Assembly (NCBI GenBank): GCA_013214575.1
Contig: JABSSD010000006.1
Coordinates: 1-42,800, forward strand
Reading direction: 5' to 3'
DNA from: Paracoccaceae bacterium
Lineage (GTDB): Bacteria > Pseudomonadota > Alphaproteobacteria > Rhodobacterales > Rhodobacteraceae
DNA length: 42,800 bases
Shown piece by piece: positions 1 through 42,800 of the stretch (position 1 is its first letter; every line of letters starts with the position of its first letter). The position numbers were made by a program, and so were the translations under genes. The notes under the pieces were generated by a model. The model had not been told where the DNA came from. It saw nothing but the letters and a program-made list of their open reading frames with translations, and made no database searches.

Positions 1-596
1 ACATCGCATGTCGCGCAAACCACGCCGTGCCCGCAAGCATCAGAAGCCGAAGTTCAACCGCGATGTCAGTATCTTATTCAGGCCAGATGATGTCGCTCAC
101 CGCCGCCAGTTCGGTCATTCACTGCCCGACAGGCGATTGCGATTTAATGCTGTTCGAACAGAAACTTGGCCAGACAAACGTGACCTCTCTGGTTGAACGC
201 GTCAGCCGGTTCACGGTGATATTGAAAAATCCAAACAAGCGCACAAAGCCCGTAATGGGGAAGATCATCAAAGCAATCCGCGATCTACCCTAGGTCGCGC
301 GCAGATCCATTACATTTGACCGCGGCACTGAGTTCGTCAGCTGGCCACACCTGCAGGCTGAGATTGGCACCCTGACGTGGTTCTGTGATCCGTCCTCACC
401 TTGGCAGAAAGGCACAGTCGAGAACACCAACCGGCGAGCCAGACGCTGGTTGCCGCGAAAACGTGACATTCGGTCTATGTCTGACGACGACATCAAAGAA
501 ATCAGTGACCGCCTCAACAACACACCCCGCAAATGCCTTGGATGGAAGATCCCCGCAGAGGTGTTCAGAGAAAAGATGTTGGAGGAAATGAAATGA
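1..596 (+). pseudogene. IS30-family transposase remnant (5' truncated by window, frameshifted, amber stop)
   Basis: The C-terminal two thirds of an IS30-type DDE transposase can be read. Pieces such as NRDVSILFRPDDVAHRRQFGH, then DLMLFEQKLGQTNVTSLVER, then ITFDRGTEF (catalytic Asp), WQKGTVENTNRR (catalytic Glu) and LNNTPRKCLGWK follow the family order. The first segment (from the left edge to about 117) is in frame 2, and the rest is in frame 3, so a frameshift lies at about 115-140. An in-frame TAG at 291-293 interrupts the catalytic core between the RDLP and VARRSITFD segments. The reading ends at the TGA at 594-596. The 5' end lies outside the window. It cannot make an active transposase and marks past insertion at this boundary. 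Terminal inverted repeats were not identified. Confidence 0.85.
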
Positions 597-730
597 CCGC
601 CCTACCCTGACAGCCAACAAGAGTCGCAGTTCAGGTATCGCTCACAGGTGGCATGTCACTTTGCTTCAGCAACGACACGCCGCTGGATGCGGGCAGATGA
701 TCTTTGGCCGCCGCGGCAGCGACGGTTTGG

Positions 731-757
731 TTTGCCCCTCCTTTAGGGAGGGACAAA
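731..757 (-). terminator. Stem-loop directly after the TRAP operon, possible terminator
   Basis: A 10-bp stem with one mismatch (arms TTTGxCCCTCC and GGAGGGxCAAA, 5-nt loop) abuts the dctM stop codon at 758-760. There is no U-tract on either side, so it may act as a 3' stabilising hairpin or a Rho-assisted end rather than a classical intrinsic terminator. The rest of 597-730 shows no gene. Confidence 0.4.
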
Positions 758-2020
758 CTAGTGGATCAGAGCCAGCGACAGTTGCGGGACAAAGCTGACG
801 ACCATCAGCACGCCAATCATCAAGGCGATGAAGGGCAGGACCGACCGTGCAATCAAACCAAAACGCTCTTTGAAGGCCCCGGAGGCGACCAATAGATTTA
901 GCCCCATGGGTGGCGTCAGCAAGCCGATTTCAAGGTTCAAAACCATGATGATACCCAGATGCACCGGATGAATGCCAAAGGCCGTTGAAATCGGCAGTAG
1001 CAGCGGCCCGAGGATCAGCAGCGCTGAAATGGTGTCCATCACCGTTCCGACAAGCAGCAAAAGCACGTTCAGACAGAGGATAAAGATGATCACATTGCTG
1101 ACATTGCTTTGCAGCCAACCGGAAATCATATTGGGCACGCCTTCGGAGGCGAGGAATATATTGACGCTGACGGCGATGGCAATTATCGGAATCAGGCTGC
1201 CAAGCAGTGCGATGGTCTCCTGAACGATCAGATACAGATCCTTAAGGCCGATTTCACGGTGCACAAAGGCCTCTATAAACAAAGCATAGACCAATGCGAC
1301 CGAAGCGGATTCCGTCGGCGTGAAGAAACCTGAATAGATACCGCCAAGAAGCAGGATCGGCATGAACAACGCCGGGCCGCCGGATTTCAACGCCGCTGAC
1401 AGCGATTTCACGTCTTGCGTGGGCAAGGCAATCTCGCGGTTCACCCACAGTGAATAGGCCACCATAACGCTGGTCAACAAAAGCCCCGGCAGCAATCCTG
1501 CCAGAAACAGATCAACGATTGAGGTCTCTGTGGCGATGCCGAAGATAATCAGCGGGATCGAGGGCGGAATGATGATGCCCAGGGTGCCGCCGCTTGTCAG
1601 CGCGCCCAAGGCAAAGCTCTTGGGATAGTTCTGCTGCAGTAACGCTGGATATAGCACCGCCCCCACCGCCAGTAAGGTCACCGGAGATGAGCCCGAGATC
1701 GCCGCAAAAACAGCGCAGGACAGGATCGAGGCGGCGCCCAGACCCCCACGCAGGTTGCGGGTCAGCGCCACCATGACATCGATCAGGCGCTTGGCGATTG
1801 ACCCCCGTGTCATCACCGCACCAACAAGGATGAACATCGGAATGGAGAGCAAAGCCTCTTTGTCGATGGCAATCCAGGCGTCTTCGAGCAGGTAGAGAAC
1901 GTCGCCATCTCCCCAGACCAAATGCATGAAGCTGACCACAACAGCCAAGATAATCACGATATTCTGGCGCAACGCCAGCAGGACCACGACGAGGGTCAGT
2001 AATATCAGGGAAGCGGGCAT
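758..2020 (-). CDS. dctM: TRAP transporter large permease (DctM family)
   Basis: A 420-residue, strongly hydrophobic protein with about 12 membrane segments starting at residue 4. This is the usual DctM length and topology (the sodium-coupled translocating subunit in the inner membrane). Family-like stretches include ISGSSPVTLLAVG, GGTLGIIIPPSIPLIIFG, FFTPTESASVALVYAL and NLEIGLLTPPMGLNLLV. The ATG overlaps the dctQ stop by one base (TAATG), indicating translational coupling. Last gene of the dctP-dctQ-dctM operon. The substrate cannot be read from the permease; the neighbouring amidohydrolase suggests an organic acid or amide. Confidence 0.95.
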   Translation of the reverse strand: MPASLILLTLVVVLLALRQNIVIILAVVVSFMHLVWGDGDVLYLLEDAWIAIDKEALLSIPMFILVGAVMTRGSIAKRLIDVMVALTRNLRGGLGAASILSCAVFAAISGSSPVTLLAVGAVLYPALLQQNYPKSFALGALTSGGTLGIIIPPSIPLIIFGIATETSIVDLFLAGLLPGLLLTSVMVAYSLWVNREIALPTQDVKSLSAALKSGGPALFMPILLLGGIYSGFFTPTESASVALVYALFIEAFVHREIGLKDLYLIVQETIALLGSLIPIIAIAVSVNIFLASEGVPNMISGWLQSNVSNVIIFILCLNVLLLLVGTVMDTISALLILGPLLLPISTAFGIHPVHLGIIMVLNLEIGLLTPPMGLNLLVASGAFKERFGLIARSVLPFIALMIGVLMVVSFVPQLSLALIH

Positions 2021-2508
2021 TAACTGACCTCCTGTTCCTTGGGCTGAAGCCCGGGTTGAATGGCGAAGATGAGATAGCGCAGACCTGCTGAGGCGAGCCC
2101 ATAAGGCAGGGCAAGTTGCGGGATCCAGATTTCAAGATCCAGAGGCGGGGTTGTGAAACCCATCGCTTTGTTTTCAAGAACAAGCAAGGCGCCAAAATAG
2201 GCGCCGGAAAACATGACGGAGGCGCTGACCAGATGGCCCAACCGGGTGGCCGCAGGCAAAAGGCGTTGCGGCACGACACCATCCAGAACGGATGGCCGGA
2301 TATGGCGGTTCAACCCCACGGCAACACTGATGCCGATCAGGGCGGCGCCGTTTGCCAGCAGCACCGCCGCCCGTTGGCCGCCCCAAATGGAGTGCGACAG
2401 AAGTTCACGAGACACCACATCGGCAAACAGGATAGCCGCGGCGATCGTGTAGAACGCCCCGGCCACCAGTGTTTCCACCGTCAGCAAACCCTTGAGGAAG
2501 CCACCCAT
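2020..2508 (-). CDS. dctQ: TRAP transporter small permease (DctQ family)
   Basis: About 162 residues with four predicted membrane helices, the standard DctQ size, partnering DctM in the inner membrane. I chose the ATG at 2506-2508, with GGGA about 9 nt upstream and 5 nt after the dctP stop. An in-frame TTG at 2524-2526 would add six residues and overlap dctP. The N-terminal helix (LLTVETLVAGAFYTIAAAIL) and the following FADVVSREL stretch are typical of the family. It sits between dctP and dctM and shares one base with the dctM start. Confidence 0.9.
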   Translation of the reverse strand: MGGFLKGLLTVETLVAGAFYTIAAAILFADVVSRELLSHSIWGGQRAAVLLANGAALIGISVAVGLNRHIRPSVLDGVVPQRLLPAATRLGHLVSASVMFSGAYFGALLVLENKAMGFTTPPLDLEIWIPQLALPYGLASAGLRYLIFAIQPGLQPKEQEVS

Positions 2509-2513
2509 AGGTC

Positions 2514-3512
2514 TTATCCCGAACAAGCCGCACGGGCCGCTACAACGGCGTCGTACACCCGTTGCGAGTCACCCCCCACTGAATCGATCAGCTCTTGCTG
2601 CATGTCGGCAGTGAAATTGGCGGCAAATGCGGCGCGCTGTTTCGTCGTCAGATCATGGATGGTGCCACCTTCTTCGACCATCTTTCCTTCAAAGTAGCTG
2701 ATCGCGCCCCGCACCTGTTGGCGCAGCAAATCGGCAGATTCCATGGATGCCATGAACTGTTCTTGTTCGTCTCCGGACATCTTGTTCCATGTCTTCAGGC
2801 TGATCAAAGTGACTGACGGCTGATAGATGTGGTTGGTCCGGGTCATATGCGGTGCGATTTTGTGAAGACCGGTGGCGATATATGAGATTGTTGGCAGCTC
2901 GCCGCCGTCGACAATCCCGGTCTGAAGGGAGGCCGCAACTTCTGCAAACGGAAGCGGCACTCCGCTGGCGCCAGCACCACGCCACAGAATATTGCTGTTC
3001 TTGACGGGCGCAACCCGCATTTTGAAGCCGGCGATCTGATCCGGTGTGGTAATCGCTTCCTTGGAAAACAGAATTTGCCAGCCAAGTTCCGACCATTGAA
3101 CAATCTTCAGGCCGCGCTTTTCAAACAGTTCGTCAAAGACAGGCGAAAGATGGTTGTCCAGCGCGCAGTCAGCCTGCTCAAAACTATCCCAGAAAAAGGG
3201 GGACACCAGCATCGTGACCTCTGGTACCACAACCGCCGCTGCCGCGACCGAGAAGCTACCGACATCAAGCCGCCCGCGGGCGGTTTGCTTGATGGTTTCA
3301 ACCTCGGCGCCAAGCTGACTGCCCGCAAAGATCTCCATGGTCATGGCGCCGCCGGAATTTTCGGCCAGATTTGCGGCCGATTTTTCGAAGTGCTTGACCC
3401 AAGGCGTGCCTATCGGCGCCGCAGTCGAAAATTTCAATGTGTCTGCTTGTGCCAAGCCACTTGTAGAAATGGCCGCGACAATCGCCGAAATTGCTACTTT
3501 TCCCAAAAACAT
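2514..3512 (-). CDS. dctP: TRAP transporter periplasmic substrate-binding protein (DctP family)
   Basis: A 332-residue protein with a signal peptide (MFLGKVAISAIVAAISTSGLAQA, cleavage near residue 23), then DTLKFSTAAPIGTPWVKHFEKSAANL, the usual DctP start. The central GFKMRVAPVKNSNILWRGAG contains the Arg that in this family salt-bridges a substrate carboxylate. Binds the solute in the periplasm and hands it to DctQM. Strong RBS (AGGGAG) before the ATG. First gene of the TRAP operon, 95 nt downstream of a LysR gene on the same strand. Two cysteines (in ADCALD and RAACSG) could form a disulfide. Substrate unknown. Confidence 0.93.
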   Translation of the reverse strand: MFLGKVAISAIVAAISTSGLAQADTLKFSTAAPIGTPWVKHFEKSAANLAENSGGAMTMEIFAGSQLGAEVETIKQTARGRLDVGSFSVAAAAVVVPEVTMLVSPFFWDSFEQADCALDNHLSPVFDELFEKRGLKIVQWSELGWQILFSKEAITTPDQIAGFKMRVAPVKNSNILWRGAGASGVPLPFAEVAASLQTGIVDGGELPTISYIATGLHKIAPHMTRTNHIYQPSVTLISLKTWNKMSGDEQEQFMASMESADLLRQQVRGAISYFEGKMVEEGGTIHDLTTKQRAAFAANFTADMQQELIDSVGGDSQRVYDAVVAARAACSG

Positions 3513-3559
3513 AGGTTTCTCCCTGATCTATCTCAAAACTTGGATCATGCTAAAGTTGG

Positions 3560-3574
3560 TCATAAGGTTTATGA
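3560..3574. promoter_or_regulatory. Inverted repeat upstream of dctP, possible LysR operator
   Basis: TCATA-N5-TATGA is a perfect 5-bp dyad in the 95-nt gap between the LysR gene and dctP, about 48 nt before the dctP ATG. Its size resembles LysR-type boxes, but the exact T-N11-A form is not met, so the assignment is tentative. Confidence 0.35.
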
Positions 3575-3607
3575 AACAGTCTTTTAAGTGTGTATAGAAT
3601 ACATTTT

Positions 3608-4567
3608 TTAGGTGTTGCGCTGAGCAATGTCTGCGCTGTTTTCAACCGCCGAGCCAAGCAGGTGATCAAATACCCCCTCTTCCGAGACCTCGCGGCAGGT
3701 CTCAAGGACCATTTTCACGATTGCGGACCGGTAGGACGCATTGGTGTAGGCGACCCCAAAGCTCGGGGCATCGCGCTGGCCCCGGATTGGTCGGGCCACA
3801 TATCCATTCTGACCGACCTTATCGTTTGGTGTGCAGATATTCATGATCGCATAGCCAAAGTTCGCAGCGACCAATCCGCGTAAAACCGAAGAGCTCTTGG
3901 TGGTATGAGCGATATTTGGTTCCAACCCTTCTGCCTTGAAAATACTCCCGAAATAAGCACGGGTTCCCGGCAGATCCAACAGGATCATCGGTTGATCCAC
4001 AAGATCTTCCAATGCAATTTCGCGCTGCTGCGCCAATGGAGAGACATCGGGAAGCAGCACCATTGGCGGTGCTTGGAACATCGGAAAAAACGGCTGGATC
4101 TCATCCGGGTCACGGCGGTATGTCAGGGCAAGATCGACCGCGCCATTGTTCAACAGCTCTACAACCGACTGCATGTCGCCTTCTTTCAGCTCAATACTGA
4201 TCTCGGGGTAGCTTTTGGATATCCGCTTTAGGATCGGCGGTAGAATATATGGCGCGGTTGGCGCATAGCAGCCCAGCCTCAAAGTGCCGGCAGGGTCACC
4301 GGTCATCGACAAAATGTCGGATTCCAAAACCCTGGCCTGCTCAAGAAACACCTGTATGCGCTGGCCAACCTGCCTGCCCTTGTCGGTTGCAATAACCCCT
4401 TTGGCAGGCATTCTGCGCAACAGCTCTGCCCCGGTTGTTTGCTCGATAAAGTCGATCGCTGCGGTGATCGAAGAGACCGAGATGCTCATATCATCGGCCG
4501 CTCTCACAAAAGAACCCGTGCGCATTGCGGCGTCAAAATACCGAAGCTGTTTCAAAGTGAACCGCAT
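3608..4567 (-). CDS. LysR-family transcriptional regulator
   Basis: A 319-residue protein of normal LysR length. The N-terminal winged helix-turn-helix (about residues 1-60) reads LKQLRYFDAAMRTGSFVRAADDMSISVSSITAAI. It is followed by a linker helix and a periplasmic-binding-like effector domain starting near LRLGCYAPTAPYILPPIL. It lies between the TRAP operon, on the same strand downstream, and the divergent amidohydrolase gene, a position typical of a local activator controlling both sides. The ATG at 4565-4567 is 97 nt from the amidohydrolase ATG. The effector is probably the TRAP substrate or a derivative (inference). Confidence 0.93.
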   Translation of the reverse strand: MRFTLKQLRYFDAAMRTGSFVRAADDMSISVSSITAAIDFIEQTTGAELLRRMPAKGVIATDKGRQVGQRIQVFLEQARVLESDILSMTGDPAGTLRLGCYAPTAPYILPPILKRISKSYPEISIELKEGDMQSVVELLNNGAVDLALTYRRDPDEIQPFFPMFQAPPMVLLPDVSPLAQQREIALEDLVDQPMILLDLPGTRAYFGSIFKAEGLEPNIAHTTKSSSVLRGLVAANFGYAIMNICTPNDKVGQNGYVARPIRGQRDAPSFGVAYTNASYRSAIVKMVLETCREVSEEGVFDHLLGSAVENSADIAQRNT

Positions 4568-4664
4568 GGGCTATCCTACATCCTTTGTATGGTAAGCCCT
4601 TATTAAATCCATTTTGTATTCGTTCAAGGGTTGGATATCGCTAAAGGGGCGGAGAGGGCCCAGC
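4568..4664. promoter_or_regulatory. Divergent LysR / amidohydrolase promoter region
   Basis: This 97-nt AT-rich gap between divergent starts must hold both promoters. TTTGTAT occurs twice on the plus strand (near 4583 and 4612). GGAGAGGG at about 4651-4658 is the RBS of the plus-strand gene and decides its ATG at 4665. No exact LysR box was identified. Confidence 0.45.
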
Positions 4665-6293
4665 ATGTCAAAAATCACTGTCTTTCAGACAAAAAAGATC
4701 ATCACGATAGATCCCAACTGTCCTGTTGCGACGCATGTCGCGGTGCAGGACGGCAAGATCCTGGCCGTCGGCGCGGCGGATTGTGCCGATGAATGGGGGG
4801 TTTCACATACAGATACCCGACTGGCTGATACGGTTCTGATGCCGGGCTTTGTCGAAGCTCATGCGCATATGCTGGCCGGGGCAATCTGGAATTATGGCTA
4901 TGCTGGGTATCACGATCGCATCGACCCGAACGGCAAGCTCTGGACCGGCTTGACCAATATCGAGGCGGTCATTGACGGGCTGAAAACTCAGGCGCAGAGC
5001 CTGCCGGAGGGCGCGCCGCTTGTGGCCTGGGGGTTTGACCCGATTTTCCTGACCGATGAGCGTCTGAGCAGGCATCATCTCGATCAAATCAGCCCGACGC
5101 GCCCCATAGCGGTTCTGTTTTCGAACTTTCACCTGATGTGTGTAAATTCCGCAGCGCTGGAGCTGGCAGAATATAGCCAATATACCAATGTTGAAGGGGT
5201 GGTCAAAGGGCCGGACGGCCAGCCCACCGGCGAACTTCAGGAAATGGCGGCGATGTTTCCGGTCATGCATCGCCTAGGGATTGATTTCAGAAATCTGGGG
5301 CAAACGGAGCAGGCCATTCGGAGCTATGGCGCGGTTGCCAGACAGGCGGGTGTCACCACCGTCACCGATCTTTTTTCGATGATGGAAGAGGGTGATCTGA
5401 AACTGATGCAACGGGTGACCTCTGAGCCTGGGTTTCCAGTCCGCATTGTGCCGGCCATGGCCGCTACCGGCGCCCGGCCCGAGCAACTGGCGCAGCGGGC
5501 AATTGAGCTGCGCGGACGCTCCACCGACAAACTGCGGCTGGGGGCTGTGAAACTGATGACCGACGGCTCGATCCAAGGATGGACGGCCCGCGTCAAATGG
5601 CCCGGCTATGTTGGCGGCCAACCAAACGGCATTTGGAACACTGCGCCGACCCAAATCGGCGAAATTTGCGACGTGATGCACCGAGAGGGCGTTCAAATGC
5701 ACATTCACGTAAACGGGGATGAAGCATCGGAGGTGGTGATAAATGCGCTTGATGCGGCGAGCCGGAACACGCCGGGGCAAGATAATCGCCACGTGCTGCA
5801 ACATGGTCAGATGATGGGGGCAGATCAATTCCAGCGCTGCGCTGAGCTGGGAATTACCGTCAATCTATTTGCCAACCACATCTGGTATTTCGGCGATCAG
5901 CATGTGGCGCTTACCATCGGCAATAATCGCGCAACAAGAATGAACGCATGTCGCACCGCGCTGGATTGCGGTGTCCATCTGGCGATACACTCGGATGCGC
6001 CGGTGACCCCTATGGGGCCGCTGTTCACTGCCTGGTGTGCCGTCAATCGCCAAACCATGTCGGGTCGCACCCTGGGCGCAGCGCAGTGCATTTCGGTTGA
6101 CGAAGCCCTCTATGCGATCACGCTGGGTGCTGCCTATTCGTTAAAGATGGAGGCTGAAATTGGCAGTATTGAGACCGGAAAAATTGCCGATTTTGCCATT
6201 CTTGGTGCCGACCCAACAGCGGTCGATGCCCAGGACCTGAAGGACGTGCCGGTTCTGGGGACCGTCTCAGGCGGAGTGGTCCAGTTGCAATGA
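4665..6293 (+). CDS. YtcJ-like metal-dependent amidohydrolase
   Basis: A 542-residue amidohydrolase-superfamily enzyme of the YtcJ/AepA-type group (amidohydrolase_3 fold). After a small N-terminal beta domain comes MPGFVEAHAHM (HxH metal ligands at about 66 and 68). Further on are KLMTDGSIQGW, MHIHVNGDEA (His ligand), an LQHGQMM segment and HSDAPVTPMGP (conserved Asp before the C-terminal beta domain). No signal peptide, so cytoplasmic. It hydrolyses a C-N bond of an unknown amide or cyclic amide. The start is fixed by a strong RBS; a TTG at 4614 is in frame but lacks one. The stop overlaps the CobW-family start (ATGA), so the two are co-translated. Confidence 0.9.
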   Translation: MSKITVFQTKKIITIDPNCPVATHVAVQDGKILAVGAADCADEWGVSHTDTRLADTVLMPGFVEAHAHMLAGAIWNYGYAGYHDRIDPNGKLWTGLTNIEAVIDGLKTQAQSLPEGAPLVAWGFDPIFLTDERLSRHHLDQISPTRPIAVLFSNFHLMCVNSAALELAEYSQYTNVEGVVKGPDGQPTGELQEMAAMFPVMHRLGIDFRNLGQTEQAIRSYGAVARQAGVTTVTDLFSMMEEGDLKLMQRVTSEPGFPVRIVPAMAATGARPEQLAQRAIELRGRSTDKLRLGAVKLMTDGSIQGWTARVKWPGYVGGQPNGIWNTAPTQIGEICDVMHREGVQMHIHVNGDEASEVVINALDAASRNTPGQDNRHVLQHGQMMGADQFQRCAELGITVNLFANHIWYFGDQHVALTIGNNRATRMNACRTALDCGVHLAIHSDAPVTPMGPLFTAWCAVNRQTMSGRTLGAAQCISVDEALYAITLGAAYSLKMEAEIGSIETGKIADFAILGADPTAVDAQDLKDVPVLGTVSGGVVQLQ

Positions 6294-7168
6294 TCGACAC
6301 GCGGCTACCAATGACGGTGATCGGAGGCTATCTCGGGGCTGGTAAAACAACGCTGATAAACCGGCTACTGGCCGAGCCCCACGGCAAACGTCTGATGCTG
6401 CTGGTCAATGATTTTGGCGCCATCAACATTGATGCGGATTTGCTCGACAGCGCCGACGAAGACACTCTGACCCTGACCAATGGCTGTGTGTGCTGCACGA
6501 TGGGCAGCGATCTGTTCATGGCGATCTCGGATGTGCTGAAACGCGCCCCGCGTCCGGACCATCTGATCATCGAAGCGAGTGGCGTTGCCGACCCTTACAG
6601 GATTGCCAATACCGCAATTGCCGAACCCGAGATGCGCTATGCGGGCATCGTCACCGTGGTGGATGCGGAGAATTTTCAGGCGCTGTCGGATGACCCATTG
6701 ATCGGTCCGCAAATCGCCCAGCAAGTCGCCTGCGCCGACCTTGTGTATGTTAGCAAAAGTGATGGCATTGCCGCCGATCTGATGCGGTCGCTCCGCGCCA
6801 TCAATCAGGCTCAGCCGGTGATACTCCAGGATGGGATACTGGCCTCATCCTTGCTGCTGGCGGAGCATGATGCGATGCACGCTGACCCCTCGCCGGCGTC
6901 TCATCCCAACTATGCGCAGCTGGATTATTCAGGTGATATGGTTTGCGATTATGCGGCGCTCTCTGCCTGGCTGGCGCAGCGGCCAAAGAGTCTTTTCCGG
7001 GTGAAGGGGTTTGTGATGGGGCCACAGGATCAAGGCTGGCTGGTTCAGGTCGTAGGGCAGAACATTGCCATATCGCCGATCGCAAACCCGGCTCAGTCTA
7101 CCTTGGTGGCGATCGGTCTTCTGGCGGCGACCTCAGGCTCAGAGCTGCACGATTGGTGGCCTGGTTGA
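6290..7168 (+). CDS. CobW/COG0523-family G3E GTPase (putative metallochaperone)
   Basis: A 292-residue G3E GTPase. The Walker A is GGYLGAGKTT (about 12-21), with switch-like VNDFG, the family's metal-binding CxCC motif (NGCVCCTMG, Cys66/68/69), IIEASGVADP (Walker B region) and a base-recognition segment SKSD in place of NKxD. A short CobW C-terminal domain follows (FRVKGFV). It is on the short side for COG0523 and has no long His-rich tail, though a small HDAMH patch is present. Cytoplasmic. The 4-bp overlap with the amidohydrolase gene suggests it supplies Zn or another metal to that enzyme (inference). It is not cobalamin-specific, as no cobalamin gene is nearby. Confidence 0.9.
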   Translation: MIDTRLPMTVIGGYLGAGKTTLINRLLAEPHGKRLMLLVNDFGAINIDADLLDSADEDTLTLTNGCVCCTMGSDLFMAISDVLKRAPRPDHLIIEASGVADPYRIANTAIAEPEMRYAGIVTVVDAENFQALSDDPLIGPQIAQQVACADLVYVSKSDGIAADLMRSLRAINQAQPVILQDGILASSLLLAEHDAMHADPSPASHPNYAQLDYSGDMVCDYAALSAWLAQRPKSLFRVKGFVMGPQDQGWLVQVVGQNIAISPIANPAQSTLVAIGLLAATSGSELHDWWPG

Positions 7169-7171
7169 ACC

Positions 7172-7699
7172 GTCCCTCAGGGGGCGCGCGGGCCTGCTCC
7201 AACTGTTCATTTTACACCATGCCGACAGCCACTGCGGCATCAATCAGTTCCTGTTCACTCAGCGCCACCGCTTGTTTCTGCCCCGCTCAGGGCGGCCATC
7301 GGGCTGGCGAATTTGACTGTGCAGCGCCTCGAGGCTGTTGGTGAATTCCCCCACCGCAGTAATCAGCCAGGGGTGCTGGGCCAGCTCACGCGATGCCCGG
7401 TCAATCTTGCCAAGGGAGGAGGCGATATCCTGATACGCCGCTCCATTTCAGCAAGGATTTCGCTGTCTGCCTCAGCCGAGACCGCGCCCATTGCCTGTAG
7501 CACCGCACCGATATCCCAATCCGGCAGGTCTGACATGCCCAGTCCGCATCACTGTCTTTTGCGTGTCCTCGGATACCTTACCAAGCGCCATCATCCCGAT
7601 GCCTGCCACGGCGGCCATGATGGCAACAGTGACCAGCATTTCCAGCAGAGCAGAGCCGCCCAGGGCCTTGCCTGTGCTGCGCGGAGCGAAGTCTGTCAT
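7172..7699 (-). pseudogene. Decayed pseudopilin-like gene (frameshifted)
   Basis: On the minus strand an ATG at 7697-7699 with RBS GGAG opens MTDFAPRSTG, then GGSALLEMLVTVAIMAAV. This is a type IV pilin / type II secretion pseudopilin-like N-terminus: Gly-Ser cleavage site, Glu at +5 and a hydrophobic helix. After KVSEDTQKTVMR the frame is lost. Coding-like text continues in other minus frames, namely DLPDWDIGAVLQAMGAVS, then IASSLGKIDRASRELAQHPW and ITAVGEFTNSLEALHSQI, then ALSEQELIDAAVAVGMV and a stop near 7220. At least three frame changes are needed, so it is dead or the region has sequencing errors. No secretion genes are nearby. Confidence 0.5.
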
Positions 7700-7890
7700 C
7701 GGTCGGCTCCAGAATTTACCGGCTCATCCGAGCCATTATTATTTTTGAAGAAGCGATCAGCCCGGAACCCACATCCGCGCACCTAAATCACTTTGACCAA
7801 CATGATTCCGACTGTTTTTATCAACTGTTTTTGCACCAGCCGGGACATGCCGGGGAAGGTCTCAAACCCGACTGTAAACGGCGGTGCGGC

Positions 7891-8145
7891 TTAGGCCGTC
7901 TGCGCCAGGTCAAATGCCGCCGGAGCAGACGCAGGATCATCGCGAGATGCAGCTCCCAGCAGCAGGCTCAGCAGGGTATTGGCAGACTAGGGCAGCACCG
8001 CAAACGCCATGGCTGCAATCGACAGGCCGCGCTGGCTGCGATCATCCGCCGCCGGGCCCGCAGGCGACAGCTGATCCGGCTGACTGCCAATCACCGCCCA
8101 TGTGGAGCGCCCGGCCTGTGCCTGAAATCGAGGTCACGGGCCTAG
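7891..8145 (-). pseudogene. Remnant of an unidentified protein C-terminus
   Basis: One minus-strand frame reads VIGSQPDQLSPAGPAADDRS, then QRGLSIAAMAFAVLP, an in-frame TAG at 7987-7989, then SANTLLSLLLGAASRDDPAS and a final TAA at 7891-7893. Composition looks coding, but there is no start and an internal stop. It lies next to the broken pseudopilin, so it may belong to the same decayed operon. Positions 7700-7890 show nothing recognisable. Confidence 0.3.
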
Positions 8146-8156
8146 TCTTTCGTTTT

Positions 8157-8210
8157 CAGCCAATCAAAACACGGCCATAGGGCCGGGCACCGTAGGTTTT
8201 TGATTGGCTG
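8157..8210. repeat. 13-bp perfect inverted repeat with nested hairpins
   Basis: The left arm CAGCCAATCAAAA (8157-8169) and right arm TTTTGATTGGCTG (8198-8210) are exact reverse complements separated by 28 nt. The spacer holds a nested CGGCC-ATAG-GGCCG hairpin (8172-8185) and an ACGG/CCGT pair. It sits between decayed sequence and the sulfatase stop. It could be a small mobile-element remnant (MITE-like) or a bidirectional transcription end; the A/T tracts lie inside the stem, unlike a normal terminator. Confidence 0.6.
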
Positions 8211-8283
8211 CCACGTGAAATACTGGCGGGATCTTGAGGTCGAGCAGGATAGACGATTTGCTGCAACCCTGCCGTGGTTTGGC

Positions 8284-9702
8284 TCACTCCCAGCCTTTCA
8301 CAAATCCCCGGTCGCCGGCCACCACACCAAGCTGATCCCGCAAGGTCAGGCAGTCTTGCTGGAACTGGCTCAACTGGTGTTTGAGACCTAGGAAGTGCGG
8401 ATCGGTGGCAAAATCAGGCTGCTGTGCCAAGTTGCGCAGCTCTCGGGGATCGGTGCTCAGATCATAGGCCTCATCGCCATTGTCGGGATCCTGAATATAG
8501 ACTTTATCTAGGGTGCGGATCGAATGGGTCAGTGATTTGTGACGCCCCGCCTCGGGCATGCCCGACGGCCAGCTGGTTTTGATAAATCCCTGATAATCAC
8601 CGACCTGGGCGATCACGACCTCCCGTATCGGCTCTGCATGGCCGGATCGCACCCAGCCCAGCAAATCCTTGCCCTGGTTGGTTGGCGGTGCCAGCCCGGC
8701 CATTGCAAGAAGGGTTGGGAACAAATCGACGGTACTGACCAGATCGGATATCCGGCGCGGCTTGGGCTCGTCAGAGTTTTTCGGCGGCACAATGACAAGT
8801 GGGACGTGCAACAGACATTTATAGTGAGACTCTGATTTGTTGAAGAGCCCCTTTTCACCGGTATAGTCGCCGTGGTCCGAGCCGAGGATGATCCAGGTGT
8901 TTTCAAGCAGGCCCTTGTCGTCGAGATATTGATAGATCCGCGCCATTTGATCGTCGATATAGCGGATCATGCCGTAATAGATCGCCAGCACCCGGCAATA
9001 ATCTTCCGGGCTGGCCTGATCCGTCCCCACATCGGAGCGCGCCTTTTTGTGCCAGTCCGGCAAGTCATCCAGATTGCCCAGGTCCGGCAGCGGCAGGCTG
9101 TCTGGATCAAACATTGTGTCATAGGGTTTGGGCACAAAATACGGTGGATGCGGATCGTCGTAGCACATGTGCAAAAAGAACGGCCGTCCGCTGGCCTCGG
9201 CCTGATCCAGCATCCGCAGGGCACGGTCCGTCAGAAGCGCCGAATTGCCATCCTTTGCGTCCACTTCAATGGTGCCTGAGGACCAGGCAACATCCCTGCG
9301 ACCGGACTGGATATGGGCCATCCAGCTGTTGAACAGGGGGCCGCGTTCATGCATCGGCGACTGCTCGTGCCAGCCTCGGCCCAAGTTCCGTTCTGGTTCG
9401 TAATGTCCCGCAGCCGCTGTGTAATATCCCCCGGCAGACAAAACTTCAGCCAATTGCGGTACATTGAACGGGGCCCGGTTTTGGTGACAGGTGACCCCAT
9501 GCACCTGCGGGAACAAGCCGGTATGAACGGAGGCCCGCGACGGGGTGCAAATCGGAGCCGCCGCATAGGCCTGGTCAAACACCCAGCCGTTTCGGGCAAG
9601 GCCATCACAAAACGGCATCGTAATATCTGCATTGCCCATGAAGCTCATGGCCGAGGCTTTGGCCTGATCAAACATCAGGTAGACGATATTGGGCGCTGTC
9701 AT
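8284..9702 (-). CDS. Cytoplasmic S1-type sulfatase, operon with nanA
   Basis: A 472-residue sulfatase of the alkaline-phosphatase superfamily. The formylglycine motif is ICTPSRAS (Cys52, C-x-P-S-R), with an N-terminal metal Asp in LMFDQAK, a DDPHPPYFVP segment and a second metal site GSDHGDYTGEKGLF. It starts MTAPNIVYLMFDQ with no signal peptide, so it should act in the cytosol after formylglycine formation; the maturing enzyme is not in the window. Where family members read GKxH (Lys and His of the sulfate pocket) this protein seems to read GHYE, so its chemistry or substrate may differ. The ATG lies 21 nt after the nanA stop, so the two form one operon. Predicted role: removing sulfate from an imported sialic-acid-type sugar (inference). 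Confidence 0.88.
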   Translation of the reverse strand: MTAPNIVYLMFDQAKASAMSFMGNADITMPFCDGLARNGWVFDQAYAAAPICTPSRASVHTGLFPQVHGVTCHQNRAPFNVPQLAEVLSAGGYYTAAAGHYEPERNLGRGWHEQSPMHERGPLFNSWMAHIQSGRRDVAWSSGTIEVDAKDGNSALLTDRALRMLDQAEASGRPFFLHMCYDDPHPPYFVPKPYDTMFDPDSLPLPDLGNLDDLPDWHKKARSDVGTDQASPEDYCRVLAIYYGMIRYIDDQMARIYQYLDDKGLLENTWIILGSDHGDYTGEKGLFNKSESHYKCLLHVPLVIVPPKNSDEPKPRRISDLVSTVDLFPTLLAMAGLAPPTNQGKDLLGWVRSGHAEPIREVVIAQVGDYQGFIKTSWPSGMPEAGRHKSLTHSIRTLDKVYIQDPDNGDEAYDLSTDPRELRNLAQQPDFATDPHFLGLKHQLSQFQQDCLTLRDQLGVVAGDRGFVKGWE

Positions 9703-9723
9703 GTGCTGGCTCTCGCGTGATTA

Positions 9724-10605
9724 TTAGACCGAAAGGCCGTTGGCATCCATCCAGGCATCCAGCTTGGCCAAGGAGGCGGGGCTGGCGGCACTGAACGGAC
9801 GGCGGCACGGGCCAACCGGAACGCCAAGCCGGTTCAGTGCGTGTTTAAGGCCCGGCAAGACTCCGGTTTCCAGCAGGATTTTGACCAGATCACCGGATTT
9901 GCGCTGCAATTGACGGGCGGTGGCGATATCCCCGGCATTGATCGCTTTTTCAATCCCAACATAGACATCACCGATCAGATTATAGGTGCTGCCAATGCCG
10001 CCGTCGCTGCCCATGGCCGCGGCGCCAAGAAACATCTCGTCGGTGCCAAAATAGAATTTCTTGCCCGGCGCCTGTTGACGCAACTGGGAGAACTGAAACA
10101 GGTCCGTGGCGGTGAACTTCACCCCGGCAATGCGATCATCCTGCATCAGTTCCAACAGTTGCTCGGTGGGAATGTCAGTGCCGCTGAGAGCCGGGATATT
10201 GTAGATGATCAGGGGCAGGCCAGAGGCATCCGCAATGGCTTTGTAATAATCGCTAATGTCGGGAAAGCTGTGCTTGTAGTAGTATGGCGGCACCGCTGAT
10301 ACCGCGTCGTAACCCATCTGGCCTGCCAGTTTCGCCAGCGCGACCGCGTCACAGGTGGCGGCCGTGCCCACATGCGCAATCAGGCTGCAGCGGCCCTTGG
10401 CGACATCCGCAACTTGACGCAGAACCAGCGACCGCTCCTCGACGTTTTGCAGCATCGCTTCACCAGAGCTGCCGCCGACATAAAGACCATGCACACCGCG
10501 CGACAGAATGAAATCAACCAGCGGTGCGATCCCCTCTGGTGCCACTGCGCCGTCGTCACCGAATGGTGTGAGCATAGCCGCGAAGATAGAGCCTGAGATG
10601 TCCAT
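9724..10605 (-). CDS. nanA: N-acetylneuraminate lyase
   Basis: A 293-residue member of the DHDPS/NAL aldolase family that splits sialic acid (Neu5Ac) into N-acetylmannosamine and pyruvate in the cytosol. NanA-specific text is visible: GGSSGEA (44-50), YNIPALSG with the catalytic Tyr at about 135, Schiff-base Lys at about 163 in AGVKFTATDLF, the long GSDGGIGSTYNLIG segment, and ETGVLPGLKHAL plus CRRPF near the end. YNIPALSG and GIGSTYN separate NAL from dihydrodipicolinate synthase. RBS AAGGAAA before the ATG. First gene of a minus-strand operon with a sulfatase, divergent from the GntR regulator gene. The downstream steps, nanK and nanE, lie about 10 kb away in the same locus. Confidence 0.93.
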   Translation of the reverse strand: MDISGSIFAAMLTPFGDDGAVAPEGIAPLVDFILSRGVHGLYVGGSSGEAMLQNVEERSLVLRQVADVAKGRCSLIAHVGTAATCDAVALAKLAGQMGYDAVSAVPPYYYKHSFPDISDYYKAIADASGLPLIIYNIPALSGTDIPTEQLLELMQDDRIAGVKFTATDLFQFSQLRQQAPGKKFYFGTDEMFLGAAAMGSDGGIGSTYNLIGDVYVGIEKAINAGDIATARQLQRKSGDLVKILLETGVLPGLKHALNRLGVPVGPCRRPFSAASPASLAKLDAWMDANGLSV

Positions 10606-10705
10606 GATTGTTTCCTTAGTGTCTGAATTTAGGCGATGTCATCGAAGCGTCTGAAGGGCCGCGACGCGCTGGATTCGGCTAGAGGCCGGGCCCCGATTGA
10701 CTAAG

Positions 10706-10737
10706 GTTTAAGCGAGAAATTGGTTTTTGGTCAACAA
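10706..10737 (-). promoter_or_regulatory. nanA promoter/operator with conserved 19-nt element
   Basis: In the 200-nt gap between nanA and gntR, 10715-10733 (agaaattggtttttggtca on the plus strand) recurs with one change at 22462-22480, upstream of the other nan operon. It overlaps TGGT-CA-ACAA (10728-10737), which fits the TNGT-N2-3-ACNA operator shape common for FadR-type GntR proteins. Read on the minus strand it also gives a -35-like TTGACC (10729-10734) with TTAAAC 17 nt further on. Confidence 0.55.
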
Positions 10738-10805
10738 AAAATAAAAAACTAGACGCCAAAAATGAAATATGCTTACCTAAATTTAATTTGGAGGGTTAAG
10801 CAGAA

Positions 10806-11549
10806 ATGGCAGACGCGACCACAGCAGCAGATATCGCACGTCGCATAGCGGCAGATGTTCATGCGGGAAAATACGCTGCGGGCGAAATGTTGCCCTCTGA
10901 GCGGGTGCTTTGCGAGACATTTGACGTCGGTCGCAATGTTGTCCGCGAAGCCATCACCATTCTTCAGGGAATGGGGCTGGCGGATCAGTCCAAAGGCAAA
11001 CGTCCGCGGGTTCTGGCGCCCACGCTCAGCAATGTGATGGAGGGTGTTGGCCAGGCCGCACAGTTCTTTTTCATGGGCAGCGAGGGCATGGCGCATCTAG
11101 AGCAGGCGCGTCTTTTCCTGGAAACAAGCATGCTGCGCTACACGGTGGTTCATGCGACCAATGCGCAGGTCGCAAAAATGGTCGAGGCGATTGCGCGTTG
11201 CGAGGAAAACGTTGGCGATGTTGAGGGTTTCCGCGACGCCGACGTGCAATTCCACCGCATCCTTGCCGAAGTCCCCGGCAACCCGATTTTCATCGCCCTT
11301 CATGAAACCTTTGTCGGTCGCTTGATGAAAAACCGCCCGGTTCTGGAAGGTTTTGAAAAACTGAACCGTCAAAGCAATGACGAGCACCGTGAGATGGTTT
11401 CAGCCATCCTGGACAAGGACGCAGATCGCGCTGTTGAGATCCTGACACGCCATCTGACACGAAACTTTGGATCATACTTTCGGTTATCGCTCGACAGGAA
11501 ATCGGAGGCGAGCGCGCGCCTGTTTAACACCACAGTGGAGGAACACTAA
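10806..11549 (+). CDS. GntR/FadR-type regulator (NanR-like)
   Basis: A 247-residue protein. The N-terminal GntR winged helix is at about residues 8-70 (MLPSERVLCETFDVGRNVV), followed by an all-helical FCD effector domain with DVQFHRILAEVPGNP and EHREMVSAILDKD, which carry the usual acidic and His metal or effector ligands. RBS GGAGG is 11 nt before the ATG. It heads the operon of SBP, permeases, ATPases and two sulfatases and is divergent from nanA, so it probably controls both in response to sialic acid (inference, by analogy with E. coli NanR). A second, related FCD regulator is at 21613-22326. Confidence 0.9.
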   Translation: MADATTAADIARRIAADVHAGKYAAGEMLPSERVLCETFDVGRNVVREAITILQGMGLADQSKGKRPRVLAPTLSNVMEGVGQAAQFFFMGSEGMAHLEQARLFLETSMLRYTVVHATNAQVAKMVEAIARCEENVGDVEGFRDADVQFHRILAEVPGNPIFIALHETFVGRLMKNRPVLEGFEKLNRQSNDEHREMVSAILDKDADRAVEILTRHLTRNFGSYFRLSLDRKSEASARLFNTTVEEH

Positions 11550-11550
11550 G

Positions 11551-13122
11551 ATGAATAAAGCACTTGGGATTGCACTGGCAGCTGCCTTGCAAATGACAAC
11601 GACCCACGCCTATGCCGACCGGGCCAATCAGCTTTCGGACGAGCGGGTGCGCCAGGCGATCGCCTACGCGATTGATATGGACACCATTGTGGATACGCTT
11701 TTTGAAGGCAAAGCCATTGTTGCGGATTCGATGATCCCCAATGGCGGATTTAAGGCGGACGGGTTGAATGCCTATGGCTATGACCCCGAAAAAGCACGCG
11801 CCCTGCTGAAAGAGGCCGGTTGGGATGAGACACAGGTTCTGGACGTTGTCTATTACTATGGCGACCAGTTGACCGCCGACCTGATGGTGGCCCTGCAGGC
11901 CTACCTTGGTGACGTCGGTGTTCAGATGACCTATCGCAAACTGGAGGGTGACGTTGGTGGCCAGCTCAATGCCCTGCCTGCGTCCGGCACCGACACCAGT
12001 GCCGTCACCTGGGACATCGCCTATGGCGCCAAAGCTGCATTGGCCTTGCAGGAATATTATAACGGCTACCAGACTGGAAAAAGCTCGTACACACCGGGCG
12101 ATGCGGCACGGGACGAGCTGATTGCCCGTATCAATGGCACCAGCAACGTCGAAGAGCAGAAGCTGGCCTTTAAAGACTTTGAGCGCTATGAAAACACCGT
12201 CCTGTCCGACATTCCGCTCTATTATCAGCAGCTGTTCATCTATGAGAGTGACCGCTTAGATCGCAATGGCGGTCAGTATGGCAACGAGCAGTTCAACTAT
12301 GACTGGGGTATCGTAAACTGGACCGCGGAACCCGACGAGACCGGCAAACAGACGCTGTACACCAACACTGCCCCCAGCCAGTTTTTTGAACACCCGTGGT
12401 TGAACCCGGGCGTCTATGTGTTCTCGAAAATCGGCCTAGACCACCTGTTGACCGCCGACGGTTCACTGGCGCCAACAGGCGGGCAACTTGCAGAAAGCTA
12501 TGAGGTTGCAGCCGATGGCCTCTCCGTCAGTTTCGACCTGAAGGATGGGTTGACCTGGCATGACGGTCAGCCGCTCACCGGCGAGGATGTGGTCTGGTCG
12601 ATTGAAACCGCCAAGGGTATCCCGGGCCTCAACCCTGTCTTTGCCAATACCTTTGATGCCATTTCGGACATCTCAACAGATGGCGATGTGATCAATATCT
12701 CCTTTGCCAAGCTTGATCCGAACATGCTTTTGACCTTTAGCCAGTTTGCGCCGCTTCCCAAGCACCTGCTTGAGGGCGTGAACCCGGTTGAATTCCAGCA
12801 GCACCCCTTCTGGCAGAACCCGGTTGGCTCTGGTCCCTTCAAAATCGAAGAAGTGCAAATGAACGACTATGTTCGCTTTGTGCCCTTTGCCGACTACCAT
12901 GGCGGTGTTGCAAAGGTCGAAGAGATCGTCGCCTTCCCAAGTGGTGAAAACGACGGCAACATCATCAAGAACGCAACCGCCGGCCGGCTTGACTTTGGCT
13001 TTACCAAATCGGTGGCCGATGTGCAGTCGCTGGAGGAAATGGAGCATATGCGGGTGATCCCGGCCGACATTCCCTACACACGGTCGCTGCGGATCAACAA
13101 GTTCGCCAATATTTCTGAATGA
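11551..13122 (+). CDS. Dipeptide/sialate-type ABC SBP (SBP_bac_5) with swapped halves
   Basis: A 523-residue secreted protein with signal peptide MNKALGIALAAALQMTTTHAYA. The mature part begins at once with LSDERVRQAIAYAIDMDTIV (29-48) and YDPEKARALLKEAGW. In SBP_bac_5 proteins those belong to the second half. At about residue 265 it continues with TLYTNTAPSQFFEHPWLNPG, LAESYEVAADGLSVSF (313-328), TWHDGQPLTGEDV, LPKHLL and GSGPFKI (426-432), which are normally the first half. The chain ends RSLRINKFANISE, exactly where canonical proteins run on into RVRQAIAYAID. The gene therefore encodes an apparent circular permutation. The start is set by GGAGG, 9 nt before the ATG. The adjacent nan genes suggest a sialic-acid ligand, as in the Haemophilus SatABCD importer. 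Confidence 0.88.
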   Translation: MNKALGIALAAALQMTTTHAYADRANQLSDERVRQAIAYAIDMDTIVDTLFEGKAIVADSMIPNGGFKADGLNAYGYDPEKARALLKEAGWDETQVLDVVYYYGDQLTADLMVALQAYLGDVGVQMTYRKLEGDVGGQLNALPASGTDTSAVTWDIAYGAKAALALQEYYNGYQTGKSSYTPGDAARDELIARINGTSNVEEQKLAFKDFERYENTVLSDIPLYYQQLFIYESDRLDRNGGQYGNEQFNYDWGIVNWTAEPDETGKQTLYTNTAPSQFFEHPWLNPGVYVFSKIGLDHLLTADGSLAPTGGQLAESYEVAADGLSVSFDLKDGLTWHDGQPLTGEDVVWSIETAKGIPGLNPVFANTFDAISDISTDGDVINISFAKLDPNMLLTFSQFAPLPKHLLEGVNPVEFQQHPFWQNPVGSGPFKIEEVQMNDYVRFVPFADYHGGVAKVEEIVAFPSGENDGNIIKNATAGRLDFGFTKSVADVQSLEEMEHMRVIPADIPYTRSLRINKFANISE

Positions 13123-13139
13123 TCTCCCCACCTGAAAAC

Positions 13140-13163
13140 GATGCGGGCCTTGCGGCCCGCATC
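13140..13163 (+). other. GC-rich stem-loop between SBP and permease genes
   Basis: A perfect 10-bp stem (GATGCGGGCC / GGCCCGCATC) with a TTGC loop, 17 nt after the SBP stop, is followed by C-rich sequence without a U-tract. It probably protects the SBP mRNA 3' end or attenuates readthrough, so that SBP exceeds permease; it is not a full terminator. Confidence 0.65.
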
Positions 13164-13204
13164 CCCCACAGCCGCTTGGCCCGATCCGCCTAAGGACCCC
13201 CGAC

Positions 13205-14164
13205 ATGCTGACGTTCATCATCCGCCGTCTGCTCATCGTGATACCGATGTTGCTGGTCATTAGTTTTTTGGTCTACCTCGGCCTTGAATTGACCCCGGGC
13301 GACGCGGTTTCGCATATGATTGACCCGGAAGCCGCCAGCCAGATGAGCCCGGCGCAATTCGAAGCCCTGCGCGAGGCATTGGGGCTGAACAAATCCTTCC
13401 TTGAGCGCTACGCCACATGGGTCTATAATATGCTGCACGGGGATTTTGGCCGCTCCCTGTCCGGCGGCGTCCCCATCTCAGAGATTTTCCTTGACCGGCT
13501 GCCCGCCACCCTGGAGCTGTCGTTTCTGGCGCTGCTGTTCTCGACCGTCATTGGCTGCAGTCTGGGCACCATTTCCGCCCTGAAACGCGGCACAGCAACC
13601 GATAGCAGCCTGACGGTGATCGGCATGCTTGGGGTCTCCATTCCTGAGTTTTTCTTTGGCCTTGTCTCCATTCTGATCTTTGCCCTGCATCTGCGCTGGC
13701 TGCCTGTGGGCGGTCGCCTGATGCCGGGCTATGAGACTTTTCTGGACCGGGCGCCGCATATCATCCTGCCGGCTCTGGTGCTGTCGTTGATGATGACCGC
13801 GGGCGTTATGCGCTACTCGCGCGCCGCCATGCTGGACTCTCTCAGTCGCGAATTCATTCGCACCGCGCGGTCCAAGGGTCTGCCCGAGTGGCGGATTAAT
13901 TTCGTACATGGTTTTCGCGTCGCCCTGACCCCGGTTGTGGTGCTGATTGGTTTTCGCCTGCCCACCCTGATCGGTGGCTCGGTGATCATCGAAGAGGTGT
14001 TTCAATGGCCCGGCATCGGCAGCGAGTTTATCGGTGCGGTGCGGGGCGCGGATTATCCCCTGGTGATGATGATCGCGCTGTTCTCGGTCTTTGCTGTGCT
14101 GATGGCCAGCCTGATCGTTGATGTGCTGACGGCCATTATTGACCCGCGCGTCCGTCTGAGCTGA
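13205..14164 (+). CDS. Dipeptide-type ABC transporter permease (DppB family)
   Basis: A 319-residue inner-membrane permease with the family's N-terminal start MLTFIIRRLLIVIPMLLVIS and about six helices. The periplasmic loop is rich in LREALGLNKSFLERYATWVYNMLHGDFGRS, a DppB hallmark, and the cytoplasmic EAA region reads FIRTARSKGLPEWRINFVHGFR. It pairs with the DppC-type subunit encoded 17 nt downstream. Operon context (nan genes, sulfatases) suggests that the cargo is a sialic-acid-type sugar rather than a peptide. Confidence 0.94.
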   Translation: MLTFIIRRLLIVIPMLLVISFLVYLGLELTPGDAVSHMIDPEAASQMSPAQFEALREALGLNKSFLERYATWVYNMLHGDFGRSLSGGVPISEIFLDRLPATLELSFLALLFSTVIGCSLGTISALKRGTATDSSLTVIGMLGVSIPEFFFGLVSILIFALHLRWLPVGGRLMPGYETFLDRAPHIILPALVLSLMMTAGVMRYSRAAMLDSLSREFIRTARSKGLPEWRINFVHGFRVALTPVVVLIGFRLPTLIGGSVIIEEVFQWPGIGSEFIGAVRGADYPLVMMIALFSVFAVLMASLIVDVLTAIIDPRVRLS

Positions 14165-14181
14165 ATGAAAAGGAGAGACCG

Positions 14182-15096
14182 TTGGCAAATTCCGCTCTGA
14201 ACCGAAAATTTGACCGCATCCGGGCGCTGGAGGAGGCAGGCGAACTGAAGCCTCTGACCGGCAGCCGGGCGCTGCGTAAGATGATGAATAACCGCCTGGC
14301 GATGGTCGGCGTGGTTATTTTTCTGATCATCCTGCTGTCCGCTATTTTTGCGCCGCTGCTGACCGCCCATAGTCCGACGAAAATCGACCTGCGGTCGATG
14401 TTGCAATCGCCATCAGGCGAGCATTGGTTCGGCACCGACAAAACCGGGCGGGATGTCTTTGCCCGGGTTCTTTACGGCGGCCGGGTGTCCATTCTGGTTG
14501 GCCTTGGCAGTGCGCTTCTTGCGGCGCTGATCGGCGTCGGTGTTGGCTGTTACACCGGGTACAAAGGCGGCATCCTGGATGTGATCGCATTGCGGGTCTC
14601 CGAGATATTCATGTCCTTCCCGCAGATTATTCTTGTGTTGCTGCTGGTCTCAATTGCCGGGCAAAGCCTGGCCAATCTGATCGTGATTTTTGTGCTGACC
14701 GGTTGGGGCGGCATGTACCGTCTGGCTAGGGCGCGCATGCTGTCGCTCAGGGAAGAGGAATATGTGCAGGCGCTGCGCAGCTTTGGCATTTCGACGCCGA
14801 TGATTTGCTACAAACATATCCTGCCCAATGCCCTGGGGCCGATCATGGTCAATATCACACTGACCACGGCGATGTTCATTCTGGCCGAGGCCGGGCTTAG
14901 TTTTCTGGGTCTGGGGGTGCCGCTGAACATCCCGACATGGGGCAATATTCTGAACGTCGCAAAAGATCTGCGGGTGCTGCAGAACAACTGGTGGATGTGG
15001 TTGCCGGTGGGCATGGTCATATCGCTGTTTGTTCTGAGTGTGAACTTCATTGGGGATGGGCTTCGGGATTCCACCGACCCCTCTCAGCAAGGGTAA
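14182..15096 (+). CDS. Dipeptide-type ABC transporter permease (DppC family)
   Basis: A 304-residue permease starting at TTG, set by a strong AGGAGA 6 nt upstream; no nearby in-frame ATG fits as well. The cytoplasmic N-tail LKPLTGSRALRKMMNNRLAM and then the first helix are DppC-typical. HWFGTDKTGRDVFARVLYGGRVS is the conserved DppC signature. The EAA loop reads EYVQALRSFGISTPMICYKHILPN. Forms the channel with the DppB-type subunit. Stop codon 4 nt before the next ATG. Confidence 0.94.
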   Translation: MANSALNRKFDRIRALEEAGELKPLTGSRALRKMMNNRLAMVGVVIFLIILLSAIFAPLLTAHSPTKIDLRSMLQSPSGEHWFGTDKTGRDVFARVLYGGRVSILVGLGSALLAALIGVGVGCYTGYKGGILDVIALRVSEIFMSFPQIILVLLLVSIAGQSLANLIVIFVLTGWGGMYRLARARMLSLREEEYVQALRSFGISTPMICYKHILPNALGPIMVNITLTTAMFILAEAGLSFLGLGVPLNIPTWGNILNVAKDLRVLQNNWWMWLPVGMVISLFVLSVNFIGDGLRDSTDPSQQG

Positions 15097-15100
15097 GACA

Positions 15101-16105
15101 ATGACAGGTGAAGTTGCGCTGAGCGTCAAGAATTTGAAGACGTTCTTTTACACCAACAACCGCTGCAACAAGGCGGTGAATGGGGTCTCTTTTGACATCA
15201 AAAAGGGCCGCACCCTCTGCGTCGTTGGCGAAAGCGGCTGCGGCAAATCTGTGACCGCCTCGACCATCATGCAATTGCTGCCCAGCCTGTCCCGGATTGA
15301 GGAGGGCTCCATCACCTATCACGCGGAGGCGGGCGATATCCGGATTGATCAGCTGGACCGTGACGGCAAGGAGATGCGGCGTATTCGCGGGTCTGAAATC
15401 GCGATGATCTTTCAGGATCCGATGACGGCGCTCAACCCGGTCTATACCATTGGCTTTCAAATTGGTGAGAGTTTGAAATACCACACGGATCTGTCGGCCA
15501 AGGCGCGCCACGCCAAGGTTGTCGACCTGCTGGCCAACATGGGCATTCCAGAGCCTGAAAGGCGCGCCAAAGAGTATCCTCATAAATATTCCGGGGGCAT
15601 GCGGCAACGGGCGCTGATTGCCATGGCGATGTCCTGCAATCCAAAAATCCTGATTGCAGACGAGCCGACAACCGCATTGGATGTCACCATCCAGGCCCAG
15701 ATTTTCCGCCTTATGGACGAGCTGAAAGAGCAGCACGGCACCGCCATCATGCTGATCACCCATGACATGGGGGTGGTCGCGGAATTGGCTGACGAAGTTA
15801 TCGTCATGTATATGGGCAATATCGTCGAAGCCGGAACCGTGGATGATATTCTGCGCCGCCCAAAGCACCCCTATACCCGGGCCTTGCTTGACTCGATCCC
15901 GGTGCTGGGACGGGGTCGCAATCAGGACATCAAGTCCATTCGCGGCGCCACCCCAGACCCTTACCAGCGTCCCAAAGGCTGCCAGTTTTCCCCCCGGTGC
16001 GACTTTGCCACCGAGACCTGCAGCGCCATGCCGGACGAAGAGTACATCACAGAGACCCATCGGGTCTCCTGTCATCACTACAAGGACATTTCGCAACATG
16101 ACTGA
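15101..16105 (+). CDS. ABC transporter ATP-binding protein (DppD family)
   Basis: A 334-residue ATPase: Walker A GESGCGKS (about 43-50), Q-loop [14 protein letters not shown] signature [15 protein letters not shown], Walker [13 protein letters not shown], switch His in LITHDMG. The C-terminal oligopeptide-type extension carries the Cys cluster [14 protein letters not shown]. The ATG follows the permease stop by 4 nt. One of two ATPases energising this importer. Confidence 0.94.
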
Positions 16106-17123
16106 GAGCCGGGACGTTATTCTTCAGCTGCGCGATTTGAAAACCTATTTTGCCTTGCGCCAGGGTGTTTTCCAACGGGTCACCGGCTTTGTCAAAGCGG
16201 TGGACGGGATCAATCTGGACATCTACCGGGGCGAGGTGCTGGGACTGGTCGGAGAGAGCGGTTGCGGCAAGACCACTTTGGGTAAATCCATCCTGCAACT
16301 GATCCGACCCACCGCCGGGGAAATCACCTATCACGGTGCCGACGGGACTGACGGGGCGGTGGACATGTGCTGTCTCAGTGACGCCGAAATGGTGGCCTAC
16401 CGCAAAAAGCTGCAGATCGTATTTCAGGACCCGCATTCCTCGCTGAACCCGGCTTTTACGATATTTGGCTCGTTGCAGGATCCGCTCAAGAAATACGGGG
16501 TGAAATCCAAGAAAGAGCGCCGCAAGATCATTGGCGATCTGCTGGAGGCGGTTAACCTTCAGCGCGACTACATGGACCGCTATCCGCATGAGTTTTCCGG
16601 TGGCCAGCGACAGAGGATCGGCATTGCCCGCGCCCTCAGCGTCGAGCCCGAACTGATTGTTTGCGACGAGGCGGTGAGCGCCCTGGACGTGTCGATACAG
16701 GCACAGGTTCTGCAACTGCTGATGGACCTGAAGAAAAAGCGCAACCTCACCTATATCTTCATCACCCACGACCTGAGCGTCACCGAATATATCTGCGACC
16801 GGATTGCGGTGATGTACCTGGGCCGCATTGTCGAACTGGCCCATACTGAAGATCTGTATGAGCATCGGCTGCACCCCTACACTCAGGCTCTGTTGTCGTC
16901 GATTCCGGTGGCGGATCTGGATCGAAAAACCAAGCGGATTGTGCTTGAAGGCGACGTGCCCAGTCCGATCAATCCGCCCTCAGGTTGCCCCTTTCATCCG
17001 CGCTGCCGGTTTGCCAAGGATATCTGCTCCACTGAGGTACCGGCTCTGCGCAAAGTGGTGACCGGCGGCAAGGAACACCATGTCTCGTGCCATTTGGTAG
17101 ACGATACGGTCACCGCCGCATGA
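16098..17123 (+). CDS. ABC transporter ATP-binding protein (DppF family)
   Basis: A 341-residue ATPase whose ATG overlaps the preceding gene by 8 nt. Walker A GESGCGKTT (about 52-60), Q-loop FQDPHSSLNPAFT, signature FSGGQRQRIGIARAL, Walker B LIVCDEAVSALD, switch His FITHDLS, and the C-terminal Cys cluster CPFHPRCRFAKDIC. Its stop overlaps the next sulfatase start (ATGA), so transport and desulfation are co-translated. The equivalent frame upstream of 16098 is only the shadow of dppD. Confidence 0.94.
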   Translation: MTESRDVILQLRDLKTYFALRQGVFQRVTGFVKAVDGINLDIYRGEVLGLVGESGCGKTTLGKSILQLIRPTAGEITYHGADGTDGAVDMCCLSDAEMVAYRKKLQIVFQDPHSSLNPAFTIFGSLQDPLKKYGVKSKKERRKIIGDLLEAVNLQRDYMDRYPHEFSGGQRQRIGIARALSVEPELIVCDEAVSALDVSIQAQVLQLLMDLKKKRNLTYIFITHDLSVTEYICDRIAVMYLGRIVELAHTEDLYEHRLHPYTQALLSSIPVADLDRKTKRIVLEGDVPSPINPPSGCPFHPRCRFAKDICSTEVPALRKVVTGGKEHHVSCHLVDDTVTAA

Positions 17124-18580
17124 AAAACCTGCTGTTCATTGGCGTTGACCAACTGCGCTGGGATGTCGTTGGGCCCAATAAATGCCAACCGGTTGCCACC
17201 CCAAATCTGGATAGGCTGATCAAAAACGGGGTGTCGTTTGAACGGACCTACGCCACCAGCCCGCTGTGCACCCCGTCACGTGGCTCGATGTTTACCGGCG
17301 ACTATGCCTTCAGTCACGGCATGGGCACCAACTGCGACATGTACCATGCGCTTGGAACCGAGCTGCGCAACCCGGATCAACTGCTCCATAAGGATCTGAT
17401 GGCGGCCGGGTACCGCTGCGGATTTGTTGGAAAATGGCATGTGGGAGTGGCAAAAACACCGGGCGACTATGGCTTTGAGGGCGAGGTTGCGGCGGGCTAT
17501 GGCAATTTGACCACAACCAAAGCCTTCAAGGCACATCTGGAAAAACAGGGGCTGTCCTACAGTGTTGAGCCAACATTGTTTTTCAACCCGGACCAGCAAA
17601 CGATGGCCGGCGGCCGCTGGAAGGGTCCGGTCCAGTCAACGCCCTGCCATTTTCAAACCCAGCAGATCATTGCGATGCTGCAAGATCTGTCCGCCACCGA
17701 GGCGCCGTTTTTTGCCACCGTGCAATATTGGGATCCCCATGGCCCGCATCTGGTGTCAGACGAATTTTACGGTTCGACCGATCGTGACAAGATCAAACCC
17801 TGGGCAAATTTCAACGACGACCTGAAGACAAAACCAGCGCGGGTCAAGCGGGAGCGCGATGATTTCTATCGACTACACCCGCGCCATGTGGACGAATTGG
17901 TTGAATATATCGGCCTCTATTGTGATCACGTGGCGATGCTGGATCATGAGATCGGTCGGTTGATGGCCTCTCTGGAAAGCCAGGGCTTGATCGAGGATAC
18001 ACTGATTGTATTCACCTCCGATCACGGCGATATGACCGGAGCCCACGGTGGGCTGATCGACAAGGGCCTGCTCTATGAGGAGGCCATGCGGGTGCCGATG
18101 GTGTTTAGCCATCCAGACCTAAAGCCGGGAACGCGCCGCGGATTGGCGCTGAATATGGACATCCTGCCAACGGCTCTTGGCCTCATGGGCATTGAATTCA
18201 CCCCGCGCCAGGCCGAGGATCTGACCCCCTTGGTCCGGGATGCGCGCCGCCAGGGCCGCAAGTTTTTACTGGCCGAATACCACGGTCTGCGGTTTCTCTA
18301 TTCGCAGCGCATGCTGGTCTCTGATGACGGATGGAAGTTTATATTTTCACCCGGCGACTATGACGAACTCTATGATCTGAACGCAGATCCAGATGAGCTG
18401 ACAAACCTCGCAGACAGCAACGAGCATGCAGAGGTTCTGGCCAGAATGCGCGCAGCACTGATGGCGCAAACAGCGAATTACAACGACCCTCTGCGCGACT
18501 GCGTGTCGAAATTCAACGGCCAGTGGCGCACCACCTCGGGTCAGTTTGATGCCACCAGCGCCTATCTGTCAGACACTTGA
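17120..18580 (+). CDS. Cytoplasmic S1-type sulfatase in the transporter operon
   Basis: A 486-residue sulfatase. N-terminal metal Asp in MKNLLFIGVDQLRWD, formylglycine motif LCTPSRGS (Cys50), complete sulfate-pocket motif GKWHVG, DPHGPH segment and distal metal site TSDHGDMTGAHGG. There is no signal peptide, so it is cytosolic. The ATG lies inside the stop of the DppF-type ATPase gene, a strong sign that it acts on what the importer brings in. It resembles the next gene in layout but differs clearly in sequence, so the two probably cleave different sulfate positions or sugars (inference). Confidence 0.92.
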   Translation: MKNLLFIGVDQLRWDVVGPNKCQPVATPNLDRLIKNGVSFERTYATSPLCTPSRGSMFTGDYAFSHGMGTNCDMYHALGTELRNPDQLLHKDLMAAGYRCGFVGKWHVGVAKTPGDYGFEGEVAAGYGNLTTTKAFKAHLEKQGLSYSVEPTLFFNPDQQTMAGGRWKGPVQSTPCHFQTQQIIAMLQDLSATEAPFFATVQYWDPHGPHLVSDEFYGSTDRDKIKPWANFNDDLKTKPARVKRERDDFYRLHPRHVDELVEYIGLYCDHVAMLDHEIGRLMASLESQGLIEDTLIVFTSDHGDMTGAHGGLIDKGLLYEEAMRVPMVFSHPDLKPGTRRGLALNMDILPTALGLMGIEFTPRQAEDLTPLVRDARRQGRKFLLAEYHGLRFLYSQRMLVSDDGWKFIFSPGDYDELYDLNADPDELTNLADSNEHAEVLARMRAALMAQTANYNDPLRDCVSKFNGQWRTTSGQFDATSAYLSDT

Positions 18581-18588
18581 GGTCCCAT

Positions 18589-20013
18589 ATGACGCCGCAC
18601 CGTCCAAACGTACTTTTGATAATAACGGACCAGCAGCGGCCGGACACATTGGGGTTTCGCGGCCAAACGCCGTGCAGGACGCCCAATATCGACAGCCTGG
18701 CTGCCGAAGGTGTGTCGTTTGACCGGGCCATAACCCCCTGCCCGCTGTGCCTTCCGTCGCGCGCCTCGATGTTTACCGGCCTCTATCCAACCCAGAATGA
18801 CATGATGTCAAACCAGACCGGTTATTTGCGCTCCTGCGAGATGCTCGATCATTTTCGCGGCGAAGGCTACCAGATCAATTACGCCGGCAAGTGGCATATG
18901 GGCGAAGGCAATATCGCTGATTTCACCGATCGCCATGCGGGCGACAGCACCGGGGTCTACAGCCAATGGTGTCTGGATCAGGGGCTGATTGACGGATGGA
19001 TGTTCAACGACCCGGCAACCCGCACCACCCGCGAGCCGTCAATGTCGATCCCCAAGGTCATTTGTCAGGATCTGCCGGTCGATAAGACAAACGAAGCCTA
19101 TGTGACCGATTTTGCCATCGACATGATCCGAACCCGTGACAAATCGAAACCGTTCTTTCAGGTCTGCTCCTACAACGGGCCGCATCCGCCGTTCATGATC
19201 CCAGAGCCCTATTTCAGCATGTACGCCCCTAGGGATGTTGCCATCCCGCCCAACTTTGGGCCGCAGGCGGATGAACATGAGGTCAATCAAACCAGCTATT
19301 ATCGCGATCTGTTCCTTGATCATGGCGAAGATTTTGACGCCTGGCGCGCCAGCTATGCGGTCTATTGGGGCTTTGTCACCCTGATCGACGATATGGTCGG
19401 CCGGGTGCTTGCTGCGGTCAAGGAGGAGGGGCTGATGGAGGACACCATCATTGTGTTCACCTCAGACCACGGCGAAAATCTGGGCGCCCACGGCTTGTGG
19501 CAGAAAATGGTGCCTTACGGCGAATCCATTTGTGTGCCTTTGGTGATCCGGGTGCCGGGCCGGCAGGGTTTGACGCAGACCCCCAAGCAGACCAATGTGC
19601 CGGCCAGCCTGATTGATATCGCCCCGACGCTGGCCGCCCTTTGTGGCTTGCCCGAAAGGCCGGGCTGGATGGGCGGCAACCTGTTTGCCAGGGATTGGAC
19701 GCTTGAAGGTGAGCCGCCGGTCTTTGCCATGCATCAGCCAATTGGTGATTGGATGAAAGTCACCGATTGGCGCATGATTGAACGGGATCGGTTTAAATAT
19801 GTTTGGTATCGGGGCAAGACGGGCGAGTTATTCGATCTTGGTGCCGATCCGGGCGAGCTTGGCAATCTTATTGACGCGCCAGAGTGTCAGCCCCGTCTTT
19901 TGGAGCTCAAACAACAGCTTGGCGCATTTATGGCGGCGACGGATGACCCCCTGCTGGCCGATTTCCAACGGGAGGTTAATGCCGCCGGGCAGGCAGGCCC
20001 AGACCGGTGCTGA
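18589..20013 (+). CDS. Cytoplasmic S1-type sulfatase, last gene of transporter operon
   Basis: A 474-residue sulfatase: NVLLIITDQQRPDTLG (metal Asp), formylglycine motif LCLPSRAS (Cys54), GKWHMG pocket, NGPHPPFMIPEPY, distal metal site TSDHGENLGAHGL. No signal peptide. The ATG at 18589 has GAGG 6 nt upstream; an in-frame TTG at 18577 overlaps the preceding gene and is less likely. It ends 9 nt from the convergent nanK stop. Third sulfatase of the locus. Confidence 0.92.
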   Translation: MTPHRPNVLLIITDQQRPDTLGFRGQTPCRTPNIDSLAAEGVSFDRAITPCPLCLPSRASMFTGLYPTQNDMMSNQTGYLRSCEMLDHFRGEGYQINYAGKWHMGEGNIADFTDRHAGDSTGVYSQWCLDQGLIDGWMFNDPATRTTREPSMSIPKVICQDLPVDKTNEAYVTDFAIDMIRTRDKSKPFFQVCSYNGPHPPFMIPEPYFSMYAPRDVAIPPNFGPQADEHEVNQTSYYRDLFLDHGEDFDAWRASYAVYWGFVTLIDDMVGRVLAAVKEEGLMEDTIIVFTSDHGENLGAHGLWQKMVPYGESICVPLVIRVPGRQGLTQTPKQTNVPASLIDIAPTLAALCGLPERPGWMGGNLFARDWTLEGEPPVFAMHQPIGDWMKVTDWRMIERDRFKYVWYRGKTGELFDLGADPGELGNLIDAPECQPRLLELKQQLGAFMAATDDPLLADFQREVNAAGQAGPDRC

Positions 20014-20022
20014 CGTTCTCAG

Positions 20023-20922
20023 TCACCGGTCAATAAGCACCCCGAGCAGCGCCGAATTTGCGCCCAGTTCAACCGGCACGATTTCTGGCTGAAACAGCCT
20101 CGGCTCGCATGACAGTGCCTGTCGGACCAGATCGATATAGCCCTGTGCGGTGCCAATGCTGCCGCCCAGCACGATCCGCTCCAGATCAAGAAGCGACTTC
20201 AGGTTCGCGCTGAGTTCAGCCACAACCGAGGCGGATTGCTCGATCAGGGTGCTGGCCCAACCTGCCCCGGCAAGATGCGCCTCAAACACCGCCCTGGCGT
20301 CCAGACCCGGATGACCCAGTGCGGCGGCCTGCGCCGCGATGGCGCGGCCCGACGCCACACTTTCGACGGTCTGTCTGCGACCACTGCCACAGGTGCCGCT
20401 ACTCACCCGGGTGGTGGTAAACCCCATGTGACCCGCCAGCCCCGAGTCTGATATCAGCGGCCGACCGTTCAGAATAATGCCACCGCCAACCCCGGTTGAG
20501 ACAGTGACAAAAGCCATGTTGCGGCTGCCCCGCCCGGCGCCAAAGGCATATTCCCCCAAGGCGGCGGCAATGGCATCGTTTTGCACCGTGACCCGCCGGC
20601 CCAGCTGGTCCGACAGAATCTCCTGCAACGGCACCGAGACCACCTGGCTCAGGGTGTCCGTGTTGACCGCAAACCAGTCGCCATCGCGACTAACCCGCCC
20701 CGACAATGCAACCCCGACCGCTTCATCCGCCCGCAGCTGCAGACCTGCAAGCAGATCGCCAATGGCGGCAATTTGCTCCGCCACGCTGGCGTCGCCATCC
20801 GTTTGCATCCTTTCGCTCTCAATGATCCGGCCGTGCTCAAGTCTGGCGGCAGCGATCTTGGTGCCGCCAAAATCGACGGCCACACCGCTGGGCAAAACAG
20901 GATCTGGATTTAGCGACCTCAT
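20023..20922 (-). CDS. nanK: N-acetylmannosamine kinase (ROK family)
   Basis: A 299-residue ROK sugar kinase predicted to phosphorylate ManNAc, the NanA product. VAVDFGGTKIAAARL is the phosphate loop, VQNDAIAAALGE holds the catalytic Asp, and STGVGGGIILNG and GLAGHMGF match the family. The C-terminal IVLGGSIGTAQGYIDLV closely parallels E. coli NanK. The usual ROK zinc motif (CxCGxxGCxE) is altered to TCGSGRRQTVE: one Cys is left and two residues are added, so structural zinc is probably absent. ATG one base after the nanE stop. Convergent with the sulfatase gene. Confidence 0.88.
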   Translation of the reverse strand: MRSLNPDPVLPSGVAVDFGGTKIAAARLEHGRIIESERMQTDGDASVAEQIAAIGDLLAGLQLRADEAVGVALSGRVSRDGDWFAVNTDTLSQVVSVPLQEILSDQLGRRVTVQNDAIAAALGEYAFGAGRGSRNMAFVTVSTGVGGGIILNGRPLISDSGLAGHMGFTTTRVSSGTCGSGRRQTVESVASGRAIAAQAAALGHPGLDARAVFEAHLAGAGWASTLIEQSASVVAELSANLKSLLDLERIVLGGSIGTAQGYIDLVRQALSCEPRLFQPEIVPVELGANSALLGVLIDR

Positions 20923-20923
20923 G

Positions 20924-21595
20924 TCATGCCTCTTTCACCGCTGAGGCAAACCAATCGGTAATATGTTCCACCCGGGTCACCGCGCTGCCAACAGTGACGC
21001 AATCGGCCCCGGCCTTCATCGCCTGCGCCGCCAGTTCGGGCGCGTTGAAGCGGCCCTCGGCCATAACAAAGGCGCCCAACTGGCTGAGCGATTGAACAAA
21101 GGTGAAGTCCGGACCGGTTCCCGCCGGCGCGATGTCATAGGCATATCCGGATAGGGTGCTGCCCAGAATGTCAGCCCCTTCGGCCAATGCCGTTTTGGCG
21201 TCACCCAGGGTTGCGCAATCGGCCATTGCCAATTTGCCCTGCGCCTTGATCGCCCTGACCAGATCAGCGGTGGTCACCGGGCGGGCGCGTTGGGTGGCGT
21301 CATAGGCGATGATATCAGCCCCCATTGCGGCCAGATCGGCAACATCCTTCAGATAGGGCGTGATCCGGACCTCGCTGCCCGCAAGGTTGCGCTTAACAAT
21401 CCCGATGATCGGCAATTTGGTCTTTGTGCGCACCGCTTTCAGGTTTGCCGTGCCTTCTATGCGCAAGCCACCCGCGCCGCCGGCCTCAGCCGCCAGGGCC
21501 ATCGCCGCAACGATTGAGGGCGCATCCATCGGGCCGTTATCAACCGGCTGGCACGACACCACCAGCGCCCCTTTGAGTTGGTTTAAAACAGTCAT
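20924..21595 (-). CDS. nanE: N-acetylmannosamine-6-phosphate 2-epimerase
   Basis: A 223-residue TIM-barrel enzyme of the NanE family that converts ManNAc-6-P to GlcNAc-6-P. Family text: LKGALVVSCQPVDNGPM at the start, IIGIVKRN with the catalytic-region Lys (about 68), ADIIAYDATQRARP, GADILGSTLSGY, VMAEGRFNAPE (Glu) and GADCVTVGSAVTRVEHIT near the end. Length is normal. Second gene of the gntR-nanE-nanK operon, 17 nt after the regulator. The next enzymes, NagA and NagB, are not in the window. Confidence 0.93.
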   Translation of the reverse strand: MTVLNQLKGALVVSCQPVDNGPMDAPSIVAAMALAAEAGGAGGLRIEGTANLKAVRTKTKLPIIGIVKRNLAGSEVRITPYLKDVADLAAMGADIIAYDATQRARPVTTADLVRAIKAQGKLAMADCATLGDAKTALAEGADILGSTLSGYAYDIAPAGTGPDFTFVQSLSQLGAFVMAEGRFNAPELAAQAMKAGADCVTVGSAVTRVEHITDWFASAVKEA

Positions 21596-21612
21596 AATTG
21601 GCTCATTTATTG

Positions 21613-22326
21613 TTATTTCAGTGCGACGACACCGGGTTTCGACAGCCCTGCCCGAAAGGATCTGGCAAGATGGGTATCCATCACCGCCATCGCCCGCTGC
21701 GGGTCATTTTCAGCAATCGCCTCATATATCTGACGGTGTTCCTCGTAGCTGACCTGATTGCGCTCAAGTTGATTTTCAGCGGTGGGCCGGCTTGCCACCA
21801 GCCGGTAAACAAACCGATCATGCAGTTCGAGGATGATCGGGTTCTGCACCACGGATACGATTGCCCGGTGAAACGCGGCATCGGCTTTGCCAAAGGCAAT
21901 ATCATCCTTCAATGCGGCAAACCCCTGTTCCAAAGCCGCGTGAATATGCGCCACTTGCAGGTTTGTTGCGTCCTGTGCGGCGCTGCGAACCGCGCCAACT
22001 TCGATAAACTGGCGCACCTGTTCCAGATAGGCGTGGCTGTTTGTACGGCCCAAAAGATCCTGAAGGTTCTCGCCGGTGGTCTGGAATATACTGCTGATCG
22101 ACGGCTTCATGGCCCGCGGGCGCTTGGAGGTCTCGAGGCTGGCAAACCCGCGCGCTTGCATTTTCACCAGCGCCGCCCGGATGGTTGGTCGCGAGGTTGC
22201 AAACCGTTCACACAACTGGCGTTCTGGCGGCAACGCAGTGCCGTATTCAATGCTGCCATTTCTGATTTCATCAATCAAAGCCTCTGCAACAGTGTCTGCT
22301 GTCGGCCGTGGGTTGTTGATGTCCAC
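21613..22326 (-). CDS. GntR/FadR-type regulator of nanE-nanK
   Basis: A 237-residue protein starting at GTG with GGGGGAG 8 nt upstream. GntR winged helix at about residues 8-70 (ALPPERQLCERFATSRPTI). FCD domain with DAAFHRAIVSVVQNPI and EHRQIYEAIAENDPQRA. It is a diverged paralog of the regulator at 10806 (HLEQARLFLE versus YLEQVRQFIE, shared ATNxQVA). First gene of an operon with nanE and nanK, so it probably autoregulates and responds to a sialic-acid-derived ligand (inference). Confidence 0.9.
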   Translation of the reverse strand: MDINNPRPTADTVAEALIDEIRNGSIEYGTALPPERQLCERFATSRPTIRAALVKMQARGFASLETSKRPRAMKPSISSIFQTTGENLQDLLGRTNSHAYLEQVRQFIEVGAVRSAAQDATNLQVAHIHAALEQGFAALKDDIAFGKADAAFHRAIVSVVQNPIILELHDRFVYRLVASRPTAENQLERNQVSYEEHRQIYEAIAENDPQRAMAVMDTHLARSFRAGLSKPGVVALK

Positions 22327-22358
22327 CCTGATTGCTCCCCCTGATCAACACAAGTAGG

Positions 22359-22480
22359 ATTGGTTAATCCAAATGAGACTTTCGGTCAACGTAAACCGGA
22401 AACTTCCAATCCACACGGCATTCCATGCCCTGCCACACCCATGCATCACAGATCCGCTGTCAGAAATTGATTTTTGGTCA
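22359..22480 (-). promoter_or_regulatory. Promoter/operator region of gntR-nanE-nanK
   Basis: Holds three candidate sites. The first is 22462-22480 (agaaattgatttttggtca), identical in 18 of 19 positions to 10715-10733 at nanA and in the same orientation relative to its operon. The second is GGTCAAC at 22384-22390, which on the minus strand gives a TTGACC -35-like box. The third is the small dyad TTGG-N5-CCAA at 22360-22372, at the place expected for -10 or an operator about 35 nt before the GTG. Confidence 0.5.
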
Positions 22481-22506
22481 GTCCAAAGCCCGCCTATCTG
22501 ATGACG

Positions 22507-23289
22507 TCAGTCAATCCGGACAATCTTTCTCAGGGCATCGGTCATGCGGCCGTTATCTGCCAGCACCCGGCTGCCCTGGGACAGAAAATCTTCGAGTCCG
22601 TCGACATCATACCGGCCGCCCGCTTCGCTCAGGATCAGCAGGGCCGCAAAAGCATCCCAGGCATTTAGGTGGGCCTCGTAATAGGCCTCGGCCTGGCCCC
22701 TTGCCACCGCCAGCAAGCCGGCAGCGGCGGCGCCGTTGCGGCGGTATTCGCTGCCGCTGGTGATGGTGCGTTCTATCAGTGTCAAATAATCGGCCAGCGG
22801 CGCCCGTGCGGATCGGCCCAGCATCAGGATTGACTGTTCAATCTGGTCAACCTCGGACACTGTGATCCGCTGATCGTTCAGGAAAGCGCCCTGTCCCTTT
22901 TGCGCCCATGCCAGACAGTTGCTGTCGGGCAGCGCCAGAACGCCAAGCTGGATCTCGCCTGCACTGCACCAGGCAATCGACACCGCCCAATCCGCAAACC
23001 CGTGCATATAATTGGTGGTGCCATCAATTGGATCCACCACCCAGATATCGCCACCCTCGCCCGTCCGGCCATCTTCTTCGCCCAAAAAGGCCTCGTCTCC
23101 GAACCGCGCGGCGATCCTGTTGCGAATCAGTTTCTCAACTTCACAATCCGCAAAGGTCACGAAGTCCTGTATGCCTTTGCTCTGCACAAAATCATCTGAT
23201 TTGTTCTGCCGCAGCGCCAGCGCCAGTGCTGCCGCCTCGGATGCCAGGTCCTTGGTGAATTCAAGCCTTTCGGCGATGTCATACCCCAT
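22507..23289 (-). CDS. Inositol monophosphatase family protein
   Basis: A 260-residue Mg-dependent sugar-phosphatase fold. The metal-binding motifs are intact: GEE at about 70-72, WVVDPIDGTTNYMHG (Asp86, Asp89) and WDAFAALLILSEAGG near the C-terminus. Cytoplasmic. Families with these motifs hydrolyse inositol-1-phosphate, histidinol phosphate, PAP or related esters; length and motif spacing fit inositol-phosphatase-like members. The ATG overlaps the LacI stop by 11 nt, so it is the last gene of the operon led by the SBP gene at 29017-30369. Together with the GDPD it may dephosphorylate the product of glycerophosphodiester cleavage (inference). Confidence 0.9.
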   Translation of the reverse strand: MGYDIAERLEFTKDLASEAAALALALRQNKSDDFVQSKGIQDFVTFADCEVEKLIRNRIAARFGDEAFLGEEDGRTGEGGDIWVVDPIDGTTNYMHGFADWAVSIAWCSAGEIQLGVLALPDSNCLAWAQKGQGAFLNDQRITVSEVDQIEQSILMLGRSARAPLADYLTLIERTITSGSEYRRNGAAAAGLLAVARGQAEAYYEAHLNAWDAFAALLILSEAGGRYDVDGLEDFLSQGSRVLADNGRMTDALRKIVRID

Positions 23290-24316
23290 GGGATGTCCTT
23301 GTTGTCTTGCGATAGACTGGCGTTACCGAGTGAATGATATTGCGCGCTTTTAAATTAGGGTTTTTGATCCGGTTCAGCATCATCTCGACCGCCGCCACCG
23401 ATTGTTTTTCAGCGTCCTGGCGAATGGTGGAGAGTTGATAAGACCCCCATGAGGCCTGTTCAACATCATCGAACCCGACAATCTGCAGCTGACCCGGAAC
23501 CGCAATACCATAATCATGGCGCAGCGTATCCAGCACCCCAAAGGCCAATGTATCGGTGGCGCAGAACAGCCCGTCGAGGCCCGCATCCCCGGCCAGCACG
23601 GACTCGGCTATGGTATGGGCCGCCCGGCGACCGGCCGCAAAATCCTGTCCGTCAGTGAAGAACTGCTGCACCGGAATATTTTCCTGCTCACAGGTCTGAA
23701 TGAAATACTTCGCCCGACCGGTGACTGAATAAGAGGGTGCGATGGGCTGCAGCGCCGCCAGTCGCCGCGCCCCGGACGAGGTCAGCATTTCAAACGCCAG
23801 CCTGCCGCTCTGCTCGATATCAATCTGGATAGTATCCACGTCATCCATTTCGAGACCGCGATTGACCAGAACAATTGGGATCGATAGCCGGCTGCATTCC
23901 GCGATGATTGTCGATGGCGGTGTTGCCGAGGTGATCAGGATACCCGCAACATTGTAATTGAACAGGATTTCCGACAGTTTTTCGACTTCGTCTTCGGTTT
24001 CGGCTGTCATCAAGATAGGGCGAAAGCCACGCTGCAGGAACTCTCTGGCTGCAATCTTGACCTGGCGCGAGCGAAACGGTGAATCCAGTGCCGAGGCCAC
24101 AATCCCCACAAGATTTGAATGCCGGGTCTGCAGGCTGCGCGCCATGAAATTGACCCGGTAGCCAAGGCTGCTCGCAGCCTCGAGAACTTTCTGACGGGTG
24201 GCATCTGAAATCACCGCATCCTTGGAAAAGGCGCGTGACACAGCAGAGCGGGAGACGCCGGCCAGCCGGGCAACATCAAAGGATGTCACACGTCGTTTTA
24301 AAGGGTCATCGGTCAA
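23279..24316 (-). CDS. LacI-family transcriptional regulator
   Basis: A 345-residue LacI protein. The N-terminal HTH and hinge read VTSFDVARLAGVSRSAVSRA (about 10-29) and on to LGYRVNFMARSLQ. A periplasmic-binding-type effector domain follows with NLVGIVASALDSPF, GILITSA, IPIVLVNRG and IVGFDDVEQASWG. The start is TTG at 24316 with AAAGGA 7 nt upstream, just inside the end of the GDPD gene. A GTG nine codons later is possible. It sits inside the operon it probably controls through the two GCACACGTGTGC palindromes upstream of the SBP gene. Confidence 0.92.
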   Translation of the reverse strand: MTDDPLKRRVTSFDVARLAGVSRSAVSRAFSKDAVISDATRQKVLEAASSLGYRVNFMARSLQTRHSNLVGIVASALDSPFRSRQVKIAAREFLQRGFRPILMTAETEDEVEKLSEILFNYNVAGILITSATPPSTIIAECSRLSIPIVLVNRGLEMDDVDTIQIDIEQSGRLAFEMLTSSGARRLAALQPIAPSYSVTGRAKYFIQTCEQENIPVQQFFTDGQDFAAGRRAAHTIAESVLAGDAGLDGLFCATDTLAFGVLDTLRHDYGIAVPGQLQIVGFDDVEQASWGSYQLSTIRQDAEKQSVAAVEMMLNRIKNPNLKARNIIHSVTPVYRKTTRTSHGV

Positions 24317-25751
24317 TCGTCAGTCCTTTGGCAGCGGATATGCGAGCAAACATAAACGGTTGATCGATATTTACCATGTCCGGGCGGGCAGTTATTATCT
24401 TATCAAATACATCTTCGTCAGCGCCATTATAGGCAATCATCACCGCCAAGCCGGACTTTTGCAGCAAATCAAAGTCCTCCCATGGGTCATTGACGGTATA
24501 TTCAATCAGCGCCGGTGACAAAAAGTCCCTGGTTTCCTGCAGGGTCACAAAATCCTGTCGCCGCACCATGATCCTGGCCTCAGCTGTATAGCCGCGCAGG
24601 TCACGCAGGGTCTCAGTAACAAAGGACCAGAAAAAACACCGGTCCTGCATCCCATGTGCCACAACCCGGTCCCAGACCAGCTTGGCCGGGGCGCTTTTAA
24701 ATTCAATATAGAGCTGGCCGCCATAAAGCCCGGCCAGTTTCAGAACTTCGTCCAGCGTCGGCAGTTTCTCAGCGCTGAAATGCGGCGAGAACCAAGAGCC
24801 GGCATCAAGGCGGCGCAACTCCTCCAGGGTCCTGTCACAGAGGGCTCCGGTGCCATTGGTGGTGCGATCCAGGGTCGGATCATGATGCACCACCAGCTCA
24901 CCATCCGCGGTGATATGCACGTCGATTTCAAAATGGCTAAAGCCGGCAGAAAAGGCGCAGTGCCCGGCCGACAGGGTGTTCTCCGGCGCAATTTTATTGG
25001 CGCCCCGGTGGCAAATGACCTGCGGCTGCCAGTCAGGATGGAAGGTAACCGGGTTCACCAGCTCTGGCCGGTCAGAACAAATGCCAAGCACCGGAAGGCC
25101 GCGCAATTCGGCCATGCGGCTGGGGTCTTCTTCATGCCAAAGCACAACTTTTTTGCCAAGCGCATCACAGCGGGCAAAAAAGGCCTGGTCCAGCAGATCC
25201 TGTGGCCGCTCCATTGCTTCCCAACAGGGGTGGATGATGTCAGCCTCGCCAATGACCGCGAAGGGATCGACACCAACCGGCACCAGAACCGACCGCGGAT
25301 AGGGCGAGTTGGCTGCCTTCAGCGCCGCAACGGCACGGGGATCAAAGGCCGCAAGGATTGCGCGGGTTACCCCCTTGTCCTGCAACATCCGGGAGACGCC
25401 AGCGGCGCAGCCCCAGGCCTTGATATCCGCATAGATGCCAGTGTTGGTTTGCAGCGCCAGATCAATGATCTCGGAAAATGGAACAGCCTCGCCCTCTGGC
25501 AGCGCCTCTCTCAGCTCTGCCTGGGTGACATCTGCCAGTGCACGGCCATCAGCCAGAGTGGCGTCGTGAAAGGCAACAATCACCCCGTCGAGGGTTTGGT
25601 GCAGGTCGACCTCCCACATATCGGCGCCCAGATCTGCCGCGACCTGAAAGGCGCGCAGGGAATTGGCCAGCGCATAGGCGCTGGCCCCACGATGGGCAAT
25701 CGACATTGGCCGGGTTGGCGACAGCCAGGCCTGTGTCATCACGGCGCTCAT
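24306..25751 (-). CDS. Tandem-domain glycerophosphodiester phosphodiesterase (GDPD)
   Basis: A 481-residue protein made of two GDPD TIM-barrel domains; single-domain family members are about 250 residues. Domain 1 (about 15-235) keeps HRGA (20-23), WEVDLH and FHDATL, but reads ALANS where PENT is expected and YADIK in place of the metal-binding IEIK type, so its metal site is incomplete. Domain 2 (about 244-481) is complete: HRGANKIAPENT (His248, Glu257), FEIDVHIT (Glu275, Asp277), VVHHDPTLDRTTNGTG and YIEFK. No signal peptide, so cytoplasmic. Cleaves glycerophosphodiesters to glycerol-3-phosphate plus alcohol. The ATG overlaps the ATPase stop (ATGA). Confidence 0.9.
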   Translation of the reverse strand: MSAVMTQAWLSPTRPMSIAHRGASAYALANSLRAFQVAADLGADMWEVDLHQTLDGVIVAFHDATLADGRALADVTQAELREALPEGEAVPFSEIIDLALQTNTGIYADIKAWGCAAGVSRMLQDKGVTRAILAAFDPRAVAALKAANSPYPRSVLVPVGVDPFAVIGEADIIHPCWEAMERPQDLLDQAFFARCDALGKKVVLWHEEDPSRMAELRGLPVLGICSDRPELVNPVTFHPDWQPQVICHRGANKIAPENTLSAGHCAFSAGFSHFEIDVHITADGELVVHHDPTLDRTTNGTGALCDRTLEELRRLDAGSWFSPHFSAEKLPTLDEVLKLAGLYGGQLYIEFKSAPAKLVWDRVVAHGMQDRCFFWSFVTETLRDLRGYTAEARIMVRRQDFVTLQETRDFLSPALIEYTVNDPWEDFDLLQKSGLAVMIAYNGADEDVFDKIITARPDMVNIDQPFMFARISAAKGLTIDR

Positions 25752-26797
25752 AGGCGTGCGCCTTGTAGGTCAAAGGTCAGGACATTCTCTGAGGACACCC
25801 CCCAGGACACGGTCTCGCCCAGTTTCAGACGGGTGCCTGCAGGTTGAATGGAGCGGATTACAACCCCGTTTTCCAGGGTGACATTATACAGATCTTCACG
25901 GCCCTGATTTTCCACAAAGCTAATTTTGCCCTGCACATCGCGGCCAAACTGGGGGCCAAAATGTTCCGGCCGGATGCCCAGTTGAAGCGCGCCTCCGACG
26001 CGGAACTTCAAGCCGGGTGCAACCGCAACACGGTTATTGCCAAAGCCAAAATCGTCACCCTGAACCTGCGCCTTTACAAAAGAGATCGGCGGGTTGCCGA
26101 GGAAACCGGCCACAAAGACATTTGACGGGTTGTTATACATCTCGGAGGGTTCCGAAAGCTGCACAATCTTGCCGTCCTTCATCAGTGCAATGCGATCACA
26201 CATCGACATCGCCTCGACCTGATCATGGGTCACCAGGATCGCGGTGATCCCGGTCTCCAGCTGAATGCGGCGGATCTCGGAGCGCATCTCCAGCCGCAGT
26301 TTTGCATCCAGGTTGGCCAGCGGTTCATCCAGCAACAAAACATCGGGCTTGCGGACCAGGGCCCGCGCCAAAGCCACTCGTTGCTGCTGGCCACCGGACA
26401 GCTGGGCCGGCCTGCGGTCCAGTAATTCGGGAATATGGACCAGTTCGGCAATCTCCTTGACCTTCCGGGCAATGGTGGTGCTGTCCAGTTTCTGCACCCT
26501 CAAAGGAAAGGCGATATTGTCGCGGATATCCATATGCGGATACAGCGCGTAGTTTTGAAACACCACACCGACATTGCGCTGTTGGGATGGCAGGTTCGAC
26601 ACCTCGCGGTCACCAAAATGCAGGGTGCCGCCATTCATCCGGTGAATGCCACAGATGGTGAACAGCGTGGTGGATTTGCCGCAGCCCGAAGGCCCCAGCA
26701 GCGCCATCATCTCACCGTCGTTCACGGTCAGATCCATACCGTCAATCACGGTGGTGCTGTCAAAGGTCTTGGTGAAGTTTTTAAGCTTTAGTTGCAT
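25748..26797 (-). CDS. ABC transporter ATP-binding protein (UgpC/MsmK type)
   Basis: A 349-residue ATPase of the carbohydrate/glycerol-phosphate importer class. Walker A GPSGCGKST, Q-loop FQNYALYPHM, signature LSGGQQQRVALARAL, Walker B VLLLDEPLANLD, switch His LVTHDQVEAM, then a C-terminal TOBE region (LQLGIRPEHFG). Start and stop both overlap neighbours by 4 nt (ATGA). Drives the two permeases encoded upstream. Confidence 0.94.
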   Translation of the reverse strand: MQLKLKNFTKTFDSTTVIDGMDLTVNDGEMMALLGPSGCGKSTTLFTICGIHRMNGGTLHFGDREVSNLPSQQRNVGVVFQNYALYPHMDIRDNIAFPLRVQKLDSTTIARKVKEIAELVHIPELLDRRPAQLSGGQQQRVALARALVRKPDVLLLDEPLANLDAKLRLEMRSEIRRIQLETGITAILVTHDQVEAMSMCDRIALMKDGKIVQLSEPSEMYNNPSNVFVAGFLGNPPISFVKAQVQGDDFGFGNNRVAVAPGLKFRVGGALQLGIRPEHFGPQFGRDVQGKISFVENQGREDLYNVTLENGVVIRSIQPAGTRLKLGETVSWGVSSENVLTFDLQGARL

Positions 26798-27624
26798 CAG
26801 CCTTTCGAGCCCCCGCCGTAGATATTCATGAGTTTTTTCTGGAACACCAGATAGATCAGGATCACCGGGACGGCATAGAACAGCCCCACCGATTTAAAGA
26901 GGTTAAAGTCGACCTCCAGACTGTCATCGAGCAGGAAGTAAGCCAGATAGGTGGACAGAACCTGGGAATCGCTGCCCGGTGCCAAAACCAGCGGCAGGAG
27001 GAATTCGCTCCACCCCGACAGGAAGGAAAAGATCAGCAGTGCTGCCAGACCCGGCTGCACCTGCGGCAGCACCAGTTTGTGCCAGACCATGAAGCGGCTG
27101 GCGCCATCCTGAACCCCGGCCATTTCGATTTCCCAGGGCACGGTGTCGTAGAACCCCTTCATGATCCAGATGCCAAAGGGCAGTTCCAGCGCGGTTTTGA
27201 CAATGATCACCCCAATCAGCGTGTCAAACAGGCCCAGCCATTGCAGGATCAGAAAGATCGCGATGATCAGGGTGATGGTGGGAAAGGCATGCAGGATGAT
27301 GATCCCGGACAGAAAGAACCGCCGTGCCGGGAAATCAAGCCGCGACAGCGCGTAGGCAGCGGTCACGGAGATACTGGTCACGATCAGCGCCGTGGTCGAG
27401 GCAAAGATAAAGGTGTTCACCGTGGCCACCCAGACCGATCCCCGGCCCACATCAGGTGACCAGAGAAACCGCCAGTGTTCGGTGGTGAACTCGTTTGGCA
27501 CCAGGCTGCCCGGTTCGGTGTTGGTGAAAGTATCCACCAGGGTGAAGACATACATGATGACCAGCGGCAGCGACACAATGGTCAGCAGCGCGATCACCGG
27601 CATGGAGCGAAAATTGGCAGTCAT
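26797..27624 (-). CDS. ABC sugar/glycerophosphodiester permease (UgpE family)
   Basis: About 275 residues. The ATG at 27622-27624 (MTANFRSMPVIALL) follows the upstream permease by 10 nt with an AGGGGC-like RBS; a longer in-frame opening is only the shadow of that gene. Six helices. EAA loop EIEMAGVQDGASRFMVWHKLVLPQVQPG is canonical. Its GIWIMKGFYDTVP precedes that loop as in UgpE/MalG proteins. Stop overlaps the ATPase start. Confidence 0.93.
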   Translation of the reverse strand: MTANFRSMPVIALLTIVSLPLVIMYVFTLVDTFTNTEPGSLVPNEFTTEHWRFLWSPDVGRGSVWVATVNTFIFASTTALIVTSISVTAAYALSRLDFPARRFFLSGIIILHAFPTITLIIAIFLILQWLGLFDTLIGVIIVKTALELPFGIWIMKGFYDTVPWEIEMAGVQDGASRFMVWHKLVLPQVQPGLAALLIFSFLSGWSEFLLPLVLAPGSDSQVLSTYLAYFLLDDSLEVDFNLFKSVGLFYAVPVILIYLVFQKKLMNIYGGGSKG

Positions 27625-27634
27625 ATCAGGGCCC

Positions 27635-28951
27635 CTATTGCTCGATACGCGGCTTGGAAACCAGCTCGCGGAAGTTGAAGAAACGCAGGTACAGCAGGCT
27701 GGTGACAATACCGATAACCACCAGAACCAGCGCATAGGCGGCGCCCAGCCCGTATTGCAGATTACCGCCATAATTGTTCAGCGCGGTGTGATAGGCGGCC
27801 AGCGCCCAGACCTCGGTGGTGCCCCCCGGTCCGCCATCGGTGGCCAGCAGGATGTATTCAAACGAGGTCAGCAGCGACAGCGTCTGGTAGGAGGAGGTGA
27901 ACAGGATCGGCCAGCGCAGCTGTGGCAGGATGATATAGCGCACCTGCTGCCAGCGGTTGGCGCCATCCACCTCGGAGGCGTGCAGCATCGACGCCGGGAT
28001 TGCCTTTATCGCCGACGAGAACAGGATCATGCCCAGCGAGGCCCCCACAAAGCCGTTGATCAGGATCACCACAACCCAGGCATTGGTGCCGGTGTCCAGC
28101 ATCCAGTTGCGCGGTGCCACACCAAAATAGCCCGCAAGGGTTGAGATAATGCCGGTATCCCAGGTCAGCCAGTACCACATCAGCACATAGAGCACCGGCG
28201 GCAATACCCGCGGCAGGAACCAGATGGTGCGGAAGGTGGCGGCCACTCGCGGCGACAGGTAAAATGTCGAGATCGCCAGAAACAGGCCAAATCCAACGTT
28301 GAACGCCAGGGTGAACGACACATAGATCGCGGTGTTCATCGCATAGCGCCAAGACGATGACAGGCTGGCCAGCAGCTCGATGTTCTTGGTGGTCCAGATC
28401 CAGCCGGTATAGGCCTCGTCCACCAATGTGTCATGGTCAGCGGCTTCAATGCCAGAGGTCATCAGCGCGGCGCGAAACGCCTCTTCGGTGTCAAACCTCT
28501 GATCCATCACGCTGGAGGTAAACAGCTCGGCCGCCAGCTTGCGGTCACGGGTAGAGCGGATGCGGTGCTGGCGCAGATCCTTGAGCGCCCGTTCCATGTC
28601 ACGACGCGAGGTGAATAAATCCCCCTCGTGCAGCTTGCGGAACTCATCGGCGGTTGCCGGGCCCTGGGCCTCGGCCAGACGGGCCAGCCCGGCGTCATCG
28701 ACGCGGTAGCCGGCATTTTCCAGCGCATCCAGCGTTGCCGCACTGGCCTTGGTATTGGCCAGGCTGCGCAGGTCGCTTTGGCTAAGCAGGTAGTCGCCGC
28801 CGGTGATGCCGGTCGAGGTCGACATATTGGTAAAGGCAAAGAACGCCGTCATTATTACCGGGGCGAGGAAAAACAACACCACAACGATCATGGCAGGGGC
28901 AAGAAAGCCCAGGCCAAGCCAGTTGAAACGGGGTTTGGATATGCGGGACAT
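27635..28951 (-). CDS. ABC permease (UgpA family) with large extra loop
   Basis: A 438-residue permease; UgpA-type proteins are usually near 290-300. ATG at 28949-28951 with GGAG 7 nt upstream. The first helix (about 12-40) is followed by about 140 mostly hydrophilic, helix-prone residues (LRSLANTKASAATLDALENA, then RRDMERALKDLRQHRIRSTR) before TTKNIELL, which aligns with the usual loop before helix 2. The remaining helices and the EAA segment (ASEVDGANRWQQVRYIILPQ) are normal. The inserted domain should face the periplasm, as the MalF P2 loop does, and may contact the binding protein (inference). Confidence 0.92.
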   Translation of the reverse strand: MSRISKPRFNWLGLGFLAPAMIVVVLFFLAPVIMTAFFAFTNMSTSTGITGGDYLLSQSDLRSLANTKASAATLDALENAGYRVDDAGLARLAEAQGPATADEFRKLHEGDLFTSRRDMERALKDLRQHRIRSTRDRKLAAELFTSSVMDQRFDTEEAFRAALMTSGIEAADHDTLVDEAYTGWIWTTKNIELLASLSSSWRYAMNTAIYVSFTLAFNVGFGLFLAISTFYLSPRVAATFRTIWFLPRVLPPVLYVLMWYWLTWDTGIISTLAGYFGVAPRNWMLDTGTNAWVVVILINGFVGASLGMILFSSAIKAIPASMLHASEVDGANRWQQVRYIILPQLRWPILFTSSYQTLSLLTSFEYILLATDGGPGGTTEVWALAAYHTALNNYGGNLQYGLGAAYALVLVVIGIVTSLLYLRFFNFRELVSKPRIEQ

Positions 28952-28972
28952 AGGGGACTCCGAAGCGGTAAA

Positions 28973-29000
28973 TCCTGGGGGGCGCAACCGCCCCCCAGGA
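28973..29000 (-). other. GC-rich stem-loop between SBP and permease genes
   Basis: A perfect 12-bp stem (TCCTGGGGGGCG / CGCCCCCCAGGA) with a 4-nt loop, 16 nt after the SBP stop and 21 nt before the permease ATG. No U-tract. Likely limits 3' decay of the SBP mRNA or transcription into the permease genes. Confidence 0.7.
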
Positions 29001-29016
29001 CAAAGTCAGGCAGGGT

Positions 29017-30369
29017 TTAGCGAACGATCAGCTCGTCCCCCAGTTTGGCGCGCAGCTCCGTCTCCAGATCTGCAACCGCATCTGCGGCGGATTGGGCGCC
29101 GGTCCAGGACGCTTCGAGCCCCTTGAACATGGCCTCGGAATAGGCGCCATAGCTCAGGTGGTTGGGCTGCGCGTTGGCAGTGCTCAGCAGACGCTCGGTG
29201 GCCTCAGAGGCCCATTGGTCGCCAGCATAAAGTTCAATGTTGGACTGCTGTTTGCCAATGCCCAGGTGGGCGGATTTAATCGCGTGCAATGAATTCAGCC
29301 GTGGCCCGGAGGCGATTTTGATTAGCTGTGCGGCGATTTCTTCGTCCTGATCATCCGCCTGATTGGTGACCAGATAGACCAGCGGATGGGTCACGGTATT
29401 GGCGCGGCCATTGGCATCCCCCGACGGGATCAGCGAGAATTCAATAGTGCCAAAGAAGTCATCGTTGCCCTCTTTGCCGGTATAGCGCGCATAGTGCCAG
29501 GTGCCGCCGTGCCAGGTTGCGGCCTTGCCGTTGGCAACCTCGTTATACCACTGGCCCCAATCGGTGCCGAGATGGTTTTTACGGGTGATCCCGGCTTCGA
29601 CTGCGTCAACGAAGAACTGATAGAATTCCTGCATCGATTGCTTGTCCAGCACCAACTTGTTGGTTTCCGGATCTTGCAGCATGCCGCCAAAGGATTGGTA
29701 AAACTGGGCGTAGTCCGGACCATTGGACGGGCGCGGATAGAAACCATATCCTTTTTCGACCAGCCCCAGATCAACCGCCTTGGTGGCGTCTTCCAGCACG
29801 TTTTGCAGGGTGTAATCGCCGGCGGCCACACGCTCGGGCAGCGCTGCAATCTCAGCGTCGGAATAGCCGATGCCGCGCATGGTGTCTTTCCAGAAGAAGA
29901 ACGGACGGCTCTCGGCATCCTGTGGAATGCCCCACTGAATACCGTTATACGCAGCGATTTCCAGCAAATTGGGGTAGATGTCGTTCAGCGGGAAGGTATC
30001 AAAATCAAGATAATCTTCGACCGGAACAATATAGCCCGCCTGGCTCCAGGGTGCGATGTCCAGATGGCTGGAAACAACGATACTGGGCGCGGTGCCAGCC
30101 TCGGCCGCCAGGGTGACGCCCTGTTTGAACTCCTCCCAACCGCCAAAATCGCGACGGCCTTCGACAGTGATATTCAGCTCTTCGCCCATGATCGCATATT
30201 CAGCCGACAAAATTTCAGCCGCGGTCTTGATGTTATCAATGCGAAAGGCGTCGGCGTCGCTGGAGCCACCGGCCCAGACCGTGATGGTTAGATCTTTGGC
30301 AGCCGCCGGTAAGGCAATTGCCGAAAGCCCCGCCAAAAGCGCGGTTGTTCCAAGAGTGAGATGTTTCAT
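29017..30369 (-). CDS. ABC extracellular solute-binding protein (UgpB-like, SBP_bac_1)
   Basis: A 450-residue secreted protein with signal peptide MKHLTLGTTALLAGLSAIALPAAA, mature KDLTITVWAGG. Family features: GTAPSIVVSSHLDIAPWSQAGYIVPVEDYL, YNGIQWGIPQDAESRPFFFWKD and a C-terminal lobe with NGKAATWHGGTWH. First gene of the seven-gene operon (SBP, two permeases, ATPase, GDPD, LacI, IMPase). RBS AGAGGA 7 nt before the ATG. The enzyme partners point to a glycerophosphodiester or phosphorylated polyol as ligand (inference); the sequence alone would also allow a sugar. Confidence 0.93.
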   Translation of the reverse strand: MKHLTLGTTALLAGLSAIALPAAAKDLTITVWAGGSSDADAFRIDNIKTAAEILSAEYAIMGEELNITVEGRRDFGGWEEFKQGVTLAAEAGTAPSIVVSSHLDIAPWSQAGYIVPVEDYLDFDTFPLNDIYPNLLEIAAYNGIQWGIPQDAESRPFFFWKDTMRGIGYSDAEIAALPERVAAGDYTLQNVLEDATKAVDLGLVEKGYGFYPRPSNGPDYAQFYQSFGGMLQDPETNKLVLDKQSMQEFYQFFVDAVEAGITRKNHLGTDWGQWYNEVANGKAATWHGGTWHYARYTGKEGNDDFFGTIEFSLIPSGDANGRANTVTHPLVYLVTNQADDQDEEIAAQLIKIASGPRLNSLHAIKSAHLGIGKQQSNIELYAGDQWASEATERLLSTANAQPNHLSYGAYSEAMFKGLEASWTGAQSAADAVADLETELRAKLGDELIVR

Positions 30370-30414
30370 TTTCAGTCCTCTGGTTGGTCAATTCTGCGGC
30401 TGTCCAAAAGGTCA

Positions 30415-30426
30415 GCACACGTGTGC
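30415..30426. promoter_or_regulatory. LacI-type operator O1, perfect 12-bp palindrome
   Basis: GCACACGTGTGC, a perfect dyad with the central CG step typical of LacI-family operators, lies 46 nt upstream of the SBP ATG. An identical copy is centred 167 bp further upstream. The operon encodes one LacI regulator. Confidence 0.7.
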
Positions 30427-30581
30427 AGTTGTGCATTCTTTTTGTGTCAGTTTTATAATTCTGGAGAGATGTCGGAGAAAAAATACCGTCATCGCCAATC
30501 CAATTGCTACGCAATATCGTGATGCCTTCCCCATCAACGCCAAGTCTAACGACACAGGTCAGTGCCTGTCTGCCGCAGACT

Positions 30582-30593
30582 GCACACGTGTGC
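30582..30593. promoter_or_regulatory. LacI-type operator O2, identical palindrome
   Basis: A second exact GCACACGTGTGC, about 213 nt upstream of the SBP start. The 167-bp centre spacing is close to 16 helical turns, suitable for repression by looping. The rest of the 30370-30783 gap holds the operon's promoter (an AT-rich TTATAAAAC on the minus strand near 30455) and a hairpin at 30748-30769; no gene was seen. Confidence 0.68.
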
Positions 30594-30747
30594 GGTCGCT
30601 GTCAAATCCTAAAATGCAACCGCCTGATTTACCGGAGAACTGGCAAAGGTGCGTTTGGAGCACAGAGCACCGGCACAGAGGACTGGCAGGGCATCAGTAC
30701 AGGGCGCACCAATCGGTAAACGCCACAGCAATGATCAGAGACCCGTC

Positions 30748-30769
30748 TCGCCCCCAGACAAGGGGGCGA
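30748..30769 (-). terminator. Hairpin after the dehydratase gene, possible terminator
   Basis: An 8-bp perfect stem (TCGCCCCC / GGGGGCGA, 6-nt loop) begins 15 nt past the dehydratase stop. No U-tract follows, so intrinsic termination is uncertain. Confidence 0.4.
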
Positions 30770-30783
30770 CCGGTCCAGCCTCG

Positions 30784-31749
30784 TTACGCCAGGATTTCAC
30801 TCATTCGCGCCTTGTCGTAATTGCCTCCGCACAGCAGAACGACATTGACCTTACCGGCATATTTGCCCGGCTCCGTCAGCAGCGGCGCCAGGGCAAGGGC
30901 TGCGGCGCCCTCAACAATCATGTTTTCGGTCCAGGCCAGAACACGCAAGGCCTCGGCGATGTGAGTTTCGTCGATATGCACGATCTCGTCGATAACCTCA
31001 GCCGCCAGCGGCAGGGTCAAAGAATTCTCATCGACACCCCCAGCCACACCATCCGCCAGGGTCTCCAGATGCTCTGTCTCGACAATCTTGCCCGCCTTGA
31101 TCGAGGCCGCCAGGGCTGCGGTATGGGTAGCACTCACCCCAATGATCCGCGTGTCAGGCGACATGGATTTAAGAACGGAACCGATCCCCGAGATCAATCC
31201 GCCGCCACCCATGGAGATAAAGAGATTGTCAATCCGCGGCAGTTGTTCGAGAAGTTCCAGCCCGATGGTCCCCTGCCCTGCGATCACCTCAGCGTCATTG
31301 TAGGGCGAAACATAGGTGTGGCCTTCAGACTCGGCCAGTGACTTTGCGTGCACTTCGGCAAGCGAGGAATCCGCGCCGGCGATCACGACACGGGTGCCAA
31401 AGGCCTCAATTGCTTGCCGTTTCTGATCAATCACGTTTTCCGGCAGAACAACGGTCAACCTGTGGCCTGTTCTCTGGGCGGCCAGCGAACAGGCAATGCC
31501 GTGGTTTCCGGACGAGGCGGTGATAACCGGGCGATCAATCGGCAAGCTGCCAAGCTTGGCCGATGCCCCACGAAACTTGAAAGATCCGGTGAACTGAAAG
31601 TTCTCGGTCTTGTAGTGGATCTCGGTTCCGCCGGACAAAGTCATCCGGGACGGCAGCACCTCGGTTTTTCTGACCAGATCGGCAATGCGGCGGCGTGATA
31701 TGGCAGAGCGGCAGGCGGAGCGCAGAACGCCTTCGGATGGGGCTGTCAT
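30784..31749 (-). CDS. PLP-dependent threonine/serine dehydratase-like enzyme (EutB/BhcB-like)
   Basis: A 321-residue fold-type II PLP enzyme. PLP Lys at about 58 in TGSFKFRGA, phosphate contact ASSGNHGIA, Gly-rich MGGGGLISG, and C-terminal VVLLCGGNYD. Length fits threonine dehydratase-like catabolic enzymes without an ACT domain: serine racemase, hydroxyaspartate dehydratase (BhcB) or EutB types. The ATG overlaps the stop of an OCD-family gene. That pair is known from ectoine use (EutB/EutC) and the beta-hydroxyaspartate cycle (BhcB/BhcD). The other key genes of those pathways are missing here, so the substrate, probably a beta-hydroxy amino acid, is open. Confidence 0.9.
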   Translation of the reverse strand: MTAPSEGVLRSACRSAISRRRIADLVRKTEVLPSRMTLSGGTEIHYKTENFQFTGSFKFRGASAKLGSLPIDRPVITASSGNHGIACSLAAQRTGHRLTVVLPENVIDQKRQAIEAFGTRVVIAGADSSLAEVHAKSLAESEGHTYVSPYNDAEVIAGQGTIGLELLEQLPRIDNLFISMGGGGLISGIGSVLKSMSPDTRIIGVSATHTAALAASIKAGKIVETEHLETLADGVAGGVDENSLTLPLAAEVIDEIVHIDETHIAEALRVLAWTENMIVEGAAALALAPLLTEPGKYAGKVNVVLLCGGNYDKARMSEILA

Positions 31750-32726
31750 GTGAGAATATCCTCTTTTGCTTTGATCATTTGCGCGGCGCGATACACTGAC
31801 AATGAAACGGCAGCGTCCTGCACCGCCAGACCGGTCAGATCCGCTATGGTCAGCTGGGTGTCGCTGGTGCGCCCCGGATGAGCGCCGGATAGAATATCGC
31901 CGATTGAAATCACCTCATCCACCGCAAGCCCTGCCGCCGCAGCTGCGGTCTGGAACTCGCCATGGGCGAGCGATTGTGCGGCCAGGTCGCAGACACAGAG
32001 GTCAGCCCGCAGGACCAGCGGCAACTCCAGCTCCTGCTTGCCCGGGCAATCGGCGCCGACCGCAGTGATATGGGTGCCCGCGCGGATCCAGCTGGCCTGC
32101 AGCAGCGGAGATTTGGCCGGGGTGGTGGTAATGATGACATCCGCCTGACCGCAGGCCTGCTGCAGATCACATGCCGCATTTGCGTCTATCCCATCGGACC
32201 GTAAATCCTGGGCCGTTTGCTCGGCCTGCTCAGGATTGCGGGCCCAGATAGCAAAGGCAATGGGCCGATTCTCCGCCAGATGCATCAGGCAGCGCGCCTG
32301 ATGCCGGGCCTGCAGGCCACCGCCGACGATCAGCACCTTGCGGAAATCAGCCCGCGCCAGCGCCAAAGTGGTCAGCGCCCCGCCCAGCCCGGTCCGAATA
32401 TCGGTCAGCCAGCCGCCATCGTTGAGAAACGCCAGCGGCTGGCCTGTCTTAGCGCAGAACAACATATTCATGCCATTTGAGCTCGCCAATCCCTGGGCCG
32501 GGTTATTGTAAAAACCGGTTGCGATCTTGACCACAAAGCCTTCGGTTCCCTCAATATATCCGGATTTCACATGGCAGTCGCCATTGGCCTCCGGGAAGCC
32601 AAGGTAGGTGACATCGGGAACCTGCACCCGCTGTTGCGCCTGTGCTATATAGGCTTGGCGTATCGCCGCAGCCCCAGCAGACAGGTCAAACAGGCTTTGG
32701 ATCTCGGATTTCTGTAACTCCAGCAC
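31746..32726 (-). CDS. Ornithine cyclodeaminase / mu-crystallin family enzyme (EutC/BhcD-like)
   Basis: About 326 residues from GTG at 32724-32726, chosen because GAGGGG lies about 4 nt before it; a TTG at 32736-32738 is in frame but lies upstream of that RBS. Rossmann motif VLIVGGGLQARHQ. OCD-family text includes VKIATGFYNNP, LNDGGWLTDIRTG and ITAVGADCPGKQELE. Such enzymes are NAD(P)-dependent imine reductases or cyclodeaminases. Coupled by ATGA to the dehydratase gene, so it may reduce the imine the dehydratase makes, as BhcD reduces iminosuccinate (inference). Confidence 0.88.
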   Translation of the reverse strand: MLELQKSEIQSLFDLSAGAAAIRQAYIAQAQQRVQVPDVTYLGFPEANGDCHVKSGYIEGTEGFVVKIATGFYNNPAQGLASSNGMNMLFCAKTGQPLAFLNDGGWLTDIRTGLGGALTTLALARADFRKVLIVGGGLQARHQARCLMHLAENRPIAFAIWARNPEQAEQTAQDLRSDGIDANAACDLQQACGQADVIITTTPAKSPLLQASWIRAGTHITAVGADCPGKQELELPLVLRADLCVCDLAAQSLAHGEFQTAAAAAGLAVDEVISIGDILSGAHPGRTSDTQLTIADLTGLAVQDAAVSLSVYRAAQMIKAKEDILT

Positions 32727-32744
32727 ATTGCCCCTCAATGCTTG

Positions 32745-32780
32745 TTGACCAAAATCTTATACTGAACTATCTAATTTACA
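32745..32780 (+). promoter_or_regulatory. Promoter of the plus-strand amino-acid operon plus putative operator
   Basis: TTGACC (32745-32750), a 17-nt spacer and TATCTA (32768-32773) form a good sigma-70-type promoter about 60 nt before the aminotransferase ATG. Its -10 is overlapped by a site that reads TGTAAATTAGATA on the minus strand (32768-32780), similar to TCTAAATTAGACA at 36897-36909. Confidence 0.5.
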
Positions 32781-32832
32781 CACTTGAGTCAATATCCACT
32801 CCTCATCGCCCGTCCCACCGAAAGGCACCCCC

Positions 32833-33972
32833 ATGGTCAGCACAGTTTTTCATCCATTCAAGGTCGAGCAATTCCTGTCGGAGCTGGAACATGGGGTCGA
32901 ATTCAATTTTTCAGAAAGCGGCGTGCACCCTATTTCCTTTCAGGGTTTGGTGGAGATGGCCGATATTGACATGTCCCAGCTGATGGCAACGCTGATCGAT
33001 TATCCGCAGGTGAACGGGAAACAATCCCTGCGCGACACCATCTCGGGCTTCTATCCCGGCTCCTCTGCGGAGGGGGTGATGGTCACCTCAGGCGCCACCG
33101 AGGCCAATACGCTGGTGGCCAATACGCTGTTGCAGCCGGGAGACAATGTGGTCTGCTTCCGCCCCACCTATGAACAGATTTCAGGCAATGCCGCCAATCT
33201 GGGCAATGAGGTGCGCTGGGTTGATCTGATTGAGGCCGACGGCTGGGCCATCGACGCCGATGCGCTGAACAAGGCGGTCGATGACAAAACCCGGATCATC
33301 CATGTGGTGAATCCAAACAATCCAACCGGACGCATCCTGTCCGACAGCGACCGCAGCCAAATCATTGCAGCGGCCAGCCGCGTCGGGGCCTGGATCGTTG
33401 CTGACGAGGTCTATGCAGGCACCGAACGCGAAGGGGATATTGAGACCCCATCGTTCTGGGGCAGCTATGACCGTGTGCTGATTGTCAATTCCACCTCAAA
33501 GGCTTACGGCCTTCCGGGCTTGCGTTTGGGTTGGCTGGTGGGGCCCGTCGACATCATCACCGACTGCTGGCGGCGCCACGAGTATGCCTCGATCACCACC
33601 TCAATGCTGTCGATGGAACTGGCCGACAAAGCCCTGTCCGAGCCCACCCGCTCCAAGCTGAAAGCGCGGGCAAAGACGCTGATCCGCACCGGCTTTGATG
33701 TGCTGACCCAGGAGTTGGGCCGCCATCCCGGTGTTTTTGATGTGGTGCCACCGCAAGCCTCGGCGATGTCATTTGTCCACTTCAACCTGCCGATTTCATC
33801 AGAAGACTTCTGCATGCGCTTGCTGCGTGAACGGGAAGTCCTGGTCATTCCGGGGTCGCGATTTGGCGTCGAGAATCATTTCCGCTTCAGCTCAGCGCTG
33901 CCCGAAGACCACTTGCGGCAAGGGCTTGCACGTCTCAATGATCTGACAGGTGAAATTCTACAGGGACGCTAA
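32833..33972 (+). CDS. Class I/II aminotransferase-fold PLP enzyme (capreomycidine-synthase / arginine-oxidase-like group?)
   Basis: A 379-residue fold-type I PLP enzyme. TSGATEANTL (cofactor loop), NPNNPTG (160-166), VADEVYAG (Asp191), and PLP Lys at about 223 in STSKAYGLPGLRLGW. C-terminal Arg-containing HFRFSSALP. The N-terminal FNFSESGVHPISFQGL resembles the S-x-SGVxP start of capreomycidine synthase and the PLP-dependent arginine oxidases/hydroxylases, a group that does not only transaminate. That placement is from memory and uncertain. First gene of a plus-strand operon with a DauR-like regulator, an ArgE-like hydrolase and an OCD-family enzyme. Confidence 0.88.
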   Translation: MVSTVFHPFKVEQFLSELEHGVEFNFSESGVHPISFQGLVEMADIDMSQLMATLIDYPQVNGKQSLRDTISGFYPGSSAEGVMVTSGATEANTLVANTLLQPGDNVVCFRPTYEQISGNAANLGNEVRWVDLIEADGWAIDADALNKAVDDKTRIIHVVNPNNPTGRILSDSDRSQIIAAASRVGAWIVADEVYAGTEREGDIETPSFWGSYDRVLIVNSTSKAYGLPGLRLGWLVGPVDIITDCWRRHEYASITTSMLSMELADKALSEPTRSKLKARAKTLIRTGFDVLTQELGRHPGVFDVVPPQASAMSFVHFNLPISSEDFCMRLLREREVLVIPGSRFGVENHFRFSSALPEDHLRQGLARLNDLTGEILQGR

Positions 33973-33975
33973 GCC

Positions 33976-34593
33976 ATGACCAACCGTACCACTCTACTGG
34001 CAAATACCAAGGCGCTGGCCGATGCGATCCCCCTGCTGATGGGGGATCGGGTTGAGGTTGTGGTGCATGATCTGACCAGCGAAACCATCGCCCATATCGT
34101 CAACCCATTTTCGCAGCGCAAACCGGGCGACCCGTCCAACATGCAGGAAATTGACTTTCGCCCCAGCGATACGGTTATCGGCCCCTACGAGAAGGTCAAC
34201 TGGGACGGCAGTGTCATCCGCTCTATCAGCATTGTGATGCGTCATGAAAATGGCGACGCCGAGTTTGTTTTATGCATCAACCATGACCAGGTGGACTTGC
34301 AGCAGTTGCAGCGGGCGGTCCGCGCCCTGCTGCCTGGCAGGCTGTCCAGCTCGCAGCCCGAAGCGCTGTTCCGAAACGACTGGCATGAACGGTTGAATGT
34401 CTTTGTCAGCGATTGGTGCGTGCAACAGGGGCATCGTATCGATGAGCTTGATCGCACCGCCCGCCGGGAACTGCTGACCGCGCTGGAAAGCTCTGGCGCC
34501 CTGTCCGAACGCAATGCGGCGTCTTATGTGGCTCGCCTGTTGGGGGTCAGCCGGGCCACCATCTACAATGATCTGAAAGCAAAAACCACATGA
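33976..34593 (+). CDS. YheO/DauR-like transcriptional regulator (PAS_6 + HTH_22)
   Basis: A 205-residue protein starting 3 nt after the aminotransferase stop. The N-terminal YheO-type PAS-like domain (about 12-115) has DRVEVVVHDLTSETIAHIVN and VIGPYEKVNWDGSVIRSISI. The C-terminal HTH (about 155-203) reads RRELLTALESSGALSERNAA then YVARLLGVSRATIYNDLK. Relatives include DauR, which controls D-arginine catabolism in Pseudomonas. Probably controls the flanking divergent operons, perhaps at the two TAAATTAGA sites. Stop overlaps the ArgE-like start (ATGA). Confidence 0.9.
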   Translation: MTNRTTLLANTKALADAIPLLMGDRVEVVVHDLTSETIAHIVNPFSQRKPGDPSNMQEIDFRPSDTVIGPYEKVNWDGSVIRSISIVMRHENGDAEFVLCINHDQVDLQQLQRAVRALLPGRLSSSQPEALFRNDWHERLNVFVSDWCVQQGHRIDELDRTARRELLTALESSGALSERNAASYVARLLGVSRATIYNDLKAKTT

Positions 34594-35744
34594 GCAAAGA
34601 CATTCAGCCAGTCCTCTCTGTGCTCAAACATCTGGTGGGCTTCCCGACTGTCTCAGATCAATCCAATGTCGATCTCATCCAGTTCATCTGCGCCTATCTG
34701 GATGATTTCGGGGTCAAATATCATGTGTTTCCTGACAGCACCGGCAAGAAACTGGGGCTGATTGCGCAGATCGGGCCGGATGTCGAAGGCGGTGTTGTGC
34801 TGTCAGGCCATACCGATGTGGTGCCGGTGATCGGCCAATCCTGGAGCAGTGATCCCTGGACTCTGACCGAGCGGGACGGCCGGTACTATGGCCGCGGCAC
34901 CTGTGACATGAAGGGGTTTCTGGCGCTGGCGCTGGCGGCGGTGCCGCAGTTTGCATCGGCGCCGCTGAGTCGGCCGCTTCAGCTGGCATTTTCCTTTGAT
35001 GAAGAGATCGGCTGCCTGGGCACCGCGCCGCTGATGGCGGCACTGGAAAGCCATTTTGCCAAGGCCAGCAGGGTGATTGTCGGAGAGCCCTCAATGATGT
35101 CGGTGGTCACCGGCCACAAAGGCGGCCTTGGGCTGGTGACCCGGCTGCACGGCCAGGCGGCCCATTCCTCGCGGCCGGATCTTGGCGTCTCGGCCATTGC
35201 CCATGCGACGCCGCTTTTGCAGTGGCATAGCAGCCGCCAGCAAACGGCCCGCACAAACACCAAACCCAACAGCTTTATCCCGCCCTATTCAACCGTCCAG
35301 ATCGGCACCATCAAAGGCGGCGTTGCCCTGAATACGGTGCCTGATCTTTGTGTGCTGGAAAGCGATATCCGCTTTATGCCAGATGAGACCATCGAGGACT
35401 GGCTGGACGAGTATTGCGCCCTGACACGCGTCGTCGAACAGGCCATGCGCGCCGAGCACGACGCCGCGCGGGTCGAGCTTCAGGTGACGGAAACCATCCC
35501 CGCCATGCTCCCCGAGGCAGCGGGCGAGGCCGAACTATTGGCCCGCCAAATCACCGGCGACAATTCCGACAACTGTGTCTCGTACCAGGCCGAAGCGGGT
35601 CACTTTCAGGCGGCAGGCTATTCCACCGTTATTTGCGGGCCCGGCAGCATCGAACAGGCCCACAGGCCTGATGAATTCATCTCTTCCACCCAACTACAAC
35701 AGGGTCAGGCCTTTATGGAGCGCCTGATCACTGCCCTCTGCTGA
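34590..35744 (+). CDS. M20 family deacylase, ArgE (N-acetylornithine deacetylase)-like
   Basis: A 384-residue M20 di-zinc hydrolase. LSGHTDVVPV holds the first metal His and catalytic Asp, GRGTCDMKGFLA the bridging Asp, SFDEEIGCLGT the catalytic Glu pair, and GEPSMMSVVTGHKGGLG is the ArgE-type start of the dimerisation domain. C-terminal PGSIEQAHRPDEF carries the last His ligand. Cytoplasmic; hydrolyses an N-acyl amino acid, N2-acetylornithine in ArgE itself. Its place beside OCD enzymes and an importer argues for catabolism of an N-acylated or related diamino acid, not biosynthesis (inference). Confidence 0.9.
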   Translation: MSKDIQPVLSVLKHLVGFPTVSDQSNVDLIQFICAYLDDFGVKYHVFPDSTGKKLGLIAQIGPDVEGGVVLSGHTDVVPVIGQSWSSDPWTLTERDGRYYGRGTCDMKGFLALALAAVPQFASAPLSRPLQLAFSFDEEIGCLGTAPLMAALESHFAKASRVIVGEPSMMSVVTGHKGGLGLVTRLHGQAAHSSRPDLGVSAIAHATPLLQWHSSRQQTARTNTKPNSFIPPYSTVQIGTIKGGVALNTVPDLCVLESDIRFMPDETIEDWLDEYCALTRVVEQAMRAEHDAARVELQVTETIPAMLPEAAGEAELLARQITGDNSDNCVSYQAEAGHFQAAGYSTVICGPGSIEQAHRPDEFISSTQLQQGQAFMERLITALC

Positions 35745-35754
35745 AGGATCAGCC

Positions 35755-36711
35755 ATGCCGACAAATGCCCCCATCATTCTGAATGCCGATCAGATCTCTG
35801 CCCTGATCGGAAAAATCGACATAGCGGCCGATCTGCGCGCCATGTTTGTGGAACTGGGTCAGAATCAGGCTGTGCAGCCCGCCCAGACGGTGACTCTGTT
35901 TCCAGAGGATCGCGGTGATTTTATCACCTATATGGGCGCACAGGGCCAGACGGGTGTTTTTGGGGCAAAGCTGTCGCCGTATCTGGTGACAGAAGGCAAG
36001 CCGATCATCACCGCATGGACCCTGTTGATGTCGATGCAAACCGGGGCGCCGCTTTTGCTCTGTGATGCCGGCCAGCTGACAGTTGAACGCACCGCCGGCA
36101 CCACTGCACTGGCGGTCGATTTGCTGGCCGATCCAAAGGCCACCACTCTGGCGATCATCGGGTCGGGAAATGTGGCGCAGGCCCACTACCGTCATGTGAA
36201 GGGGCTGCGGGACTGGGATCAGGTCCGGGTCTATTCCCCCTCGGTTGGCTCGGATCAGGCACGACAAGACAGCTGGCGCAGCCTTGGTGGCAACCTCAGC
36301 TTTGCCGCCAGCGCCAAAGAGGCCGCTAAGGATGCCGATGTTGTCATGCTGTGCACCTCCTCGGGTACCCCAGTCATTGAAAACGCCGCCTTTGGAGCCA
36401 ATACGCTGGTCACCTCGATCAGCACAAATGTCGCCCAGGCGCATGAGGTTGATCCGGAATGGCTGCTGGCGGCTCAGGTCTATTGCGACTACCGCGCCAC
36501 CACCCCGAACACCGCCGGGGAAATGGTGCTGGCGGCACAGAACCATGGGTGGCAGGCCGCAGCCATTCGCGGAGACCTGGCAGAATTGACCAATGACGCG
36601 GCGCCAAAGCCCGAACCGGGCAAGCCCAGCTTTTTCCGGTCAGTGGGGCTTGGGCTAGAGGATATTGCCGCCGCTCAGGCGGTCCTGCGGTGCCTTGGCA
36701 CTGCAACCTAA
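35755..36711 (+). CDS. Second ornithine cyclodeaminase / mu-crystallin family enzyme
   Basis: A 318-residue protein with RBS GAAGGA. Rossmann motif LAIIGSGNVAQAHYRH. OCD-family text FITYMGAQGQTGVFGAKLSP, then LLLCDAGQLTVERTAGTTALAV, then VVMLCTSSGTPVI. Weakly similar to the copy at 31746-32726, so the two are paralogs, not recent duplicates. Possible activities: ornithine cyclodeaminase, giving proline from the ornithine made by the ArgE-like enzyme, or DauB-like ketoarginine dehydrogenase. Last gene of its operon, 219 nt before the ABC importer. Confidence 0.88.
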   Translation: MPTNAPIILNADQISALIGKIDIAADLRAMFVELGQNQAVQPAQTVTLFPEDRGDFITYMGAQGQTGVFGAKLSPYLVTEGKPIITAWTLLMSMQTGAPLLLCDAGQLTVERTAGTTALAVDLLADPKATTLAIIGSGNVAQAHYRHVKGLRDWDQVRVYSPSVGSDQARQDSWRSLGGNLSFAASAKEAAKDADVVMLCTSSGTPVIENAAFGANTLVTSISTNVAQAHEVDPEWLLAAQVYCDYRATTPNTAGEMVLAAQNHGWQAAAIRGDLAELTNDAAPKPEPGKPSFFRSVGLGLEDIAAAQAVLRCLGTAT

Positions 36712-36760
36712 CCGCCAACCTAGCCAGGCCGATATCTCAGAAACGGACGCGTGCAGCCTC

Positions 36761-36777
36761 TCGGCGGCACGCGCCGA
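36761..36777 (+). terminator. Hairpin after the second OCD gene, possible operon end
   Basis: A 6-bp perfect stem (TCGGCG / CGCCGA, 5-nt loop) 50 nt after the OCD stop. No U-tract, so it is a weak terminator candidate. Confidence 0.3.
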
Positions 36778-36873
36778 CAGCCGCGTGGGTCCCGACAGAC
36801 CGAGCAGGCTCCCAAAGATTGATGGAAATGCACAGATTGAGCAAATGACTGTGCTCTCGCAGCCAGTCTGCCA

Positions 36874-36909
36874 TTGACAGTTGGTGGACAAAAATATCTA
36901 AATTAGACA
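36874..36909 (+). promoter_or_regulatory. Promoter/operator of the amino-acid ABC importer
   Basis: TTGACA (36874-36879) is followed by TATCTA (spacer 15) or TCTAAA (spacer 17). The region contains the perfect odd palindrome TCTAA-A-TTAGA (36897-36907), related to the site at 32768-32780 in the divergent promoter. Lies 22-57 nt before the ATPase ATG. Confidence 0.5.
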
Positions 36910-36930
36910 AATCAGTAAGATGGAGCGGAT

Positions 36931-37692
36931 ATGCCTGCACACCAAATTGCCGTTGAGGGTCTGCACAAATCCTATGGCCAGATCGAAGTTCTGAAGGGCA
37001 TTTCTCTCGCCGCAAACAAAGGTGAGGTCATCACCCTGATCGGCTCTTCCGGGTCCGGCAAAAGCACCTTGCTGCGCTGTTTGAACCTGCTGGAAGTCCC
37101 CAGCGCCGGCCAACTGTTCCTTGAGGGGCAGTCGATCAAATTTCAGCTGCGCAAAGGCGAACTGGTTGAGACCAATGAGTTGCGACTTTACCGCGCCTCG
37201 CTTGGCATGGTGTTCCAGAGCTTCAACCTCTGGCGGCATATGACTGCGGTTGAGAATGTCACTGCCCCGCTTATCCACGTGCTGAAACTGCCAAAGGCCG
37301 AAGCCCTTGAGCGCGCAGAACAGGCGTTGCAAACGGTCGGGCTTTTTGATCGCAAAGATCACTACCCGTCCCAGCTGTCCGGTGGTCAGCAACAACGCGC
37401 GGCGATTGCCCGTGCCTTGGCGATAGAACCAAAGGTTCTGCTGTTTGACGAGCCAACCTCGGCGCTGGATCCGGAATTGGTGACCGAAGTTCTGAACGTT
37501 ATCACCGCCCTGGCCGAGGGCGGCGCGACAATGCTGCTGGTCACCCATGAAATGCGGTTCGCCCGCGATGTTTCCAGCAAAGTGGCGTTTCTCGAAGCGG
37601 GAAAGATCGAAGAGTTCGGACTGCCAGAGCAGGTCTTCGGCGCCCCCAACAGCGAACGTTGCGCCCGGTTCGTATCTTCAATCACGCACTAA
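36931..37692 (+). CDS. Polar amino-acid ABC transporter ATP-binding protein (HisP/OccP type)
   Basis: A 253-residue ATPase. Walker A GSSGSGKST, Q-loop FQSFNLWRHMTAVENV, signature LSGGQQQRAAIARAL, Walker B VLLFDEPTSALDPE, switch His LVTHEMRFARDV. The QSFNLWRHMT form is close to the HisP/NocP/OccP group, which import basic amino acids and opines. First gene of a four-gene importer operon with its own promoter. Confidence 0.94.
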   Translation: MPAHQIAVEGLHKSYGQIEVLKGISLAANKGEVITLIGSSGSGKSTLLRCLNLLEVPSAGQLFLEGQSIKFQLRKGELVETNELRLYRASLGMVFQSFNLWRHMTAVENVTAPLIHVLKLPKAEALERAEQALQTVGLFDRKDHYPSQLSGGQQQRAAIARALAIEPKVLLFDEPTSALDPELVTEVLNVITALAEGGATMLLVTHEMRFARDVSSKVAFLEAGKIEEFGLPEQVFGAPNSERCARFVSSITH

Positions 37693-37714
37693 ACGACTTA
37701 ACAGGGAGACCAAT

Positions 37715-38488
37715 ATGCTAAAATCAATCTCATTTATTGCGGCCATGGCCATGGCGCTGCCCGCCAGTGCCGAAACACTGCGACTGGCAACAAGTGCCGA
37801 CTATCCACCGTGGGAATCCGTCAACTCGGCCGGTGCAATGACCGGTTTTGACATTGATGTCGGCAACGCGATTTGCCAGAAAATCGAAGCCGATTGCCAG
37901 TGGACCAACCAAGCCTATGACGGGTTGATCCCTGCCTTGGAAGCTGGCCAGTATGACATTGTCATCTCGGCGGTCTCGATCACCGAGGCGCGGCTGCAGC
38001 GCATCGCCTTCTCAGCACCTTATGCGCAGGCGCCAGCCTCATTTGGCACTGCCGGCGATAAATTCGCAGATGTTTCAGGCAGTGCCGATCTCACATCAGT
38101 CCTTTCAGGCAAGGTGGTCGGAGTTCAGGGGTCCAGCATTTTTGAAGGCCTGGTCGCCAACAATTTTCCAGATGCGCAAATCAAAACATATGAACGGGCG
38201 GATCAGATCATCGCCGACTTAGGCATCGGCCGTCTTGATGCCGCGGTTCTGGAAACCACCTCCTGGGCCAGCATGGCCGAAGCCAACCCAGGCGCCAACC
38301 TAAAGACCTTTGGTCCACAGCTGGCCTTCTCGGACTACCCGGAACTGGGCGACGGCATCGGCCTTGGTTTCCAAAAGAGCAATGAGGCCCTGAAGGCACG
38401 GGTCGATGCGGCCATCGCAGACCTGCTGGCCGATGGCACCATTGCCGCCCTCTCTGAAACCTGGTTCGGCTTTGACGCAACGCCGTAA
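37715..38488 (+). CDS. Polar amino-acid ABC substrate-binding protein (SBP_bac_3)
   Basis: A 257-residue secreted protein. ATG at 37715 with AGGGAGA upstream. Signal peptide MLKSISFIAAMAMALPASA. Mature LRLATSADYPPWESVNSAGA, then MTGFDIDVGNAICQKIEADC, YDGLIPALEAGQYDIVISAVS and the SITEARLQRIAFSAPY segment are classic HisJ/ArgT-type motifs. The Arg in ARLQRIAFS binds the ligand alpha-carboxylate region in relatives. The neighbours suggest a diamino or N-acylated amino acid ligand. Confidence 0.94.
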   Translation: MLKSISFIAAMAMALPASAETLRLATSADYPPWESVNSAGAMTGFDIDVGNAICQKIEADCQWTNQAYDGLIPALEAGQYDIVISAVSITEARLQRIAFSAPYAQAPASFGTAGDKFADVSGSADLTSVLSGKVVGVQGSSIFEGLVANNFPDAQIKTYERADQIIADLGIGRLDAAVLETTSWASMAEANPGANLKTFGPQLAFSDYPELGDGIGLGFQKSNEALKARVDAAIADLLADGTIAALSETWFGFDATP

Positions 38489-38509
38489 ACCAGCCAACTT
38501 CTGAAACAA

Positions 38510-38536
38510 GGCGCGGGGCGCTTGCCGCCCTTCGCC
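38510..38536 (+). other. GC-rich hairpin between SBP and permease genes
   Basis: Inner stem GGGCG/CGCCC (38516-38520 and 38526-38530) plus outer GGCG/CGCC with small bulges, 21 nt after the SBP stop. No U-tract. Same position as the stem-loops in the other two importer operons, but weaker. Confidence 0.45.
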
Positions 38537-38552
38537 CGACCAAGGCCAACAC

Positions 38553-39251
38553 ATGATAGAACTTCTCAGTTTCGGGGATACCGGATGGGGGGACGAGCTT
38601 GCCAGAGGCTTGCTTGTCACTCTTCTGCTCGCCGTCAGCTGCTTTGCCACCGGAACTTTGATTGGCCTGTTGCTGATGCTGTTCCGCCGTAAGGGCCGGT
38701 TTTCCCGCATTGTGGTTGAACTCTATATCACGGTGTTTCGCGGCGTGCCCGAACTGCTGGTGATCTATCTGTTCTTTTTTGGCACCGGAATAATGGTGCG
38801 GTCTGTTGCCGCCAGTTTTGGCTATACAGATTACATCAACCTCAGTGGCTTCTTCCTCGCCGCCCTTGCCCTGACCTGTATCACCGCCGCCTATTCCGCC
38901 GAAGTGTTTCGCGGCGCCGCGTCAAGCATCCCGCCAGGACAGCAAGAGGCCGCCAAAGCCTTTGGCTTTTCCCCCGCCAAGAGCTTTCGGTTGATTGAAT
39001 TGCCGCAACTGCTGGTGGTCGCCCTGCCGGGGCTTGGCAATATCTGGCTGATCTTGCTGAAAGACACGGCTCTGGTCAGCCTGACCTCGGTGGCCGAGCT
39101 GATGCGCCAGTCAGCGGTCGCCGCTGGCGCCACCTTCCGGCCGTTTTTCTTCTACGCGATCGCAGCCCTTATCTATTTTGCGATCTCCCTGTTGTCCGAG
39201 CGATTTGTCTCCCGGGTTGAACGACGCATTGCCATCCCGGAGGATCGATAA
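38553..39251 (+). CDS. Polar amino-acid ABC permease (HisQ/OccQ type)
   Basis: A 232-residue permease with about five helices. LARGLLVTLLLAVSCFATGT at the start, VFRGVPELLVIYLFFFG, and EAA loop PPGQQEAAKAFGFSPAKSFR then LIELPQLLVVALPGLGN. The GVPELL motif is typical of HisQ/M proteins. Its stop shares one base with the next start. Confidence 0.94.
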   Translation: MIELLSFGDTGWGDELARGLLVTLLLAVSCFATGTLIGLLLMLFRRKGRFSRIVVELYITVFRGVPELLVIYLFFFGTGIMVRSVAASFGYTDYINLSGFFLAALALTCITAAYSAEVFRGAASSIPPGQQEAAKAFGFSPAKSFRLIELPQLLVVALPGLGNIWLILLKDTALVSLTSVAELMRQSAVAAGATFRPFFFYAIAALIYFAISLLSERFVSRVERRIAIPEDR

Positions 39252-39928
39252 TGGATTGGCCATTGTTCCTGGACTACATTCCCGTGCTGATCACCGGCGT
39301 GCCATTGACGATGTTTCTGCTGGTCACATCGCTGACGCTTGGGCTGCTGCTTGGGGCGGTCATCTGTTATTGCCGCTCCGCCCGAGTGCCGGTTCTGTCA
39401 CAGTTTTTCTCGGCCTATGTGTCGCTGTTTCGCGGCACGCCGCTGCTGGTGCAGCTGTTTGCGGTCTATTTTGGCCTCGGCCAGTTTGAGTTCATCCGCG
39501 ATAGTTTTGCCTGGCCGCTGCTCCGCGAAGCCTGGTTCTGCGCCTTTCTGGCGCTTGGGCTCAACTCGGCGGCCTTCACCTCAGAAATCATGCGCGGCGG
39601 GCTGCTTGGCTTGGAAAAGGGCCAGATGGAGGCGGCAAAGGCCTTTGGGTTTTCAAACTGGGCCAAGCTTAGATATGTGATCCTGCCGCAACTGCTGCGG
39701 ATCAGCATACCGGCCTACAGCAACGAGATCATTCTGGTTCTTAAGGGCACCTCGCTGGCCAGCACCATTTCACTGCTGGAAATAACCGGCCTGGCCAAGA
39801 AACTGTCCTCAAAAAACTTCACCCCGTTTGAGGCTTTCATCAGCGCGGGCATCGTCTATCTGACAATCGTTTTCTCGCTCACCCTGCTGATGCGTTGCTG
39901 GGAGAAAAAGCTGAACCGCGACAGCTAA
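39251..39928 (+). CDS. Polar amino-acid ABC permease (HisM/OccM type)
   Basis: A 225-residue permease. YIPVLITGVPLTMFLLVTSL at the start, SLFRGTPLLVQLFAVYFGLGQ, and EAA loop LEKGQMEAAKAFGFSNWAKL then RYVILPQLLRISIPAYSNE. The partner of the preceding permease, translationally coupled through TAATG. Last gene of the importer operon; convergent with the IalB-family gene 44 nt away. Confidence 0.94.
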   Translation: MDWPLFLDYIPVLITGVPLTMFLLVTSLTLGLLLGAVICYCRSARVPVLSQFFSAYVSLFRGTPLLVQLFAVYFGLGQFEFIRDSFAWPLLREAWFCAFLALGLNSAAFTSEIMRGGLLGLEKGQMEAAKAFGFSNWAKLRYVILPQLLRISIPAYSNEIILVLKGTSLASTISLLEITGLAKKLSSKNFTPFEAFISAGIVYLTIVFSLTLLMRCWEKKLNRDS

Positions 39929-39972
39929 TGCCACAGTGCGGACCACCGCCGCCGAGCGGTTGCCCCGGGGCT

Positions 39973-40485
39973 CTATTGCACCATGGACGACAAGCCACGT
40001 GTCACGCCCTTTAGCGACACCGAGAACCTCAGGGGGGTGGCCTGTTTGGCGGATTGATATCCCATGATCATCTGCTGGCCAGCCTGCAGCGCCTCAACTT
40101 CGCTTGGCTGCAAAACACGAGAGGCGAGGCAAACTTCGGGCGAACATGTACGCCAGTCCAGTGGCAGGGTTTCGGATTGCGCTTCCGTCTTGTAACCCGG
40201 CCGGATTGTCAAAAGCATATCCGTCGGCGTTGACAACCCCAGGACCACGGCGCTTTCGCCCTCTATGATCACCGGTTGCAAGGAAATTTCAGCCAGAAAC
40301 GCCCCGGTATCCGTCGCCGTAAGGATCTGAAAGATATTGCAAATTGATTGCCCGACAGCCGGAGCCCTGCAGGCCAATCGCCAATCCCCAAAGACATCTC
40401 CATTTTGGGCACTGGTCTGCGCAGGCGCCGCGCTGGCGAAAGAAACACCGGCGAAAGCAGCGAAAATAATATTTCTAAAAATCAC
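39973..40485 (-). CDS. Invasion-associated locus B (IalB) family protein
   Basis: About 170 residues. GTG start at 40483-40485 with AGAGG 6 nt upstream, giving signal peptide VIFRNIIFAAFAGVSFASAAPA. A longer reading exists but lacks an RBS. NGDVFGDWRLACRAP with four conserved-type cysteines (ACRAP, QSICNIF, WRTCSPEVC) and the closing RFSVSLKGVTRGL region match the IalB family of alphaproteobacterial periplasmic proteins, named after Bartonella. The molecular role is unclear. Single-gene unit. Confidence 0.85.
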   Translation of the reverse strand: MIFRNIIFAAFAGVSFASAAPAQTSAQNGDVFGDWRLACRAPAVGQSICNIFQILTATDTGAFLAEISLQPVIIEGESAVVLGLSTPTDMLLTIRPGYKTEAQSETLPLDWRTCSPEVCLASRVLQPSEVEALQAGQQMIMGYQSAKQATPLRFSVSLKGVTRGLSSMVQ

Positions 40486-40893
40486 ATCTAACCTCTGTAT
40501 GAATGGCCGGATACAATACCACCGCAGGCAGCAAAACAATCTCCAGCCACTGCTGCAATATCAGTCTCACCGGCAAGAATGTGATTTGTGACAAATTGAC
40601 AACAAATTGGGAAGCCCCTGATGAAATTCCTTGCCCGTTCAGATTTGATTAACGAATCGCGCATTCGTCGAAGTAGCGTTGCGCACAAGCAGAGAGAATA
40701 GCGTTGCAATTGGTTTGCGAAAGACGGTTTTTGAGTTACATTTTTTAGATTTCTGACAGCTTCAGTCAGGGCTTCGGAAATGATTTTCAATCATCAAACG
40801 CAGTTTTTCTTAGGTAATTTTTAGCTCGGTCGCCCCGGAAATTTGTCCCAAAATTCACATGGGCCCGGCGATTATATTCTGAGGTCGCATCAT
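40486..40893. promoter_or_regulatory. 408-nt AT-rich intergenic region before the adhesin gene
   Basis: No gene was recognised. It must hold the divergent promoters of the IalB-family gene and the large secreted protein. TAGCGTTGC occurs twice as a direct repeat (40674-40682 and 40699-40707, 25-bp spacing), a possible regulator site. T-rich tracts lie at 40730-40750 and 40803-40823. GAGG near 40881 is the RBS for the ATG at 40894. Confidence 0.4.
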
Positions 40894-42800
40894 ATGTTGA
40901 AAACACGTTTCACCCTGCAGCAGAACGGAATTCGGCAAAAGAGCCTGCGTCGCTGTTGCCGGTTTGGTCATGCCACGGAACTGGTTTTTGTATTGGCAAC
41001 AGGGGCGACATTGTTGCTGCCAGCCAGCGCCTCGGCTGCTGACTTGACTTGGGACGACGGGGCGGGTAACGCCAAGTGGAATACAACCGATAACAACTGG
41101 ACCGGAAGCACCTTTACCGACGGCGATACTGTTACATTTGGTGCCACCGGTGCAGGCAACGTTGATGTGAACGTACCGGCCGTTATCGTGGAAACGATAA
41201 CTTTCGATGCAGGTGGTTATGACATTCAGGGCGGTGATATCGTAAGCGTCAATGCTACTAATCTGACAGTCAATGTGAATGCCGACGCTGAGATTAGGTC
41301 TGCTATTACTTTGGTCGGTGGCGCCGGTCTTATTGTAAATGGCACTAATAAGCTGACGCTTTCTGGAACCGTGACCGGTGGCGTTACGCATAATGCTGGG
41401 TCTTTGGATATTTCCGGCGGCCAAGTGACCGGTACCATTGCTGCCAATCAGGATATGACAATGAGCACGACCACTACGGTCGGTGGGCTTGTCACTGTTG
41501 CCGGGACCGCAACTGTGTCTGACGGCGGTAGTCAAAACGCAGGTATTACAAACGCCGGTACTTACGAGATTACGGGTAACGGAGCCGCCGACAACTTACT
41601 TATCGGAGGTGATTTTACCAACACCGGAGATATCACCAATGCAGGTGGCGGAGATGTGACACTGAACCATAATGGTGTCAATGATTTCGTGAACGACGGT
41701 GGTACAGTATCGGGTGGGGCCGGGGCGCTGACGATTAAGACCTTGAATGGCAAGATCGACCTGAATTCAGGTACTGTCACGGTTGACGCTAATCTTATTC
41801 TTGACGGCGATATCGAAAACGCCGGTACGTTGGTCTACGCAAGCACAACTGCTCTGACGGGGTCCCTGACCAACGAGACTGGCGGCACACTGGATATTGG
41901 GGCGAGCTTTGCTGCCGGATCGAATGACCTTACCAATACAGGTGGGATCACCAATTCAACACATGGTACTTATGTAGTCGACGACATTGATACATTTGTC
42001 GCCAATGGCGCACTCGATGCTGGCACAGGGTCTCTGGCGTTCTATGTTGTGGATGTCGTTGCTCAGGATGGAGTATCATTCTATGGTGATGTCGAAGTGT
42101 ATATTTCGGGTACATTGTACGAAGAACGCACTGCGGTGAATTATAGCGGCACCGAGAATACTGATACTGAAACCCGAGGCGCTAGCTCTGTTACCACAAG
42201 TGGTGATTACACCAATGCCGACTCATTCACACAGAATAGTTCTGGTGTATTTACTGTCAGCGATGGTGACACATTTACCGCCGCAACGATTAATCTGAGT
42301 TCCGGGACAGCGTCGATTGGCGTCAACTCAACGCTTGCGGGCACCGGCAACACGATGAATATCGCGATCGCCACGGCTGTTGCCGCTGGTGGTACGCTGA
42401 CAGATGCCAATGCGATCAACATTTTGGCTGGGGGTAGTGTGACTTTTGCCGGGGCTGGCACCCTATCGGCAAACACCGATAACACCGGGGCTGAGAGCAT
42501 CGTCATCGACGGGCAACTAAACGTGACCGGCGTCGGCGCCGTGGATGTTTCGGTCGGGGGCACTGGTACCATTGTTACCCAGGGCACGGCTGGCGCGATT
42601 GTGGTGAGCGGTGGATCGACGTTGAATGCGGCTGGCGAAACCATCACCAACAGCAGTACCGCCGCGATAGGTCTTAGTGTTGATGCCACCTCAACAGTGG
42701 TGGCCACATTGATCACCAACGAAAGCGGCGCTACTTTCACCACTGAGGGTACGATCACCAGCGCCGTGACCAACGCGGGGGCTTTGACGCTCTCGGGTGG
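40894..42800 (+). CDS. Large repetitive secreted protein, probable autotransporter adhesin (3' end outside window)
   Basis: An open frame runs from the ATG at 40894 to the window edge without a stop (at least 635 residues). A long signal peptide of about 48 residues has a charged N-region (QQNGIRQKSLRRCCRFG) and then ELVFVLATGATLLLPASASA, as in autotransporters. The mature part starts LTWDDGAGNAKWNTTDNNWTG, the W-rich passenger start common in large beta-helix proteins. About 20 short degenerate beta-strand repeats follow, rich in TNAG, TNTG and GTLDIG/GTLTDA turns. Almost no Cys in the passenger, and high Gly, Thr, Asn, Asp and Val. Codon use is more A/T-ending than in the neighbouring genes, suggesting transfer or surface-protein bias. 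The C-terminal barrel or type I secretion signal would decide the secretion route. Confidence 0.85.
   Translation, partial: MLKTRFTLQQNGIRQKSLRRCCRFGHATELVFVLATGATLLLPASASAADLTWDDGAGNAKWNTTDNNWTGSTFTDGDTVTFGATGAGNVDVNVPAVIVETITFDAGGYDIQGGDIVSVNATNLTVNVNADAEIRSAITLVGGAGLIVNGTNKLTLSGTVTGGVTHNAGSLDISGGQVTGTIAANQDMTMSTTTTVGGLVTVAGTATVSDGGSQNAGITNAGTYEITGNGAADNLLIGGDFTNTGDITNAGGGDVTLNHNGVNDFVNDGGTVSGGAGALTIKTLNGKIDLNSGTVTVDANLILDGDIENAGTLVYASTTALTGSLTNETGGTLDIGASFAAGSNDLTNTGGITNSTHGTYVVDDIDTFVANGALDAGTGSLAFYVVDVVAQDGVSFYGDVEVYISGTLYEERTAVNYSGTENTDTETRGASSVTTSGDYTNADSFTQNSSGVFTVSDGDTFTAATINLSSGTASIGVNSTLAGTGNTMNIAIATAVAAGGTLTDANAINILAGGSVTFAGAGTLSANTDNTGAESIVIDGQLNVTGVGAVDVSVGGTGTIVTQGTAGAIVVSGGSTLNAAGETITNSSTAAIGLSVDATSTVVATLITNESGATFTTEGTITSAVTNAGALTLSG

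Follow-up and report, generated by a model that had tools for sequence, protein, structure and literature searches.

According to the accessible parts of two papers, sea urchins and vertebrates contain sulfated sialic acids (PMC9630641; PMC9304399), which have been called ubiquitous in the latter (PMC9304399). For microorganisms, the available part of a 2023 review (PMC10017367) states that no sulfatase for sulfated sialic acid is known. The locus described here raises the question of whether a bacterium may import such a sugar in its sulfated form and desulfate it inside the cell, as the first-pass annotation of this DNA had proposed. From its sequence, the locus probably serves the regulated catabolism of sulfated sialic acids.

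Gene organization of the locus

Positions 8284–22326 of the window (the whole stretch of DNA analysed, 42,800 nucleotides) carry 13 genes, which encode NanA, NanE, a NanK-like kinase, two NanR-like regulators, a Dpp-class ABC importer and three S1 sulfatases. The sulfatase genes are embedded in the gene runs that contain nanA and the importer. On the minus strand, nanA (9724–10605) and the co-oriented sulfA (8284–9702) are separated by 21 bases. The plus strand carries gntR1 (10806–11549), the gene of the solute-binding protein (SBP, 11551–13122), the permeases B (DppB class, 13205–14164) and C (DppC class, 14182–15096), the ATPases D (DppD class, 15101–16105) and F (DppF class, 16098–17123), sulfB (17120–18580), the start of which overlaps the ATPase F stop by 4 bases, and sulfC (18589–20013). 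The genes gntR2 (21613–22326), nanE (20924–21595) and nanK (20023–20922) are located on the minus strand. Thus, the nan genes, the importer and the three sulfatases all exist, with the gene order and strands that the first-pass annotation had implied, and the couplings that it had claimed, of one sulfatase to nanA and of another to the ATPase stop, were confirmed. No sialidase gene was found at 8284–22326. Plasmid carriage was not supported, since a search of 72,556 plasmid records, from which those of this genome are possibly absent, yielded one distant match for sulfA (29% identity, limit 1e-30) and none for the SBP (limit 1e-60).

Sialic acid catabolism

The nanA product scored 324 bits with the N-acetylneuraminate lyase profile NF003164 (cut-off 281) and 285 bits with TIGR00683 (below the cut-off of 382), and its best PDB match was to the E. 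coli NanA structures (E 1.7e-71). Its GTDE and GGIGSTYN motifs align with GYDE and GGIGSTYN of the E. coli enzyme, so that the Asp-Glu and S-T-Y-N residues are kept; we take this region to hold the glycerol side chain of sialate. Profile scores and residues ruled out a DapA or a KDG aldolase. NanE passed the cut-off for N-acetylmannosamine-6-phosphate 2-epimerases (NF002231, 286 vs. 189 bits). NanK is a ROK-family sugar kinase (PF00480, 166 bits) with N-acetylmannosamine kinase as best match, which remained below both NCBIfam cut-offs (NF003461, 230 vs. 283; 211 vs. 450). Elsewhere in the genome, a nagA match (TIGR00221, over cut-off; contig C139, 110124–111197) adjoins a nagB match (PF01182, over cut-off; C139, 111353–112009). 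The conserved NanA residues and the NanE score uphold the earlier claim of sialate catabolism.

Sulfatases

All three sulfatases (sulfA, 472 amino acids, PF00884 163.7 bits; sulfB, 486 amino acids from the ATG at 17120, 159.5 bits; sulfC, 163.2 bits) carry the C-x-P-S-R maturation motif of formylglycine enzymes (CTPSR in sulfA and in one other, CLPSR in the third). We take the D-Q, G-K-x-H, P-H, D-H and K positions to be the metal-ligand and catalytic positions of S1 sulfatases. In sulfB and sulfC all of these are present, with G-K-W-H as the second. In sulfA the D-Q, P-H and D-H positions are kept and the lysine of G-K-x-H is absent (the sequence reads G-H-Y-E-P), and this lysine was missing from all eight copies read. 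Given this substitution, the chemistry of sulfA could differ from that of the usual S1 enzymes. A structure model of sulfA was poor (pLDDT 49.2, 7 sequences) and was left unused.

The first-pass annotation had described the sulfatases as lacking signal peptides. In a simple Kyte-Doolittle hydropathy scan (not SignalP), the highest 12-residue mean within the first 45 residues was 0.63–0.86 for the three sulfatases and 1.91 for the SBP, which carries a signal peptide. The sulfatase N-termini thus contain no strongly hydrophobic segment, which agrees with that description and rules out secreted enzymes. Ten other sulfatase matches were found in the genome; among the five that were read over their first 60 residues, three reached about 2.2 and look exported, and two reached 1.4–1.6. 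The genome also contains FGE-type genes for sulfatase activation (PF03781 match on contig C130, 239 bits), and in the Thalassovita autumnalis locus (L013) an FGE gene overlaps sulfA.

Importer and solute-binding protein

The importer shows the profiles PF00496 (the family-5 SBP), PF00528 (both permeases, with PF19300 in B and PF12911 in C) and PF00005/PF08352 (ATPase D); ATPase F scored 372.6 bits with the dipeptide ATPase profile NF008453 (below the cut-off of 408). An AlphaFold2 model of the SBP was obtained with a pLDDT of 89.7. SBP residues 24–258 match residues 272–507 of DppA (1dpe), and residues 256–511 match residues 3–246 of SatA (5z99) and other N-terminal halves. The SBP therefore has a circularly permuted Dpp/SatA fold, in which the half equivalent to the N-terminal half of SatA comes last. 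An assembly artefact was ruled out, since 46 of the 49 genome-scan loci match over residues 30–515 or more of the permuted chain; the permuted SBP is conserved across phyla. The importer had been assigned to the class of Haemophilus SatABCD. This assignment holds for the class (a peptide-class ABC transporter with a family-5 SBP) and fails for the architecture, because the chain order of the binding protein rules out a plain SatABCD. NikZ, AppA, CtaP and DppA matched the SBP structure as well as or better than SatA. Since SatA does not stand out among the family-5 matches, the fold gives no ligand.

Conservation and phylogeny

The linkage of sulfA with nanA/gntR and the SBP recurs in seven other alphaproteobacterial loci (L009–L013, L032 and L073), L011 ending at a contig end. 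Since it recurs there, it is more than chance. The sulfA orthologues in these loci (L073 being from genome G184) share 72–76% identity, and each of the eight loci contains the sulfA-nanA pair. Among 394 genomes of the family, two carry sulfA, the genome studied here included, and both also carry the importer. The order-level scan found sulfA only in this genome and in G184 (2/390), and the phylum-level scan only in this genome (1/398); sulfA is also present in loci from Rhizobiales and Ahrensia bins. The expected conservation in roseobacters thus holds as recurrence of the gene set in seven loci and not as a roseobacter-wide trait. In L073 and L013, sulfB or sulfC is disrupted or absent.

For phylogenetic analysis, 53 SBP loci were available (49 from genome scans, the window, L073, L089 and L090; L088 of genome G206, the contig of which is as long as that of L014, was not counted apart from L014). 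An SBP frame above 300 bits was present in 51, L052 (cut) and L057 (distant) being left out, and the tree comprised 49 sequences after removal of L048 (frame broken) and L050 (partial); A2 comprised 21 sequences. L054, L051 and L049 formed long branches. The eight sulfatase loci and L014 form one group of nine (support 93/96, just under the star mark of the tool), which is nested in a NanA-linked clade of 14 (support 100/100). The six clade members other than the sulfatase loci (L014–L018, L043) share the nanA/gntR/SBP core and have none of these sulfatases in the available flank, L016 being cut after the permeases. For this reason the sulfatases seem to have been added to a sialate importer, but L014 may have lost them. 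A single gain is not shown by the tree, since one change was recovered in 16% of the bootstrap trees. The slot after the ATPases is taken in L013 by NanM and an esterase and in L014 by two Gfo/Idh/MocA oxidoreductases, behind which lie nanE, nanK, nagB and nagA.

At the limits used, 12 of the 51 permuted-SBP loci, several of them short contigs, showed no NanA-like lyase, and nanE or nanK was visible in only 16. A Devosia locus that was inspected gene by gene carries the importer, a lyase and a PhyH gene beside an M81 peptidase and genes without an obvious sialate role. Therefore, sialic acid need not be the substrate of every member of the importer family.

Regulators and operator-like sites

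Both gntR products are GntR/FCD regulators with NanR as best match (NF003011, 199 bits for gntR1, which also matches the FCD profile PF07729, and 173 bits for gntR2, both below the cut-off of 260). The divergent promoter between nanA-sulfA and gntR1-importer-sulfB-sulfC contains a palindrome of the TTTTGGTCAACCAAAA type, which reads TTTTGGTCAACAAAAA at 10725–10740 (plus strand, 1 mismatch). Counting was done in 22 sequences (14 from the clade, 7 others and L077), and 13 of the 14 clade loci have the palindrome, with no more than 3 mismatches, at the corresponding place. Two weaker sites (22380–22395 and 22472–22487, plus strand, 3 mismatches each) lie in the 180-base gap 5' of gntR2-nanE-nanK, for which a Poisson chance of about 6e-7 was calculated, the gap having been chosen after the pattern was known. 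The window holds five matches at up to 3 mismatches, two of which are one site on both strands and one of which (32739) is outside the locus. Genome-wide, at up to 2 mismatches, the palindrome gave 4 matches and its backward control 5, and thus showed no excess. The common palindrome at the divergent promoter is consistent with the earlier suggestion of shared control of sulfatase and nan genes, and judged from these sites the bacterium appears to carry one jointly controlled sulfated-sialate gene set.

PhyH dioxygenase

A PhyH-type dioxygenase gene lies near sulfA in six loci. In the genome studied here it is unlinked, outside the window, and forms a pair with an AraC gene on contig C183, where the palindrome was not found. 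Among the 394 family genomes, PhyH was detected in four, all of which belong to the five with the permuted SBP. The dioxygenase appears to belong to the system and may remove a further decoration; its tight co-occurrence points to an undescribed step.

Discussion

We favour import of sulfated sialic acid followed by cytosolic desulfation. From the genes and their order, the common palindrome, the conservation, the residues, the missing signal peptides and the FGE, nagA and nagB genes of the genome, we infer a ligand, enzyme specificities, regulator binding, a partner role of PhyH and the following order of steps. The periplasmic permuted SBP and its ABC importer would bring in the free, still-sulfated sialic acid, and FGE-activated S1 sulfatases would take off the sulfate in the cytosol, with sulfA as core enzyme and the other two sulfatases for further positions or forms. 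NanA would then split the desulfated sugar into ManNAc and pyruvate, NanK and NanE would lead to GlcNAc-6-phosphate, and NagA/NagB would feed glycolysis. NanR-like regulators at TTTTGGTC-ACCAAAA sites would jointly turn on the units. Desulfation most likely precedes the lyase step, because NanA keeps the residues for the glycerol side chain, where sulfate occurs. Three sulfatases exceed the need of the described 8-O and 9-O sulfates, which counts against this reading. Of the original interpretation, sialate catabolism, import, cytosolic sulfatases, signs of shared control and a conserved set are supported, and a plain Sat-type importer is not.

It is unlikely that the sulfatases act instead on sulfated amino sugars (e.g., sulfo-GlcNAc, sulfo-GalNAc, sulfo-ManNAc) or on short sialylated, sulfated oligosaccharides co-imported with sialic acid, so that the locus would handle sulfated sialoglycans without a sialate sulfatase. 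Among solved structures, sulfB and sulfC both match an exo-2S-iota-carrageenan sulfatase best, a GlcNAc-6-sulfatase is also among the matches, and the Smon0123 importer described in the accessible part of PMC5430744 is a precedent for the uptake of sulfated amino-sugar disaccharides by an ABC transporter. Against this stand the invariant sulfA-nanA pairing and the gene content, since none of the 13 genes encodes a glycosidase able to split an imported oligosaccharide.

Alternatively, the three enzymes might be formylglycine phosphodiesterases or phosphonate monoesterases and remove a phospho group from imported nonulosonates, which would fit the missing lysine of sulfA and the phosphonate monoester hydrolases among the PDB matches of all three. 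We consider this quite improbable, as sulfB and sulfC keep G-K-W-H and match sugar sulfatases best, and as PF01663 phosphodiesterase scores are below the PF00884 scores for all three. There is likewise little probability that the locus uses plain sialic acid and that the sulfatases are co-transcribed bystanders scavenging sulfate from unrelated esters. The close relatives with the core and without these sulfatases and the loss of sulfB or sulfC in some loci would fit such bystanders, but the linkage is kept in several families at about 68–76% identity in gene runs with one common palindrome, and sulfA occurs in the family genomes only together with the importer.

The locus offers three concrete sialate-sulfatase candidates together with importer and regulators, which makes the question accessible to simple assays; enzymes of this kind would also serve as tools to detect or remove sulfate on sialic acid. 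A structure of the naturally permuted binding protein, an oddity kept across phyla, would be worth determining. In its widest form, at somewhat less than an even chance, the system would be the first bacterial pathway to use sialic acids that are sulfated and probably carry other decorations as well, with several position-specific cytosolic sialate O-sulfatases, sulfA as new active-site variant, a new class of permuted-SBP sialate importers and a PhyH Fe/2-oxoglutarate dioxygenase acting ahead of the lyase to remove or oxidise a further decoration. The earlier statement that no pathway with this set was described agrees with the available part of PMC10017367, and the set was undescribed among the matches listed in literature searches on sialate sulfatases, on circular permutation in solute-binding proteins and on the use of sialic acid by roseobacters.

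Compared with the Nan pathway (NanA/NanK/NanE, NanR), the lyase, kinase, epimerase and FCD regulators are the same and nagA and nagB matches are present in the genome, whereas two NanR-like regulators, three built-in cytosolic sulfatases and a partner PhyH dioxygenase set the locus apart. With SatABCD (SAT/ST3) of Haemophilus ducreyi, in the SBP of which a His-Ser pair and an arginine bind Neu5Ac according to the accessible part of PMC10017367, it shares a peptide-class ABC importer, and SatA is among the structural matches, but the SBP is circularly permuted relative to it. The S1 sulfatases exo-2S-iota-carrageenan sulfatase (6pt4), choline-sulfatase (7oz8) and 4upi/4upl have C-x-P-S-R, D-Q, P-H and D-H in common with the locus enzymes, and G-K-W-H with sulfB and sulfC; the locus enzymes are distant in sequence, cytosolic and nan-linked, and sulfA lacks the G-K-x-H lysine. 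Finally, the Smon0123 ABC importer, which the available part of PMC5430744 describes for sulfated and non-sulfated glycosaminoglycan disaccharides, takes up a still-sulfated sugar acid, as we propose here for a different substrate.

Gene content of the locus

The first-pass annotation had placed sialate genes, a dipeptide-class importer and three sulfatases without signal peptides in one locus. Gene calling and family profile searches confirmed this observation, with thirteen genes between positions 8284 and 22326, and from their spacing we inferred three gene runs. The first run, nanA-sulfA, reads leftwards with a gap of 21 bases, and the claimed coupling of a sulfatase to nanA held. The second run, gntR1-SBP-permease-permease-ATPase-ATPase-sulfB-sulfC, reads rightwards; here sulfB overlaps the ATPase gene by 4 bases, as had been proposed, and sulfB and sulfC are spaced by 8 bases. 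The third run, gntR2-nanE-nanK, reads leftwards with gaps of 17 and 1 bases. NanE scored above its NCBIfam cut-off and NanA above one of two. For NanK and both GntR regulators the Nan families were the best NCBIfam matches, with scores below the cut-offs. The best PDB matches of NanA were the E. coli NanA structures, and the positions aligned to the GYDE and GGIGSTYN motifs of the E. coli enzyme were conserved across the 14 members of the clade that the window's solute-binding protein (SBP) belongs to, with a single D-for-E change in L017. An adjoining leftward cluster (22507-30369) encodes an inositol-monophosphatase-family protein according to family search and, by sight only, a LacI-type regulator, a glycerophosphodiesterase-like protein and a sugar ABC importer.

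Sulfatases

SulfA, SulfB and SulfC all belong to PF00884 and carry C-T/L-P-S-R together with the D-Q, P-H and D-H positions. None of them has an export signal, and three of five other sulfatases of this genome read at the N-terminus look exported. The genome has 13 PF00884 matches, 12 of them above the cut-off, and three of these lie at this locus. The usual G-K-W-H motif is present in sulfB and sulfC. At the G-K-x-H position sulfA reads G-H-Y-E-P, so that the histidine is kept and the lysine is absent, in all eight copies read (two sets of seven, with L011 confined to one set and L073 to the other). The missing lysine could indicate an altered pocket or chemistry and weighs against a simple reading of sulfA.

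Genes for the sulfatase-activating enzyme (FGE type) are present elsewhere in the genome, and Thalassovita autumnalis (L013) has an FGE gene with a 4-base overlap with sulfA. SulfA is the constant sulfatase member across the sulfatase loci; in L073 sulfB has an internal deletion and a disrupted reading frame, and in L012 it spans undetermined bases. A PF04116 membrane hydroxylase gene adjoins sulfC in L010 (18485-19477) and in L012 (about 12554-13397), the latter copy being identified via its likeness to the former. In a spirochaete permuted-SBP locus (L030, 15553-20842) an S1 sulfatase (18340-19872) is joined by a second sulfatase-like stretch, which is cut, by an FAD oxidoreductase and by a lyase without NanA residues; this locus is perhaps an independent version for a sulfated substrate.

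Conservation and sulfatase-free relatives

Conservation of the gene set had been suggested as a check, and sulfA orthologues were found in six of the 49 loci from a genome scan with the SBP (L009, L010, L011, L012, L013, L032) and additionally in L073 of genome G184. In a tree of 49 SBPs the eight sulfatase loci form one 9-row group (93/96, below the tool's star) with L014, which is without the sulfatases. This group is nested in the 14-row clade (100/100), all members of which carry the nanA/gntR/SBP core. A single gain of the sulfatase label, obtained in 16% of bootstrap trees, is possible. Since the sister loci L014-L018 (the L016 contig ends after the permeases) and L043 are sulfatase-free, the gene content suggests that the sulfatases joined a sialate importer that already existed. 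The slot occupied elsewhere by sulfB and sulfC is telling in two relatives: in L013 (15699-18883) it contains NanM and an alpha/beta-hydrolase esterase, with a broken remnant of sulfC between them, as well as a GFA-family protein, and in L014 two Gfo/Idh/MocA oxidoreductases followed by nanE, nanK, nagB and nagA.

A shared palindrome

The palindrome TTTTGGTCAACCAAAA, or a copy with at most three mismatches, was found at the divergent promoter in 13 of the 14 clade loci (exception L015), and TTTTGGTCGACCAAAA or a near copy lies upstream of the gntR1 homologue in all seven more distant loci read. The window palindrome at 10725 has one mismatch, and two weaker copies (three mismatches each) lie inside the 180-base gap upstream of gntR2-nanE-nanK. 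Altogether the window has five matches (one site counted on both strands) versus 0.25 expected; for the two copies in the gap, which was picked after the pattern was known, the chance is about 6e-7. Genome-wide, at two mismatches or fewer, the palindrome showed no excess over its control (4 against 5). We take this putative operator as support for, as distinct from proof of, shared regulation of the nan and sulfatase genes. Outside the locus, another copy (32739-32754, minus strand, three mismatches) lies in the space separating a divergent gene pair.

A probable dioxygenase partner

A PhyH-type dioxygenase gene, paired with a divergent gene for an AraC-type regulator, directly follows sulfA in L009, L010, L012, L032 and L073 and FGE in L013; these six are the sulfA loci, besides the window, with contigs long enough to show this neighbourhood. 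Neither gene was found in the window. The genome carries such a divergent pair, unlinked to sulfA, on a 4,657-base contig (C183; 2354-3127, minus strand, and 3115-4035, plus strand). Of 394 family genomes, four carry PhyH (G000, G165, G184, G366) and five, namely these four plus G206, carry the permuted SBP, an overlap with p = 5e-9 (4e-7 without the window's own genome) when genomes are taken as independent, which related ones are not quite. Since PhyH-like genes occur in 16 of 53 loci, including the Bugula symbiont locus L043 (where PhyH adjoins nanA), six from Devosia and three from delta-proteobacteria or other proteobacteria, PhyH tracks the importer and not the sulfatases. Our guess is that it oxidatively removes an O-methyl or another group. 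Near PhyH, L009 (2368-3843) and L032 (3440-4936) carry, by sight, an aldo/keto reductase fused to a RidA-like domain.

Substrate of the importer

A NanA-like lyase is present in 39 of 51 loci and nanE or nanK in 16 of 51 (at the limits used, with some contigs short). In Devosia L034 (1647-19027) the permuted-SBP importer is accompanied by a NanA-like lyase, an M81 (MlrC-like) peptidase and further enzymes, with nanE and nanK absent from view, and its substrate possibly differs from sialic acid. Because these Nan genes are not universal, and given the gene content of L034, the importer family may carry more than sialic acid. For the window the sialate reading is based on its own nanA, nanE and nanK. 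Import of a sulfated sialic acid, cytosolic desulfation and Nan catabolism are the best available interpretation, a prediction that we consider reasonably probable. What adds most to the first-pass annotation is the set of sister loci that lack sulfatases, together with the FGE gene next to sulfA, the shared palindrome, the permuted SBP and the PhyH partner.

Comparison with known systems

8-O-sulfated sialic acids are described in sea urchins (PMC9304399, PMC9630641) and also in vertebrates (PMC9304399), 9-O-sulfated Neu5Gc in sea urchin eggs is cited in both papers, and ABC import of sulfated sugars has precedent (PMC5430744). A 4-methylumbelliferyl glycoside of Neu5Ac8S is named in PMC9304399. 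In the literature searched, we found no description of a sialate sulfatase or of this gene set.

The window SBP (11551-13122) is a naturally circularly permuted family-5 solute-binding protein, since its residues 24-258 correspond to the C-terminal half of DppA (272-507 of that chain) and its residues 256-511 to the N-terminal halves of NikZ, AppA, CtaP, SatA and others. Structure prediction for the native chain gave a confident model (pLDDT 89.7). A genome scan yielded 49 loci, 46 of which match across residues 30-515 or more; judged by record title, they span alpha-, gamma- and delta-proteobacteria, Spirochaetes, Firmicutes and a KSB3 bacterium, and the permutation is conserved across phyla (relatives among L009-L056). 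Among the literature matches listed, we found no description of a circularly permuted family-5 SBP; the nearest among them concerns a glucose-binding protein of divergent topology (PMC4990184). The proposed assignment to the SatABCD class therefore stands in part: the halves are of the peptide class and match SatA and DppA, but HdSatA (5z99, 5yyb, 5za4) has the ordinary chain order, whereas the window protein is permuted.
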